Shown one piece after another: positions 1 to 43,376 of a stretch of 43,376 bases of DNA. The stretch is taken from positions 1-43,376 of the IMG/VR virus record IMGVR_UViG_3300029309_000086. One strand, written 5' to 3'. Under the pieces are notes generated by a model, which saw nothing but the letters and a program-made list of their open reading frames with translations, was not told where the DNA came from and did not search any database. Position 1 is the stretch's first letter, and the number at the start of each line of letters is the position of its first letter. A program made the translations under genes and the position numbers. Source of the DNA: a virus.

Positions 1-91
1 CCATTTCTTGAAGATCTTTTCCGAACTGGAAACCTTTCTTCAACGCATTGAATGCTACGGTAGCTCCACCGATTATTGTAACTGGGTCCAC
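1..91 (-). CDS. Partial small conserved phage protein (N-terminus only)
   Basis: The first 30 codons of a gene that runs off the left edge of the window. The start is a GTG (91-89) preceded by a GGGAGGAGG Shine-Dalgarno a few bases upstream. The visible peptide begins (M)DPVTIIGGATVAFNALKKG and continues to GKDLQEM. It has a short hydrophobic Gly/Ala segment followed by a basic helix. I recall similar small proteins beginning MDP-I/V-I in marine phages, but their function is unknown to me. It follows the DUF1127 gene in the same direction. The C-terminus cannot be assessed. Confidence 0.7.
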   Translation of the reverse strand, partial: MDPVTIIGGATVAFNALKKGFQFGKDLQEM

Positions 92-142
92 GAGCCTCCT
101 CCCAAAGTACTCCTAGTATCATTAAAGAAGTTATTGTGCTTT

Positions 143-307
143 TCAAAGGGCTTTACCTGTCAGTATAACCCTTTCTATATCACATCTACCTATTCCTAAG
201 TCTCGTAGCTCTCTGTCAGTCATTCTGTAAAGTTGTATTCTTGCAATCTTACGTCTTGCTGATTCTGCTCTTGCTTCTATTATTCTATTAAATAAACGTT
301 TAATCAT
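143..307 (-). CDS. DUF1127 (YjiS-like) small basic protein
   Basis: A 54-residue ORF with ATG at 307 and TGA at 143. An Arg-rich N-terminal helix (residues 1-28) is followed by the signature MTDRELRDLGIGRCDIERV (29-47), the hallmark of the DUF1127/YjiS family. In alphaproteobacteria these small proteins are known or suspected RNA-binding regulators affecting RNA turnover, phosphate and carbon metabolism. The SD (AGGAG) lies six bases from the ATG and can pair with an upstream CTACTCCT (see the hairpin at 311-344). A host-type regulator carried by a phage suggests manipulation of host RNA; that role is inference. Confidence 0.85.
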   Translation of the reverse strand: MIKRLFNRIIEARAESARRKIARIQLYRMTDRELRDLGIGRCDIERVILTGKAL

Positions 308-310
308 TTT

Positions 311-344
311 CTACTCCTATGTTAGCCCTAACTGGCAGGAGTAG
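311..344 (-). promoter_or_regulatory. Hairpin able to sequester the DUF1127 Shine-Dalgarno
   Basis: On the minus strand CTACTCCT (344-337) is perfectly complementary to AGGAGTAG (318-311), which contains the ribosome-binding site of the DUF1127 gene. The loop holds a second small stem (GTTA/TAAC around GGGC). If it folds, the SD is closed, so translation could depend on unfolding by temperature, a protein or an sRNA. The pairing is seen; regulation is inferred. Confidence 0.55.
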
Positions 345-392
345 TTATACTATATTTTACAGTAACTTACTACAGATAAGAATGCAAACCCG

Positions 393-617
393 TTATGACT
401 TTTTGACTACCTTAGTAGTCCAAGCTTCATTTACATCAGGGGTAGAAGGATCGTCTCCAATAAGTTGACCCTTCTTATTACGAGCACGTACTTTTACTTC
501 TTCTGTATCTTTTACAAAATCTAATACAGCAGGATCTTTCGTGTGCCATTCTCCCCGAATATACTCAGCGAGAACAGCACCGTATTGGTCTACTACCTTA
601 TCACCTTCTATCTTCAT
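393..617 (-). CDS. Small hypothetical protein
   Basis: A 74-residue protein starting MKIEGDKVVDQYGAVLAEY. It is mixed charged with a basic C-terminus (TTKVVKKS). The start overlaps the stop of the upstream gene by ATGA, suggesting translational coupling. No recognised domain, signal peptide or membrane segment. It is part of the late minus-strand run of small genes. Function unknown. Confidence 0.75.
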   Translation of the reverse strand: MKIEGDKVVDQYGAVLAEYIRGEWHTKDPAVLDFVKDTEEVKVRARNKKGQLIGDDPSTPDVNEAWTTKVVKKS

Positions 618-1084
618 TTTTTAGCTTTCTTTCTTTTAGCCATACCGCCTTTAAAATTTCCAGAAAGACTCATAGGTTTACCTTTTTTATTTGGGCTAGT
701 CTTTTTCTTTTTAGCTGCAGCCGAAAGTTTCATGGGTTCTTTACCCTCACTTATAAGCTTTTCTATATCAGCTTTTGTTCTAGATCCTACTAAAGTTTCT
801 TTTTTAATTTGATTACCAGAAAGATTCATAGGTTTCTTTTGAGGAGCACTTCCAGGACGGGCTTTTGGTCTAGGAGATGAACTAGGAGCACCACTTATAT
901 TTTTACCTTTTGCATTTGCATAAGCTGTAAGGGCAGAACCTTTATACTTACCTTTATTTTTTTTCTTCCAAGAATCTAACTGTTCTTTAGTAACAGCAAG
1001 CATTTTTTTACCATTCTTTTCATAATACAATGATCCTGCTTTTCTTGCAGCAGAGATTGATTTATAGTCTTTATAAGAAGCCAT
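614..1084 (-). CDS. Small Lys-rich phage protein with KSI-AA-KAGSLYY motif
   Basis: 156 residues, strongly basic. The N-terminus (KSISAARKAGSLYYEKNGKK, residues 8-27) matches a motif I recall as widespread in marine phage proteins of unknown function. The middle is Ser/Pro/Lys-rich. A short element recurs three times as PMNLSGN, PMKLSA and PMSLSGN, and the C-terminus is nearly all Lys/Arg. It looks disordered, nucleic-acid binding or a minor virion component. It overlaps the next gene by four bases. Confidence 0.75.
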   Translation of the reverse strand: MASYKDYKSISAARKAGSLYYEKNGKKMLAVTKEQLDSWKKKNKGKYKGSALTAYANAKGKNISGAPSSSPRPKARPGSAPQKKPMNLSGNQIKKETLVGSRTKADIEKLISEGKEPMKLSAAAKKKKTSPNKKGKPMSLSGNFKGGMAKRKKAKK

Positions 1085-1095
1085 TATTCTATCCT

Positions 1096-1452
1096 TTATT
1101 TGTAAGTATTTTTAGGTCTTGCAATACCTGTGTTAAGATCACCAGAAGACTTAACCATTCCGCCTACATTATACATAGCAACTCTACCGCCCTTAGCGTA
1201 AGCTTTTTTCTTATTCATAGCACCGCCTTTAGCCATGCCTTTTTTCTTCATATTAGCACCACCTTTAGACATACCCTTTTTCTTCATAGACATGCCTCCA
1301 CCGTACATACCTTTAGATGCAGCTTTCATTGACTCAGTTTTATTACCGTCTCCATCAATATCTAGAAAATCTGGTTTTGCTGCTCCACCTGCTGCGTAAC
1401 CCTTTTTCTTCATGCCTCCTTTGGCATAACCTTTTTTCTTCATCTTTTTCAT
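1096..1452 (-). CDS. Gly/Lys-rich repeat protein (MKKKG-AKGG repeats) with DxDGDG loop
   Basis: 118 residues built from about five copies of a 10-13-residue unit of the type MKKKGYAKGG, MKKKGMSKGG, MKKKGMAKGG, at both ends of the chain. Between the repeats, around residues 28-45, sits FLDIDGDGNKTESM, an EF-hand/dockerin-like calcium loop lacking the usual Glu at position 12. Such Gly-Lys repeat proteins occur in marine phages; their role is unknown, and they may condense DNA or bind membrane or capsid surfaces. The start overlaps the upstream stop as ATGA. Confidence 0.75.
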   Translation of the reverse strand: MKKMKKKGYAKGGMKKKGYAAGGAAKPDFLDIDGDGNKTESMKAASKGMYGGGMSMKKKGMSKGGANMKKKGMAKGGAMNKKKAYAKGGRVAMYNVGGMVKSSGDLNTGIARPKNTYK

Positions 1453-2129
1453 TGTTCTTCCTCACTATATAAATTGTTAAACACTCGTTGCGTATCCCAT
1501 ACATAGTCTACGTTTTCTTTCGAGTTATAAATATGTTGGTTAGGTCTAAAGTCTGGAGCACCTTGTCCAGTTTCAAACCAAGCTGGGTGAGTTACTCTCA
1601 CTCTGTTATTGGGCAACGCAACAATGTTACCTGTATATTCTCCTGCATCTAACAACTCTAAGACGTGTGACTGCTTGTGTTGAGCAGGATCGTCTGCCAC
1701 TTCGTTGTCAGTGTAGTCTACTGTAAAGTAGTACTTTGCAGGATAGAACTCACCATCTATCTTGGCTATCCAAGGAGCAGGTGTAGCTCTTTCTAGTTTA
1801 TATACTGAGTGTGTATGCGACATACAATCCCAGGGTTGTGCTAAGTATGGTGGTAACTCTGTAGGCCATTCTTCTAGGGGGGTATCTGCCACTAAAGCTA
1901 CAAGAGGTAATCTAGCCCACATCGCACCACCATGTATATTGGGGCTATCATCATAATCAGACTCGCAGCCTGTAAAAATAACTTGAAAGCTGAGAGTCCT
2001 GTTTGGCATAGTAGTAACACCAATGACCATGCAATGTAAGAACTCGCCATGATACTCTTCCAAATTTTTTGTGTATTCTCTTCTTACCCATGCTTTGAAG
2101 TAGGGTATGCTACTTTGTAGATACGGCAT
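1449..2129 (-). CDS. Conserved hypothetical protein, 226 aa
   Basis: A soluble, acidic, aromatic-rich 226-residue protein (for example GGAMWARLPLVALV around 67-80, APWIAKIDGEFYPAKYYF in the middle, RVRVTHPAWFETGQGAPDF near the C-terminus). It is the only mid-sized non-basic protein in this cluster and looks well folded. I do not recognise the family. Its position among late genes makes a virion or packaging role possible, which is inference only. It overlaps the upstream gene by 20 bases and the downstream one by ATGA. Confidence 0.85.
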   Translation of the reverse strand: MPYLQSSIPYFKAWVRREYTKNLEEYHGEFLHCMVIGVTTMPNRTLSFQVIFTGCESDYDDSPNIHGGAMWARLPLVALVADTPLEEWPTELPPYLAQPWDCMSHTHSVYKLERATPAPWIAKIDGEFYPAKYYFTVDYTDNEVADDPAQHKQSHVLELLDAGEYTGNIVALPNNRVRVTHPAWFETGQGAPDFRPNQHIYNSKENVDYVWDTQRVFNNLYSEEEQ

Positions 2130-2415
2130 CTTTCTTGTGTTTCCTTTTTAACTCTGCTTTAGCTTGTTTAAAGACTTTTGCTATTGCTGTCTTACCCATA
2201 ACTTTAGCACGTTGTTCGGCAACTGTCAAGATTTGTATTTTTCTAGCGTAAGGTTTCTTTAATCTTTTTACTTTAGCTACTGTAGCTTTTGCATCAGCCA
2301 TAGTAGCAAATTTAATTGATACTGTATCTTTAGGGTTTTCATCCGTATATAGTCTACGTCCAGACCCTTTAGGTTTTTTACCTGTTCCTACTTTTGGATC
2401 TGGTTTCTTTGCCAC
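2110..2415 (-). CDS. Small basic protein with GSGRRLYTDENPKDTV motif
   Basis: 101 residues, very basic. The block KGSGRRLYTDENPKDTVSI (residues 16-34) and the later KIQILTVAEQRAKVMGK (about 59-75) are motifs I associate with a small protein common in marine phages, of unknown function. A central Lys-rich helix and a basic tail suggest nucleic-acid contact. It lies in a run of similar short basic genes. Confidence 0.8.
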   Translation of the reverse strand: MAKKPDPKVGTGKKPKGSGRRLYTDENPKDTVSIKFATMADAKATVAKVKRLKKPYARKIQILTVAEQRAKVMGKTAIAKVFKQAKAELKRKHKKDAVSTK

Positions 2416-2417
2416 GT

Positions 2418-2654
2418 TTATTTCCTATAGGCTCTGGTTTTCTTTGCGATCTTTTTAGGTTGAGCCACATGCTGCTTACCTGCCGCCTTGCCTTTTCGTT
2501 TAGCTCTGGTTGTAGCGGCATACTCACTGCTGCTAAGAGACTTAATAGCCGCAGAAGGTAAATAACGTTCACCAGTCTTAGAACTAGGCTTGCCACTCTT
2601 TGTACGCCACTTTTGTTTTGTCCAATTTTTTAGACTTTTTTGGGGAGCCTTCAC
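2418..2654 (-). CDS. Small basic protein, KWRTKSGKPSS...RYLP family
   Basis: 78 residues, about a third Lys/Arg. Motifs KNWTKQKWRTKSGKPSS (8-24) and RYLPSAAIKSLSSSEYAAT (30-48), followed by a basic tail (QPKKIAKKTRAYRK). I recall this layout from small proteins in marine phages and large DNA viruses; no function is established to my knowledge. It overlaps its upstream neighbour by ATGA. Related in style to the GQWSARK protein just upstream. Confidence 0.75.
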   Translation of the reverse strand: MKAPQKSLKNWTKQKWRTKSGKPSSKTGERYLPSAAIKSLSSSEYAATTRAKRKGKAAGKQHVAQPKKIAKKTRAYRK

Positions 2655-2944
2655 GACTTGTAGCCCCCACCTTTTGCTTTGTACTGTTTAGCCAACATCT
2701 GAGCTTTTCTGGCTGACCATTGGCCTGGATTGCCGCCCTTACCTCCAGCCTTGATTGAGTTGAATAAACTCTTGCGCATCCCAGGTTTTGTATAGTTACC
2801 TGCTTTGTTGACCGTACTACCACCCCTAGACATCCCAGTTACTTTTTTTAAAGTTTTTGCCTGTCCTGCATGTGCTTTAACAGCTTTTTTTAAACCTTTA
2901 ATTACTTTTTTTACTCTGGTTTTATTTTGTTTTGTTAAAGCCAT
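2651..2944 (-). CDS. Small basic protein with GQWSARKAQ motif
   Basis: I start this at the ATG at 2944 (97 residues, MALTKQNKTRVKKV) rather than an upstream GTG at 2974. The reason is that the GTG version would overlap the Cys-rich mini-gene at 2949-3044 and has no better ribosome site. The C-terminal half carries YTKPGMRKSLFNSIKAGGK and GNPGQWSARKAQMLAKQYK, a block I recall from small basic proteins in marine phages and giant viruses. Probably nucleic-acid binding; role unknown. Confidence 0.8.
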   Translation of the reverse strand: MALTKQNKTRVKKVIKGLKKAVKAHAGQAKTLKKVTGMSRGGSTVNKAGNYTKPGMRKSLFNSIKAGGKGGNPGQWSARKAQMLAKQYKAKGGGYKS

Positions 2945-2948
2945 GTTA

Positions 2949-3044
2949 CTACGCCTTACAGTTACAGTCTGCACCGCATTTAATATTTAGTATTGCACAT
3001 GCAATCCTTTTTAAATATCTTCCAAACCATTTAATTACTTTCAT
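2949..3044 (-). CDS. 31-residue Cys-rich mini-protein
   Basis: A short ORF, MKVIKWFGRYLKRIACAIL then NIKCGADCNCKA. It starts with an amphipathic/hydrophobic basic helix (1-19) and ends with a Cys cluster C-x3-C-x-C. The ATG overlaps the upstream stop as ATGA and is preceded by GGGAG, which strongly supports translation despite the length. The helix could insert in membrane and the Cys cluster could bind metal or form disulphides. Function unknown. Confidence 0.65.
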   Translation of the reverse strand: MKVIKWFGRYLKRIACAILNIKCGADCNCKA

Positions 3045-3235
3045 AATGAAACTCCCATTTTAATTTCTTGACATTCTGGTATTGCTAAATACCCCTTTTC
3101 TTGAAAGTACCTAGCTACTATTATTGCTTCCTGAGCACATGCTTCCTCTGTAGGAAATGTTGCTGTTGTCTTTGCCATGACTTCGCAAGACAATGCTGCA
3201 GGTGTACTACAGAGAAGCATAAATGCTATCCACAT
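3041..3235 (-). CDS. Small exported Cys-pair protein
   Basis: 64 residues with an apparent signal peptide (MWIAFMLLCSTPAALSC, cleavage probably near residue 17). The mature part is FPTEEACAQEA...GYLAIPECQEIK, with two cysteines about 21 residues apart that could form a disulphide. The layout (hydrophobic N-terminus, F-x-T-x-E-x-C helix, second Cys near the end) is shared with the genes at 4545-4754 and 14615-14788. Likely periplasmic. The start forms TAATG with the barrel gene upstream. Confidence 0.75.
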   Translation of the reverse strand: MWIAFMLLCSTPAALSCEVMAKTTATFPTEEACAQEAIIVARYFQEKGYLAIPECQEIKMGVSL

Positions 3236-3621
3236 TAAAAACTAACCGTAGCCCCTACTGTTATATCACCAAACTCTAAATCTGAGTCTGTAGATACTTC
3301 AGTATATAAGTTAATATAAGTGCTAGGTATCTCATACTTTGCAGTAAAATCTAGACCCTGAAAGATGTCTCCTTCGTCTAGTTCTAACATATCAATATCA
3401 GTAGCTACACTTAGTCCAATACCCATAGCAGTTAATCCTGCTGATGGAGTTAGTTCCCACTCCCATTCTTCTACACCAGTGGTATAGTTCATGTCAGAGT
3501 CTGCACCGATAGATACTGTCTGTCCTGCAACAGAAAAATCCATAGATGCTGCTTTAGTTGCCATTATTGCAAGAAAGCCCATAGCCGCTGTTAGTGTAAT
3601 AGCGATTGTAGTTGTCTTCAT
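3235..3621 (-). CDS. Mini outer-membrane beta-barrel protein, exported
   Basis: I take the ATG at 3621 (128 residues); the 45 residues upstream are the Lys-rich antisense-free tail of the neighbouring frame and not part of a secreted protein. Residues 1-26 are a signal peptide (MKTTTIAITLTAAMGFL...TKAAS). The rest alternates polar and hydrophobic residues in short strands (MDFSVAGQTVSIGAD, SAGLTAMGIGLSVATDI, LDFTAKYEIPSTYINLYTE) and ends DITVGATVSF with a C-terminal Phe, the Bam recognition signature of Gram-negative outer-membrane proteins. It may alter the host surface, e.g. superinfection exclusion or receptor masking (inference). Confidence 0.75.
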   Translation of the reverse strand: MKTTTIAITLTAAMGFLAIMATKAASMDFSVAGQTVSIGADSDMNYTTGVEEWEWELTPSAGLTAMGIGLSVATDIDMLELDEGDIFQGLDFTAKYEIPSTYINLYTEVSTDSDLEFGDITVGATVSF

Positions 3622-3622
3622 T

Positions 3623-3940
3623 TTATGATCCCTTTTTCCATTTCTTTGAGGGAGACTTCGTCTTTGACGGACTCCACTTAACCTTATCTGCCCAATATGC
3701 GGCAGACATTTTACCTTTTTTAATATTTTTTGCATGACGTGATTTAAAAGCTTCACGTTGCCCTGCAGTCTGGTTTGTCTTTACACCCTTTTGTCCAAAC
3801 TTGATGTATTTGTACTTACCACCTTCAGAGGCCATAACATGATGGGACTTACCACTGCTATCATTAAGACGTTGAGGTTTGTTGACACCCTTGAGTCCAA
3901 CCTCTTTCATTTTGTTTTTGACACGTTCGGGTATTGCCAT
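3623..3940 (-). CDS. Small basic protein, MAIPERVKNKMKEVGLKGVNKP family
   Basis: 105 residues, basic. The N-terminus MAIPERVKNKMKEVGLKGVN and the C-terminal FKSRHAKNIKKGKMSAAYWADKVKW are blocks I recall as highly conserved in marine phage proteins (often near lysis or packaging genes), of unknown role. No membrane segment. It sits directly before the barrel gene and after the HNH-like fragment. Confidence 0.8.
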   Translation of the reverse strand: MAIPERVKNKMKEVGLKGVNKPQRLNDSSGKSHHVMASEGGKYKYIKFGQKGVKTNQTAGQREAFKSRHAKNIKKGKMSAAYWADKVKWSPSKTKSPSKKWKKGS

Positions 3941-4182
3941 TATCTTTTTCCTGCTCTGCTATTTCTAGGAAAAGATCTATTGGCACGTTTAGTTGTTACC
4001 GACAGGTTCTTTGCCCGATTATCCATAGGATTACCGTTACGGTGATTTACATCTTTACCATCACCCTTTTTAACTACCCCTGTTTTTTTTAAAGTATTGC
4101 GAGCTGCATTACGTGAAGCCCTCTTTTTCTTTTGGGTAGTAGTACCCTGATATTTAGAGTACTCGTTCTTATAATTTCTCAT
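3940..4182 (-). CDS. Small HNH-like protein
   Basis: 80 residues, strongly basic. The block GDGKDVNHRNGNPMDNRAKN (about 40-59) with LSVTTKRANRSF after it has the order DV-x-H-x-DGNP-x-DNR-x-x-NL typical of the HNH fold (first His, Asn, then helix). A classical third His or zinc-binding CxxC pair is not visible, so it may be a minimal HNH nuclease or a DNA-binding remnant. HNH proteins near late genes often assist terminase cleavage; here that is inference. ATGA overlap with the upstream lipoprotein gene. Confidence 0.7.
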   Translation of the reverse strand: MRNYKNEYSKYQGTTTQKKKRASRNAARNTLKKTGVVKKGDGKDVNHRNGNPMDNRAKNLSVTTKRANRSFPRNSRAGKR

Positions 4183-4544
4183 GTTTTGTATCTTTCATAT
4201 TTTGGATTATCTTTTCTTCCAAACAATGTTAACACAAAATTCATAAAACCTCTAGCTATTTCTGTAGGAGTTGGTAATAACCAACCAAGTATTAGAAGTA
4301 ACATTACCCAAGGAGGTATATTAGTATTAATAATATCTAAGTTTTCCACTTTGCCTGTCTCTACTTCCTTTGTAACTATATCTCTACCTGCAGATGTAGT
4401 ATTTTCTACAGACATTACCGACTGTCTATTCTCTGCACCTATCTGTGCATTAGAATTTACTGTAGGCCCGCCTGATCCGCCTAGCGGTAGCAGAGTACTC
4501 AAACCACAAGAAGATAAAAATAGCACGACCAGTAACCATCTCAT
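4179..4544 (-). CDS. Spanin/lysis-associated lipoprotein
   Basis: 121 residues. A lipoprotein signal with lipobox LSSC (Cys13) is followed by a polar Asn/Gln/Val linker (NSNAQIGAENRQ...TSAGRDIVTKE). A membrane segment comes near residues 77-92 (IPPWVMLLLILGWLLPTP), then a basic tail (RKDNPKYERYKT). Lipid anchor plus C-terminal inner-membrane segment is the layout expected of a unimolecular spanin or a related lysis protein; similar sequences occur beside endolysins in other phages. It neighbours an M15 peptidase and a membrane protein, consistent with a lysis cassette. Confidence 0.65.
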   Translation of the reverse strand: MRWLLVVLFLSSCGLSTLLPLGGSGGPTVNSNAQIGAENRQSVMSVENTTSAGRDIVTKEVETGKVENLDIINTNIPPWVMLLLILGWLLPTPTEIARGFMNFVLTLFGRKDNPKYERYKT

Positions 4545-4754
4545 TTATTTCCACTCTCTATCAGCTTTGTTAAAACAATCAAACTGCAAACCTAAGTATT
4601 CATTTTCTTCATACTTTTCCCAGTTTGCATTCTGAGCAATTACTTCACACTGTTGTTTAGTAAACAGCTCCTGCATAATATACTGATTACCTGTGTAGAC
4701 CCACTCTTCACCAGTGTTGCCCCACATACTTATAACTAATATAAACTCTTTCAT
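4545..4754 (-). CDS. Small Cys-pair protein, possibly exported
   Basis: 69 residues, MKEFILVISMWGNTGEEWVY, then LFTKQQCEVIAQNANWEKY and GLQFDCFNKADREWK. It has two Cys about 25 residues apart and a hydrophobic N-terminus, the same arrangement as 3041-3235 and 14615-14788. Between endolysin (TAATG overlap upstream) and lipoprotein gene. Function unknown; perhaps a periplasmic accessory to lysis. Confidence 0.75.
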   Translation of the reverse strand: MKEFILVISMWGNTGEEWVYTGNQYIMQELFTKQQCEVIAQNANWEKYEENEYLGLQFDCFNKADREWK

Positions 4755-5221
4755 TACATTAGCTCAAAGTGAGGTGCATCAATAAATGGTCTACGTCCCT
4801 GTGACCTACGTAAGTCTACGTATGCCATCATAGCATCCTCTGCTGTGCCAGAATACGACCTAATATCTCCCTCAGACCAGGCAGCTCCCCACTTAACGGA
4901 TGCCCCAGTCTCTTCTGCTGCTTGTTTAAAAGCATCACAGATGTTATCATACAAGTTTAACTCCCAGGATACGTCTGGGCCTACGTAAGCTACTACATCA
5001 ACTGCGTGACTAAAGCCATCGTCTTGTAGTAAGTGCTTAGAACGCATAGTCTGAGATCTTCCTGCGGCTACATTAGCCTTCTGTTCATCTAAAGTACGTA
5101 TACCCTGAGTAACTCCAAAGTCTACATCTGTAAGTTGTATAGCTCTTTCTACAACTCCAGTCATAGCTGGGTGTACACCCTCTAATCTGTCCATTGACCT
5201 CTGACTTAATCTAAAACTCAT
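4754..5221 (-). CDS. M15-family L,D/D-Ala-D-Ala peptidase, endolysin
   Basis: 155 residues, a single peptidase domain without signal peptide. Zinc-site motifs of the VanY/M15 type are visible: SKH (61-63) and SHAVD (71-75) form the S-x-H...A-x-D element, here widened by an insertion, and WGAAW (111-115) with DAPHFEL (148-154) supplies the third ligand, His151. Predicted ligands are His63, Asp75 and His151. It cleaves peptide cross-links in peptidoglycan and is the likely lysis enzyme. ATGA and TAATG couplings tie it to its neighbours; lacking a signal it needs a holin. Confidence 0.88.
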   Translation of the reverse strand: MSFRLSQRSMDRLEGVHPAMTGVVERAIQLTDVDFGVTQGIRTLDEQKANVAAGRSQTMRSKHLLQDDGFSHAVDVVAYVGPDVSWELNLYDNICDAFKQAAEETGASVKWGAAWSEGDIRSYSGTAEDAMMAYVDLRRSQGRRPFIDAPHFELM

Positions 5222-5742
5222 TTGAATAATCCTGTCTTTCTGTAGTCTGTTATTCCACCTTTTGAAAAAGATTGCATTCTTAATCTAGCACGAGCTTTGG
5301 CTCTTCTTAATCTTTCAGACTTTCCCTTTGCTGCTTCTTCGGCCATAGAACTTAATTTTCTATTTAATTTATCTTCTTCTTTTTTCCTGCCTAATTTTCT
5401 TCTTACACTTTGTTGTATCCCTGAAGAAGTACTAAGATTTTTTAATTGGCTTTCTATTGATTTGTTAGGATCTACATTTCTAATAATTTCACTAGCAATC
5501 TTTCTTGCTTCTTTTATATCTTTCTTTTCAAATGTATCTACTAAAAAATTCATTAGCTTTTGTCTGCCTGTTCCAACTCTTTCAATAAAATTTGTAGCTC
5601 TTTTTAAAACAGGGTCATTTTTGTTATCGCCAAATCTTTCCATATCAAGTTGATTACGTTTTTTATTGGCATCTGAAGATTTTTTCTTTCGGTCAGCAAC
5701 TTCTTTTATTGCTGTAGCTGCAGTCTTTGCTTCTTGTGACAT
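5218..5742 (-). CDS. Basic, helical hypothetical protein
   Basis: 174 residues, highly charged and mostly helical (AIKEVADRKKKSSDANKKRN at the start; RKLGRKKEEDKLNRKLSS and SERLRRAKARARLRMQSF later), ending GGITDYRKTGLFK. No catalytic motif seen. Coiled-coil segments suggest a structural or DNA-associated role. Overlaps endolysin by ATGA and the EF-hand gene by TAATG. Confidence 0.75.
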   Translation of the reverse strand: MSQEAKTAATAIKEVADRKKKSSDANKKRNQLDMERFGDNKNDPVLKRATNFIERVGTGRQKLMNFLVDTFEKKDIKEARKIASEIIRNVDPNKSIESQLKNLSTSSGIQQSVRRKLGRKKEEDKLNRKLSSMAEEAAKGKSERLRRAKARARLRMQSFSKGGITDYRKTGLFK

Positions 5743-6071
5743 TATCTCATATCCTTCTTCATTGCTACTTTATTACCCATTGGCTTACCTGCCATGTAAG
5801 CTGTAGCTCCCATATACGCTGCTACCACACCAGTTTGTGCAATATAAAACAGCCCAAGCAAATCTGCAAGGGCATTTACTCTAGAATCTGACATTAGTGG
5901 AGTAAATAGGAAGATAGTGAAGATAATCATCATACCCATAGCTACCCAAGCCATAAACTTCTGCGATTCTGCCTTTTCCTCTCGTAGCTCTACTTCGAGC
6001 ATACGTTCTTTCATGGCTACTTCTTCTTCTGTGATCTTACCATCACCATCTACATCAAAGTCTATAACCAT
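5742..6071 (-). CDS. EF-hand membrane protein, candidate holin
   Basis: 109 residues. The N-terminus carries a complete EF-hand loop DVDGDGKITEEE (residues 6-17), then a charged helix (MKERMLEVELREEKAES) and two membrane segments (about 41-62, FMAWVAMGMMIIFTIFLFTP; about 70-95, ALADLLGLFYIAQTGVVAAYMG), with a basic tail. Similar EF-hand plus two-helix proteins occur in marine phages. Size, topology and position one gene away from the endolysin make it the best holin candidate; the calcium loop suggests Ca2+-responsive behaviour (inference). Confidence 0.7.
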   Translation of the reverse strand: MVIDFDVDGDGKITEEEVAMKERMLEVELREEKAESQKFMAWVAMGMMIIFTIFLFTPLMSDSRVNALADLLGLFYIAQTGVVAAYMGATAYMAGKPMGNKVAMKKDMR

Positions 6072-6326
6072 TTAGTCTTCCCATTCTCGTTTTCTTCTAG
6101 GATCTAGTACATCCCTAGCTTTTAAATGACCTTCAAGGTACATAGCTCTCTCTACCCTGTCCAGAGAGTACTTTATACCTGTATCATTTCTTATTTTTTC
6201 TCTTATGTAGAACACATCGGATCTAGGGATGTGCACTCTACGGAGTTTACCTTCGTCCTCTGAAGCTAATGCCCTGTAAAATTCCTCTACGACATTGTCA
6301 GAAGAGTACATTGCTGGTTTCTTCAT
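6072..6326 (-). CDS. Small conserved hypothetical, first gene of left operon
   Basis: 84 residues; conserved-looking blocks EEFYRALASEDEGKLRRVHI (14-33) and SLDRVERAMYLEGHL then RDVLDPRRKREWED. I recall relatives in marine phages without known function. The ATG at 6326 sits only three bases from a good -10 box (see 6330-6358), so either the message is leaderless or translation begins at the second Met (ATG at 6311, MYSSDNVVEEF). Probably a cytoplasmic regulator or virion-assembly helper; unknown. Confidence 0.8.
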   Translation of the reverse strand: MKKPAMYSSDNVVEEFYRALASEDEGKLRRVHIPRSDVFYIREKIRNDTGIKYSLDRVERAMYLEGHLKARDVLDPRRKREWED

Positions 6327-6329
6327 CTA

Positions 6330-6358
6330 GTTATACCTAATTTTTTGGATAAAGTCAA
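6330..6358 (-). promoter_or_regulatory. Sigma70-type promoter for left operon
   Basis: On the minus strand TTGACT (6358-6353) and TATAAC (6335-6330) are separated by exactly 17 bases. Transcription would start at about the ATG at 6326. Sequence match is good; activity is inferred. Confidence 0.5.
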
Positions 6359-6399
6359 CACTTTTTAAGTGGGACGACAAAAAAAGTTTAGATTTTGTC

Positions 6400-6490
6400 T
6401 TAAAGTATACTTAAAGTTACCTTAAGTATATAATAACTATTAATATTAGTAGTAATTAAAAACTTAAGGTTACTTTAAGTAATACATTAA
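6400..6490. promoter_or_regulatory. Array of phased TTAA sites, CtrA-box-like operators
   Basis: TTAA occurs at 6400, 6411 and 6422 (exactly 11 bases apart, i.e. TTAA-N7-TTAA-N7-TTAA) and again at 6464 and 6475, then 6487. The pairs form near-palindromes ACTTAAAGTTACCTTAAGT (6409-6427) and ACTTAAGGTTACTTTAAGT (6462-6480). TTAA-N7-TTAA is the consensus of CtrA in alphaproteobacteria. The same motif recurs before the integrase (13279-13342). It lies 50-130 bases upstream of the left promoter. Confidence 0.55.
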
Positions 6491-6701
6491 GTATAATTAT
6501 AATGTATGTTGCCCCCGAAGTCAACTACTTTTTTTTAATTTATTTTAAAAACGTTGTAATTTACATATTGTGATCACAAAATAAAGGTTAACAGGCTGTT
6601 TTAGGGAAAAGGTGCGACATTTTGTCCAAACTAAAAAATCACATCTCTGTCATTGGGCATATACGCATACGGGCATATCCCCCATGTCCCATGCACCCGT
6701 T

Positions 6702-6713
6702 ATGTTATAACAT
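6702..6713. repeat. Palindrome ATGTTATAACAT, copy 1
   Basis: A perfect 12-base palindrome. The half-site ATGTTATA/TATAACAT recurs at 6787-6794, 6821-6832, 7853-7860, 7892-7908 and 8569-8576, with a variant at 8478-8492. The clustering around the first early gene suggests a dimeric regulator's operator. Confidence 0.5.
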
Positions 6714-6749
6714 TACATCTATACTATCAGAAACTATCATGACATATTC

Positions 6750-6765
6750 ACATATTCGAATATGT
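6750..6765. repeat. 16-base perfect palindrome
   Basis: ACATATTCGAATATGT is a perfect inverted repeat in the gene-free region, between two ATGTTATAACAT copies. Possible operator or origin element; no protein partner is known. Confidence 0.5.
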
Positions 6766-6819
6766 AACATATTGTTTTTATTAAATATGTTATACAATAT
6801 ACTATTACATGGGTGGTGT

Positions 6820-6833
6820 TATGTTATAACATA
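6820..6833. repeat. Palindrome TATGTTATAACATA, copy 2
   Basis: A perfect 14-base palindrome containing the same 12-base core as 6702-6713, spaced about 120 bases from it. Putative operator. Confidence 0.5.
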
Positions 6834-6841
6834 GCGTTAAA

Positions 6842-6858
6842 CTTGCGAACCATTCGCA
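6842..6858. repeat. Inverted repeat TTGCGAA-CCA-TTCGCAA
   Basis: Seven-base perfect arms around a three-base centre. It may be a small hairpin or protein site. No U-run follows, so it is not a good terminator. Confidence 0.4.
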
Positions 6859-6924
6859 AAAAGACATATCCAATAACAAATAGAACAGAACAAGAACAAG
6901 AGAACAAACGGTGAATACTATCAT

Positions 6925-6977
6925 GTTTCCTGTGAGTGAACGGATGTGCCTACCAGTAAAGTTTCCTGAGAGTGAAC
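6925..6977. repeat. 17-base direct repeat pair
   Basis: GTTTCCTGTGAGTGAAC (6925-6941) and GTTTCCTGAGAGTGAAC (6961-6977) differ at one base, with starts 36 bases apart. Iteron-like spacing in a gene-free region suggests initiator or regulator binding; unproven. Confidence 0.5.
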
Positions 6978-6999
6978 ATAGCCAAAATATAGCCAAAAT
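6978..6999. repeat. Tandem 11-base repeat ATAGCCAAAAT x2
   Basis: Two perfect tandem copies directly after the 17-base direct repeat. Further 'ATAG(C)GCC' and 'CATAGCC' echoes occur at about 7018 and 7064. One helical turn per unit. Confidence 0.45.
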
Positions 7000-7559
7000 T
7001 AAAAAATAAATTTGAGCATAGCGCCAATATAAAGCCCTTCCAGTTACCCTAAAAAAACCGCAACATAGCCATTGCAGCTTACATTCAACTTACTGGTAAC
7101 CATTACAGCCAGTCTGATGCAATATTCAGTAATTTGAATATGACTAATTCCAGCTCATTTTATGTCGTAAACAGAGCATATTCATGTCGTTTTTGTATCA
7201 TTAAAAAATTCTCACTGGCTCGCATAAAATTATTTTTTTCTTTTTTAATCTTTTCGCTTGACGCTATTTTAAAAGTATGATCTACGTTTTTTATGGCAAG
7301 GCAGTAGTCGGAGTTTTAGCCCTCACCTTTAAGCCCACGATATTTGACATTTTAGATCTACACTGAACGGTTATTCTTAATCGGTGGTTTAACTAGTAGA
7401 TCTATCCAGTAACATTTAGTTACAGTAAACCGATATGTGATTATGGTAACGTCACATTGACCGATACCTAGTTAAAACAATTCTAGTTGTTACTTACTCC
7501 AAAGGTAAGTATTCAAATAGTGTCTTAGAGTATGGCTTAAACATTACAGACCATCGTAA

Positions 7560-7800
7560 TGCAGTTAAGATGCTTTAGCATAGATAAGAGACTGGTAAAG
7601 GGTCACCCCAAGATAGGGAAACGAAAAAAGTAATAATCCTAAATAGCAATGCGGTATTGAAAACAGATATGCTTTAATGAGTTGTTAAGGCATGGGCTAG
7701 GAGCAAGGCAAAGCCTGATATGCGTGTCGTTCTGGACTACGGTTCTATATCAACTGGCTATTTTGATTAAGCCATTAACTAGGTTTAATCAGTACGGATA
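7560..7800 (+). ncRNA. Possible structured noncoding RNA (tentative)
   Basis: A stretch denser in GC than its surroundings, full of stops in all frames yet with local pairings: GCATGGGCT with AGCC...ATGC (about 7691-7722), AGGC-AAA-GCCT inside it, and TGATTAA with TTAATCA (7764-7770, 7785-7791). It ends shortly before a strong hairpin at 7823-7853. It resembles no RNA family I can name. It could instead be origin DNA or a decayed gene. Confidence 0.25.
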
Positions 7801-7822
7801 AACGCTATAAGATGAAAAGTTT

Positions 7823-7853
7823 TAGGGCATTAAGTTTTATACTTGATGCCCTA
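7823..7853 (+). terminator. Strong hairpin upstream of the first early gene
   Basis: TAGGGCAT-TAAGT and ACTTG-ATGCCCTA can form a 13-pair stem (one T-G pair) around a TTTAT loop. No long U-run follows directly, so it may be an intrinsic terminator of an upstream transcript, an mRNA-stabilising leader structure or an attenuator. Confidence 0.45.
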
Positions 7854-7891
7854 TGTTATACTTTCAATATATTTATTAAGTATATTGACGG

Positions 7892-7908
7892 TATAACATG
7901 ATGTTATA
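7892..7908. promoter_or_regulatory. Operator-like palindrome before the first early gene
   Basis: TATAACATGATGTTATA is a perfect 8-base inverted repeat around one G. It begins one base after a TTGACG (7885-7890) that could be a -35 box, so a bound protein would block a promoter here. I could not place a convincing -10 box. It shares its half-site with the palindromes at 6702 and 6820. Confidence 0.5.
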
Positions 7909-7943
7909 TCGATAACAGTAATTCCATTAATAGGAGATAAACA

Positions 7944-8477
7944 ATGGAAAATATTAAAGCTTTCGTAGGCAACTTTTCACGTAACTTAGGCAATGGCATT
8001 GCAATGGGTCAAAATACTCTTGATGCTGTAAACCATGCTATCAAAACTGGTGATACTTCAATACTTGCCCTAATGGTTGATAAAGTTGAAGCCAAAAAAG
8101 ATGGTTCAAGTAACTTTCAATTAACCATTAGATCAATATGGTCTGGTGTTAGTATTCAGACTGATAAGAAAACTGGTCAATGTCGTATCAAAACTAAAAA
8201 TGCCACACTTACAAACAGTGCGGTTGATACACTTAATCAATTGGTTGCTGATGGTGTGTCAATGCGTGGGTCTAAATGGTCTAAAGCTTTCAATACTGAG
8301 ACTGAACCAAAAGAAAAAGACGCTAAAAAGGCGGCTGATAGAATTGTGAATACTAATAAAGACGATTTACAATATGTGTCTAATCTTATCCATGCTTTAC
8401 AGCATAGCCTAAAGGTTGCACAAAATGCGGCTAGTCTAGAAAAAGTTGCTGCTGATGCTGCTAAACTTGCAGCGTAA
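7944..8477 (+). CDS. First early gene, hypothetical 177 aa
   Basis: 177 residues with a strong ribosome site (AGGAG, spacing 8). Mixed alpha/beta N-terminal part (GNGIAMGQNTLDAVNHAIKT at 17-36; NFQLTIRSIWSGVSIQTDKK mid-chain) and a helical C-terminus (about 125-177) rich in Ala and Lys. I recall similar products as abundant early proteins of marine phages but cannot assign a function; DNA or RNA binding is possible. It is isolated as its own unit: operator-like palindromes stand before (7892-7908) and after it (8478-8492), with a terminator at 8509-8540. That suggests independent, probably strong expression. Confidence 0.85.
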   Translation: MENIKAFVGNFSRNLGNGIAMGQNTLDAVNHAIKTGDTSILALMVDKVEAKKDGSSNFQLTIRSIWSGVSIQTDKKTGQCRIKTKNATLTNSAVDTLNQLVADGVSMRGSKWSKAFNTETEPKEKDAKKAADRIVNTNKDDLQYVSNLIHALQHSLKVAQNAASLEKVAADAAKLAA

Positions 8478-8492
8478 TGTTATAATATAACA
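8478..8492. repeat. Palindrome TGTTATAATATAACA
   Basis: Perfect 7-base arms around one A, starting directly after the stop of the first early gene. A variant of the ATGTTATA family of sites; may be an operator for the genes that follow. Confidence 0.45.
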
Positions 8493-8508
8493 CTTTGGTT
8501 AATTGGAT

Positions 8509-8540
8509 AAGCACCTGATAATATTTTGTCAGGTGTTTTC
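8509..8540 (+). terminator. Rho-independent terminator after first early gene
   Basis: AAGCACCTGA pairs with TCAGGTGTTT (one G-T pair), loop of about 10 bases, followed by TTTTC. It would end the transcript of the 7944-8477 gene. Confidence 0.7.
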
Positions 8541-8574
8541 CCATGTTAATCTGAGAAAGAGAGAGGGGTATAAC

Positions 8575-8787
8575 ATGATCGAAGAAAACTTTAATGGGCT
8601 AGTGTATAGGCTAGTGAAACAAGAGACTGGTGAGCCTGTATCCATTGGTGATCCGATAGAAAACCATAGGGGTGAACCGACTACAATACGCAATGCGGCT
8701 TGCCCTAGACATGAAGCTTCCAGTGGACGTGTGAACAACTACTTTCCACACGTGTATGATCTGGAATGGATTAAGGTGGTGTACTGA
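8575..8787 (+). CDS. Small hypothetical protein
   Basis: 70 residues from the ATG at 8575, chosen because GAGAGGGG lies just upstream and an upstream in-frame ATG at 8503 falls inside the terminator region. Sequence MIEENFNGLVYRLVKQETGE; contains FPHVYDLEWIKVVY at the end. The start codon overlaps an operator half-site TATAACAT (8569-8576). TGATG overlap with the next gene. Unknown. Confidence 0.7.
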   Translation: MIEENFNGLVYRLVKQETGEPVSIGDPIENHRGEPTTIRNAACPRHEASSGRVNNYFPHVYDLEWIKVVY

Positions 8788-9059
8788 TGGATAAAGTGTG
8801 GGCTGTTGAGGATAGCTATAGAGTATTGAGAATTTTCTCTAGTGAAAATGCGGCTATCAAGTGGTGTAAGAAAATGCTAGGTAGTGACTGGCGTTTTCAG
8901 TATGGTGATGATGCACCTATGGCATCATTCTTTATAGAAAACTTTGAGGGTGTTACAGTTGTGACTTACAAAAAGATAGTTAGAGGTTGTGACGAGCCGC
9001 AATTAGAGTTTTCATACACGATAGAAAGGCATGAGGTGTGGAATGAAAATAGTTTTTAA
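8787..9059 (+). CDS. Small hypothetical protein
   Basis: 90 residues, MDKVWAVEDSYRVLRIFSSE; compact alpha/beta with several Trp and Tyr residues (WCKKMLGSDWRFQYGDD). Coupled to the previous gene by TGATG. No recognised family. Early operon. Confidence 0.75.
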   Translation: MDKVWAVEDSYRVLRIFSSENAAIKWCKKMLGSDWRFQYGDDAPMASFFIENFEGVTVVTYKKIVRGCDEPQLEFSYTIERHEVWNENSF

Positions 9060-9153
9060 TGGTAAAAAGTGGGTGCTGTATGATGACAATGGTAAAGTTA
9101 TTGTTATTACTCGCATCCGTTCAATCTGTGAGGAGATGATGAATGATAAATAG
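9043..9153 (+). CDS. 36-residue mini-protein
   Basis: MKIVFNGKKWVLYDDNGKV then IVITRIRSICEEMMNDK: a short beta-hairpin-like start and a helix. It overlaps the preceding gene by 17 bases and the next by 11. Support is the dense run of overlapping genes with consistent spacing; a weak GAGG precedes it. Function unknown. Confidence 0.5.
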   Translation: MKIVFNGKKWVLYDDNGKVIVITRIRSICEEMMNDK

Positions 9154-9310
9154 TGTTTTAGTAATTCTACTAATGGTGGTAAACTTTATGGCTATGCTGA
9201 CAATAGCGATTGTTCCATTTATTCTATCGACTATTGAAGCTATACCTATATTAGTGGTAGTGTTTTGTGTAGTAATGATACTTAATTATATCGTGGGAAA
9301 GGGTATATAA
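9143..9310 (+). CDS. 55-residue two-helix membrane protein
   Basis: MINSVLVILLMVVNFMAML... with membrane helices at about 4-29 and 33-50. GGAG lies seven bases upstream of the ATG. Too small for an enzyme; could be an early inner-membrane effector (host takeover, exclusion). Unknown. Confidence 0.65.
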   Translation: MINSVLVILLMVVNFMAMLTIAIVPFILSTIEAIPILVVVFCVVMILNYIVGKGI

Positions 9311-9311
9311 A

Positions 9312-9500
9312 ATGATAAGGGATAAGTTTTGTATTGATGCTCTCGTGCTACACAAGAATAAAATACGAGAGATAAATTCGTTAATAGTTGACAAGAAAAG
9401 TATTGTCACATCTATGTTTAGCAGTGAGCAAGAAAAAGACACTGCTCTTAATGATCTATTAGAAATCAATAACTGTTTTGAAAGGTGGTTAAAATGTTGA
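9312..9500 (+). CDS. Small hypothetical protein
   Basis: 62 residues, MIRDKFCIDALVLHKNKIRE; mostly helical (SSEQEKDTALNDLLEINNCF). Follows the membrane mini-gene by one base. Unknown. Confidence 0.6.
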   Translation: MIRDKFCIDALVLHKNKIREINSLIVDKKSIVTSMFSSEQEKDTALNDLLEINNCFERWLKC

Positions 9501-9835
9501 TAGATGAATTGAAAGAGACAGGTAAAAATCTGTCTAGTAAACGTGCTAATTTTACTAACCCTAAACTTAGTAAGCTTAGGCGTAGAAATGCTGTGAAGTC
9601 TGCTTATGCTAGTGTGCGAGAGGCTTCTAGGTTAATGAATGAATACATACTTCAGGGCAAGTACTTTGATGGTACTGACACAAAGTATGTAGAGATGTCT
9701 GGTGAAAGTCTGTCTGATATTGTGTCAAAAATACAACAGTCTGATCCAAACTTTGGTCTGTACGATATGTCATTCTTTGGTGGGTGGTTTGTCGCAGACT
9801 ATAACGTGACTGCACAAGTTCGCAGTTTAATTTAA
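9494..9835 (+). CDS. Hypothetical protein, 113 aa
   Basis: Start set at ATG 9494 (spacing 5 from GGTGG) rather than the upstream GTG at 9485. Helical N-terminal half, basic (SSKRANFTNPKLSKLRRRN), C-terminal acidic/aromatic part with FGLYDMSFFGGWFVADYN. No known domain. Early operon. Confidence 0.75.
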   Translation: MLIDELKETGKNLSSKRANFTNPKLSKLRRRNAVKSAYASVREASRLMNEYILQGKYFDGTDTKYVEMSGESLSDIVSKIQQSDPNFGLYDMSFFGGWFVADYNVTAQVRSLI

Positions 9836-9856
9836 ACTTAACCATAGGAGGTTAAT

Positions 9857-10171
9857 ATGCTTATAGGTCGTGTTACCAAAGCACCAGAAACTAAAAACAT
9901 ACCAGAGCATCACTGGCATTTTTATGTCATGGATGGTACGAAGATTGTCAGGTTTCAAAAATTTAAAAGAAAGTGGGTTGCAAAAGCACACGCACAACTT
10001 GCACTTGATGTAAATGAGATTGACCAGTTGGAGACTTACAGTCTACGTGGTGACTTACAAAACGTAAGGTCTAAAAGTAATCGGTCAAAGATTGTTGCTT
10101 TACAGGAGCAAGTTGACTTGCTTAAGATACAACTTAATAATGAGAGGCTTAAACTATTCGGAGAGGTTTGA
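9857..10171 (+). CDS. Hypothetical protein with C-terminal coiled coil
   Basis: 104 residues behind a GGAGG ribosome site. Beta-like N-terminal part (HHWHFYVMDGTKIVRFQKFK), then a coiled coil at about 75-100 (SKIVALQEQVDLLKIQLNNE). Probably oligomeric. TGATG overlap with the next gene. Unknown. Confidence 0.8.
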   Translation: MLIGRVTKAPETKNIPEHHWHFYVMDGTKIVRFQKFKRKWVAKAHAQLALDVNEIDQLETYSLRGDLQNVRSKSNRSKIVALQEQVDLLKIQLNNERLKLFGEV

Positions 10172-10671
10172 TGAATATATTTGCACTATCTAGGTGTCCG
10201 ATGCAGTCAGCATGGTGGTTAGATGACATCCGTAAGAACAAGATGATTCTTGAGTCTGCACAGATGTTGTCTACCGCAGTGCGTACACTGTGTCCAGATA
10301 CTGACTTATCAGTGTACAAGGTGGCATACTTGAACCACCCTTGTACAATCTGGGCTAGGCAATCACGAGGTAACTTCAAGTGGTTGCTATCCCATATGTC
10401 TCACCTATGGTTACAGAAATGTGGTGAGCATGGATCGGCTAGACTTATTCCACAATTGGATGAGTATAGTTCCACTGGATATTTTCCTAGCGAGGACTTG
10501 ACAGATTTTGCCAACTGTGCTAGGAACTTAGAACGTGGAGTTGATTATTCAGATGTTGATGATGTGCATCAAGCGTATCGGATGTATATGAATGATCGTT
10601 GGAAAGAAAACAATATTACCCTAACATGGAGTTGGGGTAGAGAGCCAGAATGGAGGAACAAACATGGCTAA
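10171..10671 (+). CDS. Conserved phage protein, possible nucleic-acid enzyme
   Basis: 166 residues from the ATG at 10171 (TGATG overlap, GGAGAGG upstream). The layout MNIFALSRCPMQSAWWLDDI, KMILESAQMLSTAVRTL, VYKVAYLNHPCTIWARQS and FKWLLSHMSHLW matches a phage protein I know as MNIF-x-L...K-x-x-x-E-x-A-Q-x-L-S-T-A...NHP-x-x-x-W-x-R-x-S, sometimes annotated as a pyrimidine-dimer glycosylase-like protein. That function is unproven. Highly conserved His/Asn/Pro/Trp residues imply an active or binding site. Confidence 0.75.
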   Translation: MNIFALSRCPMQSAWWLDDIRKNKMILESAQMLSTAVRTLCPDTDLSVYKVAYLNHPCTIWARQSRGNFKWLLSHMSHLWLQKCGEHGSARLIPQLDEYSSTGYFPSEDLTDFANCARNLERGVDYSDVDDVHQAYRMYMNDRWKENNITLTWSWGREPEWRNKHG

Positions 10672-12271
10672 ATATTGGATAATGCCTAATGACATGGACA
10701 AGGTCACTGCATACAATGCACACCTTGCCGAGCAGCTAGAGCTTTACAAGAACTATGATGTGGATATGCCACAGATAAATGTACACTATGACAATACCAA
10801 AGAGTTGACTGGTGGTGTTATCTGGGTCAATGACATGAAGTTCTTAGTATCAGAGCCAAGAGAGAATGGCTTTGTTATCAAGCGTGATTGGTCTGCATCA
10901 GATGAGATTGACCCTGTGCTCAAGGCATGGGGTAACTATGATGAGGTAGACATGTTTCGTAATCGTGACGATACATTCATCGCATGGTTTGATCGTACCT
11001 ATCTTCAAGTTACTGGTCATGGTCAAAAGGCTGAGGTCAAGAATACATTGCGTCTACGATGCTTTGCACCTCGCAGATCCCAACGGTTTGCACCTAAGAT
11101 CACCATGTATCAATCGGCTCGTGATCGCTTTGAGCGTGAGCGTGAGGTTGCTATGAAGCCAGCTCGTGCATTCTCTCTAATGTTTCCTGAGCTAGAACAT
11201 AAACAGATCATTGAGCTTACTGATATGTACCTTAACAGGTTTGCTACACGTAAGCTATTTCTCAAGGAGGGTACAGATGCAGCAGACTTTGTCAAAGCAT
11301 ACTCATGGACTCAAGCCCCTACTGACAACATCAACACCACTTATCAACGTAAGTCTAGTGCATCATCATGTATGCGGTATGACTTCGATCACTTGCCTGT
11401 ACATCCAGTGTCAGTCTATGCAAGTGGTGACTTCAAGATCTTATGGTCAGAAGATGCAGACGGTAAGATCGCATCTCGTTGTGTGGTTCGTGTCATGGAA
11501 GATGGAATCTACAGAGGCGGTCCGATATATGGTGTGTCAGAGCAAGCTATAGACTTGATAGAGCATCATATCAATGCCAACGGTGGTGAGTATGGCAAAG
11601 ATGGTGCATGGGAAGGTGCTAGGCTAGTACGCAAACCCGCTGATGATGCGGATTCTTTCTATGCACCGTATCTTGACCCTGAGCCACGTAGATTGTATGA
11701 CGATGGTAAGTATCTTGTTATTTCTGGTGAGGGTGAGATTGATGCCAATGGTTATCAAGGCATACTTGGTGCTTACGATTGTCAGTGTGATAATTGTGGT
11801 TGTGGTTTGAGTGAGGATGATTATTACTTTAGTGAGTATACTGAGCAGCGTTACTGCAATGACTGCTATTATGATGAGCACTTCTACTGTGAGTATGCAG
11901 ATGCAGATTACCACATTGATCAGTCTTACATGGTCAATGTACCTTACGGTAGTAGAAGTGGCTACACTGAGGAGCGTGTCAGTGACTGGGCTGTTGAGTA
12001 CGGTGATCAGTTTATGTACTGTGACAATGACGATGAGTACTGGCACATTGATCTAGCCTACTATTGTGATCATGAGGATTGCTACATCAGTCAACGTGGT
12101 ATTGATGCAAAGACTTACTTCATATCTGATTGGGACTTCGAGTGCTATCCTGATGATCAGAAGGCTACCACAGATACTGGTGATACTGTATCTATTGAGG
12201 AGGCTAAAGAGGCTGACCTTGAGTATGATGAAACAAATAATACATGGAATGTAAAAGAGGAGGAAGACTAA
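10664..12271 (+). CDS. Large early protein with SCM domain and Cys-rich zinc-binding C-terminus
   Basis: 535 residues, the largest unassigned early gene. Residues 1-230 are alpha/beta with a helical region (ARDRFERERE...EHKQIIELTDMYLNRFATRK). Residues 231-345 hold SSASSCMRYDFD...HPVSVYASGDFKILWSE...SRCVVRVMEDG, a block I recall in phage and other virus proteins of unknown function. Residues 373-494 hold eleven Cys (373, 375, 378, 380, 398, 401, 409, 453, 468, 473, 494) with CxxC pairs, many Tyr and Asp, suggesting two or more zinc sites. The end is strongly acidic (KEEED). It is coupled to the peptidase gene by TAATG. Possibly a host-takeover or scaffold protein; function unknown. Confidence 0.85.
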   Translation: MAKYWIMPNDMDKVTAYNAHLAEQLELYKNYDVDMPQINVHYDNTKELTGGVIWVNDMKFLVSEPRENGFVIKRDWSASDEIDPVLKAWGNYDEVDMFRNRDDTFIAWFDRTYLQVTGHGQKAEVKNTLRLRCFAPRRSQRFAPKITMYQSARDRFEREREVAMKPARAFSLMFPELEHKQIIELTDMYLNRFATRKLFLKEGTDAADFVKAYSWTQAPTDNINTTYQRKSSASSCMRYDFDHLPVHPVSVYASGDFKILWSEDADGKIASRCVVRVMEDGIYRGGPIYGVSEQAIDLIEHHINANGGEYGKDGAWEGARLVRKPADDADSFYAPYLDPEPRRLYDDGKYLVISGEGEIDANGYQGILGAYDCQCDNCGCGLSEDDYYFSEYTEQRYCNDCYYDEHFYCEYADADYHIDQSYMVNVPYGSRSGYTEERVSDWAVEYGDQFMYCDNDDEYWHIDLAYYCDHEDCYISQRGIDAKTYFISDWDFECYPDDQKATTDTGDTVSIEEAKEADLEYDETNNTWNVKEEED

Positions 12272-13239
12272 TGCATAGTCTAGTAGAAATGTTGCGTTAC
12301 AAACGACCAGAGGGTAGTGCTACGCAGCGAGCTTTTTGTAAGAGGTTTCTCGAACCTACGTTCGGCAAGCCTGACAAGTTTGGTAACTATATCAAGATCA
12401 TAGGTGACAAACCTAATGTGTGTTTTACTGCACACCATGACACTGTGCATAGCACTGATGGCTTTCAAAAGCTAATCATCATGAATGACGTAGTGTCTAT
12501 ATCTAACCATGCTGACTCTAATTGTCTAGGTGCTGACTGTACCACTGGTGTATGGTTGATCCTTGGCATGATTGAGTTCGGTGTACAAGGTGTGTATGTT
12601 ATCCATGCAGCAGAGGAGTCTGGTTGTCAAGGTAGTCAGCAGCTTGTAGCATCTGAACCTAAGTGGCTGAGTTATATTGACGCAGTAATATCTTTTGATC
12701 GTAAGGGTCAGAACTCTGTGATCACACACCAGATGGGACTACGTACTGCATCAGACGCCTTTGCAAAATCTTTTATAGATGTTGTAAATATATCACAGTT
12801 AGAACCTGATAGCACTGGCTCTTACACTGATAGCAATGAGTATGCTTCAGTGGTATCTGAGTGTACTAATATTAGTGTTGGCTATTACAATCAGCACAGT
12901 AAGAACGAGGTGCAAGACCTTGATTATGCTGATGAATTACTGATTGCACTGTGTCAAGCTGATTGGTCTAGCTTAGTGTTTGAGCGTGATGCATCCAAGG
13001 TCGAGGACTTGTGGCAACGCAATGACAAGTACGGTTACAAGTATGATTGTGATGACGATAATACTTTTGCTCTAGAGCAACTTATTATTGACTACCCGAC
13101 TAGGATTGCAGAGCTGCTTGATCAGTATGGCTTTAATCCACACACTCTTATGGAAGAGTGCCACATTGATGATATGTCTAGGTATTACAATTACTCAGAC
13201 AATTATGGTAATGATAAGTATTGGAAGAAATACATGTGA
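12271..13239 (+). CDS. M28-family zinc metallopeptidase
   Basis: 322 residues from the ATG at 12271, which overlaps the upstream stop (TAATG) behind GAGGAGG. A full M28-type co-catalytic zinc set is visible: HHD (His55, Asp57), GADCTTG (Asp89 bridging), AEESG (Glu115 base, Glu116 ligand), SFDRKG (Asp143) and NQHSKNE (His209). The family includes aminopeptidases and carboxypeptidases. A C-terminal extension (about 245-322) is acidic and Tyr/Asp-rich with no obvious homology. No signal peptide, so it acts in the cytoplasm, perhaps on host or phage peptides. Exact substrate unknown. Confidence 0.85.
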   Translation: MHSLVEMLRYKRPEGSATQRAFCKRFLEPTFGKPDKFGNYIKIIGDKPNVCFTAHHDTVHSTDGFQKLIIMNDVVSISNHADSNCLGADCTTGVWLILGMIEFGVQGVYVIHAAEESGCQGSQQLVASEPKWLSYIDAVISFDRKGQNSVITHQMGLRTASDAFAKSFIDVVNISQLEPDSTGSYTDSNEYASVVSECTNISVGYYNQHSKNEVQDLDYADELLIALCQADWSSLVFERDASKVEDLWQRNDKYGYKYDCDDDNTFALEQLIIDYPTRIAELLDQYGFNPHTLMEECHIDDMSRYYNYSDNYGNDKYWKKYM

Positions 13240-13260
13240 CGACATGACACACTTGATGTC

Positions 13261-13289
13261 TTGTCAAAATAGTGTATTTTAAAGATACT
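13261..13289 (+). promoter_or_regulatory. Candidate promoter for integrase unit
   Basis: TTGTCA (13261-13266) and GATACT (13284-13289) are 17 bases apart. The -10 end overlaps the palindrome at 13287-13305, so the latter could repress it. Moderate match only. Confidence 0.45.
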
Positions 13290-13366
13290 TTAAGTAACTT
13301 AAAGTTTTTTAATATTTATAGTAGTAATATTAAATACTTTAAGTATAACTATAGGTTCCTTAGAGT
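13279..13366. promoter_or_regulatory. TTAA-rich operator region before integrase
   Basis: ACTTTAAGTAACTTAAAGT (13287-13305) is a perfect 9-base inverted repeat around one A. TTAA copies occur at 13279, 13290, 13299, 13309, 13330 and 13339; 13279 and 13290 are in the TTAA-N7-TTAA arrangement. A degenerate second site ACTATAGGTTCCTTAGAGT (13348-13366) matches 14 of 19 bases of the 6462-6480 site. The same motif family as the left promoter, here just before the leader peptide and integrase. Confidence 0.55.
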
Positions 13367-13377
13367 AGGAGGTGCCT

Positions 13378-13431
13378 ATGGAAGTAGATGACCCACATGA
13401 TGACTGCTCACATTGGATAGGAAAGATATGA
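13378..13431 (+). CDS. 17-residue leader peptide coupled to integrase
   Basis: MEVDDPHDDCSHWIGKI, preceded by a perfect AGGAGG at ideal spacing. Its stop overlaps the integrase ATG (ATGA). The strong ribosome site and coupling make it a probable translated leader whose translation controls integrase production. The peptide itself has Asp/His/Cys residues and no known family. Confidence 0.6.
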   Translation: MEVDDPHDDCSHWIGKI

Positions 13432-14312
13432 AATTTAATAAAGCAGTAGACAATTATCTCCACACTCGTCAGTTCAACTCTCTCTCTAGTTCCTCCCAAA
13501 AGAACTACGAGTCGTGTCTACTAGCTTTCTGTCGTATGTCTGTTATGGGAAGGAAGCTAGGCAACATTCAGCTAGACAAACTGAGTGTAGCTATGTGTTC
13601 TGAGATATACGATACTTGGGAGCTGGAAACATCCACTGCAAATGCGAACCATAACGCAAGGGTGTTTTCAGTTCTCATAAATTATCTTATCGCAATGGAG
13701 ATAATGATACTCAATCCAATGTCTAGAGTTAAGAAACGCCACAGTGAACCACGTTCTGTCGTATGGACACATGATCAAGTACTATCATTCCTCGACATAG
13801 CATTCACAAAGTTTGAGTGGCGTAACATCGGACTGATTGTCTTGATGTGCTATGAGTGGGGTCAACGTCCAATAGATATTCGTAATCTAACTTGGGATGA
13901 CGTTGACCTTGATGGGGAGGTTGTAAAAATAAAACAGACTAAACGTGGAGCTGAGGTAGAATTACCAATACCACCTAACTTAGTAGCTATGCTCACTGAG
14001 CAAAAAGGTGACTGGGACTTTCAAGAATATGTAGTACCTCACCACAGACCACACGGTAGCGCATACAGACCGCTAACAGTTTACCAGATGACATCCCTAC
14101 TGGCAGCAGTTAAAGCTCTTGCAGGGCTTCCTGACGAGCTGAGAGTAGGTGATCTGCGTAAGACTGCGATTGTACAAATGATTGAGAGTGGAGTCGATCA
14201 TCTGGCAATACAATCTGTGTCTGGTCATAAGAACGTGACCAGTCTAAATCCATATAATAAATTTAGTTTAAAAACCGCAAAGTCTGCATTGGAGAGGAGA
14301 CAAAGAGAATGA
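13428..14312 (+). CDS. int: Tyrosine recombinase (phage integrase)
   Basis: 294 residues starting at ATG 13428 (overlaps the leader stop; AGGA upstream). N-terminal SAM-like core-binding domain (about 1-100, KAVDNYLHTRQFNSLSSSSQ), then the catalytic domain. Active-site residues: Arg147 (GQRPIDIR), Lys172 (QTKRG), Arg244 (GDLRKTA), His267 (SGHKNV) and nucleophile Tyr276 (NPYNKF), nine residues after the His. The first His of the usual H-x-x-R box is Gly241. It would integrate the phage at an att site or resolve genome multimers. No excisionase or CI-type repressor is visible in this window. Confidence 0.93.
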   Translation: MKFNKAVDNYLHTRQFNSLSSSSQKNYESCLLAFCRMSVMGRKLGNIQLDKLSVAMCSEIYDTWELETSTANANHNARVFSVLINYLIAMEIMILNPMSRVKKRHSEPRSVVWTHDQVLSFLDIAFTKFEWRNIGLIVLMCYEWGQRPIDIRNLTWDDVDLDGEVVKIKQTKRGAEVELPIPPNLVAMLTEQKGDWDFQEYVVPHHRPHGSAYRPLTVYQMTSLLAAVKALAGLPDELRVGDLRKTAIVQMIESGVDHLAIQSVSGHKNVTSLNPYNKFSLKTAKSALERRQRE

Positions 14313-14500
14313 AGAAAAAAGAAAGGCAAATACCCATAGAAACTTTTGAGAAGTATGGGAAGTTATTTGCAGAAGGTAAGATTGAGGATGAGTATGGAAT
14401 GGAGCTAGCAGCTCTTTTCTTTTTAATGGCTGCTGATATTAGATTCCATAAAGAACTTGAGGTAGATTGGGATGACTGGTATGAAGGACCGATACATTAA
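14309..14500 (+). CDS. Small acidic hypothetical protein
   Basis: 63 residues, MKKKERQIPIETFEKYGKLF; acidic C-terminus (LEVDWDDWYEGPIH). ATGA overlap with integrase. Helical middle (EYGMELAALFFLMAADIRFH). Being co-translated with integrase, it is a candidate recombination accessory factor, but it lacks an obvious DNA-binding motif. Unknown. Confidence 0.65.
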   Translation: MKKKERQIPIETFEKYGKLFAEGKIEDEYGMELAALFFLMAADIRFHKELEVDWDDWYEGPIH

Positions 14501-14618
14501 AAACCCGATGGCAAAAGACCTTCGGCAACCAAAGTATAAACAGAAAGCTATACCTGATAGAAAGAAGGGTGTAGTGCCTAGAAAGAAGAAGCATAAAGGA
14601 AAGGAAACAGAAGAATGA
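14481..14618 (+). CDS. 45-residue basic protein, NPMAKDLRQPKY type
   Basis: MKDRYIKNPMAKDLRQPKYK, then a Lys/Arg-rich tail. I recall the pattern NP-x-AKDLR-x-PKY in small proteins of many phages, function unknown. It overlaps the upstream gene by 20 bases and the next by ATGA. Probably nucleic-acid associated. Confidence 0.65.
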   Translation: MKDRYIKNPMAKDLRQPKYKQKAIPDRKKGVVPRKKKHKGKETEE

Positions 14619-14788
14619 TGTATGTATTAGTATGGATGCAACTGTTTAGTACGCAGTCTGTTGAACACTACCAACTTGGTACGTATGCCACATTGGAAGA
14701 GTGTCAGATCGAACTGAGCAAAGCAGCTAAGATGATAACACACAAGTCAGAGACAGTGGCTTGTCTAGAAGTGGATGTACAACAATGA
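14615..14788 (+). CDS. 57-residue Cys-pair protein
   Basis: MMYVLVWMQLFSTQSVEHYQ, then GTYATLEECQIELSK...TVACLEVDVQQ. Two Cys are about 20 residues apart after an F/Y-x-T-x-x-x-C helix start, as in 3041-3235 and 4545-4754 on the other strand. Short hydrophobic N-terminus. Overlaps both neighbours by ATGA. Probably exported; unknown. Confidence 0.65.
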   Translation: MMYVLVWMQLFSTQSVEHYQLGTYATLEECQIELSKAAKMITHKSETVACLEVDVQQ

Positions 14789-15102
14789 GACTATACATGA
14801 ACAAGCAAGGCGAGTGGGTAGGCACACAAGCAGAGGCTAGAAAGATTGGTGCTAACATGGTAGATGTACCTACAGATAAGCCCAACCTACTCAATTGGCT
14901 CAACACATTTACTGGTGCGATTGATGATGCAGCTAAGGAAGTTGTAGATAGCAAGCCAAGAAAACCTCACAAGTATGATTTCTGGGATAATATCAGAGAC
15001 GTTGCGCAGAACTGTAGCATCACAGATTTTAACGTGGCATTAGCTGTATTCATGGATAGAGTACATGACATTGCAGAAAAACAAAAGGAGATACAACAGT
15101 GA
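14785..15102 (+). CDS. Hypothetical protein, 105 aa
   Basis: ATG at 14785 (ATGA overlap) gives 105 residues, MRLYMNKQGEWVGTQAEARK. The N-terminal strand pair resembles a small TQAEA-type repeat domain; the C-terminal half is helical (ITDFNVALAVFMDRVHDIAE). Function unknown. Coupled to the next gene by GTGA. Confidence 0.7.
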   Translation: MRLYMNKQGEWVGTQAEARKIGANMVDVPTDKPNLLNWLNTFTGAIDDAAKEVVDSKPRKPHKYDFWDNIRDVAQNCSITDFNVALAVFMDRVHDIAEKQKEIQQ

Positions 15103-15305
15103 AGGGAAAGACACCTAGTGAGTTAGCAGAGATAGAAGCTAAGAAAACGTTTGAAGGTTTTATCAAATGGTGCAAGACATCTTTCTATTGGATCATGGCA
15201 ATACTAGTTATACTAGCATGGTGTAACTTTGGCACTGATACTGAGACTGGTAGCCAATATAACGGTGAGGTATATGCACCGATGAACATGGGAATGAACA
15301 AATGA
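15099..15305 (+). CDS. Small single-pass membrane protein
   Basis: 68 residues, GTG start at 15099 overlapping the previous stop, with GGAG upstream. One membrane helix at about 29-43 (FYWIMAILVILAWCNF). Cytoplasmic N-terminus is charged (SELAEIEAKKTFEGF). It precedes the SleB hydrolase with an ATGA overlap, so it may assist in export of or regulate that enzyme. Confidence 0.7.
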   Translation: MKGKTPSELAEIEAKKTFEGFIKWCKTSFYWIMAILVILAWCNFGTDTETGSQYNGEVYAPMNMGMNK

Positions 15306-15700
15306 TTGCTGAGATGCTTACATGCATTGCACTCAACGTTTACTACGAGGCACGTAGTGAGCCATTGGAAGGACAGTATGCAGTGGCTCATGTTGTGCTT
15401 AATCGTGTGGCTGATGATAAGTTTCCTAATGATGCGTGTAAGGTGGTGTATCAAGGTTTAGAGAAAGGTAAAGGTAAATGCCAGTTTAGTTGGTACTGTG
15501 ATGGTAAATCAGATACACCAAGAGAAAGACGAGCATGGTTAGACTCTCAGCTTGTGGCACACAAAGTGGTGTATGGGCATGTTAAAGATAATACTTATGG
15601 GTCTGTCTATTATCATGCTAATTATGTTAAACCTTTTTGGAGTAAGCATTACAAACATACTGTGACTTTAGGGTCACATATATTTTATAAAGGAGATTAG
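15302..15700 (+). CDS. SleB-type cell wall hydrolase (Hydrolase_2)
   Basis: 132 residues, essentially one SleB/CwlJ domain. Diagnostic blocks: LNVYYEARSEPLEGQYAVAH (11-30; Glu16 is the expected catalytic acid), VVLNRV, CQFSWYCDG, and the C-terminal YHANYVKPFW and LGSHIFY. The family are peptidoglycan lytic transglycosylases/amidases. It is encoded on the early strand, far from the late M15 endolysin, so it may be a second lysis enzyme or act in entry or wall remodelling. ATGA overlap with the membrane gene before it. Confidence 0.9.
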   Translation: MIAEMLTCIALNVYYEARSEPLEGQYAVAHVVLNRVADDKFPNDACKVVYQGLEKGKGKCQFSWYCDGKSDTPRERRAWLDSQLVAHKVVYGHVKDNTYGSVYYHANYVKPFWSKHYKHTVTLGSHIFYKGD

Positions 15701-15703
15701 TCA

Positions 15704-16051
15704 GTGAGTAACAAGTGGAATTATATCGGCAGAAATTCTAAAGGAGAGGCTAAATTTAAAAAGTATACTGGAGAAACACTAGAGTTTGTAAAAGACTGTT
15801 TAGACTCAAAAGGTATTGCTTACTTTGTACATGAAGCACAAAACTTAATTTTTATCTATAAAGAAAAAGAACCCGAAAGTAGATATAGCAGTCGGTACTC
15901 TTATTACTACACAACAGGTAGATGGGGAAATGATAAACGTAGAAAACATTATCACTGCGATGGCATAGAGCAATTTTTATCTAAGTACTACCAAACAGCA
16001 GAAGAAGAAAAGAAATACTGGGATTCTATAAGAGAAAAGGAAACAGAGTGA
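15704..16051 (+). CDS. Hypothetical protein, Tyr-rich
   Basis: 115 residues with a GTG start behind AAGGAG. Alpha/beta N-terminus (KYTGETLEFVKDCLDSKGIA), then a Tyr/Ser/Arg-rich stretch (SRYSSRYSYYYTTGRWGNDK at about 63-82) and helical C-terminus. No recognised family. GTGA overlap with thyX. Confidence 0.7.
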   Translation: MSNKWNYIGRNSKGEAKFKKYTGETLEFVKDCLDSKGIAYFVHEAQNLIFIYKEKEPESRYSSRYSYYYTTGRWGNDKRRKHYHCDGIEQFLSKYYQTAEEEKKYWDSIREKETE

Positions 16052-16734
16052 TTGAAGTAACATACATTGACCACATGGGTAGTGACTTATCTGTAATCAA
16101 TGCGGCTAGAGTTAGTTTTGGTAAAAGATCTAATTGGTTGCCAAGAGTTCACAATGGTGAACAGTTAGTTTTGACAGCTAAAGATGCCAAGTTAATTAAT
16201 TATCTAGCTAGGCATCACCACAAGTCACCATTCAATCATGCCTTTGCTACGTTTCATGTCAAAGCTCCTATCTTTGTAGCACGTCAGCTACAGAAGCATG
16301 AGTACATGCCTTGGAATGAGATTAGCCGTAGATATGTAGATGAAGATCCTGAGTATTACAAACCCAAAGTTTGGAGAAGACGTTCAAAGGATAAGAAGCA
16401 AGGTAGTGGTAAAAATTTTAGAGGCTGGGTAGGTATGCACGAATCTGATAAACCAGAGCAAAAACATCTCGAATCTATATTGGCATCTAATATGGCATAT
16501 AAAATATTGATAAACTATGGTATTGCACCAGAGCAAGCACGTATGGTATTGCCACAGTCCATGATGACTGAGTGGTATTGGTCAGGATCACTATATGCAT
16601 TTGCAAAGATGTGTGGACTACGACTAAAACCTGATACTCAGTATGAGACTAGGATTGTGGCAGAACAAATAGAAGATAAGATGACGGAGTTATTTCCTGA
16701 GTCATGGACAGCATTAAGAGCGTATGCAGAATGA
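16048..16734 (+). CDS. thyX: FAD-dependent thymidylate synthase
   Basis: 228 residues, GTG start overlapping the previous stop. ThyX methylates dUMP to dTMP using methylene-tetrahydrofolate, FAD and NADPH. The signature corresponding to RHRxxSxNExSxRY reads KHEYMPWNEISRRY (83-96): first Arg to Lys, third Arg to Glu, Ser to Pro, while NE-x-S-x-RY is intact. Other supports: HHHKSPFNHAFATFHVKAPI (56-75) and QARMVLPQSMMTEWYW. A basic insertion (WRRRSKDKKQGSGKNFRGW) is common in phage forms. It supplies dTMP together with NrdJ and MazG downstream. Confidence 0.95.
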   Translation: MIEVTYIDHMGSDLSVINAARVSFGKRSNWLPRVHNGEQLVLTAKDAKLINYLARHHHKSPFNHAFATFHVKAPIFVARQLQKHEYMPWNEISRRYVDEDPEYYKPKVWRRRSKDKKQGSGKNFRGWVGMHESDKPEQKHLESILASNMAYKILINYGIAPEQARMVLPQSMMTEWYWSGSLYAFAKMCGLRLKPDTQYETRIVAEQIEDKMTELFPESWTALRAYAE

Positions 16735-16892
16735 GAAGATATAGAGAGATAGAATGTCCCATCTGTAAAGAATACTTTAATGCAACTAAATATATAGACT
16801 GCCCAAAAGAAAGCTGTAAGTCAATTCAAGACGGTTGGGATGATGAAACATCCACACAGATAGAACAAACAAGTAGAGGATTTAATAGATGA
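16731..16892 (+). CDS. Small zinc-ribbon protein
   Basis: 53 residues from ATG 16731 (ATGA overlap with thyX). CPIC (10-13) and DCPKESC (24-30) form a plausible Cys4 zinc site; the tail is acidic/polar. It may bind nucleic acid or protein; unknown. Confidence 0.7.
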   Translation: MRRYREIECPICKEYFNATKYIDCPKESCKSIQDGWDDETSTQIEQTSRGFNR

Positions 16893-17038
16893 CAGAAAAC
16901 TATTGTACGACAAAAGGTCTCGGTTGGGCTTTTTTAACTTGTATCTTCTTTCTAATTGGTGTACCAGTGCTCATGTGGTTAGCCCTAGAGGGAGAATCAT
17001 GGTATAAAATATTTGATATGATGAATCCGTTATGGTAA
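16889..17038 (+). CDS. 49-residue membrane mini-protein
   Basis: MTENYCTTKGLGWAFLTCIF continues into one membrane helix (about 11-34), then GESWYKIFDMMNPLW. ATG overlaps the zinc-ribbon stop as ATGA. Function unknown. Confidence 0.65.
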   Translation: MTENYCTTKGLGWAFLTCIFFLIGVPVLMWLALEGESWYKIFDMMNPLW

Positions 17039-17048
17039 GGAGGTTGGT

Positions 17049-17288
17049 ATGAGTGATCAGTGGGAAAGAGATTCTTGGGATAGATGTTGTCAAGAATACT
17101 TTCCAAGTAACCCACATACAAAAGATGTGTTTATGGCGTTTCGTTACTTAAGTGAAAAGTTTTCTAGTGAAGAACCACAAGAATGGCACATTGATCGCAG
17201 AAAGGGTATATCAAAAGAGATACGCCCTATGACTAAAGAAGAACGTGAGAGAGCCAAGGAACGAGAGGAGGCTAATAATGGCGAGTAA
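17049..17288 (+). CDS. Small charged protein before primase-helicase
   Basis: 79 residues behind AAGGAGG. MSDQWERDSWDRCCQEYFPS at the start; very charged C-terminus (MTKEERERAKEREEANNGE). Overlaps the primase-helicase start by 11 bases, so probably coupled. Unknown. Confidence 0.7.
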   Translation: MSDQWERDSWDRCCQEYFPSNPHTKDVFMAFRYLSEKFSSEEPQEWHIDRRKGISKEIRPMTKEERERAKEREEANNGE

Positions 17289-18891
17289 TGATAATCCACA
17301 TCTGGCATGTCCGTATGTAGACTGTGGATCAAGTGATGCCTTTAACTGGAATGATGATGGCTTTGGTCACTGTCACTCCTGTTCAAGAGCATACCCATCG
17401 AAAGATATGCCACAGGTATTCGATTGGGTAAAGAGTGAGTATCCATTAAAGGAGAGGAGAAACCCTATGGATATAAAAATTGCGTCACAGACGCATGAAG
17501 GTATACGTGGACTAGAAGCTGATGTTGCTGAACTGTATGGCATTGCCTTGCAGATTGGTGATGATGGTAGACCAGTCAGGTATGCTTATAAATACCCACA
17601 CACAGTCAAGTACCGATTGGTAGATGACAAGTCCAAGTCTTGGACAAAAGATCGTGGCATGGGTATGAACCATCTGTTTGGTCCTGAGTTTAACGCAGGG
17701 ACAAGCCAACGCATCTATATCACTGAGGGTGAGTTTGATGCTGCATCACTGTATCAGATACTTGGTAAGAGCTTTCCTGTAAAGTCTCTACCATCTGCTA
17801 GCATTGGTGAAAAATTTATTAAACACAATTACCTTTATCTGTCGTCATTTAAAGAAATAGTTTATGCAGGTGAATTAGATCCTGCAGGACGTAGAGCCGC
17901 AGATAAATTATACCAAGCCTTTCCAGATAAGTTCTGGTATGTGCCTATGTCTAAGCACAAGGATGCTAATGATTTCTTACAGGCAGGTGATGGTAAAGAC
18001 TTGATGTGGGCAGCTAAGAAGCCTCAAAGGTACAGCCCTGAGAACTTCTTCTGTTCTCGTGATGACTTCTCTCTTGCCTTGCGTAACGAGAATCCATACG
18101 AGTATGTATCAACTGGTCATGCAGGACTTGATGAAAAGATCCGTGGTATGGTCAAGGGCGGCTTGACTTTTATCAAAGCACCTCGTGGTACTGGTAAGAC
18201 TGAGGTGATAAGATACTTCGAGACTGGTCTATTATCTAATGATGGTGTTAAGATAGCCTTACTACATATGGAGGAGATGAAGTCTACAACTCTTCGAGCT
18301 ATGGCTACCTACCATCTTGGTAGTAATGTAAGAACGCATGAAGATGCTGACCGTAATGGATACAGTCTTGAGCAAGTAGAAGAAGCAGCAAACAAGATTG
18401 CCGACTCAGAGAACAACAGAACTATTATCTTTGAGATGCAGTCTCATGATGATCCTCTGAGCTTGTTAGACTATACCCGAATGGCTGTTACGTCCTTTGG
18501 TGCAGACTACGTCTTTGTTGATCACGTCCAACGCCTAGCCTATCTATCTAACAGTGGTGTTGACGGTGCTACCAGTACACTGACTACACTTGGCTCACGC
18601 ATGGCACAACTAGCCAAAGAGCTAAACATAGGTGTGGTATTTATATCGCAGGTTAATGATGATGGTAGAACAAAGTATGCAGCCTCTCTTGAAGAAGAAG
18701 CAATAATATGTATAAAGATCGAAAGGGATGTAGAATCAGAAGATGAGATACTGCAGAATACAACTGAGTTTATAGTTGATAAGAACCGACCCTTTGCTAA
18801 ACTTGGCAGAGCAGGTTCAGTCTACTACGACCCAGAGACTACGATCTTATCTGAAGAGATCCCATACGAAAGGAGTGATATGGCAGCATGA
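17278..18891 (+). CDS. T7 gp4-like DNA primase-helicase
   Basis: 537 residues from ATG 17278 (GAGAGGAGG upstream). Domains in order: zinc-binding domain (Cys11, Cys16, Cys32, Cys35 in CPYVDCGSS...GHCHSC); TOPRIM primase core with TEGEFDAA (149-156, Glu150) and GELDPAG (198-204; Glu-x-Asp instead of Asp-x-Asp); RecA-like DnaB-type helicase with Walker A APRGTGKT (301-308), FVDHVQR (Walker B region) and FISQVNDDGRT. It unwinds DNA and makes primers for the polymerase next door. An internal ATG at 17467 (codon 64) with a perfect SD would give a form without the zinc domain, as in T7 gp4B. ATGA overlap with the polymerase. Confidence 0.95.
   Translation: MASNDNPHLACPYVDCGSSDAFNWNDDGFGHCHSCSRAYPSKDMPQVFDWVKSEYPLKERRNPMDIKIASQTHEGIRGLEADVAELYGIALQIGDDGRPVRYAYKYPHTVKYRLVDDKSKSWTKDRGMGMNHLFGPEFNAGTSQRIYITEGEFDAASLYQILGKSFPVKSLPSASIGEKFIKHNYLYLSSFKEIVYAGELDPAGRRAADKLYQAFPDKFWYVPMSKHKDANDFLQAGDGKDLMWAAKKPQRYSPENFFCSRDDFSLALRNENPYEYVSTGHAGLDEKIRGMVKGGLTFIKAPRGTGKTEVIRYFETGLLSNDGVKIALLHMEEMKSTTLRAMATYHLGSNVRTHEDADRNGYSLEQVEEAANKIADSENNRTIIFEMQSHDDPLSLLDYTRMAVTSFGADYVFVDHVQRLAYLSNSGVDGATSTLTTLGSRMAQLAKELNIGVVFISQVNDDGRTKYAASLEEEAIICIKIERDVESEDEILQNTTEFIVDKNRPFAKLGRAGSVYYDPETTILSEEIPYERSDMAA
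17451..17469 (+). promoter_or_regulatory. Internal ribosome site and start within primase-helicase
   Basis: GGAGAGGAG (17451-17459), seven bases before an in-frame ATG (17467). This would start a product of 474 residues that lacks the zinc-binding domain but keeps TOPRIM and helicase. T7 gene 4 is known to make exactly such a pair (4A and 4B). Confidence 0.65.
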
Positions 18892-20735
18892 TTGTATTTG
18901 ATGTAGAAGCTAACGGATTGTTGGACAAAGCAACAAAAATACACTGTCTGTCTTATACTAATGATGGTAAAGACTATAAAACTATCTATGATTATTCTGA
19001 CATGCGTGATCTTATACTGTCTCAGCATGGGTTGGTTGGTCACAATATTATTAGATATGATATACCACTTCTAGAAAAGATATTAGGTATTAAGATCAAG
19101 GCTCGCTTGTTCGATACATTACCTATGTCTTGGGTGCTTAACTTAAACCGTTCCAAGCATGGTCTGGAATCATTTGGTGAAGACTTTGATATTCCCAAAC
19201 CACAGATTGATGATTGGCACAACTTAACTGATGAGGAGTATGCTCACAGATGTACAGAGGATGTAAAGATAAATTGGTGCCTATGGCAAGATCTTCTAAA
19301 AAGGTTTTTGTTTCTATACAAAAGCAAATTAGAACTAGACAAGTTTTTTCGCTATCTAGAGTTTAAGATGGATTGCGCAGCAACGGCTGAAAAAGTTGGT
19401 TGGAAGTTAGATGTAGAATTAGCAAAGAAGTGTGTTGCTGATCTTACAAAACAAAAAGCTGACAAAGAAGCCGAACTAATTAGCGTAATGCCAAAGCGAA
19501 AAGTAACAACCAAAAAGAGTAGGCCGAAGAATTGTTTTAGACAAGATGGCACTGCATCAGTTCATGGGCAGCGTTGGTTTGATCTCTTACAAGAAAACGG
19601 TTTGCCTTTACACTTCGATGGTGAAGTTGATGTTCTCAAAAAGTGGGAAGATCCAAACCCTAACTCTACTGATCAAGTAAAAGATTGGCTCTATTCTTTA
19701 GGTTGGAAACCTTGTACATTTAAATATGATAAAAATAAGGAGACAGGAGAAGAAAGAAAAATACCACAAGTTCGTAAGGAAGGTGAACTTACAGACTCAG
19801 TAAAACTAATTGCAGAAACTAATCCAACGGTAGAAGTACTTGAGGGTTTGACTGTAATGCAACACCGACTTGGAATCTTTCAAGGCTTTCTTGATTGCGA
19901 ACAAGACGGTTACGTTAGAGCTGAGATTGATGGTCTTACTAACACCTTACGATTCAAGCATAAGAAACCTTTGGTCAATCTTCCAGGAGTTGACAGACCG
20001 TGGGGCAAAGAGATACGTGGCTGCTTAACAGCACCAACTGGTTATGTTCTTTGCGGTGCGGATATGACTTCTCTTGAGGATACGACTAAGAGACACTACA
20101 TGCAGCCTTACGATCCCGACTATGTGCATGAAATGTCTCAATCAGGTTTTGACCCACACCTAGACTTAGCCAAACATGCAGGGGCAATCAAGCAGTCTGA
20201 CATTGATGCTTACAACCACGGAACAAAACCAGAGCTGAAAGCACTACGTAAGAACTACAAAGTTGTCAACTATTCTGCAACGTATGGTGTTGGAGCTGCC
20301 AAGTTATCTCGAACTACAGGGATGAGTGTTCCACAGTCTCAAGCATTGCTTGATGCATATTGGAATCGAAACTGGTCAGTAAAGAAGTTTTCTGAAGATC
20401 AAAAGGTAAGACACATTAACGGTGAGATGTGGGTAAAAAATCCTGTAAGTGGCTTCTGGCATTCGCTTCGTTATGAGAAAGATGTGTTCTCTACACTTAA
20501 TCAATCTACTGGTGCATATTGTTTTGACAAGTGGGTTGCTTATTACAGAACACGTAGACCAAACATCATTGGTCAGTTTCATGACGAGTCTATTAACCTA
20601 GTAAAAGAAGGAGAACAAAATGAGCACAGTTGTGCATTAAACTGGGCTATTGAAAAACTTAACGAAGAACTTAAATTAAATGTTGACTTAGGTATTGATA
20701 TACAGTATGGTCAGCGTTATAGTGACGTGCATTAG
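18888..20735 (+). CDS. DNA polymerase I-family replicative polymerase (T7 gp5-like)
   Basis: 615 residues. N-terminal 3'-5' exonuclease: FDVEANG (Asp5, Glu7), GHNIIRYDIP (Asp58) and EEYAHRCTEDV (Tyr118, Asp125). Polymerase: motif A GADMTSLE (Asp392), motif B RKNYKVVNYSATYG (Arg454, Lys458, Tyr462, Tyr466), motif C FHDESI (His565-Glu567). No 5'-3' nuclease. The residue aligned to E. coli Phe762 is Tyr462, as in T7. It overlaps the primase-helicase stop (ATGA), a replisome operon. Processivity factor not identified (T7 borrows thioredoxin). Confidence 0.95.
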   Translation: MIVFDVEANGLLDKATKIHCLSYTNDGKDYKTIYDYSDMRDLILSQHGLVGHNIIRYDIPLLEKILGIKIKARLFDTLPMSWVLNLNRSKHGLESFGEDFDIPKPQIDDWHNLTDEEYAHRCTEDVKINWCLWQDLLKRFLFLYKSKLELDKFFRYLEFKMDCAATAEKVGWKLDVELAKKCVADLTKQKADKEAELISVMPKRKVTTKKSRPKNCFRQDGTASVHGQRWFDLLQENGLPLHFDGEVDVLKKWEDPNPNSTDQVKDWLYSLGWKPCTFKYDKNKETGEERKIPQVRKEGELTDSVKLIAETNPTVEVLEGLTVMQHRLGIFQGFLDCEQDGYVRAEIDGLTNTLRFKHKKPLVNLPGVDRPWGKEIRGCLTAPTGYVLCGADMTSLEDTTKRHYMQPYDPDYVHEMSQSGFDPHLDLAKHAGAIKQSDIDAYNHGTKPELKALRKNYKVVNYSATYGVGAAKLSRTTGMSVPQSQALLDAYWNRNWSVKKFSEDQKVRHINGEMWVKNPVSGFWHSLRYEKDVFSTLNQSTGAYCFDKWVAYYRTRRPNIIGQFHDESINLVKEGEQNEHSCALNWAIEKLNEELKLNVDLGIDIQYGQRYSDVH

Positions 20736-20749
20736 TAAAGGAGGCCAAC

Positions 20750-21256
20750 ATGGCTACACGTAAAATTAAATTAACTGGTATTGCCGAATGGGCAAAAGTA
20801 TTTGAAACCAACCGTGATATGGAAGGTTTTGATGGAGTATACAGAGACCATGATGGTGCTTGCACTATTGATCTTATCATGGATGATGATAACTTAGATA
20901 TTCTAAAATCTTCACGTTCAATGAAGAAGGGTACACCAGACCCAGAGGGACGTGGAACTAAAGTAAAGTTTATACGTAAATTTAACACAGGAAAGGATTG
21001 GGACAGTGGCGCACCTATTGTTCAAAAGTCTGATGGTTCTACTTGGGATATCAGTTCTGACGGCACCATTGGTAATGGGTCTACTGTAGAAGTAGAGCTA
21101 TCCGTTTACGACACAAGCCGACCTAATATAGTCGGCACTAGACTTGACAAGGTCAAAGTTATTGACCATGTTGTTTATGTATCAGATACTGCAGGGGATG
21201 AAGCTTCGCCACCACCTGTAGCTCAAGAAGAAAAACAAAGCGAAGTGTTGTTTTAA
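20750..21256 (+). CDS. Single-stranded DNA-binding protein (gp2.5-like)
   Basis: 168 residues, GGAGG ribosome site. OB-fold-like N-terminus (KIKLTGIAEWAKVFETN, YDTSRPNIVGTRLDKVKVID) and an acidic, Pro-rich C-terminal tail ending SEVLF; terminal acidic residues plus Phe are typical of SSBs that contact polymerase and helicase. It lies directly after the polymerase and before a terminator. The assignment rests on tail, size and context more than on strong sequence motifs. Confidence 0.8.
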   Translation: MATRKIKLTGIAEWAKVFETNRDMEGFDGVYRDHDGACTIDLIMDDDNLDILKSSRSMKKGTPDPEGRGTKVKFIRKFNTGKDWDSGAPIVQKSDGSTWDISSDGTIGNGSTVEVELSVYDTSRPNIVGTRLDKVKVIDHVVYVSDTAGDEASPPPVAQEEKQSEVLF

Positions 21257-21274
21257 CCTCCTCCAAAACAACTA

Positions 21275-21299
21275 GGCTCCCTTCGGGGAGCCACCTTTT
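21275..21299 (+). terminator. Hairpin with UUCG tetraloop after ssb
   Basis: GGCTCCC-TTCG-GGGAGCC (21275-21292), a perfect 7-bp stem with the stable C(UUCG)G loop, followed by ACCTTTTA. The short U-run suggests partial termination or 3'-end protection, letting some transcription pass into the exonuclease gene. Confidence 0.75.
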
Positions 21300-21310
21300 A
21301 AGGATAAAGA

Positions 21311-22087
21311 ATGAAAAATGTAATAGAAAATATGTCTAACCAAGAGTACCATATGCGAGATGGTATATCTTCTAGTGCGGTGAAAGCTGTCTTTAAGAAA
21401 TCACTTGCACATTGGAAAGGTGAGAAACGTAATGCAAACAATCCTGCATTTGCGATGGGAAGTGCAGTACATGCCAACCTGTTAGAAAAAGAACGCAACC
21501 TAGTTGTAAAAGGTCCGAAGACTAAATCTAGTGTCGCATTTAAAAACCTAAAGGCAAATCTTACCGAAGATCAAATACTTCTAACAGAAGTAGAATATAA
21601 CGTAGCTAACTGCATAACCAAAGGTGCGCTAGGTAATCCAGTCTGTGCGTCTTATCTCAATCATCCAGATAGATTAAACGAAGTAAGTATTTTTGCTGAA
21701 GATCCTATCTCAGGTCTAACTCTTAAAACAAGACCAGACTTGATGATTGAATCAGAGCAAACAGTTTTTGATGTCAAGACAACACAAGATGCCAGTCCTA
21801 AAGGTTTCTTAAAAGAATGTATAAAGTATGGATATTTTCTACAAGGTGCTCATTACGTTTATACCTGTAAACTAGCTGGGTATGACATAAAAAAGTTTTC
21901 TTTTATAGCTTGTGAAAAGACTGCACCATATGTTTCACATCTACATGTAATGGGTAATGAAATTATGCATTGGGGTATGAAGCATCTACATAAAACTTTA
22001 GCTATTATTGCAAAGGCAGAAAAAGAGTCTGACTATGGTACAGACTGGGGTGACTATACCGTTATGGAAAAACCTCCTTGGTTATAA
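21311..22087 (+). CDS. PD-(D/E)XK exonuclease (exodeoxyribonuclease VIII/RecE-like)
   Basis: 258 residues. Motifs: YHMRDGISSSAVK at the N-terminus, MGSAVHANLLE (His54 region), RPDLMI (Asp143), FDVKTTQDASP (Asp154, Lys156) and the helix YGYFLQGAHYV (Gln178). This is the RecE/DUF3799-like nuclease fold that digests dsDNA 5'-3' in recombination or host DNA degradation. In the replication cluster, just after the ssb terminator. A partner annealase is not seen; the phage SSB or a host protein may serve. Confidence 0.88.
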   Translation: MKNVIENMSNQEYHMRDGISSSAVKAVFKKSLAHWKGEKRNANNPAFAMGSAVHANLLEKERNLVVKGPKTKSSVAFKNLKANLTEDQILLTEVEYNVANCITKGALGNPVCASYLNHPDRLNEVSIFAEDPISGLTLKTRPDLMIESEQTVFDVKTTQDASPKGFLKECIKYGYFLQGAHYVYTCKLAGYDIKKFSFIACEKTAPYVSHLHVMGNEIMHWGMKHLHKTLAIIAKAEKESDYGTDWGDYTVMEKPPWL

Positions 22088-22093
22088 TTAGTT

Positions 22094-22435
22094 ATGTCAA
22101 GAGCAGCTAAAGCAAAAGGTAGAACTGGACAGAATGAAATCAGAGATAAACTTTTAGAAGCATTTCCAGAGTTTGAAGAAGATGATATTAAGTCTACGAC
22201 CATGGGAGATACAGGAGAAGATATTCAACTATCTCCTGCAGCCAGAAAAAAGCTACCAATAACTATCGAAGTTAAACGTAGAAAGTCTGGTATGAAAACC
22301 GCCTATGATTATATGGAGCAAGCTAGTAAGCATGGGAAAGGTGAACCAGTAGTGTTCTTTCGAGCCGACAGAAAGTCCTGGATAACAATGATAAGTCTTG
22401 AGCACTACATAGACTTATTAAAAAATTGGAAGTAA
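22094..22435 (+). CDS. PD-(D/E)XK endonuclease, Holliday-junction-resolvase-like
   Basis: 113 residues. Glu15 (GQNEIRDKLLE), GEDIQLSP (Asp43) and TIEVKRRKS (Glu59, Lys61) give the E...D...E-x-K set of archaeal HJC/VSR-like nucleases. Basic N-terminus (MSRAAKAKGRTGQ). Probably cuts branched DNA before packaging, the role T7 gp3 plays. The ATG at 22094 has no clear SD, so it may depend on coupling to the exonuclease seven bases upstream. Confidence 0.78.
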   Translation: MSRAAKAKGRTGQNEIRDKLLEAFPEFEEDDIKSTTMGDTGEDIQLSPAARKKLPITIEVKRRKSGMKTAYDYMEQASKHGKGEPVVFFRADRKSWITMISLEHYIDLLKNWK

Positions 22436-22436
22436 T

Positions 22437-22676
22437 ATGAAGGTAAAAGTATGGGGCGTTATGGAAGGTCCAATAGCTGTAGAAGATGTAGAAGATAATG
22501 ACGTTCCAATAGGATCTAATTATTTTCTTGTCTGTAAATCAGAGATAGATGGTGTTATGGGTGAAGATAATTTTTGGTTTGATGATTTTGATTCTGCATA
22601 CGAATGGAAAAAATACTTTATGAAAAGTATTGAACCATTAGTTGTTGACATGCCAGATGATTCTGAATATAACTAG
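22437..22676 (+). CDS. Small acidic protein
   Basis: 79 residues, MKVKVWGVMEGPIAVEDVED; acidic with a Phe/Trp-rich stretch (DNFWFDDFDSAYEWKKYF). DNA-mimic-like charge is possible but unproven. Starts two bases after the resolvase-like gene. Confidence 0.7.
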   Translation: MKVKVWGVMEGPIAVEDVEDNDVPIGSNYFLVCKSEIDGVMGEDNFWFDDFDSAYEWKKYFMKSIEPLVVDMPDDSEYN

Positions 22677-22687
22677 GGGTCTTTCCA

Positions 22688-22849
22688 ATGGAATTTGAAT
22701 TATTGTTAAGAATAAAGGTTGACCCAGATGCAAATTTTTTAGAAACGTTTGGAGATAACTCCAATACTATATTGGAACTAGTAACGGCAAGTCTATATGA
22801 TATAGACGATATTGTAATAGAGGAATGTGAGGTAAGACGTGATAAATGA
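22688..22849 (+). CDS. 53-residue acidic protein
   Basis: MEFELLLRIKVDPDANFLET, then GDNSNTILELVTASLYDIDD. Acidic, alpha/beta. Overlaps the MazG gene start by 11 bases. Weak SD. Unknown function. Confidence 0.6.
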   Translation: MEFELLLRIKVDPDANFLETFGDNSNTILELVTASLYDIDDIVIEECEVRRDK

Positions 22850-23195
22850 AACTGATATAGAAGCTTTTAAATATTATAACTCTCAGGATATGGATGATTA
22901 TCAAAAGAATGCTGCTGAAACTGCTATCTACAGCAGTAAACATGCTGTTATTTATCCTGCACTTGGGTTAGCTGCAGAAGCAGGTGAAGTTGCAAACAAA
23001 GTGAAAAAGATCTTACGTGATGGTGACTTTGATCGTAAAGCTATAGCTGATGAGATTGGAGATTGTCTGTGGTACATTGCCGCATTGTGTAGAGATCTAA
23101 ATGTTAGTATGAATGATGTAGCTAAAACTAATCTTCATAAGCTACAAGATAGACAAAAACGTGGTGTAATATCTGGATCAGGAGACAACAGATGA
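22839..23195 (+). CDS. mazG: MazG-family nucleotide pyrophosphohydrolase
   Basis: 118 residues with a GTG start. MazG features: YPALGLAAEAGEVANKVKKI (E-x-x-E metal motif, about 45-64) and IADEIGDCLWYIAALCRDLN (E-x-x-D). The C-terminal ...NLHKLQDRQKRGV...GSGD is typical of phage MazG. It hydrolyses (d)NTPs and has been proposed to lower ppGpp or remove modified dNTPs. It sits between nucleases and the reductase and overlaps nrdJ by ATGA. Confidence 0.9.
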   Translation: MINETDIEAFKYYNSQDMDDYQKNAAETAIYSSKHAVIYPALGLAAEAGEVANKVKKILRDGDFDRKAIADEIGDCLWYIAALCRDLNVSMNDVAKTNLHKLQDRQKRGVISGSGDNR

Positions 23196-25093
23196 ATAAC
23201 TATTTACCAACCGATTACCAAGCCTTTATACACACCTCAAGATATGCTCGTTGGCTTGAGAATGAAGGAAGACGTGAGTCTTGGTCAGAAACAGTAGACC
23301 GTTACATGGGTAACGTTGTGGGCTACGACATAGACCATGACACTTATAATGAAATAAGAGCTTCCATACTGGCATTAGAAGTTATGCCTTCGATGCGAGC
23401 CATGATGACTGCAGGTCCAGCTTTAGAAAGAGATAATACGGCAGGGTATAACTGTAGTTATTTACCCGTAGATGATCCAAAGTCCTTTGATGAGGCTATG
23501 TTTATTCTGCTCTGTGGTACTGGTGTCGGCTTCAGTGTCGAACGTCAGTTCATCTCTAAGCTCCCAGAGGTTCCAGAACTCTTCGAGAGTGATACTACCA
23601 TTGTGGTAAAGGACAGTAAGGAAGGCTGGGCTAAGGCGTTTAGACAATTGCTAGCTCTTCTTTGGGCAGGTGAGATCTCCAAGTGGGATGTCTCTAAAGT
23701 TCGTCCTGCAGGTGCAAGACTTAAAACCTTTGGTGGTAGAGCATCTGGCCCTGCACCACTGGTTGACTTATTCAACTTTGCGGTAAATATATTTAAGGAG
23801 GCACAAGGACGTAGGCTATCATCAATTGAGTGTCACGATTTGATGTGTAAGATTGGTGAGGTTGTAGTAGTAGGTGGTGTTCGAAGATCTGCAATGATAA
23901 GTTTATCTAATTTGTCAGATGACAGAATGCGTCATGCTAAGTCAGGTAACTGGTGGGACAACAATCCACAAAGAGCTTTAGCAAACAACTCTGTTTCTTA
24001 TACAGAGAAACCAGATAGTATATCATTCATGCGAGAGTGGTTAGCACTAGTAGAATCAGGAAGTGGAGAACGAGGTGTATTTAATAGAGAAGCATCTAAA
24101 AAACAAGCTGCAAAAAATAATAGACGTGATCCTGACTTTGAGTTTGGCACCAATCCGTGCAGTGAGATTATTCTTAGACCTTATCAATTCTGTAATCTTA
24201 CAGAGGTTGTTGTACGAGCCACTGACACGATTGAAGACTTGGAGCGAAAGGTCAGATGTGCCACAATACTTGGGACGATCCAAAGCACATTCACAAAGTT
24301 CCCATATCTGCGAAAGGTGTGGCAGCGAAATACCGAAGAAGAGCGACTGCTCGGTGTGTCTCTCACAGGGATAATGGATAACCAACTACTTACAATTAAA
24401 AACAAAGGATTGGAGAGTACTCTTGAACATTTACGAGAAGTTGCTATTTCTACTAATACTGATTGGGCTAACCGCCTTGGCATTACACCAAGCGCAGCAA
24501 TTACGTGTGTCAAACCATCAGGAACAGTATCACAATTGGTTGACTCTGCCTCTGGAATCCACGCACGTCACTCACATCATTACATTAGAACCGTTAGAGG
24601 AGATAACAAAGATCCACTTACGCAGTTTATGAAAGATCAAGGCATCCCTAATGAAGCTGACTTCATGAAGCCAGATCAAACAACTGTGTTTTCATTTCCA
24701 GTTAAAGCTCCTCAAGGAGCAATAGTCACTGACAATGTCTCAGCTATCCAACAATTAAAAACTTGGTTAGTCTATCAAAGACATTGGTGTGAACATAAAC
24801 CTAGTGTAACAATTAACGTAAGAAAGGATGAATGGTTTGAAGTAGGTGCATTTGTTTACGAGCATTTTGATGAAATGTCTGGAGTAAGTTTCTTACCTTA
24901 CAACGAACATACTTATCAGCAAGCTCCATATCAGAGTTGCACAAAAGACGATTATAAAAAATTATCTAAAGTTATGCCTAAAAGTATTGACTGGGCAAAG
25001 CTTTCAGAGTATGAAAAAGAAGACACTACTGCTAGCAGTCAAACTTTTGCTTGTACTGGTGACGTTTGTGAAATCGTAGATATAGGAGCATAG
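23192..25093 (+). CDS. nrdJ: Class II (adenosylcobalamin-dependent) ribonucleotide reductase
   Basis: 633 residues, monomeric NrdJ type. Cys88 (GYNCSYLP) and Cys334 (FCNLTE) are the redox pair, Cys323 (TNPCSEI) the thiyl radical, with Asn321 and Glu325. C-terminal shuttle pair Cys621/Cys626 (CTGDVCE). The spacings 323-334 and 621-626 equal those of the Lactobacillus leichmannii enzyme (408-419, 731-736). It reduces ribonucleotides to deoxyribonucleotides and needs host B12. ATGA overlap with mazG; supplies dNTPs for replication. Confidence 0.96.
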   Translation: MNNYLPTDYQAFIHTSRYARWLENEGRRESWSETVDRYMGNVVGYDIDHDTYNEIRASILALEVMPSMRAMMTAGPALERDNTAGYNCSYLPVDDPKSFDEAMFILLCGTGVGFSVERQFISKLPEVPELFESDTTIVVKDSKEGWAKAFRQLLALLWAGEISKWDVSKVRPAGARLKTFGGRASGPAPLVDLFNFAVNIFKEAQGRRLSSIECHDLMCKIGEVVVVGGVRRSAMISLSNLSDDRMRHAKSGNWWDNNPQRALANNSVSYTEKPDSISFMREWLALVESGSGERGVFNREASKKQAAKNNRRDPDFEFGTNPCSEIILRPYQFCNLTEVVVRATDTIEDLERKVRCATILGTIQSTFTKFPYLRKVWQRNTEEERLLGVSLTGIMDNQLLTIKNKGLESTLEHLREVAISTNTDWANRLGITPSAAITCVKPSGTVSQLVDSASGIHARHSHHYIRTVRGDNKDPLTQFMKDQGIPNEADFMKPDQTTVFSFPVKAPQGAIVTDNVSAIQQLKTWLVYQRHWCEHKPSVTINVRKDEWFEVGAFVYEHFDEMSGVSFLPYNEHTYQQAPYQSCTKDDYKKLSKVMPKSIDWAKLSEYEKEDTTASSQTFACTGDVCEIVDIGA

Positions 25094-25094
25094 T

Positions 25095-25541
25095 ATGCAA
25101 GTTCACGTTAGACCTTTTAGAAAAGATATTTATGATCTGGTAGACGAACCCTCAAAGAAAACTTTATCAGATTATTTAATATCAAAAGGCCATACCATAG
25201 TTAAGGACAAAGAAACTTTTGATGCTGATATAGTTTCTACAAAAAATGGGTTTACCTATTTTAATGAAGTAGAAGTTAAATCATCTTGGAAGGATGAGTG
25301 GCCTGAGCATTGGTCTGAAATTAGAATCCCAGGAAGAAAAAGGAGACTTGTTGAAAAATATAAAGATCAAAACGGAGTGTTAAACTTTTACGTCTTAAAT
25401 AAATTTATGGACAAAGCATGGCGTATAAAAGATACTCTCATGACAGATGACACACTCAAGGTTGCTGTTGGTAGGAGAATCCCAAAGGGTGAAACATTCT
25501 TTCACATTCCATATCAAGAAGCGGAGTTGATAAACTTATGA
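25095..25541 (+). CDS. Putative PD-(D/E)XK nuclease-like protein
   Basis: 148 residues. FDADIVSTKNGFTYFNEVEVKSSW (Asp45, Glu58/Glu60, Lys62) fits a D...E-x-K nuclease core, and IRIPGRKRRLVEKY follows. I recall similar genes after nrdJ in other marine phages. Could be a restriction-like nuclease or inactive relative. One base separates it from nrdJ; ATGA overlap with the next. Confidence 0.65.
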   Translation: MQVHVRPFRKDIYDLVDEPSKKTLSDYLISKGHTIVKDKETFDADIVSTKNGFTYFNEVEVKSSWKDEWPEHWSEIRIPGRKRRLVEKYKDQNGVLNFYVLNKFMDKAWRIKDTLMTDDTLKVAVGRRIPKGETFFHIPYQEAELINL

Positions 25542-25852
25542 TAAATCTAGATGATGCAATAGCAGAGTTAGGACGTACTGAAGATACTATAACTATAACT
25601 GACGATAGTCCTACAACACTTACTATGGGTAATGACTATGATCCAGTAAGTAAGCCTCAACACTACGGTCAAGGAACAATAGAGTGTATTAAATACATAG
25701 AAGACTTCTTGACAGATGAGGAGCTAACAGGTTACTATAGAGGTAATATTGCAAAGTATCTTCATCGTTGGAGATATAAAAATGGTGTACAAGATTTGGA
25801 GAAAGCACAATGGTATCTAAGCGCACTAGTCCAACTACAAAAGCGAAAGTAG
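25538..25852 (+). CDS. DUF3310 / T7 gp1.7-like protein
   Basis: 104 residues. The domain DPVSKPQHYGQGTIECIKYI through YYRGNIAKYLHRWRYKNGVQ and DLEKAQWYLSALVQLQ is DUF3310, the core of T7 gp1.7, a dTMP/dGMP kinase. Catalytic status of this short form is uncertain. Likely aids dNTP supply together with ThyX and NrdJ. ATGA overlap before it, 43-base overlap after it. Confidence 0.88.
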   Translation: MINLDDAIAELGRTEDTITITDDSPTTLTMGNDYDPVSKPQHYGQGTIECIKYIEDFLTDEELTGYYRGNIAKYLHRWRYKNGVQDLEKAQWYLSALVQLQKRK

Positions 25853-26016
25853 CCAAGCCGTTTAATCAAGGCTACAGAGGTTTCTTAGTAGGAAACCTAA
25901 CTAATCCCTATGCTCAAAATACAAAAGATTATAGGGACTGGGAGTTTGGCTTTAACAAAGCCTACTTCAAAAACAAGGAGCAAGTACTTGACAAAGAGTC
26001 TCGAAGAAGAAGCTAA
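25810..26016 (+). CDS. Ribosome modulation factor-like small protein
   Basis: 68 residues; ATG at 25810 behind GGAG, inside the end of the DUF3310 gene. FNQGYRGFLVGNLTNPYAQN then YRDWEFGFNKAYF follows the RMF-like pattern A/N-x-GY-x-AF/GF-x-x-G...NPY...W-x-x-GF-x-x-A. RMF dimerises and silences ribosomes in starved bacteria. A phage homologue might bind ribosomes or simply share the fold; inference. Confidence 0.6.
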   Translation: MVSKRTSPTTKAKVAKPFNQGYRGFLVGNLTNPYAQNTKDYRDWEFGFNKAYFKNKEQVLDKESRRRS

Positions 26017-26194
26017 AAAGTTTGCTCGAAAGAAACATAAACCTGCTAGCGTAAAAGAGTTGACACCTCGGATATATCTAGCAGGTCAAGCTATGGGTGG
26101 TTTTATTGCAGCAGGTAGACAGACTTGGAGAATGCAAGAAATTAAAAAAGCATCGTTTGATTGGGCAGATTATATGTTAGAGGATGATACATAA
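25988..26194 (+). CDS. Small hypothetical, last gene of plus operon
   Basis: The ORF is open further upstream, but AGGAG precedes a TTG at 25988, giving 68 residues (MTKSLEEEAKKFARKKHKPA), and longer versions would overlap the RMF-like gene heavily. It is basic N-terminally, with RIYLAGQAMGGFIAAGRQTW in the middle and an acidic end. It is followed immediately by the terminator. Unknown. Confidence 0.55.
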   Translation: MTKSLEEEAKKFARKKHKPASVKELTPRIYLAGQAMGGFIAAGRQTWRMQEIKKASFDWADYMLEDDT

Positions 26195-26195
26195 A

Positions 26196-26225
26196 AAGAG
26201 GGGGCATAAAGCCCCCTTTTGTTTT
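26196..26225. terminator. Bidirectional terminator between convergent operons
   Basis: AAGAGGGGGC-ATAAA-GCCCCCTTTT: a six-pair GC stem extended by A-T pairs, with A-run on one side and T-run on the other, so it can stop transcription from both directions. Confidence 0.9.
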
Positions 26226-29200
26226 AGTCGTAGATTAAATCTAAATTGTCTATTAGGTAAAGTAAGTATTTCATCTTAACTTCACCACCCTCCATATTTT
26301 TTAAGTCAGTAATCTCACCCTCATATCCTACCGCTTTCATTGCCTGTTTAACATGATCTTTCTTTGCTTTTAAAAGTTTATCTTCTAGCAGCATTATTTC
26401 ATCACTTTTTTTGCTACTAGACATAAGTATTTCTTTTGCTAATCTTTTTACTTTCTTTTTAACTAAACCAAACCTTTCTTTTCTACTACCTAAATCTAAC
26501 TCTAAGTAGCCATTCTCAATCTCTTTAGCTGCTTCTATATTAAATATTTCCTGCACTAGGTCATCTAGTCTGTTTCTTAGTTCAGGCTCGCCTTTAAAAT
26601 CCATAGCTTGCCAAGCTTGCAACCCAACAGAACCTGCCAGTCTTTCAGAAGGAGATGGCCCTCTGTCACCTCTGGCTCCACCTGCAACACGACCAAAATC
26701 ATAATTAACTTTATCTCTAGTTGCTATCATACGTTCAGGTCTATTATCAGGTATGCCGATCATTCCAGGAATATCTTCTACATACTTAAATATTCTATTT
26801 AGTTCTTCATTACCTTGTCTTCTATCAGGTGTTACAAAGTCTCCTGTAATAAGAGATGCAACTTCGTTTGCAGGTTCTAAAAACCTCAACCCTCCAGATG
26901 CAATTCTAGACATTGCAGCAGCAGCTAGGTCAAGACTTTCCCAACCTCTGTCTGTCATGGTAGTGCCTTCCCCTATCATAGCTAAAGCATAATCTTTCAT
27001 TGTAGTGTATGCTTCACCAGTTCCCCTAAATGTTTGACCAATAAATAATTCAAAAGCTTGTTCTGATAATTTTACAGGTATTTCTCCGTCAACTCTGTGA
27101 TGCGCCCACATCTGAGCAACCATTCTTGTATAGTTTTGAGGTGCATCGTATGTATAATCTCTACGAGATCCATCAGGAAGAAACTCAAAGTTCCAAGTTT
27201 CTCCATTTCTAACTCTTTCTTCAGCTTTTTCTAACTCTGATTTTGAACCATTAATACCTGGTGCTATTCTCAATGCTCCTAGTCCAACTAAAGCCTTTAT
27301 TGTTAATTCATGCATTTCTTCATCATAGAATACATCTTTTACATCTTGTTTACTTCTTGCACCTTTCATAGTACCTGCAAAATGCTTAATAGCATTAAAG
27401 CCACTATAATCACCTGCCATAGCCGTAACTGTGTTAAAGAATCTCCCAAATGGAATTAAGAAACCACCTCCTGCAGAGTTTGAAAACCTTTCAACATTTT
27501 TTGCTACTTGTAAAAATACTCCGTCACCTTTTTTACCTAACCAAGAAAAAGAATAAGTTTCTTTTTTAGCTCTAGTAATAGCAGGTTCTTGTACTTTTTC
27601 TAAAAACTCAGCACTATACATTTTTGTAAATGCATCATCTCTTTCCATAAACTCGTTAAAACTTTGACCATAAACCTTTCTTATGTTTTGATCCATAGCA
27701 CTCATAAACGAAATCATTTTAGTGACTTCGTCCTGTAGTTTTACACCTGCCATCGCCTGAATAGTGCTTACAGCTTTTTCACTAGCTTTATTTATTTTTG
27801 AATTAGGGTCAAGATTATTTCTTGCTAACAAGTCTTTAGTTTCTACACCACCAGATATTTCAGATAAAAGATCTTCACCAACTTCAGGTTTAAACTCTAA
27901 AAATTTCATACCCTGATCAGCAGTGGCATTAAAATCAAGTACGTTATATCCACGTCTTGCAGCACCCAGTATTGTACCCATACCTTTTTTGTAGTTAAAA
28001 GGTAATGTCACAGCCCCTAACACTACATCCGATATACTATTTAAACTTGTAGTATAAGCCCAACCTTTTATGTTAAGTCCTGTTGTGCTTGGGTGAGATG
28101 TTAGCAATCGTTTCCATACTGACTGTATGTATCTAACTCTATCGCCTGTACTTGCTATTGCAGCCTCTTCTTCTTTGGTAAAAGTTTTATGTAAATTGAC
28201 CATGTCATCAAGGGTCATATTATTAATATCTTTATTTAATAAATCTTGTGCAACTTTCCTATTGTTTAATATTTTACCTGCAAAACTAGAACGGCCTTTA
28301 AACCACAAAGATAAATCTTCTGCAGTTTTTATTTTACCAAGCTCTGAACTTCTTTTAATACCTAAATTCTTTTTAGCACCTGCAAGCATTTTATCTACAG
28401 TTTTTTGAGGCAGTGCTGCAATTGCATCACCAATAAAGTTTGAAACGTTATCATCTTTTCCTCTAGGTATATACACAAATCCTGACTCTGCTAAAGAAAA
28501 CATTAAACCTTTTTGTTTTAAATCTTCTGTAGGTTTACCAAACAACAATATAGATTCAAATAAATGTTCAGCCTCACTTGAGTTAGCCTTTACCTCTTTT
28601 GCAGTAAGTGCTTTATCAGCTATATTTGCATTTGCTCTAGCCTTTGTCCAAGGCAGATAGCTATCCATGTTTTTATCAAAGTCTTCAAACAATTTATTAA
28701 TTGTTTTGCCAACTCTACTCATGTCTGTTTTTGAAACAACTTCTTGGGTTATTTCTTCAGCACTTTTACCACCAAACTTAGACATAACATCTGTGTAGGT
28801 TTGAAAACCTAGAGACTTTTCAAATCCTTTTTTAGCTGCTTTTGTACCTGCAAAGATACTAGGTATTACTATCACACCTAATGCAGCCCCTACAGACTGA
28901 GGTAAACTTCTTTCGTCTTGTACACCACTACCAATTCTTAGGCCTTGATATAGTTGATCTGTACCTACAGCAACTGCCATATCAGTAGTTGTACCTGCTA
29001 TTATTTCAGGTAGTCTTTGTTTAATACCTGCATTTAAGAAACCTTTTTTAATTACCTTATCTTTGGCTTCTTTAGCTTGTTTCTTAGTCATACCCCTTTT
29101 TAAAGCTTCTTTAGCAACACCTTTTGCACTTTTTCTAAGTCCATAACCTGCAGTCTTCATAGAAGCTTTACTAAATAGACGACCAACACCAAGACCTAAA

Positions 29201-29754
29201 AGAGTAGTTGGGTCCCAAACACCTGCTTTAAAATAATCTCTTACACCATCAAGGGTTTCACCCCAAGTTACATTATCATCAAAGATGTCAGGCATCTTAT
29301 CCATAATCTCAAAGGATGCACCTAGTAATGCTCTTTGAGTATCGTCAGCTCTGGCAAACCAAGCAACATCATTACCTGTTGTAACTGTTTGACCACCTGC
29401 AAGTGATCTCATCCAGTTTTGCCACTCTTGCACTAACTCTTCATCAGAAATATCACGATCATATTTTTCATCAAAACTAAAATTGTTACGAGTCTCTTCA
29501 CTGTAGCGAGACTTCATTATTTCACGAATACCCTCTATTAGTGTTTCATTTTCTAATATGTCTCGTTCAGTTAGCTCACCCTGCTCTATAGTGTTTAGTT
29601 CTTCTATAATTGAACTAGAGCCATTATAAGCTCTTACTGGCATAGACGGTTCTGTTGGTTGACTATCAGGAGACCAATTATCATCAAAAATACTAACAGT
29701 ATTTTCTTCAGTTTTAGTAGGTTCCCAATTGTCATCAAATATTGATTCTGCCAT
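26224..29754 (-). CDS. Large internal virion-like protein, 1176 aa
   Basis: Start at ATG 29754, overlapping the upstream stop (TGATG). The N-terminus has two copies of a short motif, SIFDDNWEP and SIFDDNWSP (about 4-12, 21-29). The rest is long, largely helical, with Ala/Gly-rich segments (GLGVGRLFSKASMKTAGYGL; QSVGAALGVIVIPSIFAGT) that could cross a membrane. No enzymatic domain recognised. Size, late position and helical character resemble the ejected core proteins of podoviruses (T7 gp16-like). The repeated DDNW motif might be a docking peptide. Confidence 0.75.
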   Translation of the reverse strand: MAESIFDDNWEPTKTEENTVSIFDDNWSPDSQPTEPSMPVRAYNGSSSIIEELNTIEQGELTERDILENETLIEGIREIMKSRYSEETRNNFSFDEKYDRDISDEELVQEWQNWMRSLAGGQTVTTGNDVAWFARADDTQRALLGASFEIMDKMPDIFDDNVTWGETLDGVRDYFKAGVWDPTTLLGLGVGRLFSKASMKTAGYGLRKSAKGVAKEALKRGMTKKQAKEAKDKVIKKGFLNAGIKQRLPEIIAGTTTDMAVAVGTDQLYQGLRIGSGVQDERSLPQSVGAALGVIVIPSIFAGTKAAKKGFEKSLGFQTYTDVMSKFGGKSAEEITQEVVSKTDMSRVGKTINKLFEDFDKNMDSYLPWTKARANANIADKALTAKEVKANSSEAEHLFESILLFGKPTEDLKQKGLMFSLAESGFVYIPRGKDDNVSNFIGDAIAALPQKTVDKMLAGAKKNLGIKRSSELGKIKTAEDLSLWFKGRSSFAGKILNNRKVAQDLLNKDINNMTLDDMVNLHKTFTKEEEAAIASTGDRVRYIQSVWKRLLTSHPSTTGLNIKGWAYTTSLNSISDVVLGAVTLPFNYKKGMGTILGAARRGYNVLDFNATADQGMKFLEFKPEVGEDLLSEISGGVETKDLLARNNLDPNSKINKASEKAVSTIQAMAGVKLQDEVTKMISFMSAMDQNIRKVYGQSFNEFMERDDAFTKMYSAEFLEKVQEPAITRAKKETYSFSWLGKKGDGVFLQVAKNVERFSNSAGGGFLIPFGRFFNTVTAMAGDYSGFNAIKHFAGTMKGARSKQDVKDVFYDEEMHELTIKALVGLGALRIAPGINGSKSELEKAEERVRNGETWNFEFLPDGSRRDYTYDAPQNYTRMVAQMWAHHRVDGEIPVKLSEQAFELFIGQTFRGTGEAYTTMKDYALAMIGEGTTMTDRGWESLDLAAAAMSRIASGGLRFLEPANEVASLITGDFVTPDRRQGNEELNRIFKYVEDIPGMIGIPDNRPERMIATRDKVNYDFGRVAGGARGDRGPSPSERLAGSVGLQAWQAMDFKGEPELRNRLDDLVQEIFNIEAAKEIENGYLELDLGSRKERFGLVKKKVKRLAKEILMSSSKKSDEIMLLEDKLLKAKKDHVKQAMKAVGYEGEITDLKNMEGGEVKMKYLLYLIDNLDLIYD

Positions 29755-30725
29755 CAATCACCTGTAGCTCTTAATATATCTTCTTGGGTTACTGTATATG
29801 AACCATTTTGAAAAAGTATTGAAGTACCCTCTACAATTAATCCCACATTAATAGCTTGAGCTAACTTATCTTTACTTTCAAAATTTAAATTTCTGTTTAT
29901 TAGATAAGCATAAGATTTAAAATTAGGATTAGTTTTCATAATATTTATTGCTATATTTACAGCTTCATTACCAGCTAATTGAATTGCAGATGACGTTTGA
30001 CCTGCTTTTAATTTTTTTCTTGCGGCATCTAAATTAACAATACGTTCTGCATCTCCAGGTTCAGCAGTATCAGTATTAGCTCTATTATTTAATTGACCTA
30101 TCGTTGCAGCTAAGTTATCATCTAACTGATCTATATAAAGATCTTTTATACCTGTTTGCTCTGCTGCAGATAATAAATCACCAGTTGGTGCAAAACTAAA
30201 TGTAGCACCCACAACTTCACTAGGAGTTGTAAGATCTTTTATGGCATCTCTAAAAGTAACATTAGGTCTAATTTCTTCGTCTAACATATCCTCGGTTAAA
30301 CCAAGTGTTGTCATAATTTGATCTGAATCTAAAGTAGGTCCAACCTCTTCTACAACTCTGTGAAAACTTATAACATCTTCTTCTGCTTCTTGAGCTGTAT
30401 AAGGTATATTATGTTTTAAATGATATTCGTATAAAGCATCTTGACCCGAAGCAAACTTCTTTAGCGTTTCTAAAGAAGCTCCTGCAAGCTGCGGAACTAT
30501 CTGACTGTCTTCGGGAAGTCTTGATTTGATTTGAGACATAATAGCAGCTTTGTCTGCTAAATCTTGACCAGAACTACCACTAGTTCCAGACCTAGATCTA
30601 GAACGACCTCCACCATATGCAAGATCAAGCTCCATCATTTTAACTGCCATGTCTTGCCTACGTTCTGTCTCTTTATCAACAGAATCAACCCAGTCCTGTA
30701 CACCCCTAAAACTAAATTTAACCAT
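29754..30725 (-). CDS. Virion-associated hypothetical protein, 323 aa
   Basis: 323 residues, soluble. An N-terminal helix (VQDWVDSVDKETERRQDMAV), a Gly/Ser/Arg-rich linker (GGGRSRSRSGTSGSSG at about 38-53), then a mostly helical body. Acidic. It lies between two other putative internal proteins and overlaps the 1176-residue gene by TGATG. Probably part of the ejectosome or tail; no family recognised. Confidence 0.75.
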   Translation of the reverse strand: MVKFSFRGVQDWVDSVDKETERRQDMAVKMMELDLAYGGGRSRSRSGTSGSSGQDLADKAAIMSQIKSRLPEDSQIVPQLAGASLETLKKFASGQDALYEYHLKHNIPYTAQEAEEDVISFHRVVEEVGPTLDSDQIMTTLGLTEDMLDEEIRPNVTFRDAIKDLTTPSEVVGATFSFAPTGDLLSAAEQTGIKDLYIDQLDDNLAATIGQLNNRANTDTAEPGDAERIVNLDAARKKLKAGQTSSAIQLAGNEAVNIAINIMKTNPNFKSYAYLINRNLNFESKDKLAQAINVGLIVEGTSILFQNGSYTVTQEDILRATGD

Positions 30726-30728
30726 GAG

Positions 30729-31229
30729 TTACATCCTTGCCATTAGACCAGGTTTAACTGGATCTTCTTCTTTTTTCTCCATAGCAACTTCAAATTCTTT
30801 TTCTTTAGGTGCCTCTCTAACTACTTCAGACTTTTCTAACATCTTTTTAGCCTTTTGTACATCTCTTCTATACGACAATCTACGTTTATCTCTTTCGTCA
30901 TCAAAGCCTTCTTCATAGTCAATACCTGCTTCATCAGCATAGCCTTTTATAAACTCGTGTATAATAGGAGCAATAATAAGACTTGTGTCAATTGTGTGAA
31001 TACCTTCCATGACAGCACTTCTTAATATACCTTCAACTAATGTAACTAAGTCTAAACCAAATTCAAGAAAGTGTAATGCATCCTCCATTGCACCTTCCTC
31101 TAAAAGATTTTCTAAGTGTAGATCTAAAGCCTCAATAGGATCTGTTACCTCTGGAGGTCTTTCATAAGGTTGACTTTTAGGTTCTGTGGTTAAAGACTGG
31201 CCTGGAATTGGCCTTTCAAACATTTTCAT
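30729..31229 (-). CDS. Virion-associated protein, PIPGQSLT family
   Basis: 166 residues from ATG 31229, chosen for its ATGA overlap with the upstream stop and GGAG at seven bases; the longer reading uses TTG. MFERPIPGQSLTTEPKSQPY and YERPPEVTDPIEALDLHLEN, then a hydrophobic helix region (GLDLVTLVEGILRSAVMEGI) and IIAPIIHEFIKGYADEAGID. I recall this protein in marine phages beside internal virion genes. C-terminus charged. Role unknown. Confidence 0.8.
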   Translation of the reverse strand: MKMFERPIPGQSLTTEPKSQPYERPPEVTDPIEALDLHLENLLEEGAMEDALHFLEFGLDLVTLVEGILRSAVMEGIHTIDTSLIIAPIIHEFIKGYADEAGIDYEEGFDDERDKRRLSYRRDVQKAKKMLEKSEVVREAPKEKEFEVAMEKKEEDPVKPGLMARM

Positions 31230-31981
31230 TCTTGTCTCCAATTATCTACAACTATTGCTCCGTCTAAGCCATCTCTAGATTTTACCCCTGCAGATTTTCT
31301 ACCTTTCCAAGGACTCCAACCTTTTTCAACAGCTTTGTCCAGTGAAAATTGTATCTGCATTCTTACACCTTCTACGGTATTATCAGTTTTAAGAGTTCTT
31401 CCTGTAGCTTCTTCATACTCATTACCTAATCCACCGCCTGTGTATAACTGAAATGGACCATAAGAGGCTTCAGTACCCCCTTCCATTTTTTGTTTACCTT
31501 CAGATATTTGAGATTGATAGTTATGAAGTCCTTCGGCTTTATATATTTTAATAGCTACATCGGGATCAATATTACGAAGTTTTGATTCTTCTTTAATTAT
31601 ACTTTCTATTTTCTTTTGTGTCAACTTAGAAGAGTAGCCTTTAGCAATATAACCTTTTTCTGCAAGGTCTTTATCTTCTTTAGTTATATGAGCTTGATCC
31701 CCTGCTTCTGCTTTTGGAGAAACATCTATAGACCCATCTTCATCCTCTCTTTCTTGTCTCCTTTGCATATGCATTTCTTGTACCATTCTCATACTTCCAA
31801 GAAGTTTTCCATCTAAAACTTGACTAGGAGTTTCTGCAATATCAGTTTTAATTCTCTCTAAAAAAGGTATATTATCTTCATTTCTATTTTGCGCAAATGT
31901 TTTATACATACTAGCACCACCCCTTTGAGCAGCTTCTACCATTTGCATATGCCTTGACTTATTCATTATACCAGTTGTCAT
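31226..31981 (-). CDS. Lytic transglycosylase/lysozyme-like virion protein
   Basis: 251 residues. The N-terminal 120 residues are polar and helical. The C-terminal domain has KIYKAEGLHNYQ (Glu150) and GGTEASYGPFQLYTGGGLGN (Glu171 onwards), with a GWSPWKG element and helices matching SLT/lysozyme-type muramidases (E...ES-x-G-x-FQ). It would locally open peptidoglycan during DNA entry. Catalytic Glu is probably 150 or 171. GGTAAAGGG precedes the ATG. Confidence 0.75.
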   Translation of the reverse strand: MTTGIMNKSRHMQMVEAAQRGGASMYKTFAQNRNEDNIPFLERIKTDIAETPSQVLDGKLLGSMRMVQEMHMQRRQEREDEDGSIDVSPKAEAGDQAHITKEDKDLAEKGYIAKGYSSKLTQKKIESIIKEESKLRNIDPDVAIKIYKAEGLHNYQSQISEGKQKMEGGTEASYGPFQLYTGGGLGNEYEEATGRTLKTDNTVEGVRMQIQFSLDKAVEKGWSPWKGRKSAGVKSRDGLDGAIVVDNWRQE

Positions 31982-31996
31982 ATTATTACCCTTTAC

Positions 31997-34900
31997 CTAT
32001 AAAATACCGCTTAATAAGCCTTTAGCACCAGTACCAAATAAGAATCTAAACATTAATGAAGTACCTGCAGCATTTTCTTCTGCCTCTAGTTGTTCTCTAA
32101 CAGCATCTAGTTTCTTATCTCCTAGAACTATTTGTAAGGCTCTATCCATAGCAGACTCACTGGAAGTAAATGCATAGCTCATCATGTCTCTTTCTCTCTG
32201 CCATATTTCATCTAGATTTTTAGCAGACAAGGCATTAGCAGTTTTTGCATATTCCATAAAAGCTTCATTTTGTGCGGCTGTATTAAGAGTTGCTAAGTTT
32301 TGTCTCCACTGAGCATTAGCCTGTGCTATCACTAAACCATTTTGTGCATTAAACATATCTCTTTGATTTTGTGTTTCAGCATTAAATTGTCTCATTGCAT
32401 TAGTAGTATTAATATTAAACTGATCCATAGCATTTGCTTGAGATGCATTATACTGAGATACTTGAGAACTTAAATTAGCAAAGAACTGATTAGTTTGATT
32501 TTCACTTGATGCATTAAATTGTTCTGCAGCATTTTCTGCAGCTTGGTCTGTAAGAAGTGCTTGCACATTTGTTTGAGCTTTAAACATCTCAGTTTGTTGA
32601 GTGTTCGACAAGTTAGCCATATCCATTTGCAAAAAGTTTTGAGCTTGTTGTACAGCAGCCTGTTGTCTATTACTTAAGTTAGCAACATCTAATTGAGATA
32701 GTGCTGCAGCTTGAGCCATAGTCATAGCTTGTTTATTATTTAAGTTAGCAAGATTAACAGTGTTTACTGCACGAGAATTTTCTAATGCTATCTGTTGGTC
32801 AGCAGTAAAATTCATATTAGCAATATCACCTAGCTTTGCAGCATTTTGTACTCTTGCTTGAAATGTTTGATCAAACTCTTGTCCTATAAACTGAGCACGT
32901 TGCTGTGCTGCAAGCATAGCACGTTGTTGTCTATTAGACAAGTTCTGTGCTTCAAAACTAGCCATAACATTTGCATCAGCTTGTGCAATAGGAAGTGCTG
33001 CTTCCATAGCTGCTTGTACTATAGCTTGACCTGCCATTGAAGAAGCACCAAGACCACGAGCAGACATTTCCATAGTTGCCATACGCATAGCACCTGAAGC
33101 CCAAGAAGGTACATTACCACCCTCAAAACCTCTCATAAGGTTTTCTAGCTGTCCCTGTATTGTAGCTTCTTTTGTAGGAGTAGCTTCTACTTTTTCTATA
33201 GCTTCTGAAAAGGCAGCAGCTTTTTGTGCATCAGCAGCACCACTAATTATTTCACTAGCTCCTGTTACAGGATCTATTTGTATAGCTCTTTGTACAGGAT
33301 TAGTTAGTTTATAAGTAGCACCTTTAGCAGCTTCTACCCCTTCAGCAGTAGCCTGTGCTGATGTTTTATTACCTATTAGAGAGGTTGTTTCTTGAGCTGC
33401 TACAGGTTTTGCACCACCACTTAACTCTGAGTCTGTATAGTTAAGCTTATTTAACTCAGTTAAAATATCAGGTTGAGCAGTTTGTGCGTTCATGTCTACA
33501 GAAGACATAGTTTGAGGCATACCTGATTGTGCAACTGTACCTGCTGTAGCTGCATTAGCCATATTAGCAACAGGTACAGTTTGACCTGCAGTAGAACCTA
33601 TCATATCTGCAGCTTGAGGTTGTATAGCAGCAAATTGTGGAGCTTGCACAGGAGTCATAGTACTTGCAACAAGATTTTGCTGCATATTTTGAAAATCCTC
33701 TAAAGATGTACCTGTTGTACCAGTATTAGAACCAACTCTATTATGAGCCATACCTGCCATAGTTTTTTGATATTGGCGCATTTTAGCTGCTGCATTTGGA
33801 TTAGAACCTAAAAAACCTGTTAGTTCTGAATCACCACCAGTAAAACCTAAAAATTTTCTAGCAAGCTGTACATCTGGACTGCTATTACCATCAGTCATTA
33901 CTCCACCTTGTGCAGCCGCAGTATAACCATAGGGAACTGGAGTCATCGGATTACCACTAGCATCAACTGTAACCATCATTGTTTGACCAAGATTATTTTT
34001 ATATTGTTTTTGCCCACCAAATCCACTTTGAGATTGTGAAGTAAGGTTGCCCATATTTGTACCAGTGTAGTCATTCATTGTTGTAACTTGATTAGGTAAA
34101 CCAGAAATACCTGCAGATTGTAAATTAGTGTTTATTGTTCCAGGTACATTTGATTGCGGATAAGTAGTAGTAGCAGCACTACCTAAATTTGAAAGGTTAG
34201 TTGTAGTAGTACCTGTGTTACCTACAGCAGTATTGTTGTTATTGTAAGTAACTGCAGGTGTTCCTGTAGCTGTATTACCTACAGCAACATTAGCTTGATC
34301 AAGATTTGTACCTGTATTTTGGGTGCTACTAGCACCTGTATTATCTTTATTAGGGTCTATAGTCTGTTCTACAACTTGAGTACTACCTGTTGTTTTTTCT
34401 CCAGTTAAACCTGATACTACTTTAAAAGGGTCAATAAAAGGTGCTACTCCTGATATTAAACCCTCCATATCAAACATATCCATATAATCCCCAAAAGGAT
34501 TATACATCTGTTTTAATTGATCAAAAGTATTTACATATTGATCTTTATTAGAAAAAGATCCCATTGCTGTAACAGCATCATCAATCCATGCGGTATTTTT
34601 TACACCAAATTTTTGTAGGGTATAAGCCATGCTGTCAAGATTAGTACCTAAACTTGTCAAAATAGTGCCATTACCACCAACAACATATAAAGCAGGTGGT
34701 AATTTTTCATCGGTAGTATTACCAAATTGATCTGTTACCCAACCACCTGATTGAAATTTTACAGTAGTGCCACCATACATCTGTGATGTAGCAATTTGAG
34801 CAGCAATTACAGGATTATCTGAACCCATAATAGCTTCCCAATTACGTGTATCAGTATTAGAACCTACAACACCGTATAATAAATCACTACTTAACCTTGA

Positions 34901-35482
34901 AATTTTTGTCCACTCGGAAGACTCCATAGTACCATACAGTTGTTCAATAGGAACACCTGCAATCATTTCCATCATTTCACGATTGTTAGGTTTACGAGGA
35001 TTACCTGTTTTGGCAGAACTAACATAGCTACTTAAATAGTCATTATCAACCCATGCAGGTACTTCTATACCGTCTACAACACGTCCTTCTTCTTGCCCAA
35101 CATACTGGGCATACTCTTGATTAAGTTCTATATTTGTTGCCATACCTGTATGATTACTAGTGGCAACTGTAGAACTATTTGTAGTGTTATTATTGTTACT
35201 TAATGCACCAAACTGTTCTTCACCACCACTTGTATTATAATGGTGTAAAGCAGAGTCATAGTCATTAAAAGTAGAATCCCCTACTTTATAATACGTAGTA
35301 ATACCATCAGATGTTGGACCTGTTAACTCTTCAATACCTGCAGTAGTAGGTGCAGAACTACCAGTTCCTGTATCATCTGCCATTTGTTGAGCAATTTCTC
35401 TAGCTCTTGCTAAAGCCGTTTCTCTTACAGTTGACCCTAAAGAACTTCCTTCTGGAGCATTTGGATTATTATCTTGTGCCAT
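31997..35482 (-). CDS. Very large repetitive virion protein, 1161 aa
   Basis: 1161 residues. Residues 1-400: mixed with Thr/Asn/Gly-rich tracts (NTGTTTTNLSNLG and similar). The C-terminal third (about 790-1060) consists of long helices made of repeats centred on ANLSNRQQ-x-A-x-x-x-AQ and FNA-x-x-x-NQ-x-x-FNAQ, with almost no charge, a Gln/Asn/Ala coiled-coil-like rod. The extreme C-terminus is hydrophobic (LMFRFLFGTGAKGLLSGIL). Probably an ejected core or tail-tube protein. Low complexity makes homology hard to judge. Confidence 0.75.
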   Translation of the reverse strand: MAQDNNPNAPEGSSLGSTVRETALARAREIAQQMADDTGTGSSAPTTAGIEELTGPTSDGITTYYKVGDSTFNDYDSALHHYNTSGGEEQFGALSNNNNTTNSSTVATSNHTGMATNIELNQEYAQYVGQEEGRVVDGIEVPAWVDNDYLSSYVSSAKTGNPRKPNNREMMEMIAGVPIEQLYGTMESSEWTKISRLSSDLLYGVVGSNTDTRNWEAIMGSDNPVIAAQIATSQMYGGTTVKFQSGGWVTDQFGNTTDEKLPPALYVVGGNGTILTSLGTNLDSMAYTLQKFGVKNTAWIDDAVTAMGSFSNKDQYVNTFDQLKQMYNPFGDYMDMFDMEGLISGVAPFIDPFKVVSGLTGEKTTGSTQVVEQTIDPNKDNTGASSTQNTGTNLDQANVAVGNTATGTPAVTYNNNNTAVGNTGTTTTNLSNLGSAATTTYPQSNVPGTINTNLQSAGISGLPNQVTTMNDYTGTNMGNLTSQSQSGFGGQKQYKNNLGQTMMVTVDASGNPMTPVPYGYTAAAQGGVMTDGNSSPDVQLARKFLGFTGGDSELTGFLGSNPNAAAKMRQYQKTMAGMAHNRVGSNTGTTGTSLEDFQNMQQNLVASTMTPVQAPQFAAIQPQAADMIGSTAGQTVPVANMANAATAGTVAQSGMPQTMSSVDMNAQTAQPDILTELNKLNYTDSELSGGAKPVAAQETTSLIGNKTSAQATAEGVEAAKGATYKLTNPVQRAIQIDPVTGASEIISGAADAQKAAAFSEAIEKVEATPTKEATIQGQLENLMRGFEGGNVPSWASGAMRMATMEMSARGLGASSMAGQAIVQAAMEAALPIAQADANVMASFEAQNLSNRQQRAMLAAQQRAQFIGQEFDQTFQARVQNAAKLGDIANMNFTADQQIALENSRAVNTVNLANLNNKQAMTMAQAAALSQLDVANLSNRQQAAVQQAQNFLQMDMANLSNTQQTEMFKAQTNVQALLTDQAAENAAEQFNASSENQTNQFFANLSSQVSQYNASQANAMDQFNINTTNAMRQFNAETQNQRDMFNAQNGLVIAQANAQWRQNLATLNTAAQNEAFMEYAKTANALSAKNLDEIWQRERDMMSYAFTSSESAMDRALQIVLGDKKLDAVREQLEAEENAAGTSLMFRFLFGTGAKGLLSGIL

Positions 35483-35492
35483 ACTTTATTCC

Positions 35493-35747
35493 TTACTTTC
35501 CCATTGTCATCCACACTGCACCTGCAATAAATGTCAGCAATGCGACAGTGGTTAATTTAACTACAGTTGACCAGAATGATTTACGTGTGTCACGCCATGC
35601 CTCTAGCAAACTTCTCATTTCTATAATATCTTTTTGTGCGTCATCATCAAGTAATCCGATAGACCGTAGTGCCTCTTTAGCTCCACGTCTAGCTGCTTTG
35701 TCTAGCATCTCTTCTATTTGTTCTATTGTAAGGGTGATGTTGTTCAT
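35493..35747 (-). CDS. Small membrane protein, DUF6127-like
   Basis: 84 residues: helical N-terminus (IEQIEEMLDKAARRGAKEAL, IGLLDDDAQKDIIEMRSLLE), then one membrane helix (about 62-80, VVKLTTVALLTFIAGAVWM). I recall this architecture as DUF6127 in phages and alphaproteobacteria; some sit near lysis genes as holin candidates. Overlaps the fibre gene by TAATG. Function unknown. Confidence 0.7.
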   Translation of the reverse strand: MNNITLTIEQIEEMLDKAARRGAKEALRSIGLLDDDAQKDIIEMRSLLEAWRDTRKSFWSTVVKLTTVALLTFIAGAVWMTMGK

Positions 35748-37882
35748 TAACCTTTGACCAATAGCTTTGTTGCTGAAAGTGCCAATCCTGCTTCAACCGA
35801 TGGTGTACTTGCTGAACTCCCAATTGTGCCATCTTTTTGCACAAATTGTTTTGCTGCAGGTGTCATACTTGATTGTGCATCATCTATTGCACCCATAGTT
35901 TGAACAGTTGCTGTTGCACCATCAGAATAAGCTGCATCGGATATTCCGATATAGTTTGTTGATGTTAATGTCGTTGATGTTGAACCAAGATTAGCAATAT
36001 TTACACGACCATAATCATATTGAGTTCCAATCACTACTAACAACTTATTATCACCAGTCCTAGCTGTATCTAAAGTTGTACCCACATTAGTGCCACTAAA
36101 TGGCATCCTTACGCTTGCTCTATCTGATGTTGTATTACCAATTGTAGCTTGTGCATTTGATTGAAATGTTATCGATGTAGTGCCAACAGAACCAGTTATA
36201 AAAGATGTAACGTTACTATTTGTTGAATCTCTAAAAGCTATACCAATTCTATTAGTATTAGAATCATATCCTATAGAATTATATAGACCGTCAACTGTTA
36301 AAACTCTCTGCGGTGATCCAAATGATCCAGAAGTTCCACTTGTTGTAAAAACTACAGTTGTTAAATAATTACTATCAGAAGCATTGCGCATTGCAATGAC
36401 TGTTTTACCTGCTGTTGTAAACACTGCTGAAAAGTTAAATTCACTAGCAGCAACAGTATTTAACTCAACTGCACTACCAACAAGTAAACTATTAGAATAC
36501 TGAGTAAGAGTAATGCTATCATCAAAAGTAAGTACTTTTACTCTAAGTTTATTATTGTCTTGATCATTTGAGTAAACAGAAATAAATTTATCATTTGTGC
36601 TATCATAAACAAGAGTGTGACCACCAGAACAACCATCGCTCTCAATAGTTACTTCTGCACCAACTGTAATAACTCCATTAGCTGAATTGTATTGACATGG
36701 CCTAGCTTTTAATGAGTTGTCAGCACCATCATTATAACTAACAACAAAATTATAAGGATCGTCATTATTATCTGTTGCTATTCTTGGTGCAAATGTATCA
36801 CTTTTTACAGTATATGCTGAACCACCAGAGACTGTTCTTGCGCCATTAGGTGTCAAAGCACGAACTTTTGTAACACTACTAGCTCTATAAGCAACAAAAA
36901 ATATATTTAAAGGTTCATTAAAACAAACATCTGTTGACCGTTCTCCGTTTAGAGTTTCTCCACCAATACTAAACTCACCCTCAACGTTTAATTCTCCATC
37001 AGTACGAATTGTCATCATGTTGCCTTTAAGAGCATCACTTGCACTTGCATCTCTAAATGTTACTAAAAAAGCACCAGCACCTGTTGTACCTGAATTAGAA
37101 TTGTAAGCTGCACTCATAGAATAAGTTTGACCAGTTCCGTTAATTTGTGTACCTTTATTACTGTTAGCTGTATAACCAAATGTTGCAGGGTCATTAGCAC
37201 TTACAGTAAGAGCAGGTTTACTTACCGTACCATTAGCATTTATTATAACTGGATCACCATTTGCTAAAGCACCCGATGCAGTAGCTTCAAAACTATTAGC
37301 ACCACCAACTCCTGCAGTTGTAATTGCAGCAGCAGTTGTGGCATCTACACTGGCAATATTACTAAGCTGTCTAGCGTTAGTAATTACATCTGTGCCATTA
37401 ACTTGTAGTTTAGTAGAAGCGTTAATAGTAGGTGCAGCTAGAGTACCAGTAAATGTAGGATCAGCAGCAGGAGCTTTTGTTGTTACAGAGTTTATATCAG
37501 ATGCACTAACAGTTACACCATCCATCTTGTTTAATTCTGCAGCCGTAGCTGTTACTGCTACACCACCTATCTGTAAAGCTGTAGAGGCATTGACAGTAGG
37601 GGCAGTAGCAGTACCAGTAAACGTTGGGCTTGCTACAGGAGCTTTAGTGTCTATCTGTGTCTGCACATTAGATGTAACACCATCGACATAGTTAAGTTCT
37701 GCAGTGGTAGCAGTCACACCATCAAGTAAGTTTAACTCTGCTGCAGTTGCAGTCACTCCATCTAATATGTTTATCTCTGCTGCAGTAGACGTAACACCTG
37801 TCAATTCAGCAGGAGCTACTGCACCGTCAGCAAGTATATTTCCAGTAGCAACTACGTTTGCTAAATCTCTAGGTTTACCCAT
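35747..37882 (-). CDS. Tail fibre with TAAELN repeats and propeller-like domain
   Basis: 711 residues. N-terminal (about 25-190) collagen-free fibre repeats of the form TAAELNILDGVTATTAELNY and TAPTVNASTALQIGG. Middle: ASGALANGDPVIINANGTVS, the same start module found in the three adhesins downstream in reading order's upstream side. Then weaker DxxNDKxxxVYxN segments that look like diverged propeller blades. The C-terminus shares the ~80-residue end module (NYIGISDAA...QFVQKDGTIG...SATKLLVKG). It may be the fibre that anchors or pairs with the other propellers. Confidence 0.85.
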   Translation of the reverse strand: MGKPRDLANVVATGNILADGAVAPAELTGVTSTAAEINILDGVTATAAELNLLDGVTATTAELNYVDGVTSNVQTQIDTKAPVASPTFTGTATAPTVNASTALQIGGVAVTATAAELNKMDGVTVSASDINSVTTKAPAADPTFTGTLAAPTINASTKLQVNGTDVITNARQLSNIASVDATTAAAITTAGVGGANSFEATASGALANGDPVIINANGTVSKPALTVSANDPATFGYTANSNKGTQINGTGQTYSMSAAYNSNSGTTGAGAFLVTFRDASASDALKGNMMTIRTDGELNVEGEFSIGGETLNGERSTDVCFNEPLNIFFVAYRASSVTKVRALTPNGARTVSGGSAYTVKSDTFAPRIATDNNDDPYNFVVSYNDGADNSLKARPCQYNSANGVITVGAEVTIESDGCSGGHTLVYDSTNDKFISVYSNDQDNNKLRVKVLTFDDSITLTQYSNSLLVGSAVELNTVAASEFNFSAVFTTAGKTVIAMRNASDSNYLTTVVFTTSGTSGSFGSPQRVLTVDGLYNSIGYDSNTNRIGIAFRDSTNSNVTSFITGSVGTTSITFQSNAQATIGNTTSDRASVRMPFSGTNVGTTLDTARTGDNKLLVVIGTQYDYGRVNIANLGSTSTTLTSTNYIGISDAAYSDGATATVQTMGAIDDAQSSMTPAAKQFVQKDGTIGSSASTPSVEAGLALSATKLLVKG

Positions 37883-37907
37883 ATTGTCTATCCTTTACTT
37901 TAACTTA

Positions 37908-39383
37908 TCAAGTCTTAACTAATAACTCTGTTGCAGAGATAGCAGTCCCTGCCAGTACACTTGGATCATCCGCTGTTGTGCCTATCGTTCCATCTGTTTG
38001 TACAAAGTACTGTTGCCCTGCGGTGAGGCCAGATTGCTCATCATTTACTACACCAATAATATCTACAGTTGCACCCTTGGTGTTAGCTACAGCCCCACCT
38101 TTGGACATACCAATGTAGTTTTCTGAGGTGATGTTGGTGCTAATTGTATCAACTGTAACTACGATAGCTGTTGCCGCATCAGAGTTTTGAGCGTCATCAT
38201 ATACTGTTACTACTCTATCTTGGCTAGTATCATAGGCAAGAGGGGCAAAGGCAGCACCAGTGCTTTCACTAATTATTGTTTGAGGTGTTCCAAACGAAAT
38301 GTCAGTGCCGCTTACTGTTCCTGACGCAAGTTTTAAATTACCACCACTTTCCTCTAAATAAGAAATTAACATCCTATTAGCATCAGGATCATATACAATG
38401 CCTAGTACTACACAGTTTTGACTTTCACCTGTTGCAAAATTTACTTCAGTGCCAAAAGAAGCTGTCCTACTTCCAGAACTCCCACCAATAGTTACAGTTT
38501 TTGCAGCGGCTGACTCTCCATCTGGTCTATCTGTGTAAGCTAATACTACTTTATTAGTGTCTGGATCAAACTCACAATTAGTTCTTTCAGCGTCATGCCC
38601 TAAATTTATTTCAGTGCTAAATGTAACAGACGTGCCAGAAATATCTCCAATAGATATAAAACCATTATCACCTGACGATTGATAAAATACTAAAATGCAA
38701 TTTTGATTACTGTCAAAACAAACATCTGGTCTATACATCTCTGCGTCACGAAACTTAACTTCCGATCCAAAACTAATACTTGTGCCACTCACTGTACCAA
38801 TAGCGCAATAACCTTTACCACTGTCACCTTGATTTTTATATACTACGGCAACTTTATTTAAGTTGCTATCAAATGTACCTTTTACTTCACCGTCAATTGA
38901 TTCTTGTGTAAAATCTGCTGCTGAACCAAAGCTAATTGACGTGCCTGATACAGTCCCAACCATAGCCCTTCCAGTTGTTCCTACGCTTTGATGCCAAAGT
39001 GCGATAACTTTATTTGAATTGCTGTCAAACGTAGCTCCAACTTTTTGACTATTGCCACTATTAAAAACAACAGGAGTGCCAAAGCTTATAGAGTTGTCAG
39101 AGTTGTCTACTGTTCCAACAATAGCAGTGCCGTATTTTGAATTAGCGTTGTCTGAATAAATTACGACAATTTTATTATTGCTACTGTCATAAACAACATT
39201 CATTCCCTCGTTTGGAGGGCCGTCAAATGCAACTTTAGTTCCAGAAGCCCCTGCTGTTCCTGTCTCAGCAACAACACTTACCGTCCCATTAGCATTAACC
39301 ACCACTGGCTTACCGCTTGGCAATGTGCCACTGGCTACCGCTTTAAACTCACCACTTTCTTCAGCCCCTATACGCTTTAACAT
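37908..39383 (-). CDS. Seven-bladed beta-propeller adhesin, paralogue 1
   Basis: 491 residues. N-module (ASGTLPSGKPVVVNANGTVS), seven segments of type YDSSNNKIVVIYSD / FDSNSNKVIALWHQ / FDSNLNKVAVVYKN / FDSNQNCILVFYQS / FDPDTNKVVLAYTD / YDPDANRMLISYLE / YDTSQDRVVTVYDD, separated by VGTVSGTSISFG-like strands, and a C-module (NYIGMSKGG...GLTAGQQYFVQTDGTIG...AISATELLVKT). Seven equal repeats predict a beta-propeller. It is the most diverged of the three. Likely receptor binding or a tip protein. Confidence 0.85.
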   Translation of the reverse strand: MLKRIGAEESGEFKAVASGTLPSGKPVVVNANGTVSVVAETGTAGASGTKVAFDGPPNEGMNVVYDSSNNKIVVIYSDNANSKYGTAIVGTVDNSDNSISFGTPVVFNSGNSQKVGATFDSNSNKVIALWHQSVGTTGRAMVGTVSGTSISFGSAADFTQESIDGEVKGTFDSNLNKVAVVYKNQGDSGKGYCAIGTVSGTSISFGSEVKFRDAEMYRPDVCFDSNQNCILVFYQSSGDNGFISIGDISGTSVTFSTEINLGHDAERTNCEFDPDTNKVVLAYTDRPDGESAAAKTVTIGGSSGSRTASFGTEVNFATGESQNCVVLGIVYDPDANRMLISYLEESGGNLKLASGTVSGTDISFGTPQTIISESTGAAFAPLAYDTSQDRVVTVYDDAQNSDAATAIVVTVDTISTNITSENYIGMSKGGAVANTKGATVDIIGVVNDEQSGLTAGQQYFVQTDGTIGTTADDPSVLAGTAISATELLVKT

Positions 39384-39385
39384 AG

Positions 39386-40843
39386 TTACCCTTTCACGAT
39401 AAGTTTAGTTGCCGATACAGCCGTCCCTGCAAAAACGCTAGGACTAGCAGCCGTTGTACCTAGTGTGCCATCAGTCTGAACAAAGTAGCTTTGCCCTGCT
39501 GTTAGCCCTGATAGATTGTCGGCTATTGCACCTTGTGTATCTATGATAGCCCCTGCACCAGAAGCTGCACCGCTACGAGATATGCCAATGTAGTTTTCGG
39601 AGGTGAGGTTTTGTGAGGTGTAGGCAGGTTCAAATGTAAGAGCTGTACCTTGACTAGAGTTTCCTGAGTCCCTGTAAGATATAACAACTTTTTTGGAATT
39701 AGAGTCATAAACACTTGATGTGTAAGCTATTTCTGCGCTTTCAAAAACAACAGCAGAGCCAAAACTGATAGACGTTCCGCTAACTGTACCAACTACAAGC
39801 GTACCATAATTAGAATTATTTTGGTCTTGATAGGAAATAATAATTTTATTAGCATCAGCGTGGTAAGCTACTGATGTATAAAAAGTAACTGCACTTTCAA
39901 ATACTACAGGACTACCAAAACTAATAGATGTCCCACTAACTGTTCCAACTACAGCCGTACCGTATTGAGAGTTGCCACCATCTTGATAGGCTATTACAAC
40001 TTTTTGAGCATTAGCATCATAGCCAATTGAAATTTGCACAGCTTCAGCACTTTCAAAAACTGCCGCACTTCCAAAGCTTATGCTCGTACCACTTACTGTT
40101 CCAACAATGGCTGTTCCATATTCAGAATTAGGATTATCTTGATAAGCTATTACGACCTTGTTGTTACTACTGTCAAAAGCTATAGCAGTATAAGGAGACG
40201 ATGCATTTTCAAAAGTAACTGCACTACCAAAACTTATAGACGTTCCAGACACAGTACCCACAATCGCTTTGCCTGTGTTACTGCTTGCATCTCCATAAGC
40301 AATAACAATCTTGTTGTTACTACTATCAAAAGTAGACCTTGGATAGGATACTTGATTGCTACCTGAAAATCCTACAACAGAACCAAACGAAATTGACGTT
40401 CCAGATACAGTACCCACTATAGCCAAGCCGTAATCATTATTGGTTTGGTAAAAAACAATTACCACTTTATTATTACTGCTATCAAAACTAGCTGTAAAAT
40501 GAGCAGTTCCATAAGTGCTATAAAATACCACAGGAGTTCCAAAACTGATGCTTGAGCCGCTAACAGTTCCTACAACAGCAGTTCCATAATTAGAATTACC
40601 TGTATCTTTATAAGCAATAACAACTTTGTTTGAATTAGAATCAAAAGTACTTCCCATGAATTGAGCATGACCTGTTTCAAATACCGCAGCCGTTCCAACA
40701 GCTTGGCTAATCGCAGTTTCAGCAACAACACTCACAGTACCATCGGCATTAATAATCACTGGCTTGCCACTTGGCAATGTACCACTGGCTACAACGTGTT
40801 CCTGTCTTGGTAAATTCTGATCGTTGCCTATGACACGCAGCAT
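39386..40843 (-). CDS. Seven-bladed beta-propeller adhesin, paralogue 2
   Basis: 485 residues. The same three-part build: N-module (ASGTLPSGKPVIINADGTVS), seven blade segments (FDSNSNKVVIAYKD to YDSNSKKVVISYRD) linked by GTVSGTSISFGS strands, C-module (NYIGISRSG...SGLTAGQSYFVQTDGTLG...AVSATKLIVKG). Only two bases separate it from paralogue 1. Differences from the others concentrate in the loops between strands, where ligand contact is expected. Confidence 0.87.
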   Translation of the reverse strand: MLRVIGNDQNLPRQEHVVASGTLPSGKPVIINADGTVSVVAETAISQAVGTAAVFETGHAQFMGSTFDSNSNKVVIAYKDTGNSNYGTAVVGTVSGSSISFGTPVVFYSTYGTAHFTASFDSSNNKVVIVFYQTNNDYGLAIVGTVSGTSISFGSVVGFSGSNQVSYPRSTFDSSNNKIVIAYGDASSNTGKAIVGTVSGTSISFGSAVTFENASSPYTAIAFDSSNNKVVIAYQDNPNSEYGTAIVGTVSGTSISFGSAAVFESAEAVQISIGYDANAQKVVIAYQDGGNSQYGTAVVGTVSGTSISFGSPVVFESAVTFYTSVAYHADANKIIISYQDQNNSNYGTLVVGTVSGTSISFGSAVVFESAEIAYTSSVYDSNSKKVVISYRDSGNSSQGTALTFEPAYTSQNLTSENYIGISRSGAASGAGAIIDTQGAIADNLSGLTAGQSYFVQTDGTLGTTAASPSVFAGTAVSATKLIVKG

Positions 40844-40848
40844 TATTT

Positions 40849-41112
40849 TTAGTCTCCATCATCCTCAGAAGGGTCTACCCAATCAGGATTAGCTGACCAG
40901 GTTGTGCCATCTAACTTATACTTGTTGCCCACCCAATCGCTTGGTGCGTTGGTTACGTTCTCTGTAATAGTCGTGTTGCCACTGTTGAGATCAGCGATAA
41001 TAAACTGAGCAGGATCTCCTACTGTAATATTATCTGACGTTGCTGTAATTTTTACGTCATCTGCAAGTAAATACTTACATAACTTAGTTGATGTTTCCAC
41101 GATAGTTTTCAT
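40849..41112 (-). CDS. Small protein between propeller adhesins
   Basis: 87 residues, MKTIVETSTKLCKYLLADDV; beta-rich middle (ITATSDNITVGDPAQFIIAD) and acidic C-terminus with PDWVDPSEDDGD. Possibly a small tail or adhesin-chaperone protein. I recall similar genes among marine phage tail genes. Unknown. Confidence 0.7.
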   Translation of the reverse strand: MKTIVETSTKLCKYLLADDVKITATSDNITVGDPAQFIIADLNSGNTTITENVTNAPSDWVGNKYKLDGTTWSANPDWVDPSEDDGD

Positions 41113-41115
41113 TCT

Positions 41116-42567
41116 TTAACCTTTCACTATTAGTTCCGTAGCTGATATGGCAGTTCCTGCTGTTACTGAGGGGTCTGCTGCTGTTGTTCCAAGTGTGCCA
41201 TCGTTTTGCACAAAATATGTTTGCCCTGCGGTTAGACCGCTTTGATTTCTGTCAATTGTGTTTGTTGTGTTTATTGCGGCACTCTGTGTGTTTGCATATG
41301 CACCATCTGAAAAACCTATGAAGTTTTCACTGGTGATGTTTGTTGAGGTAGCAGAGTTACGAAAAACAATTGCAGTACCATAACTTGAGTTACCTGCATC
41401 TCTATAAGCAAGAACAATTTTTTCTTCGCTAGAGTCATATACGCCTGAAAGCTCATTCACTGTGTTACTTTCAAACTCTGCTTCGCTATCAAAACTTATG
41501 CTTGTTCCACTGACCGTACCAACTCTAATTTTTCCACTAGTAGTTGATGAACTTCTATAAGCAACAACGCTTTTATTTGTACTTGAGTCGTAATTAACTG
41601 TAGACTCGTAAACAAGTCCACTATGGAACACTACTTCACTACCAAAACTAATTGACGTACCAGAGACCGTACCTACTATGGCAGTGCCACTATCACCATT
41701 TCCTCCATCCGAATAAACAACAATTACTTTATTATTAGTAGAGTCATAAGTGCTTTTTATGTAGTTGGTATTAGAATTAAACTCTACCGCAGAGCCAAAA
41801 CTAATTGACGTACCACTTACAGTTCCAACAATACTTTTGCCTTTATTTGAATCACCTAAATCCCTATAAGATATAACAACTTTTTGTGCATTAGAATCGT
41901 AAACAGCTGCTGTTCTCTGTGTACTTGCATTATTAAAAGTTACTGCACTACCAAAACTAATTGATGTACCAGATACTGTTCCAACAATGGCTTTACCTAA
42001 GTTAGAGCCAGTTTGATTCCTAAACCCAATCACAACCTTACCTGCGTTTGAGTCAAAAGCAGCTGAGTTATGAGTAGTGATGTTAGAGTTATAAACAGTA
42101 GCACTACCAAAACTTATAGATGTCCCAGATACTGTGCCGACTATAGCAGTACCGTATGAAGAATTAGAACCATCTCTAAAAGCGATTACAACTTTATTAT
42201 TTGTCGAATCAAACGTTGTTGCAATTTGTTGTGCATCATCAGAAGAAAATGTTACTGGACTACCGAAGCTAATAGATGTTCCAGAAACAGTCCCTACTAT
42301 AGCTGTGCCATCTCCATTAAGGCTACCACCGTAATCTGCATACGCTATAACAACTTTTTGTGCGTTAGAATCATAGACTGCTGATGTACGATAAGTAGCA
42401 GCGTTCTCAAAAACAACTTTAGTACCAACCCCTGCCGAAACACTTGTCTCACCAACAACACTCACAGTACCATCAGCGTTCACAATAACAGCAGTGCCAT
42501 CAGTCAAAGCACCAGAAGCGACTGCCCTGACCTGACCATCTTTAGTAATGTTACCAAAAGCTTTCAT
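41116..42567 (-). CDS. Seven-bladed beta-propeller adhesin, paralogue 3
   Basis: 483 residues. N-module (VASGALTDGTAVIVNADGTV), seven blades (AVYDSNAQKVVIAYAD, TTFDSTNNKVVIAFRD, AAFDSNAGKVVIGFRN, AVYDSNAQKVVISYRD, STYDSTNNKVIVVYSD, VNYDSSTNKSVVAYRS, GVYDSSEEKIVLAYRD) with six VGTVSGTSISF strands, and the C-module (NFIGFSDGA...SGLTAGQTYFVQNDGTLG...AISATELIVKG). The repeats are near-identical in protein but use different codons (see findings). Confidence 0.88.
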   Translation of the reverse strand: MKAFGNITKDGQVRAVASGALTDGTAVIVNADGTVSVVGETSVSAGVGTKVVFENAATYRTSAVYDSNAQKVVIAYADYGGSLNGDGTAIVGTVSGTSISFGSPVTFSSDDAQQIATTFDSTNNKVVIAFRDGSNSSYGTAIVGTVSGTSISFGSATVYNSNITTHNSAAFDSNAGKVVIGFRNQTGSNLGKAIVGTVSGTSISFGSAVTFNNASTQRTAAVYDSNAQKVVISYRDLGDSNKGKSIVGTVSGTSISFGSAVEFNSNTNYIKSTYDSTNNKVIVVYSDGGNGDSGTAIVGTVSGTSISFGSEVVFHSGLVYESTVNYDSSTNKSVVAYRSSSTTSGKIRVGTVSGTSISFDSEAEFESNTVNELSGVYDSSEEKIVLAYRDAGNSSYGTAIVFRNSATSTNITSENFIGFSDGAYANTQSAAINTTNTIDRNQSGLTAGQTYFVQNDGTLGTTAADPSVTAGTAISATELIVKG

Positions 42568-42581
42568 TAAGCTACTTTCTA

Positions 42582-42944
42582 TTAAGCGTCATCAATCTCT
42601 TCATATGAAAGAACAGCAGACAAATCTCCTGCTGCACTTGCTTGTATTTTTAGTATGTCACTTTCATTTAAGTATAATCCCATGTTTTTATCAATAGGAA
42701 GTAGAGTGCTACCTGCTGCAACTGTAATGCTTTTAGCTATGTAGTAGTCTACACTTGATCGTGTAATCCACACAGATATATCAGCAGAGTTAGTGCCATC
42801 TATGTTGGCTATAACCAACGAATTAATTTTACATAGTTTATCTGATGCACACGTTAATAAACTAACTGCGCTTGCAGCAACATCAGCATCTAGAACTGTT
42901 TGAGCTGAGATACTGCTTACTGCGACTACATTTGGATTTGCCAT
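42582..42944 (-). CDS. Small virion protein, beta-sandwich-like
   Basis: 120 residues, MANPNVVAVSSISAQTVLDA; alternating strands (INSLVIANIDGTNSADISVW, YYIAKSITVAAGSTLLPID) and end LSAVLSYEEIDDA. This layout recalls small decoration or baseplate-like proteins of marine phages that accompany fibre genes. No signal peptide. Confidence in function is low. Confidence 0.75.
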   Translation of the reverse strand: MANPNVVAVSSISAQTVLDADVAASAVSLLTCASDKLCKINSLVIANIDGTNSADISVWITRSSVDYYIAKSITVAAGSTLLPIDKNMGLYLNESDILKIQASAAGDLSAVLSYEEIDDA

Positions 42945-42959
42945 TAAAAAACTCCTTTA

Positions 42960-43376
42960 TTATCCAAATACCATTGCCATAGCAATTGCTTTACCAGTTG
43001 TTGCTTTAGCGTCTAATTGGGTTTGTATTGCAGAGGTTACACCGTCTACATGATTTAATTCAGCAGTAGTAGCTGTAACACCATCAAGTATATTTAGTTC
43101 TGCTGCTGTCGATGTTACTGCTACGCCACCTATTTGTAAAGCACTTGATGCATTTATAGTAGGAGCAGTTAATGTTCCTGTAAATGTTGGTCCTGCAATA
43201 GCAGCTTTTGTATCAATCTGTGTTTGTATCGCAGAGGTTACGCCATCAACATAATTTAACTCTGCAGTAGTTGCTGTAACACCATCCAAGATATTAAGCT
43301 CTGCTGCTGTTGATGTAACCCCATCTAAAATGTTTAACTCAGCTACTGTAGAGGTTAGTGTACTAAAGTCTTTTCC
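42960..43376 (-). CDS. Tail fibre protein, partial (C-terminal end)
   Basis: An open frame of 138 residues continues to the right edge; its start lies outside the window. It consists of fibre repeats of the form TVAELNILDGVTSTAAELN, ATTAELNYVDGVTSAIQTQ, PTFTGTLTAPTINASSALQI, ending AIAMAMVFG. The same repeats open the fibre gene at 35747-37882. Such repeats form trimeric fibre shafts in many phages. The apparent start at 43289 is only an in-frame TTG (Leu) within the repeats. Confidence 0.85.
   Translation of the reverse strand, partial: GKDFSTLTSTVAELNILDGVTSTAAELNILDGVTATTAELNYVDGVTSAIQTQIDTKAAIAGPTFTGTLTAPTINASSALQIGGVAVTSTAAELNILDGVTATTAELNHVDGVTSAIQTQLDAKATTGKAIAMAMVFG

What the first reader, a model, noticed from the sequence alone, without database searches (positions are those of the whole stretch)
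17451..18891. Internal start predicts gp4A/gp4B-like forms of the primase-helicase
A textbook SD (GGAGAGGAG, seven bases spacing) sits before an in-frame ATG at codon 64, just after the zinc domain. T7 gene 4 uses the same trick to make a helicase-only partner. Retention of this site in a distant phage suggests that mixed hexamers matter in general.
Basis: partly seen in the sequence, partly recalled or inferred. Interest (0 to 1): 0.62.

Follow-up and report, generated by a model that had tools for sequence, protein, structure and literature searches.

The report
Second start inside phage helicase gene
In a marine phage, the gene for the combined DNA primase and helicase carries a second, evolutionarily protected start signal just after the zinc domain, so it very probably makes a long and a short protein as phage T7 does, but the signal seems to have arisen separately rather than been kept from a common ancestor with T7.

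Summary
A Shine-Dalgarno (SD) sequence GGAGAGGAG (17451-17459), a 7-nt spacer and an in-frame ATG (17467, codon 64) lie in the linker between zinc ribbon and RNA-polymerase domain of a T7-gp4-type primase-helicase (17278-18891). In the window alone it is suggestive: one of 3 of 248 internal ATGs with so strong an SD, and the peptide alone would give an SD this strong in about 28% of codon draws. Comparative data make it convincing. All 47 representatives of the window's clade keep the ATG. Arg60 is AGG in 46/46 (clade AGG usage 22%), with zero synonymous changes where sixfold codons average 12. The sister group lacking the ATG reads CGT there. 'Retention from T7' is not supported. The nearest cultured relatives (CRP-9/CRP-13 type) and most intervening lineages lack the site. 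Parsimony needs 5-7 changes, against 13-21 losses under a single origin, and the SD sits in different codon phases and peptides (GG in T7, RR here, KE in Lau218). Best reading: a working 4A/4B-like dual start making 60- and 53-kDa proteins, independently acquired in at least three lineages. No protein data exist; whether mixed hexamers form is untested.

The parts
17278..18891 (+). Full-length (4A-like) primase-helicase CDS, 537 aa, 60.4 kDa
   Evidence: Pfam Toprim_2 and DnaB_C; PHROG 239 primase/helicase E=4e-79; T7 gp4 structures by sequence and fold
17263..17271 (+). SD of the gene start (GAGAGGAGG, 6-nt spacer)
   Evidence: energy -12.0
17290..17394 (+). Zinc-ribbon domain (codons 5-39; Cys 11, 16, 32, 35)
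   Evidence: Cys columns invariant in 46 aligned sequences including T7; model strands 5-39; dN/dS 0.07
17451..17459 (+). Internal SD GGAGAGGAG (core AGGAG 17455-17459 = Arg60 AGG + Arg61 AG)
17467..17469 (+). Internal in-frame start codon ATG, codon 64
   Evidence: Met in 47/47 clade representatives
17467..18891 (+). Predicted short (4B-like) product, 474 aa, 53.2 kDa: RNA-polymerase/TOPRIM and helicase domains without the zinc ribbon
   Evidence: first RPD strand at residue 68
17049..17288 (+). Upstream ORF overlapping the gene start by 11 nt (possible translational coupling of the long form)
   Evidence: inference
18870..18890 (+). SD (AAGGAG 18870-18875) and ATG (18888-18890) of the downstream family A DNA polymerase, inside the 3' end of this gene; served as positive control for the codon test

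Best explanation
The gene has two ribosome binding sites and makes two co-linear proteins: a 60-kDa primase-helicase with the zinc ribbon, and a 53-kDa form from codon 64 that lacks the zinc ribbon but keeps the whole helicase and the catalytic part of the primase. By analogy with T7, the short form would co-assemble with, or work beside, the long one so that not every subunit of the ring carries a zinc domain. The internal site arose in the ancestor of the window's clade, after it split from the CRP-9-type phages and the L236 group, and independently of the T7 and Lau218-type sites. Shown here: the site, its position at the domain boundary, its nucleotide-level conservation and its patchy distribution. 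Inferred: that ribosomes use it, the mixed hexamer, and independent gain rather than repeated loss.
For: All 47 representatives (95% nt) of the site clade keep ATG at codon 64; SD energy is -8.7 or stronger in 42, and 5 are moderate at about -6. Arg60 is AGG in 46/46 with 0 synonymous changes and Arg61 has 1; the other Arg columns have at least 3 and sixfold columns average 12.3 on the same tree. Zero-change codons also fall where the downstream polymerase SD/ATG overlaps the gene, a positive control. The sister group L236/239/241/256 lacks Met64 and reads CGT at the Arg. The peptide varies (KERR, PERR, PDRR, RERR, KERK) while AGG stays in all but L234. The only ATG within reach of the SD is the in-frame one. 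Codon 64 lies in the linker before the first RPD strand. T7 makes 63- and 56-kDa forms in equimolar amounts by starting at codon 64 (PMC9198812). Independent origin: tree, 13-21 losses needed otherwise, different SD codon phases, and a separate Lau218-type clade with variable linker but conserved SD+ATG.
Against: No ribosome profiling or proteomics. The predicted mRNA fold leaves most of the SD open but pairs the ATG (unpaired probability at most 0.1), which could dampen initiation. The purine-rich peptide raises the chance of an SD by itself (28%). Deep branches of the tree are long and the software warns about joined long branches, so the number of origins is uncertain. Some Cobavirus-type relatives have weak SD-like sites that could be remnants of an older site.
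Confidence: 0.8

Rival explanations
1. The internal site is functional and homologous to that of T7: one ancestral dual start, lost many times.
For: Same linker location and the same codon number 64; T7-subfamily sites drift in exact position and codon while staying present, so phase differences alone do not exclude homology; weak sites exist in some intermediates; the L260 group uses the same AGG AGA Arg pair as the window.
Against: Needs 13-21 losses against 5-7 changes in total. CRP-9-type linkers mostly have no start codon at all. The codon number depends on N-terminal length and is about 50 in Lau218, so the match at 64 is partly accidental.
Confidence: 0.15
2. The codons are conserved for the protein (a basic Arg-Arg linker) or as a ribosome-pausing sequence, and codon 64 is simply a methionine that is not used as a start.
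For: The ERR(N/K)PM peptide is conserved in the clade; several other Met residues are also invariant; an SD of this strength is not rare given the peptide.
Against: Peptide constraint does not explain AGG in 46/46 with zero synonymous changes, the same signature as the overlapping polymerase start. A pausing role does not explain the invariant ATG 7 nt downstream. The group without ATG64 has CGT.
Confidence: 0.12
3. Codon 64 is the only start used and the zinc ribbon is not translated, as deposited annotations of some relatives imply.
For: In about 21 of 47 clade representatives the internal SD is predicted to be stronger than the SD at the gene start; CRP-9 and CRP-6 records begin near the linker.
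Against: The zinc cysteines are invariant and the N-terminal 58 codons are under the same purifying selection as the rest (dN/dS 0.07). The window and its near relatives have a strong SD at the gene start.
Confidence: 0.03

Closest known systems
Bacteriophage T7 gene 4 (gp4A 63 kDa / gp4B 56 kDa)
   Same: Same protein family and fold, SD + in-frame start in the linker between ZBD and RPD at codon 64 (PMC9198812), same expected products
   Different: About 22% protein identity. SD encoded by Gly-Gly codons in another codon phase. T7 also carries out-of-frame gene 4.1 there; among the phages compared, I know of proof of two forms only for T7
Citrobacter phage CR8 and T3 genes 4A/4B
   Same: Annotated dual start in a T7-type gene 4
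   Different: T7 subfamily; CR8 has a weaker SD-like sequence
Lau218-type marine phages (Lauvirus and the L260/L366-L381 group)
   Same: Conserved AGGAG plus in-frame ATG in the linker, not annotated as a start in Lau218
   Different: Distant half of the tree, different linker length and mostly different peptide
[quoted passage not shown]
   Same: Closest cultured relatives of the gene, 63-65% identity
   Different: No SD+ATG at the site; linker without the RR codons

Membership tests
T7 gp4-type primase-helicase | N-terminal C4 zinc ribbon | tested here: met
   C11, C16, C32, C35 invariant in 46 aligned sequences including T7
T7 gp4-type primase-helicase | TOPRIM primase core | tested here: met
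   Pfam Toprim_2 E=2e-8; E150, E152 and D201 invariant in the alignment; the DxD-like motif reads GELD
T7 gp4-type primase-helicase | DnaB-like (SF4) helicase domain with Walker A | tested here: met
   Pfam DnaB_C E=1e-13; T7 gp4 structures best by fold, E=8e-26
T7 gp4-type primase-helicase | Hexameric ring, dTTPase, primer synthesis | not testable with these tools
   needs biochemistry
gp4A/gp4B dual-start arrangement | SD plus in-frame start in the ZBD-RPD linker | tested here: met
gp4A/gp4B dual-start arrangement | Internal site under nucleotide-level selection | tested here: met
   Arg60 AGG 46/46, zero synonymous changes; positive control at the polymerase start
gp4A/gp4B dual-start arrangement | Two protein forms are made and assemble into mixed hexamers | not testable with these tools
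   needs proteomics or ribosome profiling and biochemistry
T7 internal start site, as a homologous (inherited) feature | Common descent of the site with T7 | tested here: not met
   Patchy distribution, 13-21 losses required, different codon phases; deep branches are long, so this is parsimony evidence rather than proof

The most novel reading that the evidence does not exclude
Phage primase-helicases have evolved a zinc-domain-less helicase form through an internal ribosome binding site at least three or four separate times (T7 subfamily, Lau218-type phages, the window's clade, perhaps single cobaviruses), and in part of the window's clade the internal site is the stronger one, so the short form would be the main product.
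Probability: 0.45. Interest if true: 0.55.

Novelty: new member of a known kind. Interest (0 to 1): 0.45.

Why it matters
The T7 gp4A/gp4B pair is a textbook case, and a 2025 review still leaves open whether the two forms make mixed hexamers or separate assemblies (PMC12593628). Independent, selectively maintained copies of the arrangement in distant marine phages are evidence that the zinc-free form gives a real benefit, and the natural contrast between site-bearing and site-less close relatives (63-80% identity) gives a ready comparison to test what that benefit is.

Tried and rejected
Out-of-frame use of the SD: no other ATG lies within reach. Rarity of the SD within the window as sole evidence: two other internal ATGs score as well or better, and the peptide makes an SD likely, so rarity alone was not relied on. 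One simple conservation measure also flagged codons 302-308 (Walker A), so that sliding-window rank alone was not used. L022's internal score was a pattern-match error (the correct value, -9.1, is); counts here use the corrected value. Literature searches for internal starts in other phage primase-helicases gave nothing relevant in the held library; the key T7 heterohexamer paper (Zhang 2012) is not held. Megablast of the structural half and PHROG scans of five structural proteins gave no match.

Full report
WHAT IS THERE. The window is a 43,376-bp virus record. The gene at 17278-18891 (+) encodes a 537-aa T7-gp4-type primase-helicase (Pfam Toprim_2 and DnaB_C; PHROG 239; T7 gp4 structures are the best sequence and fold matches). 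Its own start is ATG 17278 with SD GAGAGGAGG. Inside it, GGAGAGGAG (17451-17459), seven bases and ATG 17467-17469 (codon 64) are present as reported. The AlphaFold2 model (mean pLDDT 87) has zinc-ribbon strands at residues 5-39, lower confidence around 51-70 and the first strand of the RNA-polymerase domain at 68, so a product starting at Met64 would lose exactly the zinc domain (474 aa, 53.2 kDa against 60.4 kDa).

IS IT MORE THAN CHANCE? In the window alone the evidence is moderate: 3 of 248 internal ATGs have an SD this strong, and random synonymous codons for the peptide KERRNP give an SD of at most -8.7 in 28% of draws. Homologues decide the matter. I collected 80 close relatives from IMG/VR, further sets seeded with CRP-9, L075, Lau218, ICBM2, T7 and L260, and 26 phage loci from GenBank. 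At 95% nucleotide identity the first collection gave 146 representatives. In the window's site clade all 47 representatives have ATG at the same codon; 42 have SD energies of -8.7 or stronger and 5 are near -6. Arg60 is AGG in 46 of 46 sequences with Arg there, although AGG makes up 22% of Arg codons in the clade (CGT 40%); Arg61 is AGA in 41 of 43. On a tree built without this region, Arg60 shows 0 synonymous changes and Arg61 shows 1; the other 19 Arg columns show 3 to 18, and sixfold-degenerate columns average 12.3. The same test picks out codons 533 and 537, where the SD and ATG of the downstream DNA polymerase overlap this gene: an internal positive control. The sister group (L236, L239, L241, L256) lacks Met64 and reads CGT at the Arg codon. 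Meanwhile the zinc domain is under the same purifying selection as the rest (dN/dS 0.07), so the long form is very probably also made.

RETAINED OR GAINED? The site is absent in CRP-9, CRP-13 and the CRP-9-type metagenomic relatives (41 representatives closest to CRP-9, most without any start codon in the linker), in T5S1, cyanophages, Pasto, P12053L, P-SCSP1i, Issaku and CHF17, and weak in most cobaviruses. It is present in most of the T7 subfamily, where its exact position and start codon (ATG or GTG) drift, and in the Lau218-type phages, where linker length and residues vary (RRNTM, RRHNM, RRHTM, RRQTM, KEKKM) but AGGAG plus ATG stays in nearly all; two near-identical contigs have AAGAGGG instead. 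On a 72-protein tree made without the linker, strong sites need 7 changes (5 if weak ones are left out), whereas a single ancestral origin needs 13-21 losses. The SD core is written as GGA GGT (Gly-Gly) in T7, AGG AGA (Arg-Arg) in the window and AAG GAG (Lys-Glu) in Lau218, in three different codon phases; L260 uses the Arg-Arg form too. I conclude that independent gain is more likely than retention, with the caution that deep branches are long and the tree was a quick search.

HOW IT PROBABLY WORKS. In T7, alternative initiation at codon 64 gives equimolar 63- and 56-kDa forms; the short one lacks the ZBD and primer synthesis but keeps full helicase activity (PMC9198812), and mixtures couple unwinding to synthesis better than the long form alone, while it is unresolved whether the forms share rings (PMC12593628). 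By analogy the phage here makes a long primase-helicase and a short, zinc-free helicase form. In the window the gene-start SD is the stronger (-12.0 against -9.1), but in about 21 of 47 clade representatives the internal one is predicted to be stronger (with L022 corrected), so the ratio of the forms may differ between relatives. Use of the site, the ratio and mixed hexamers are inferences.

VERDICT. It is a new member of a known kind, made more interesting by recurrent independent origin.

Noticed in passing
L081 (CRP-9 gp23), L083 (CRP-6 gp15), L362 (RHEph01 gp021): Deposited primase-helicase genes start at or near the linker and omit the zinc ribbon although an upstream in-frame start is open (CRP-9: AGGAGG before GTG). 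Probably truncated annotations; in RHEph01 the annotated start has AAGGA in front.
   Followed up: partly
17869-17889 (residues ~198-204): The TOPRIM DxD-like motif reads GELDPAG (ExD) in the window and GELD in the consensus of the 46-sequence alignment, against FDMDEAG in T7.
   Followed up: no
18181-18201 (codons 302-308, Walker A): Low synonymous variation across the clade, comparable with the internal start region; no explanation was sought.
   Followed up: no
18870-18891: DNA polymerase start (GCATGA overlap) and its SD lie inside the primase-helicase gene; the GGAG core is kept in nearly all relatives while the residue changes between Arg and Gly.
   Followed up: yes
L085, L087, L265, L286 (cobavirus linkers): A recurrent weak AAGGA about 10 nt before ATG or GTG in the linker; L284/L285 have a strong AAGGAGG before GTG. 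Possibly further, weaker internal starts.
   Followed up: partly
26224-43289 (- strand): Structural half has no megablast match to phage records and the five proteins scanned have no PHROG match; 39386-40843 has about 25% identity to Marine virus AG-345-O18 and Lentibacter phage ICBM2.
   Followed up: partly
13413-14312, 15302-15700, 16048-16734, 23192-25093: Integrase, endolysin, thyX and B12-dependent ribonucleotide reductase genes accompany the replication module.
   Followed up: no
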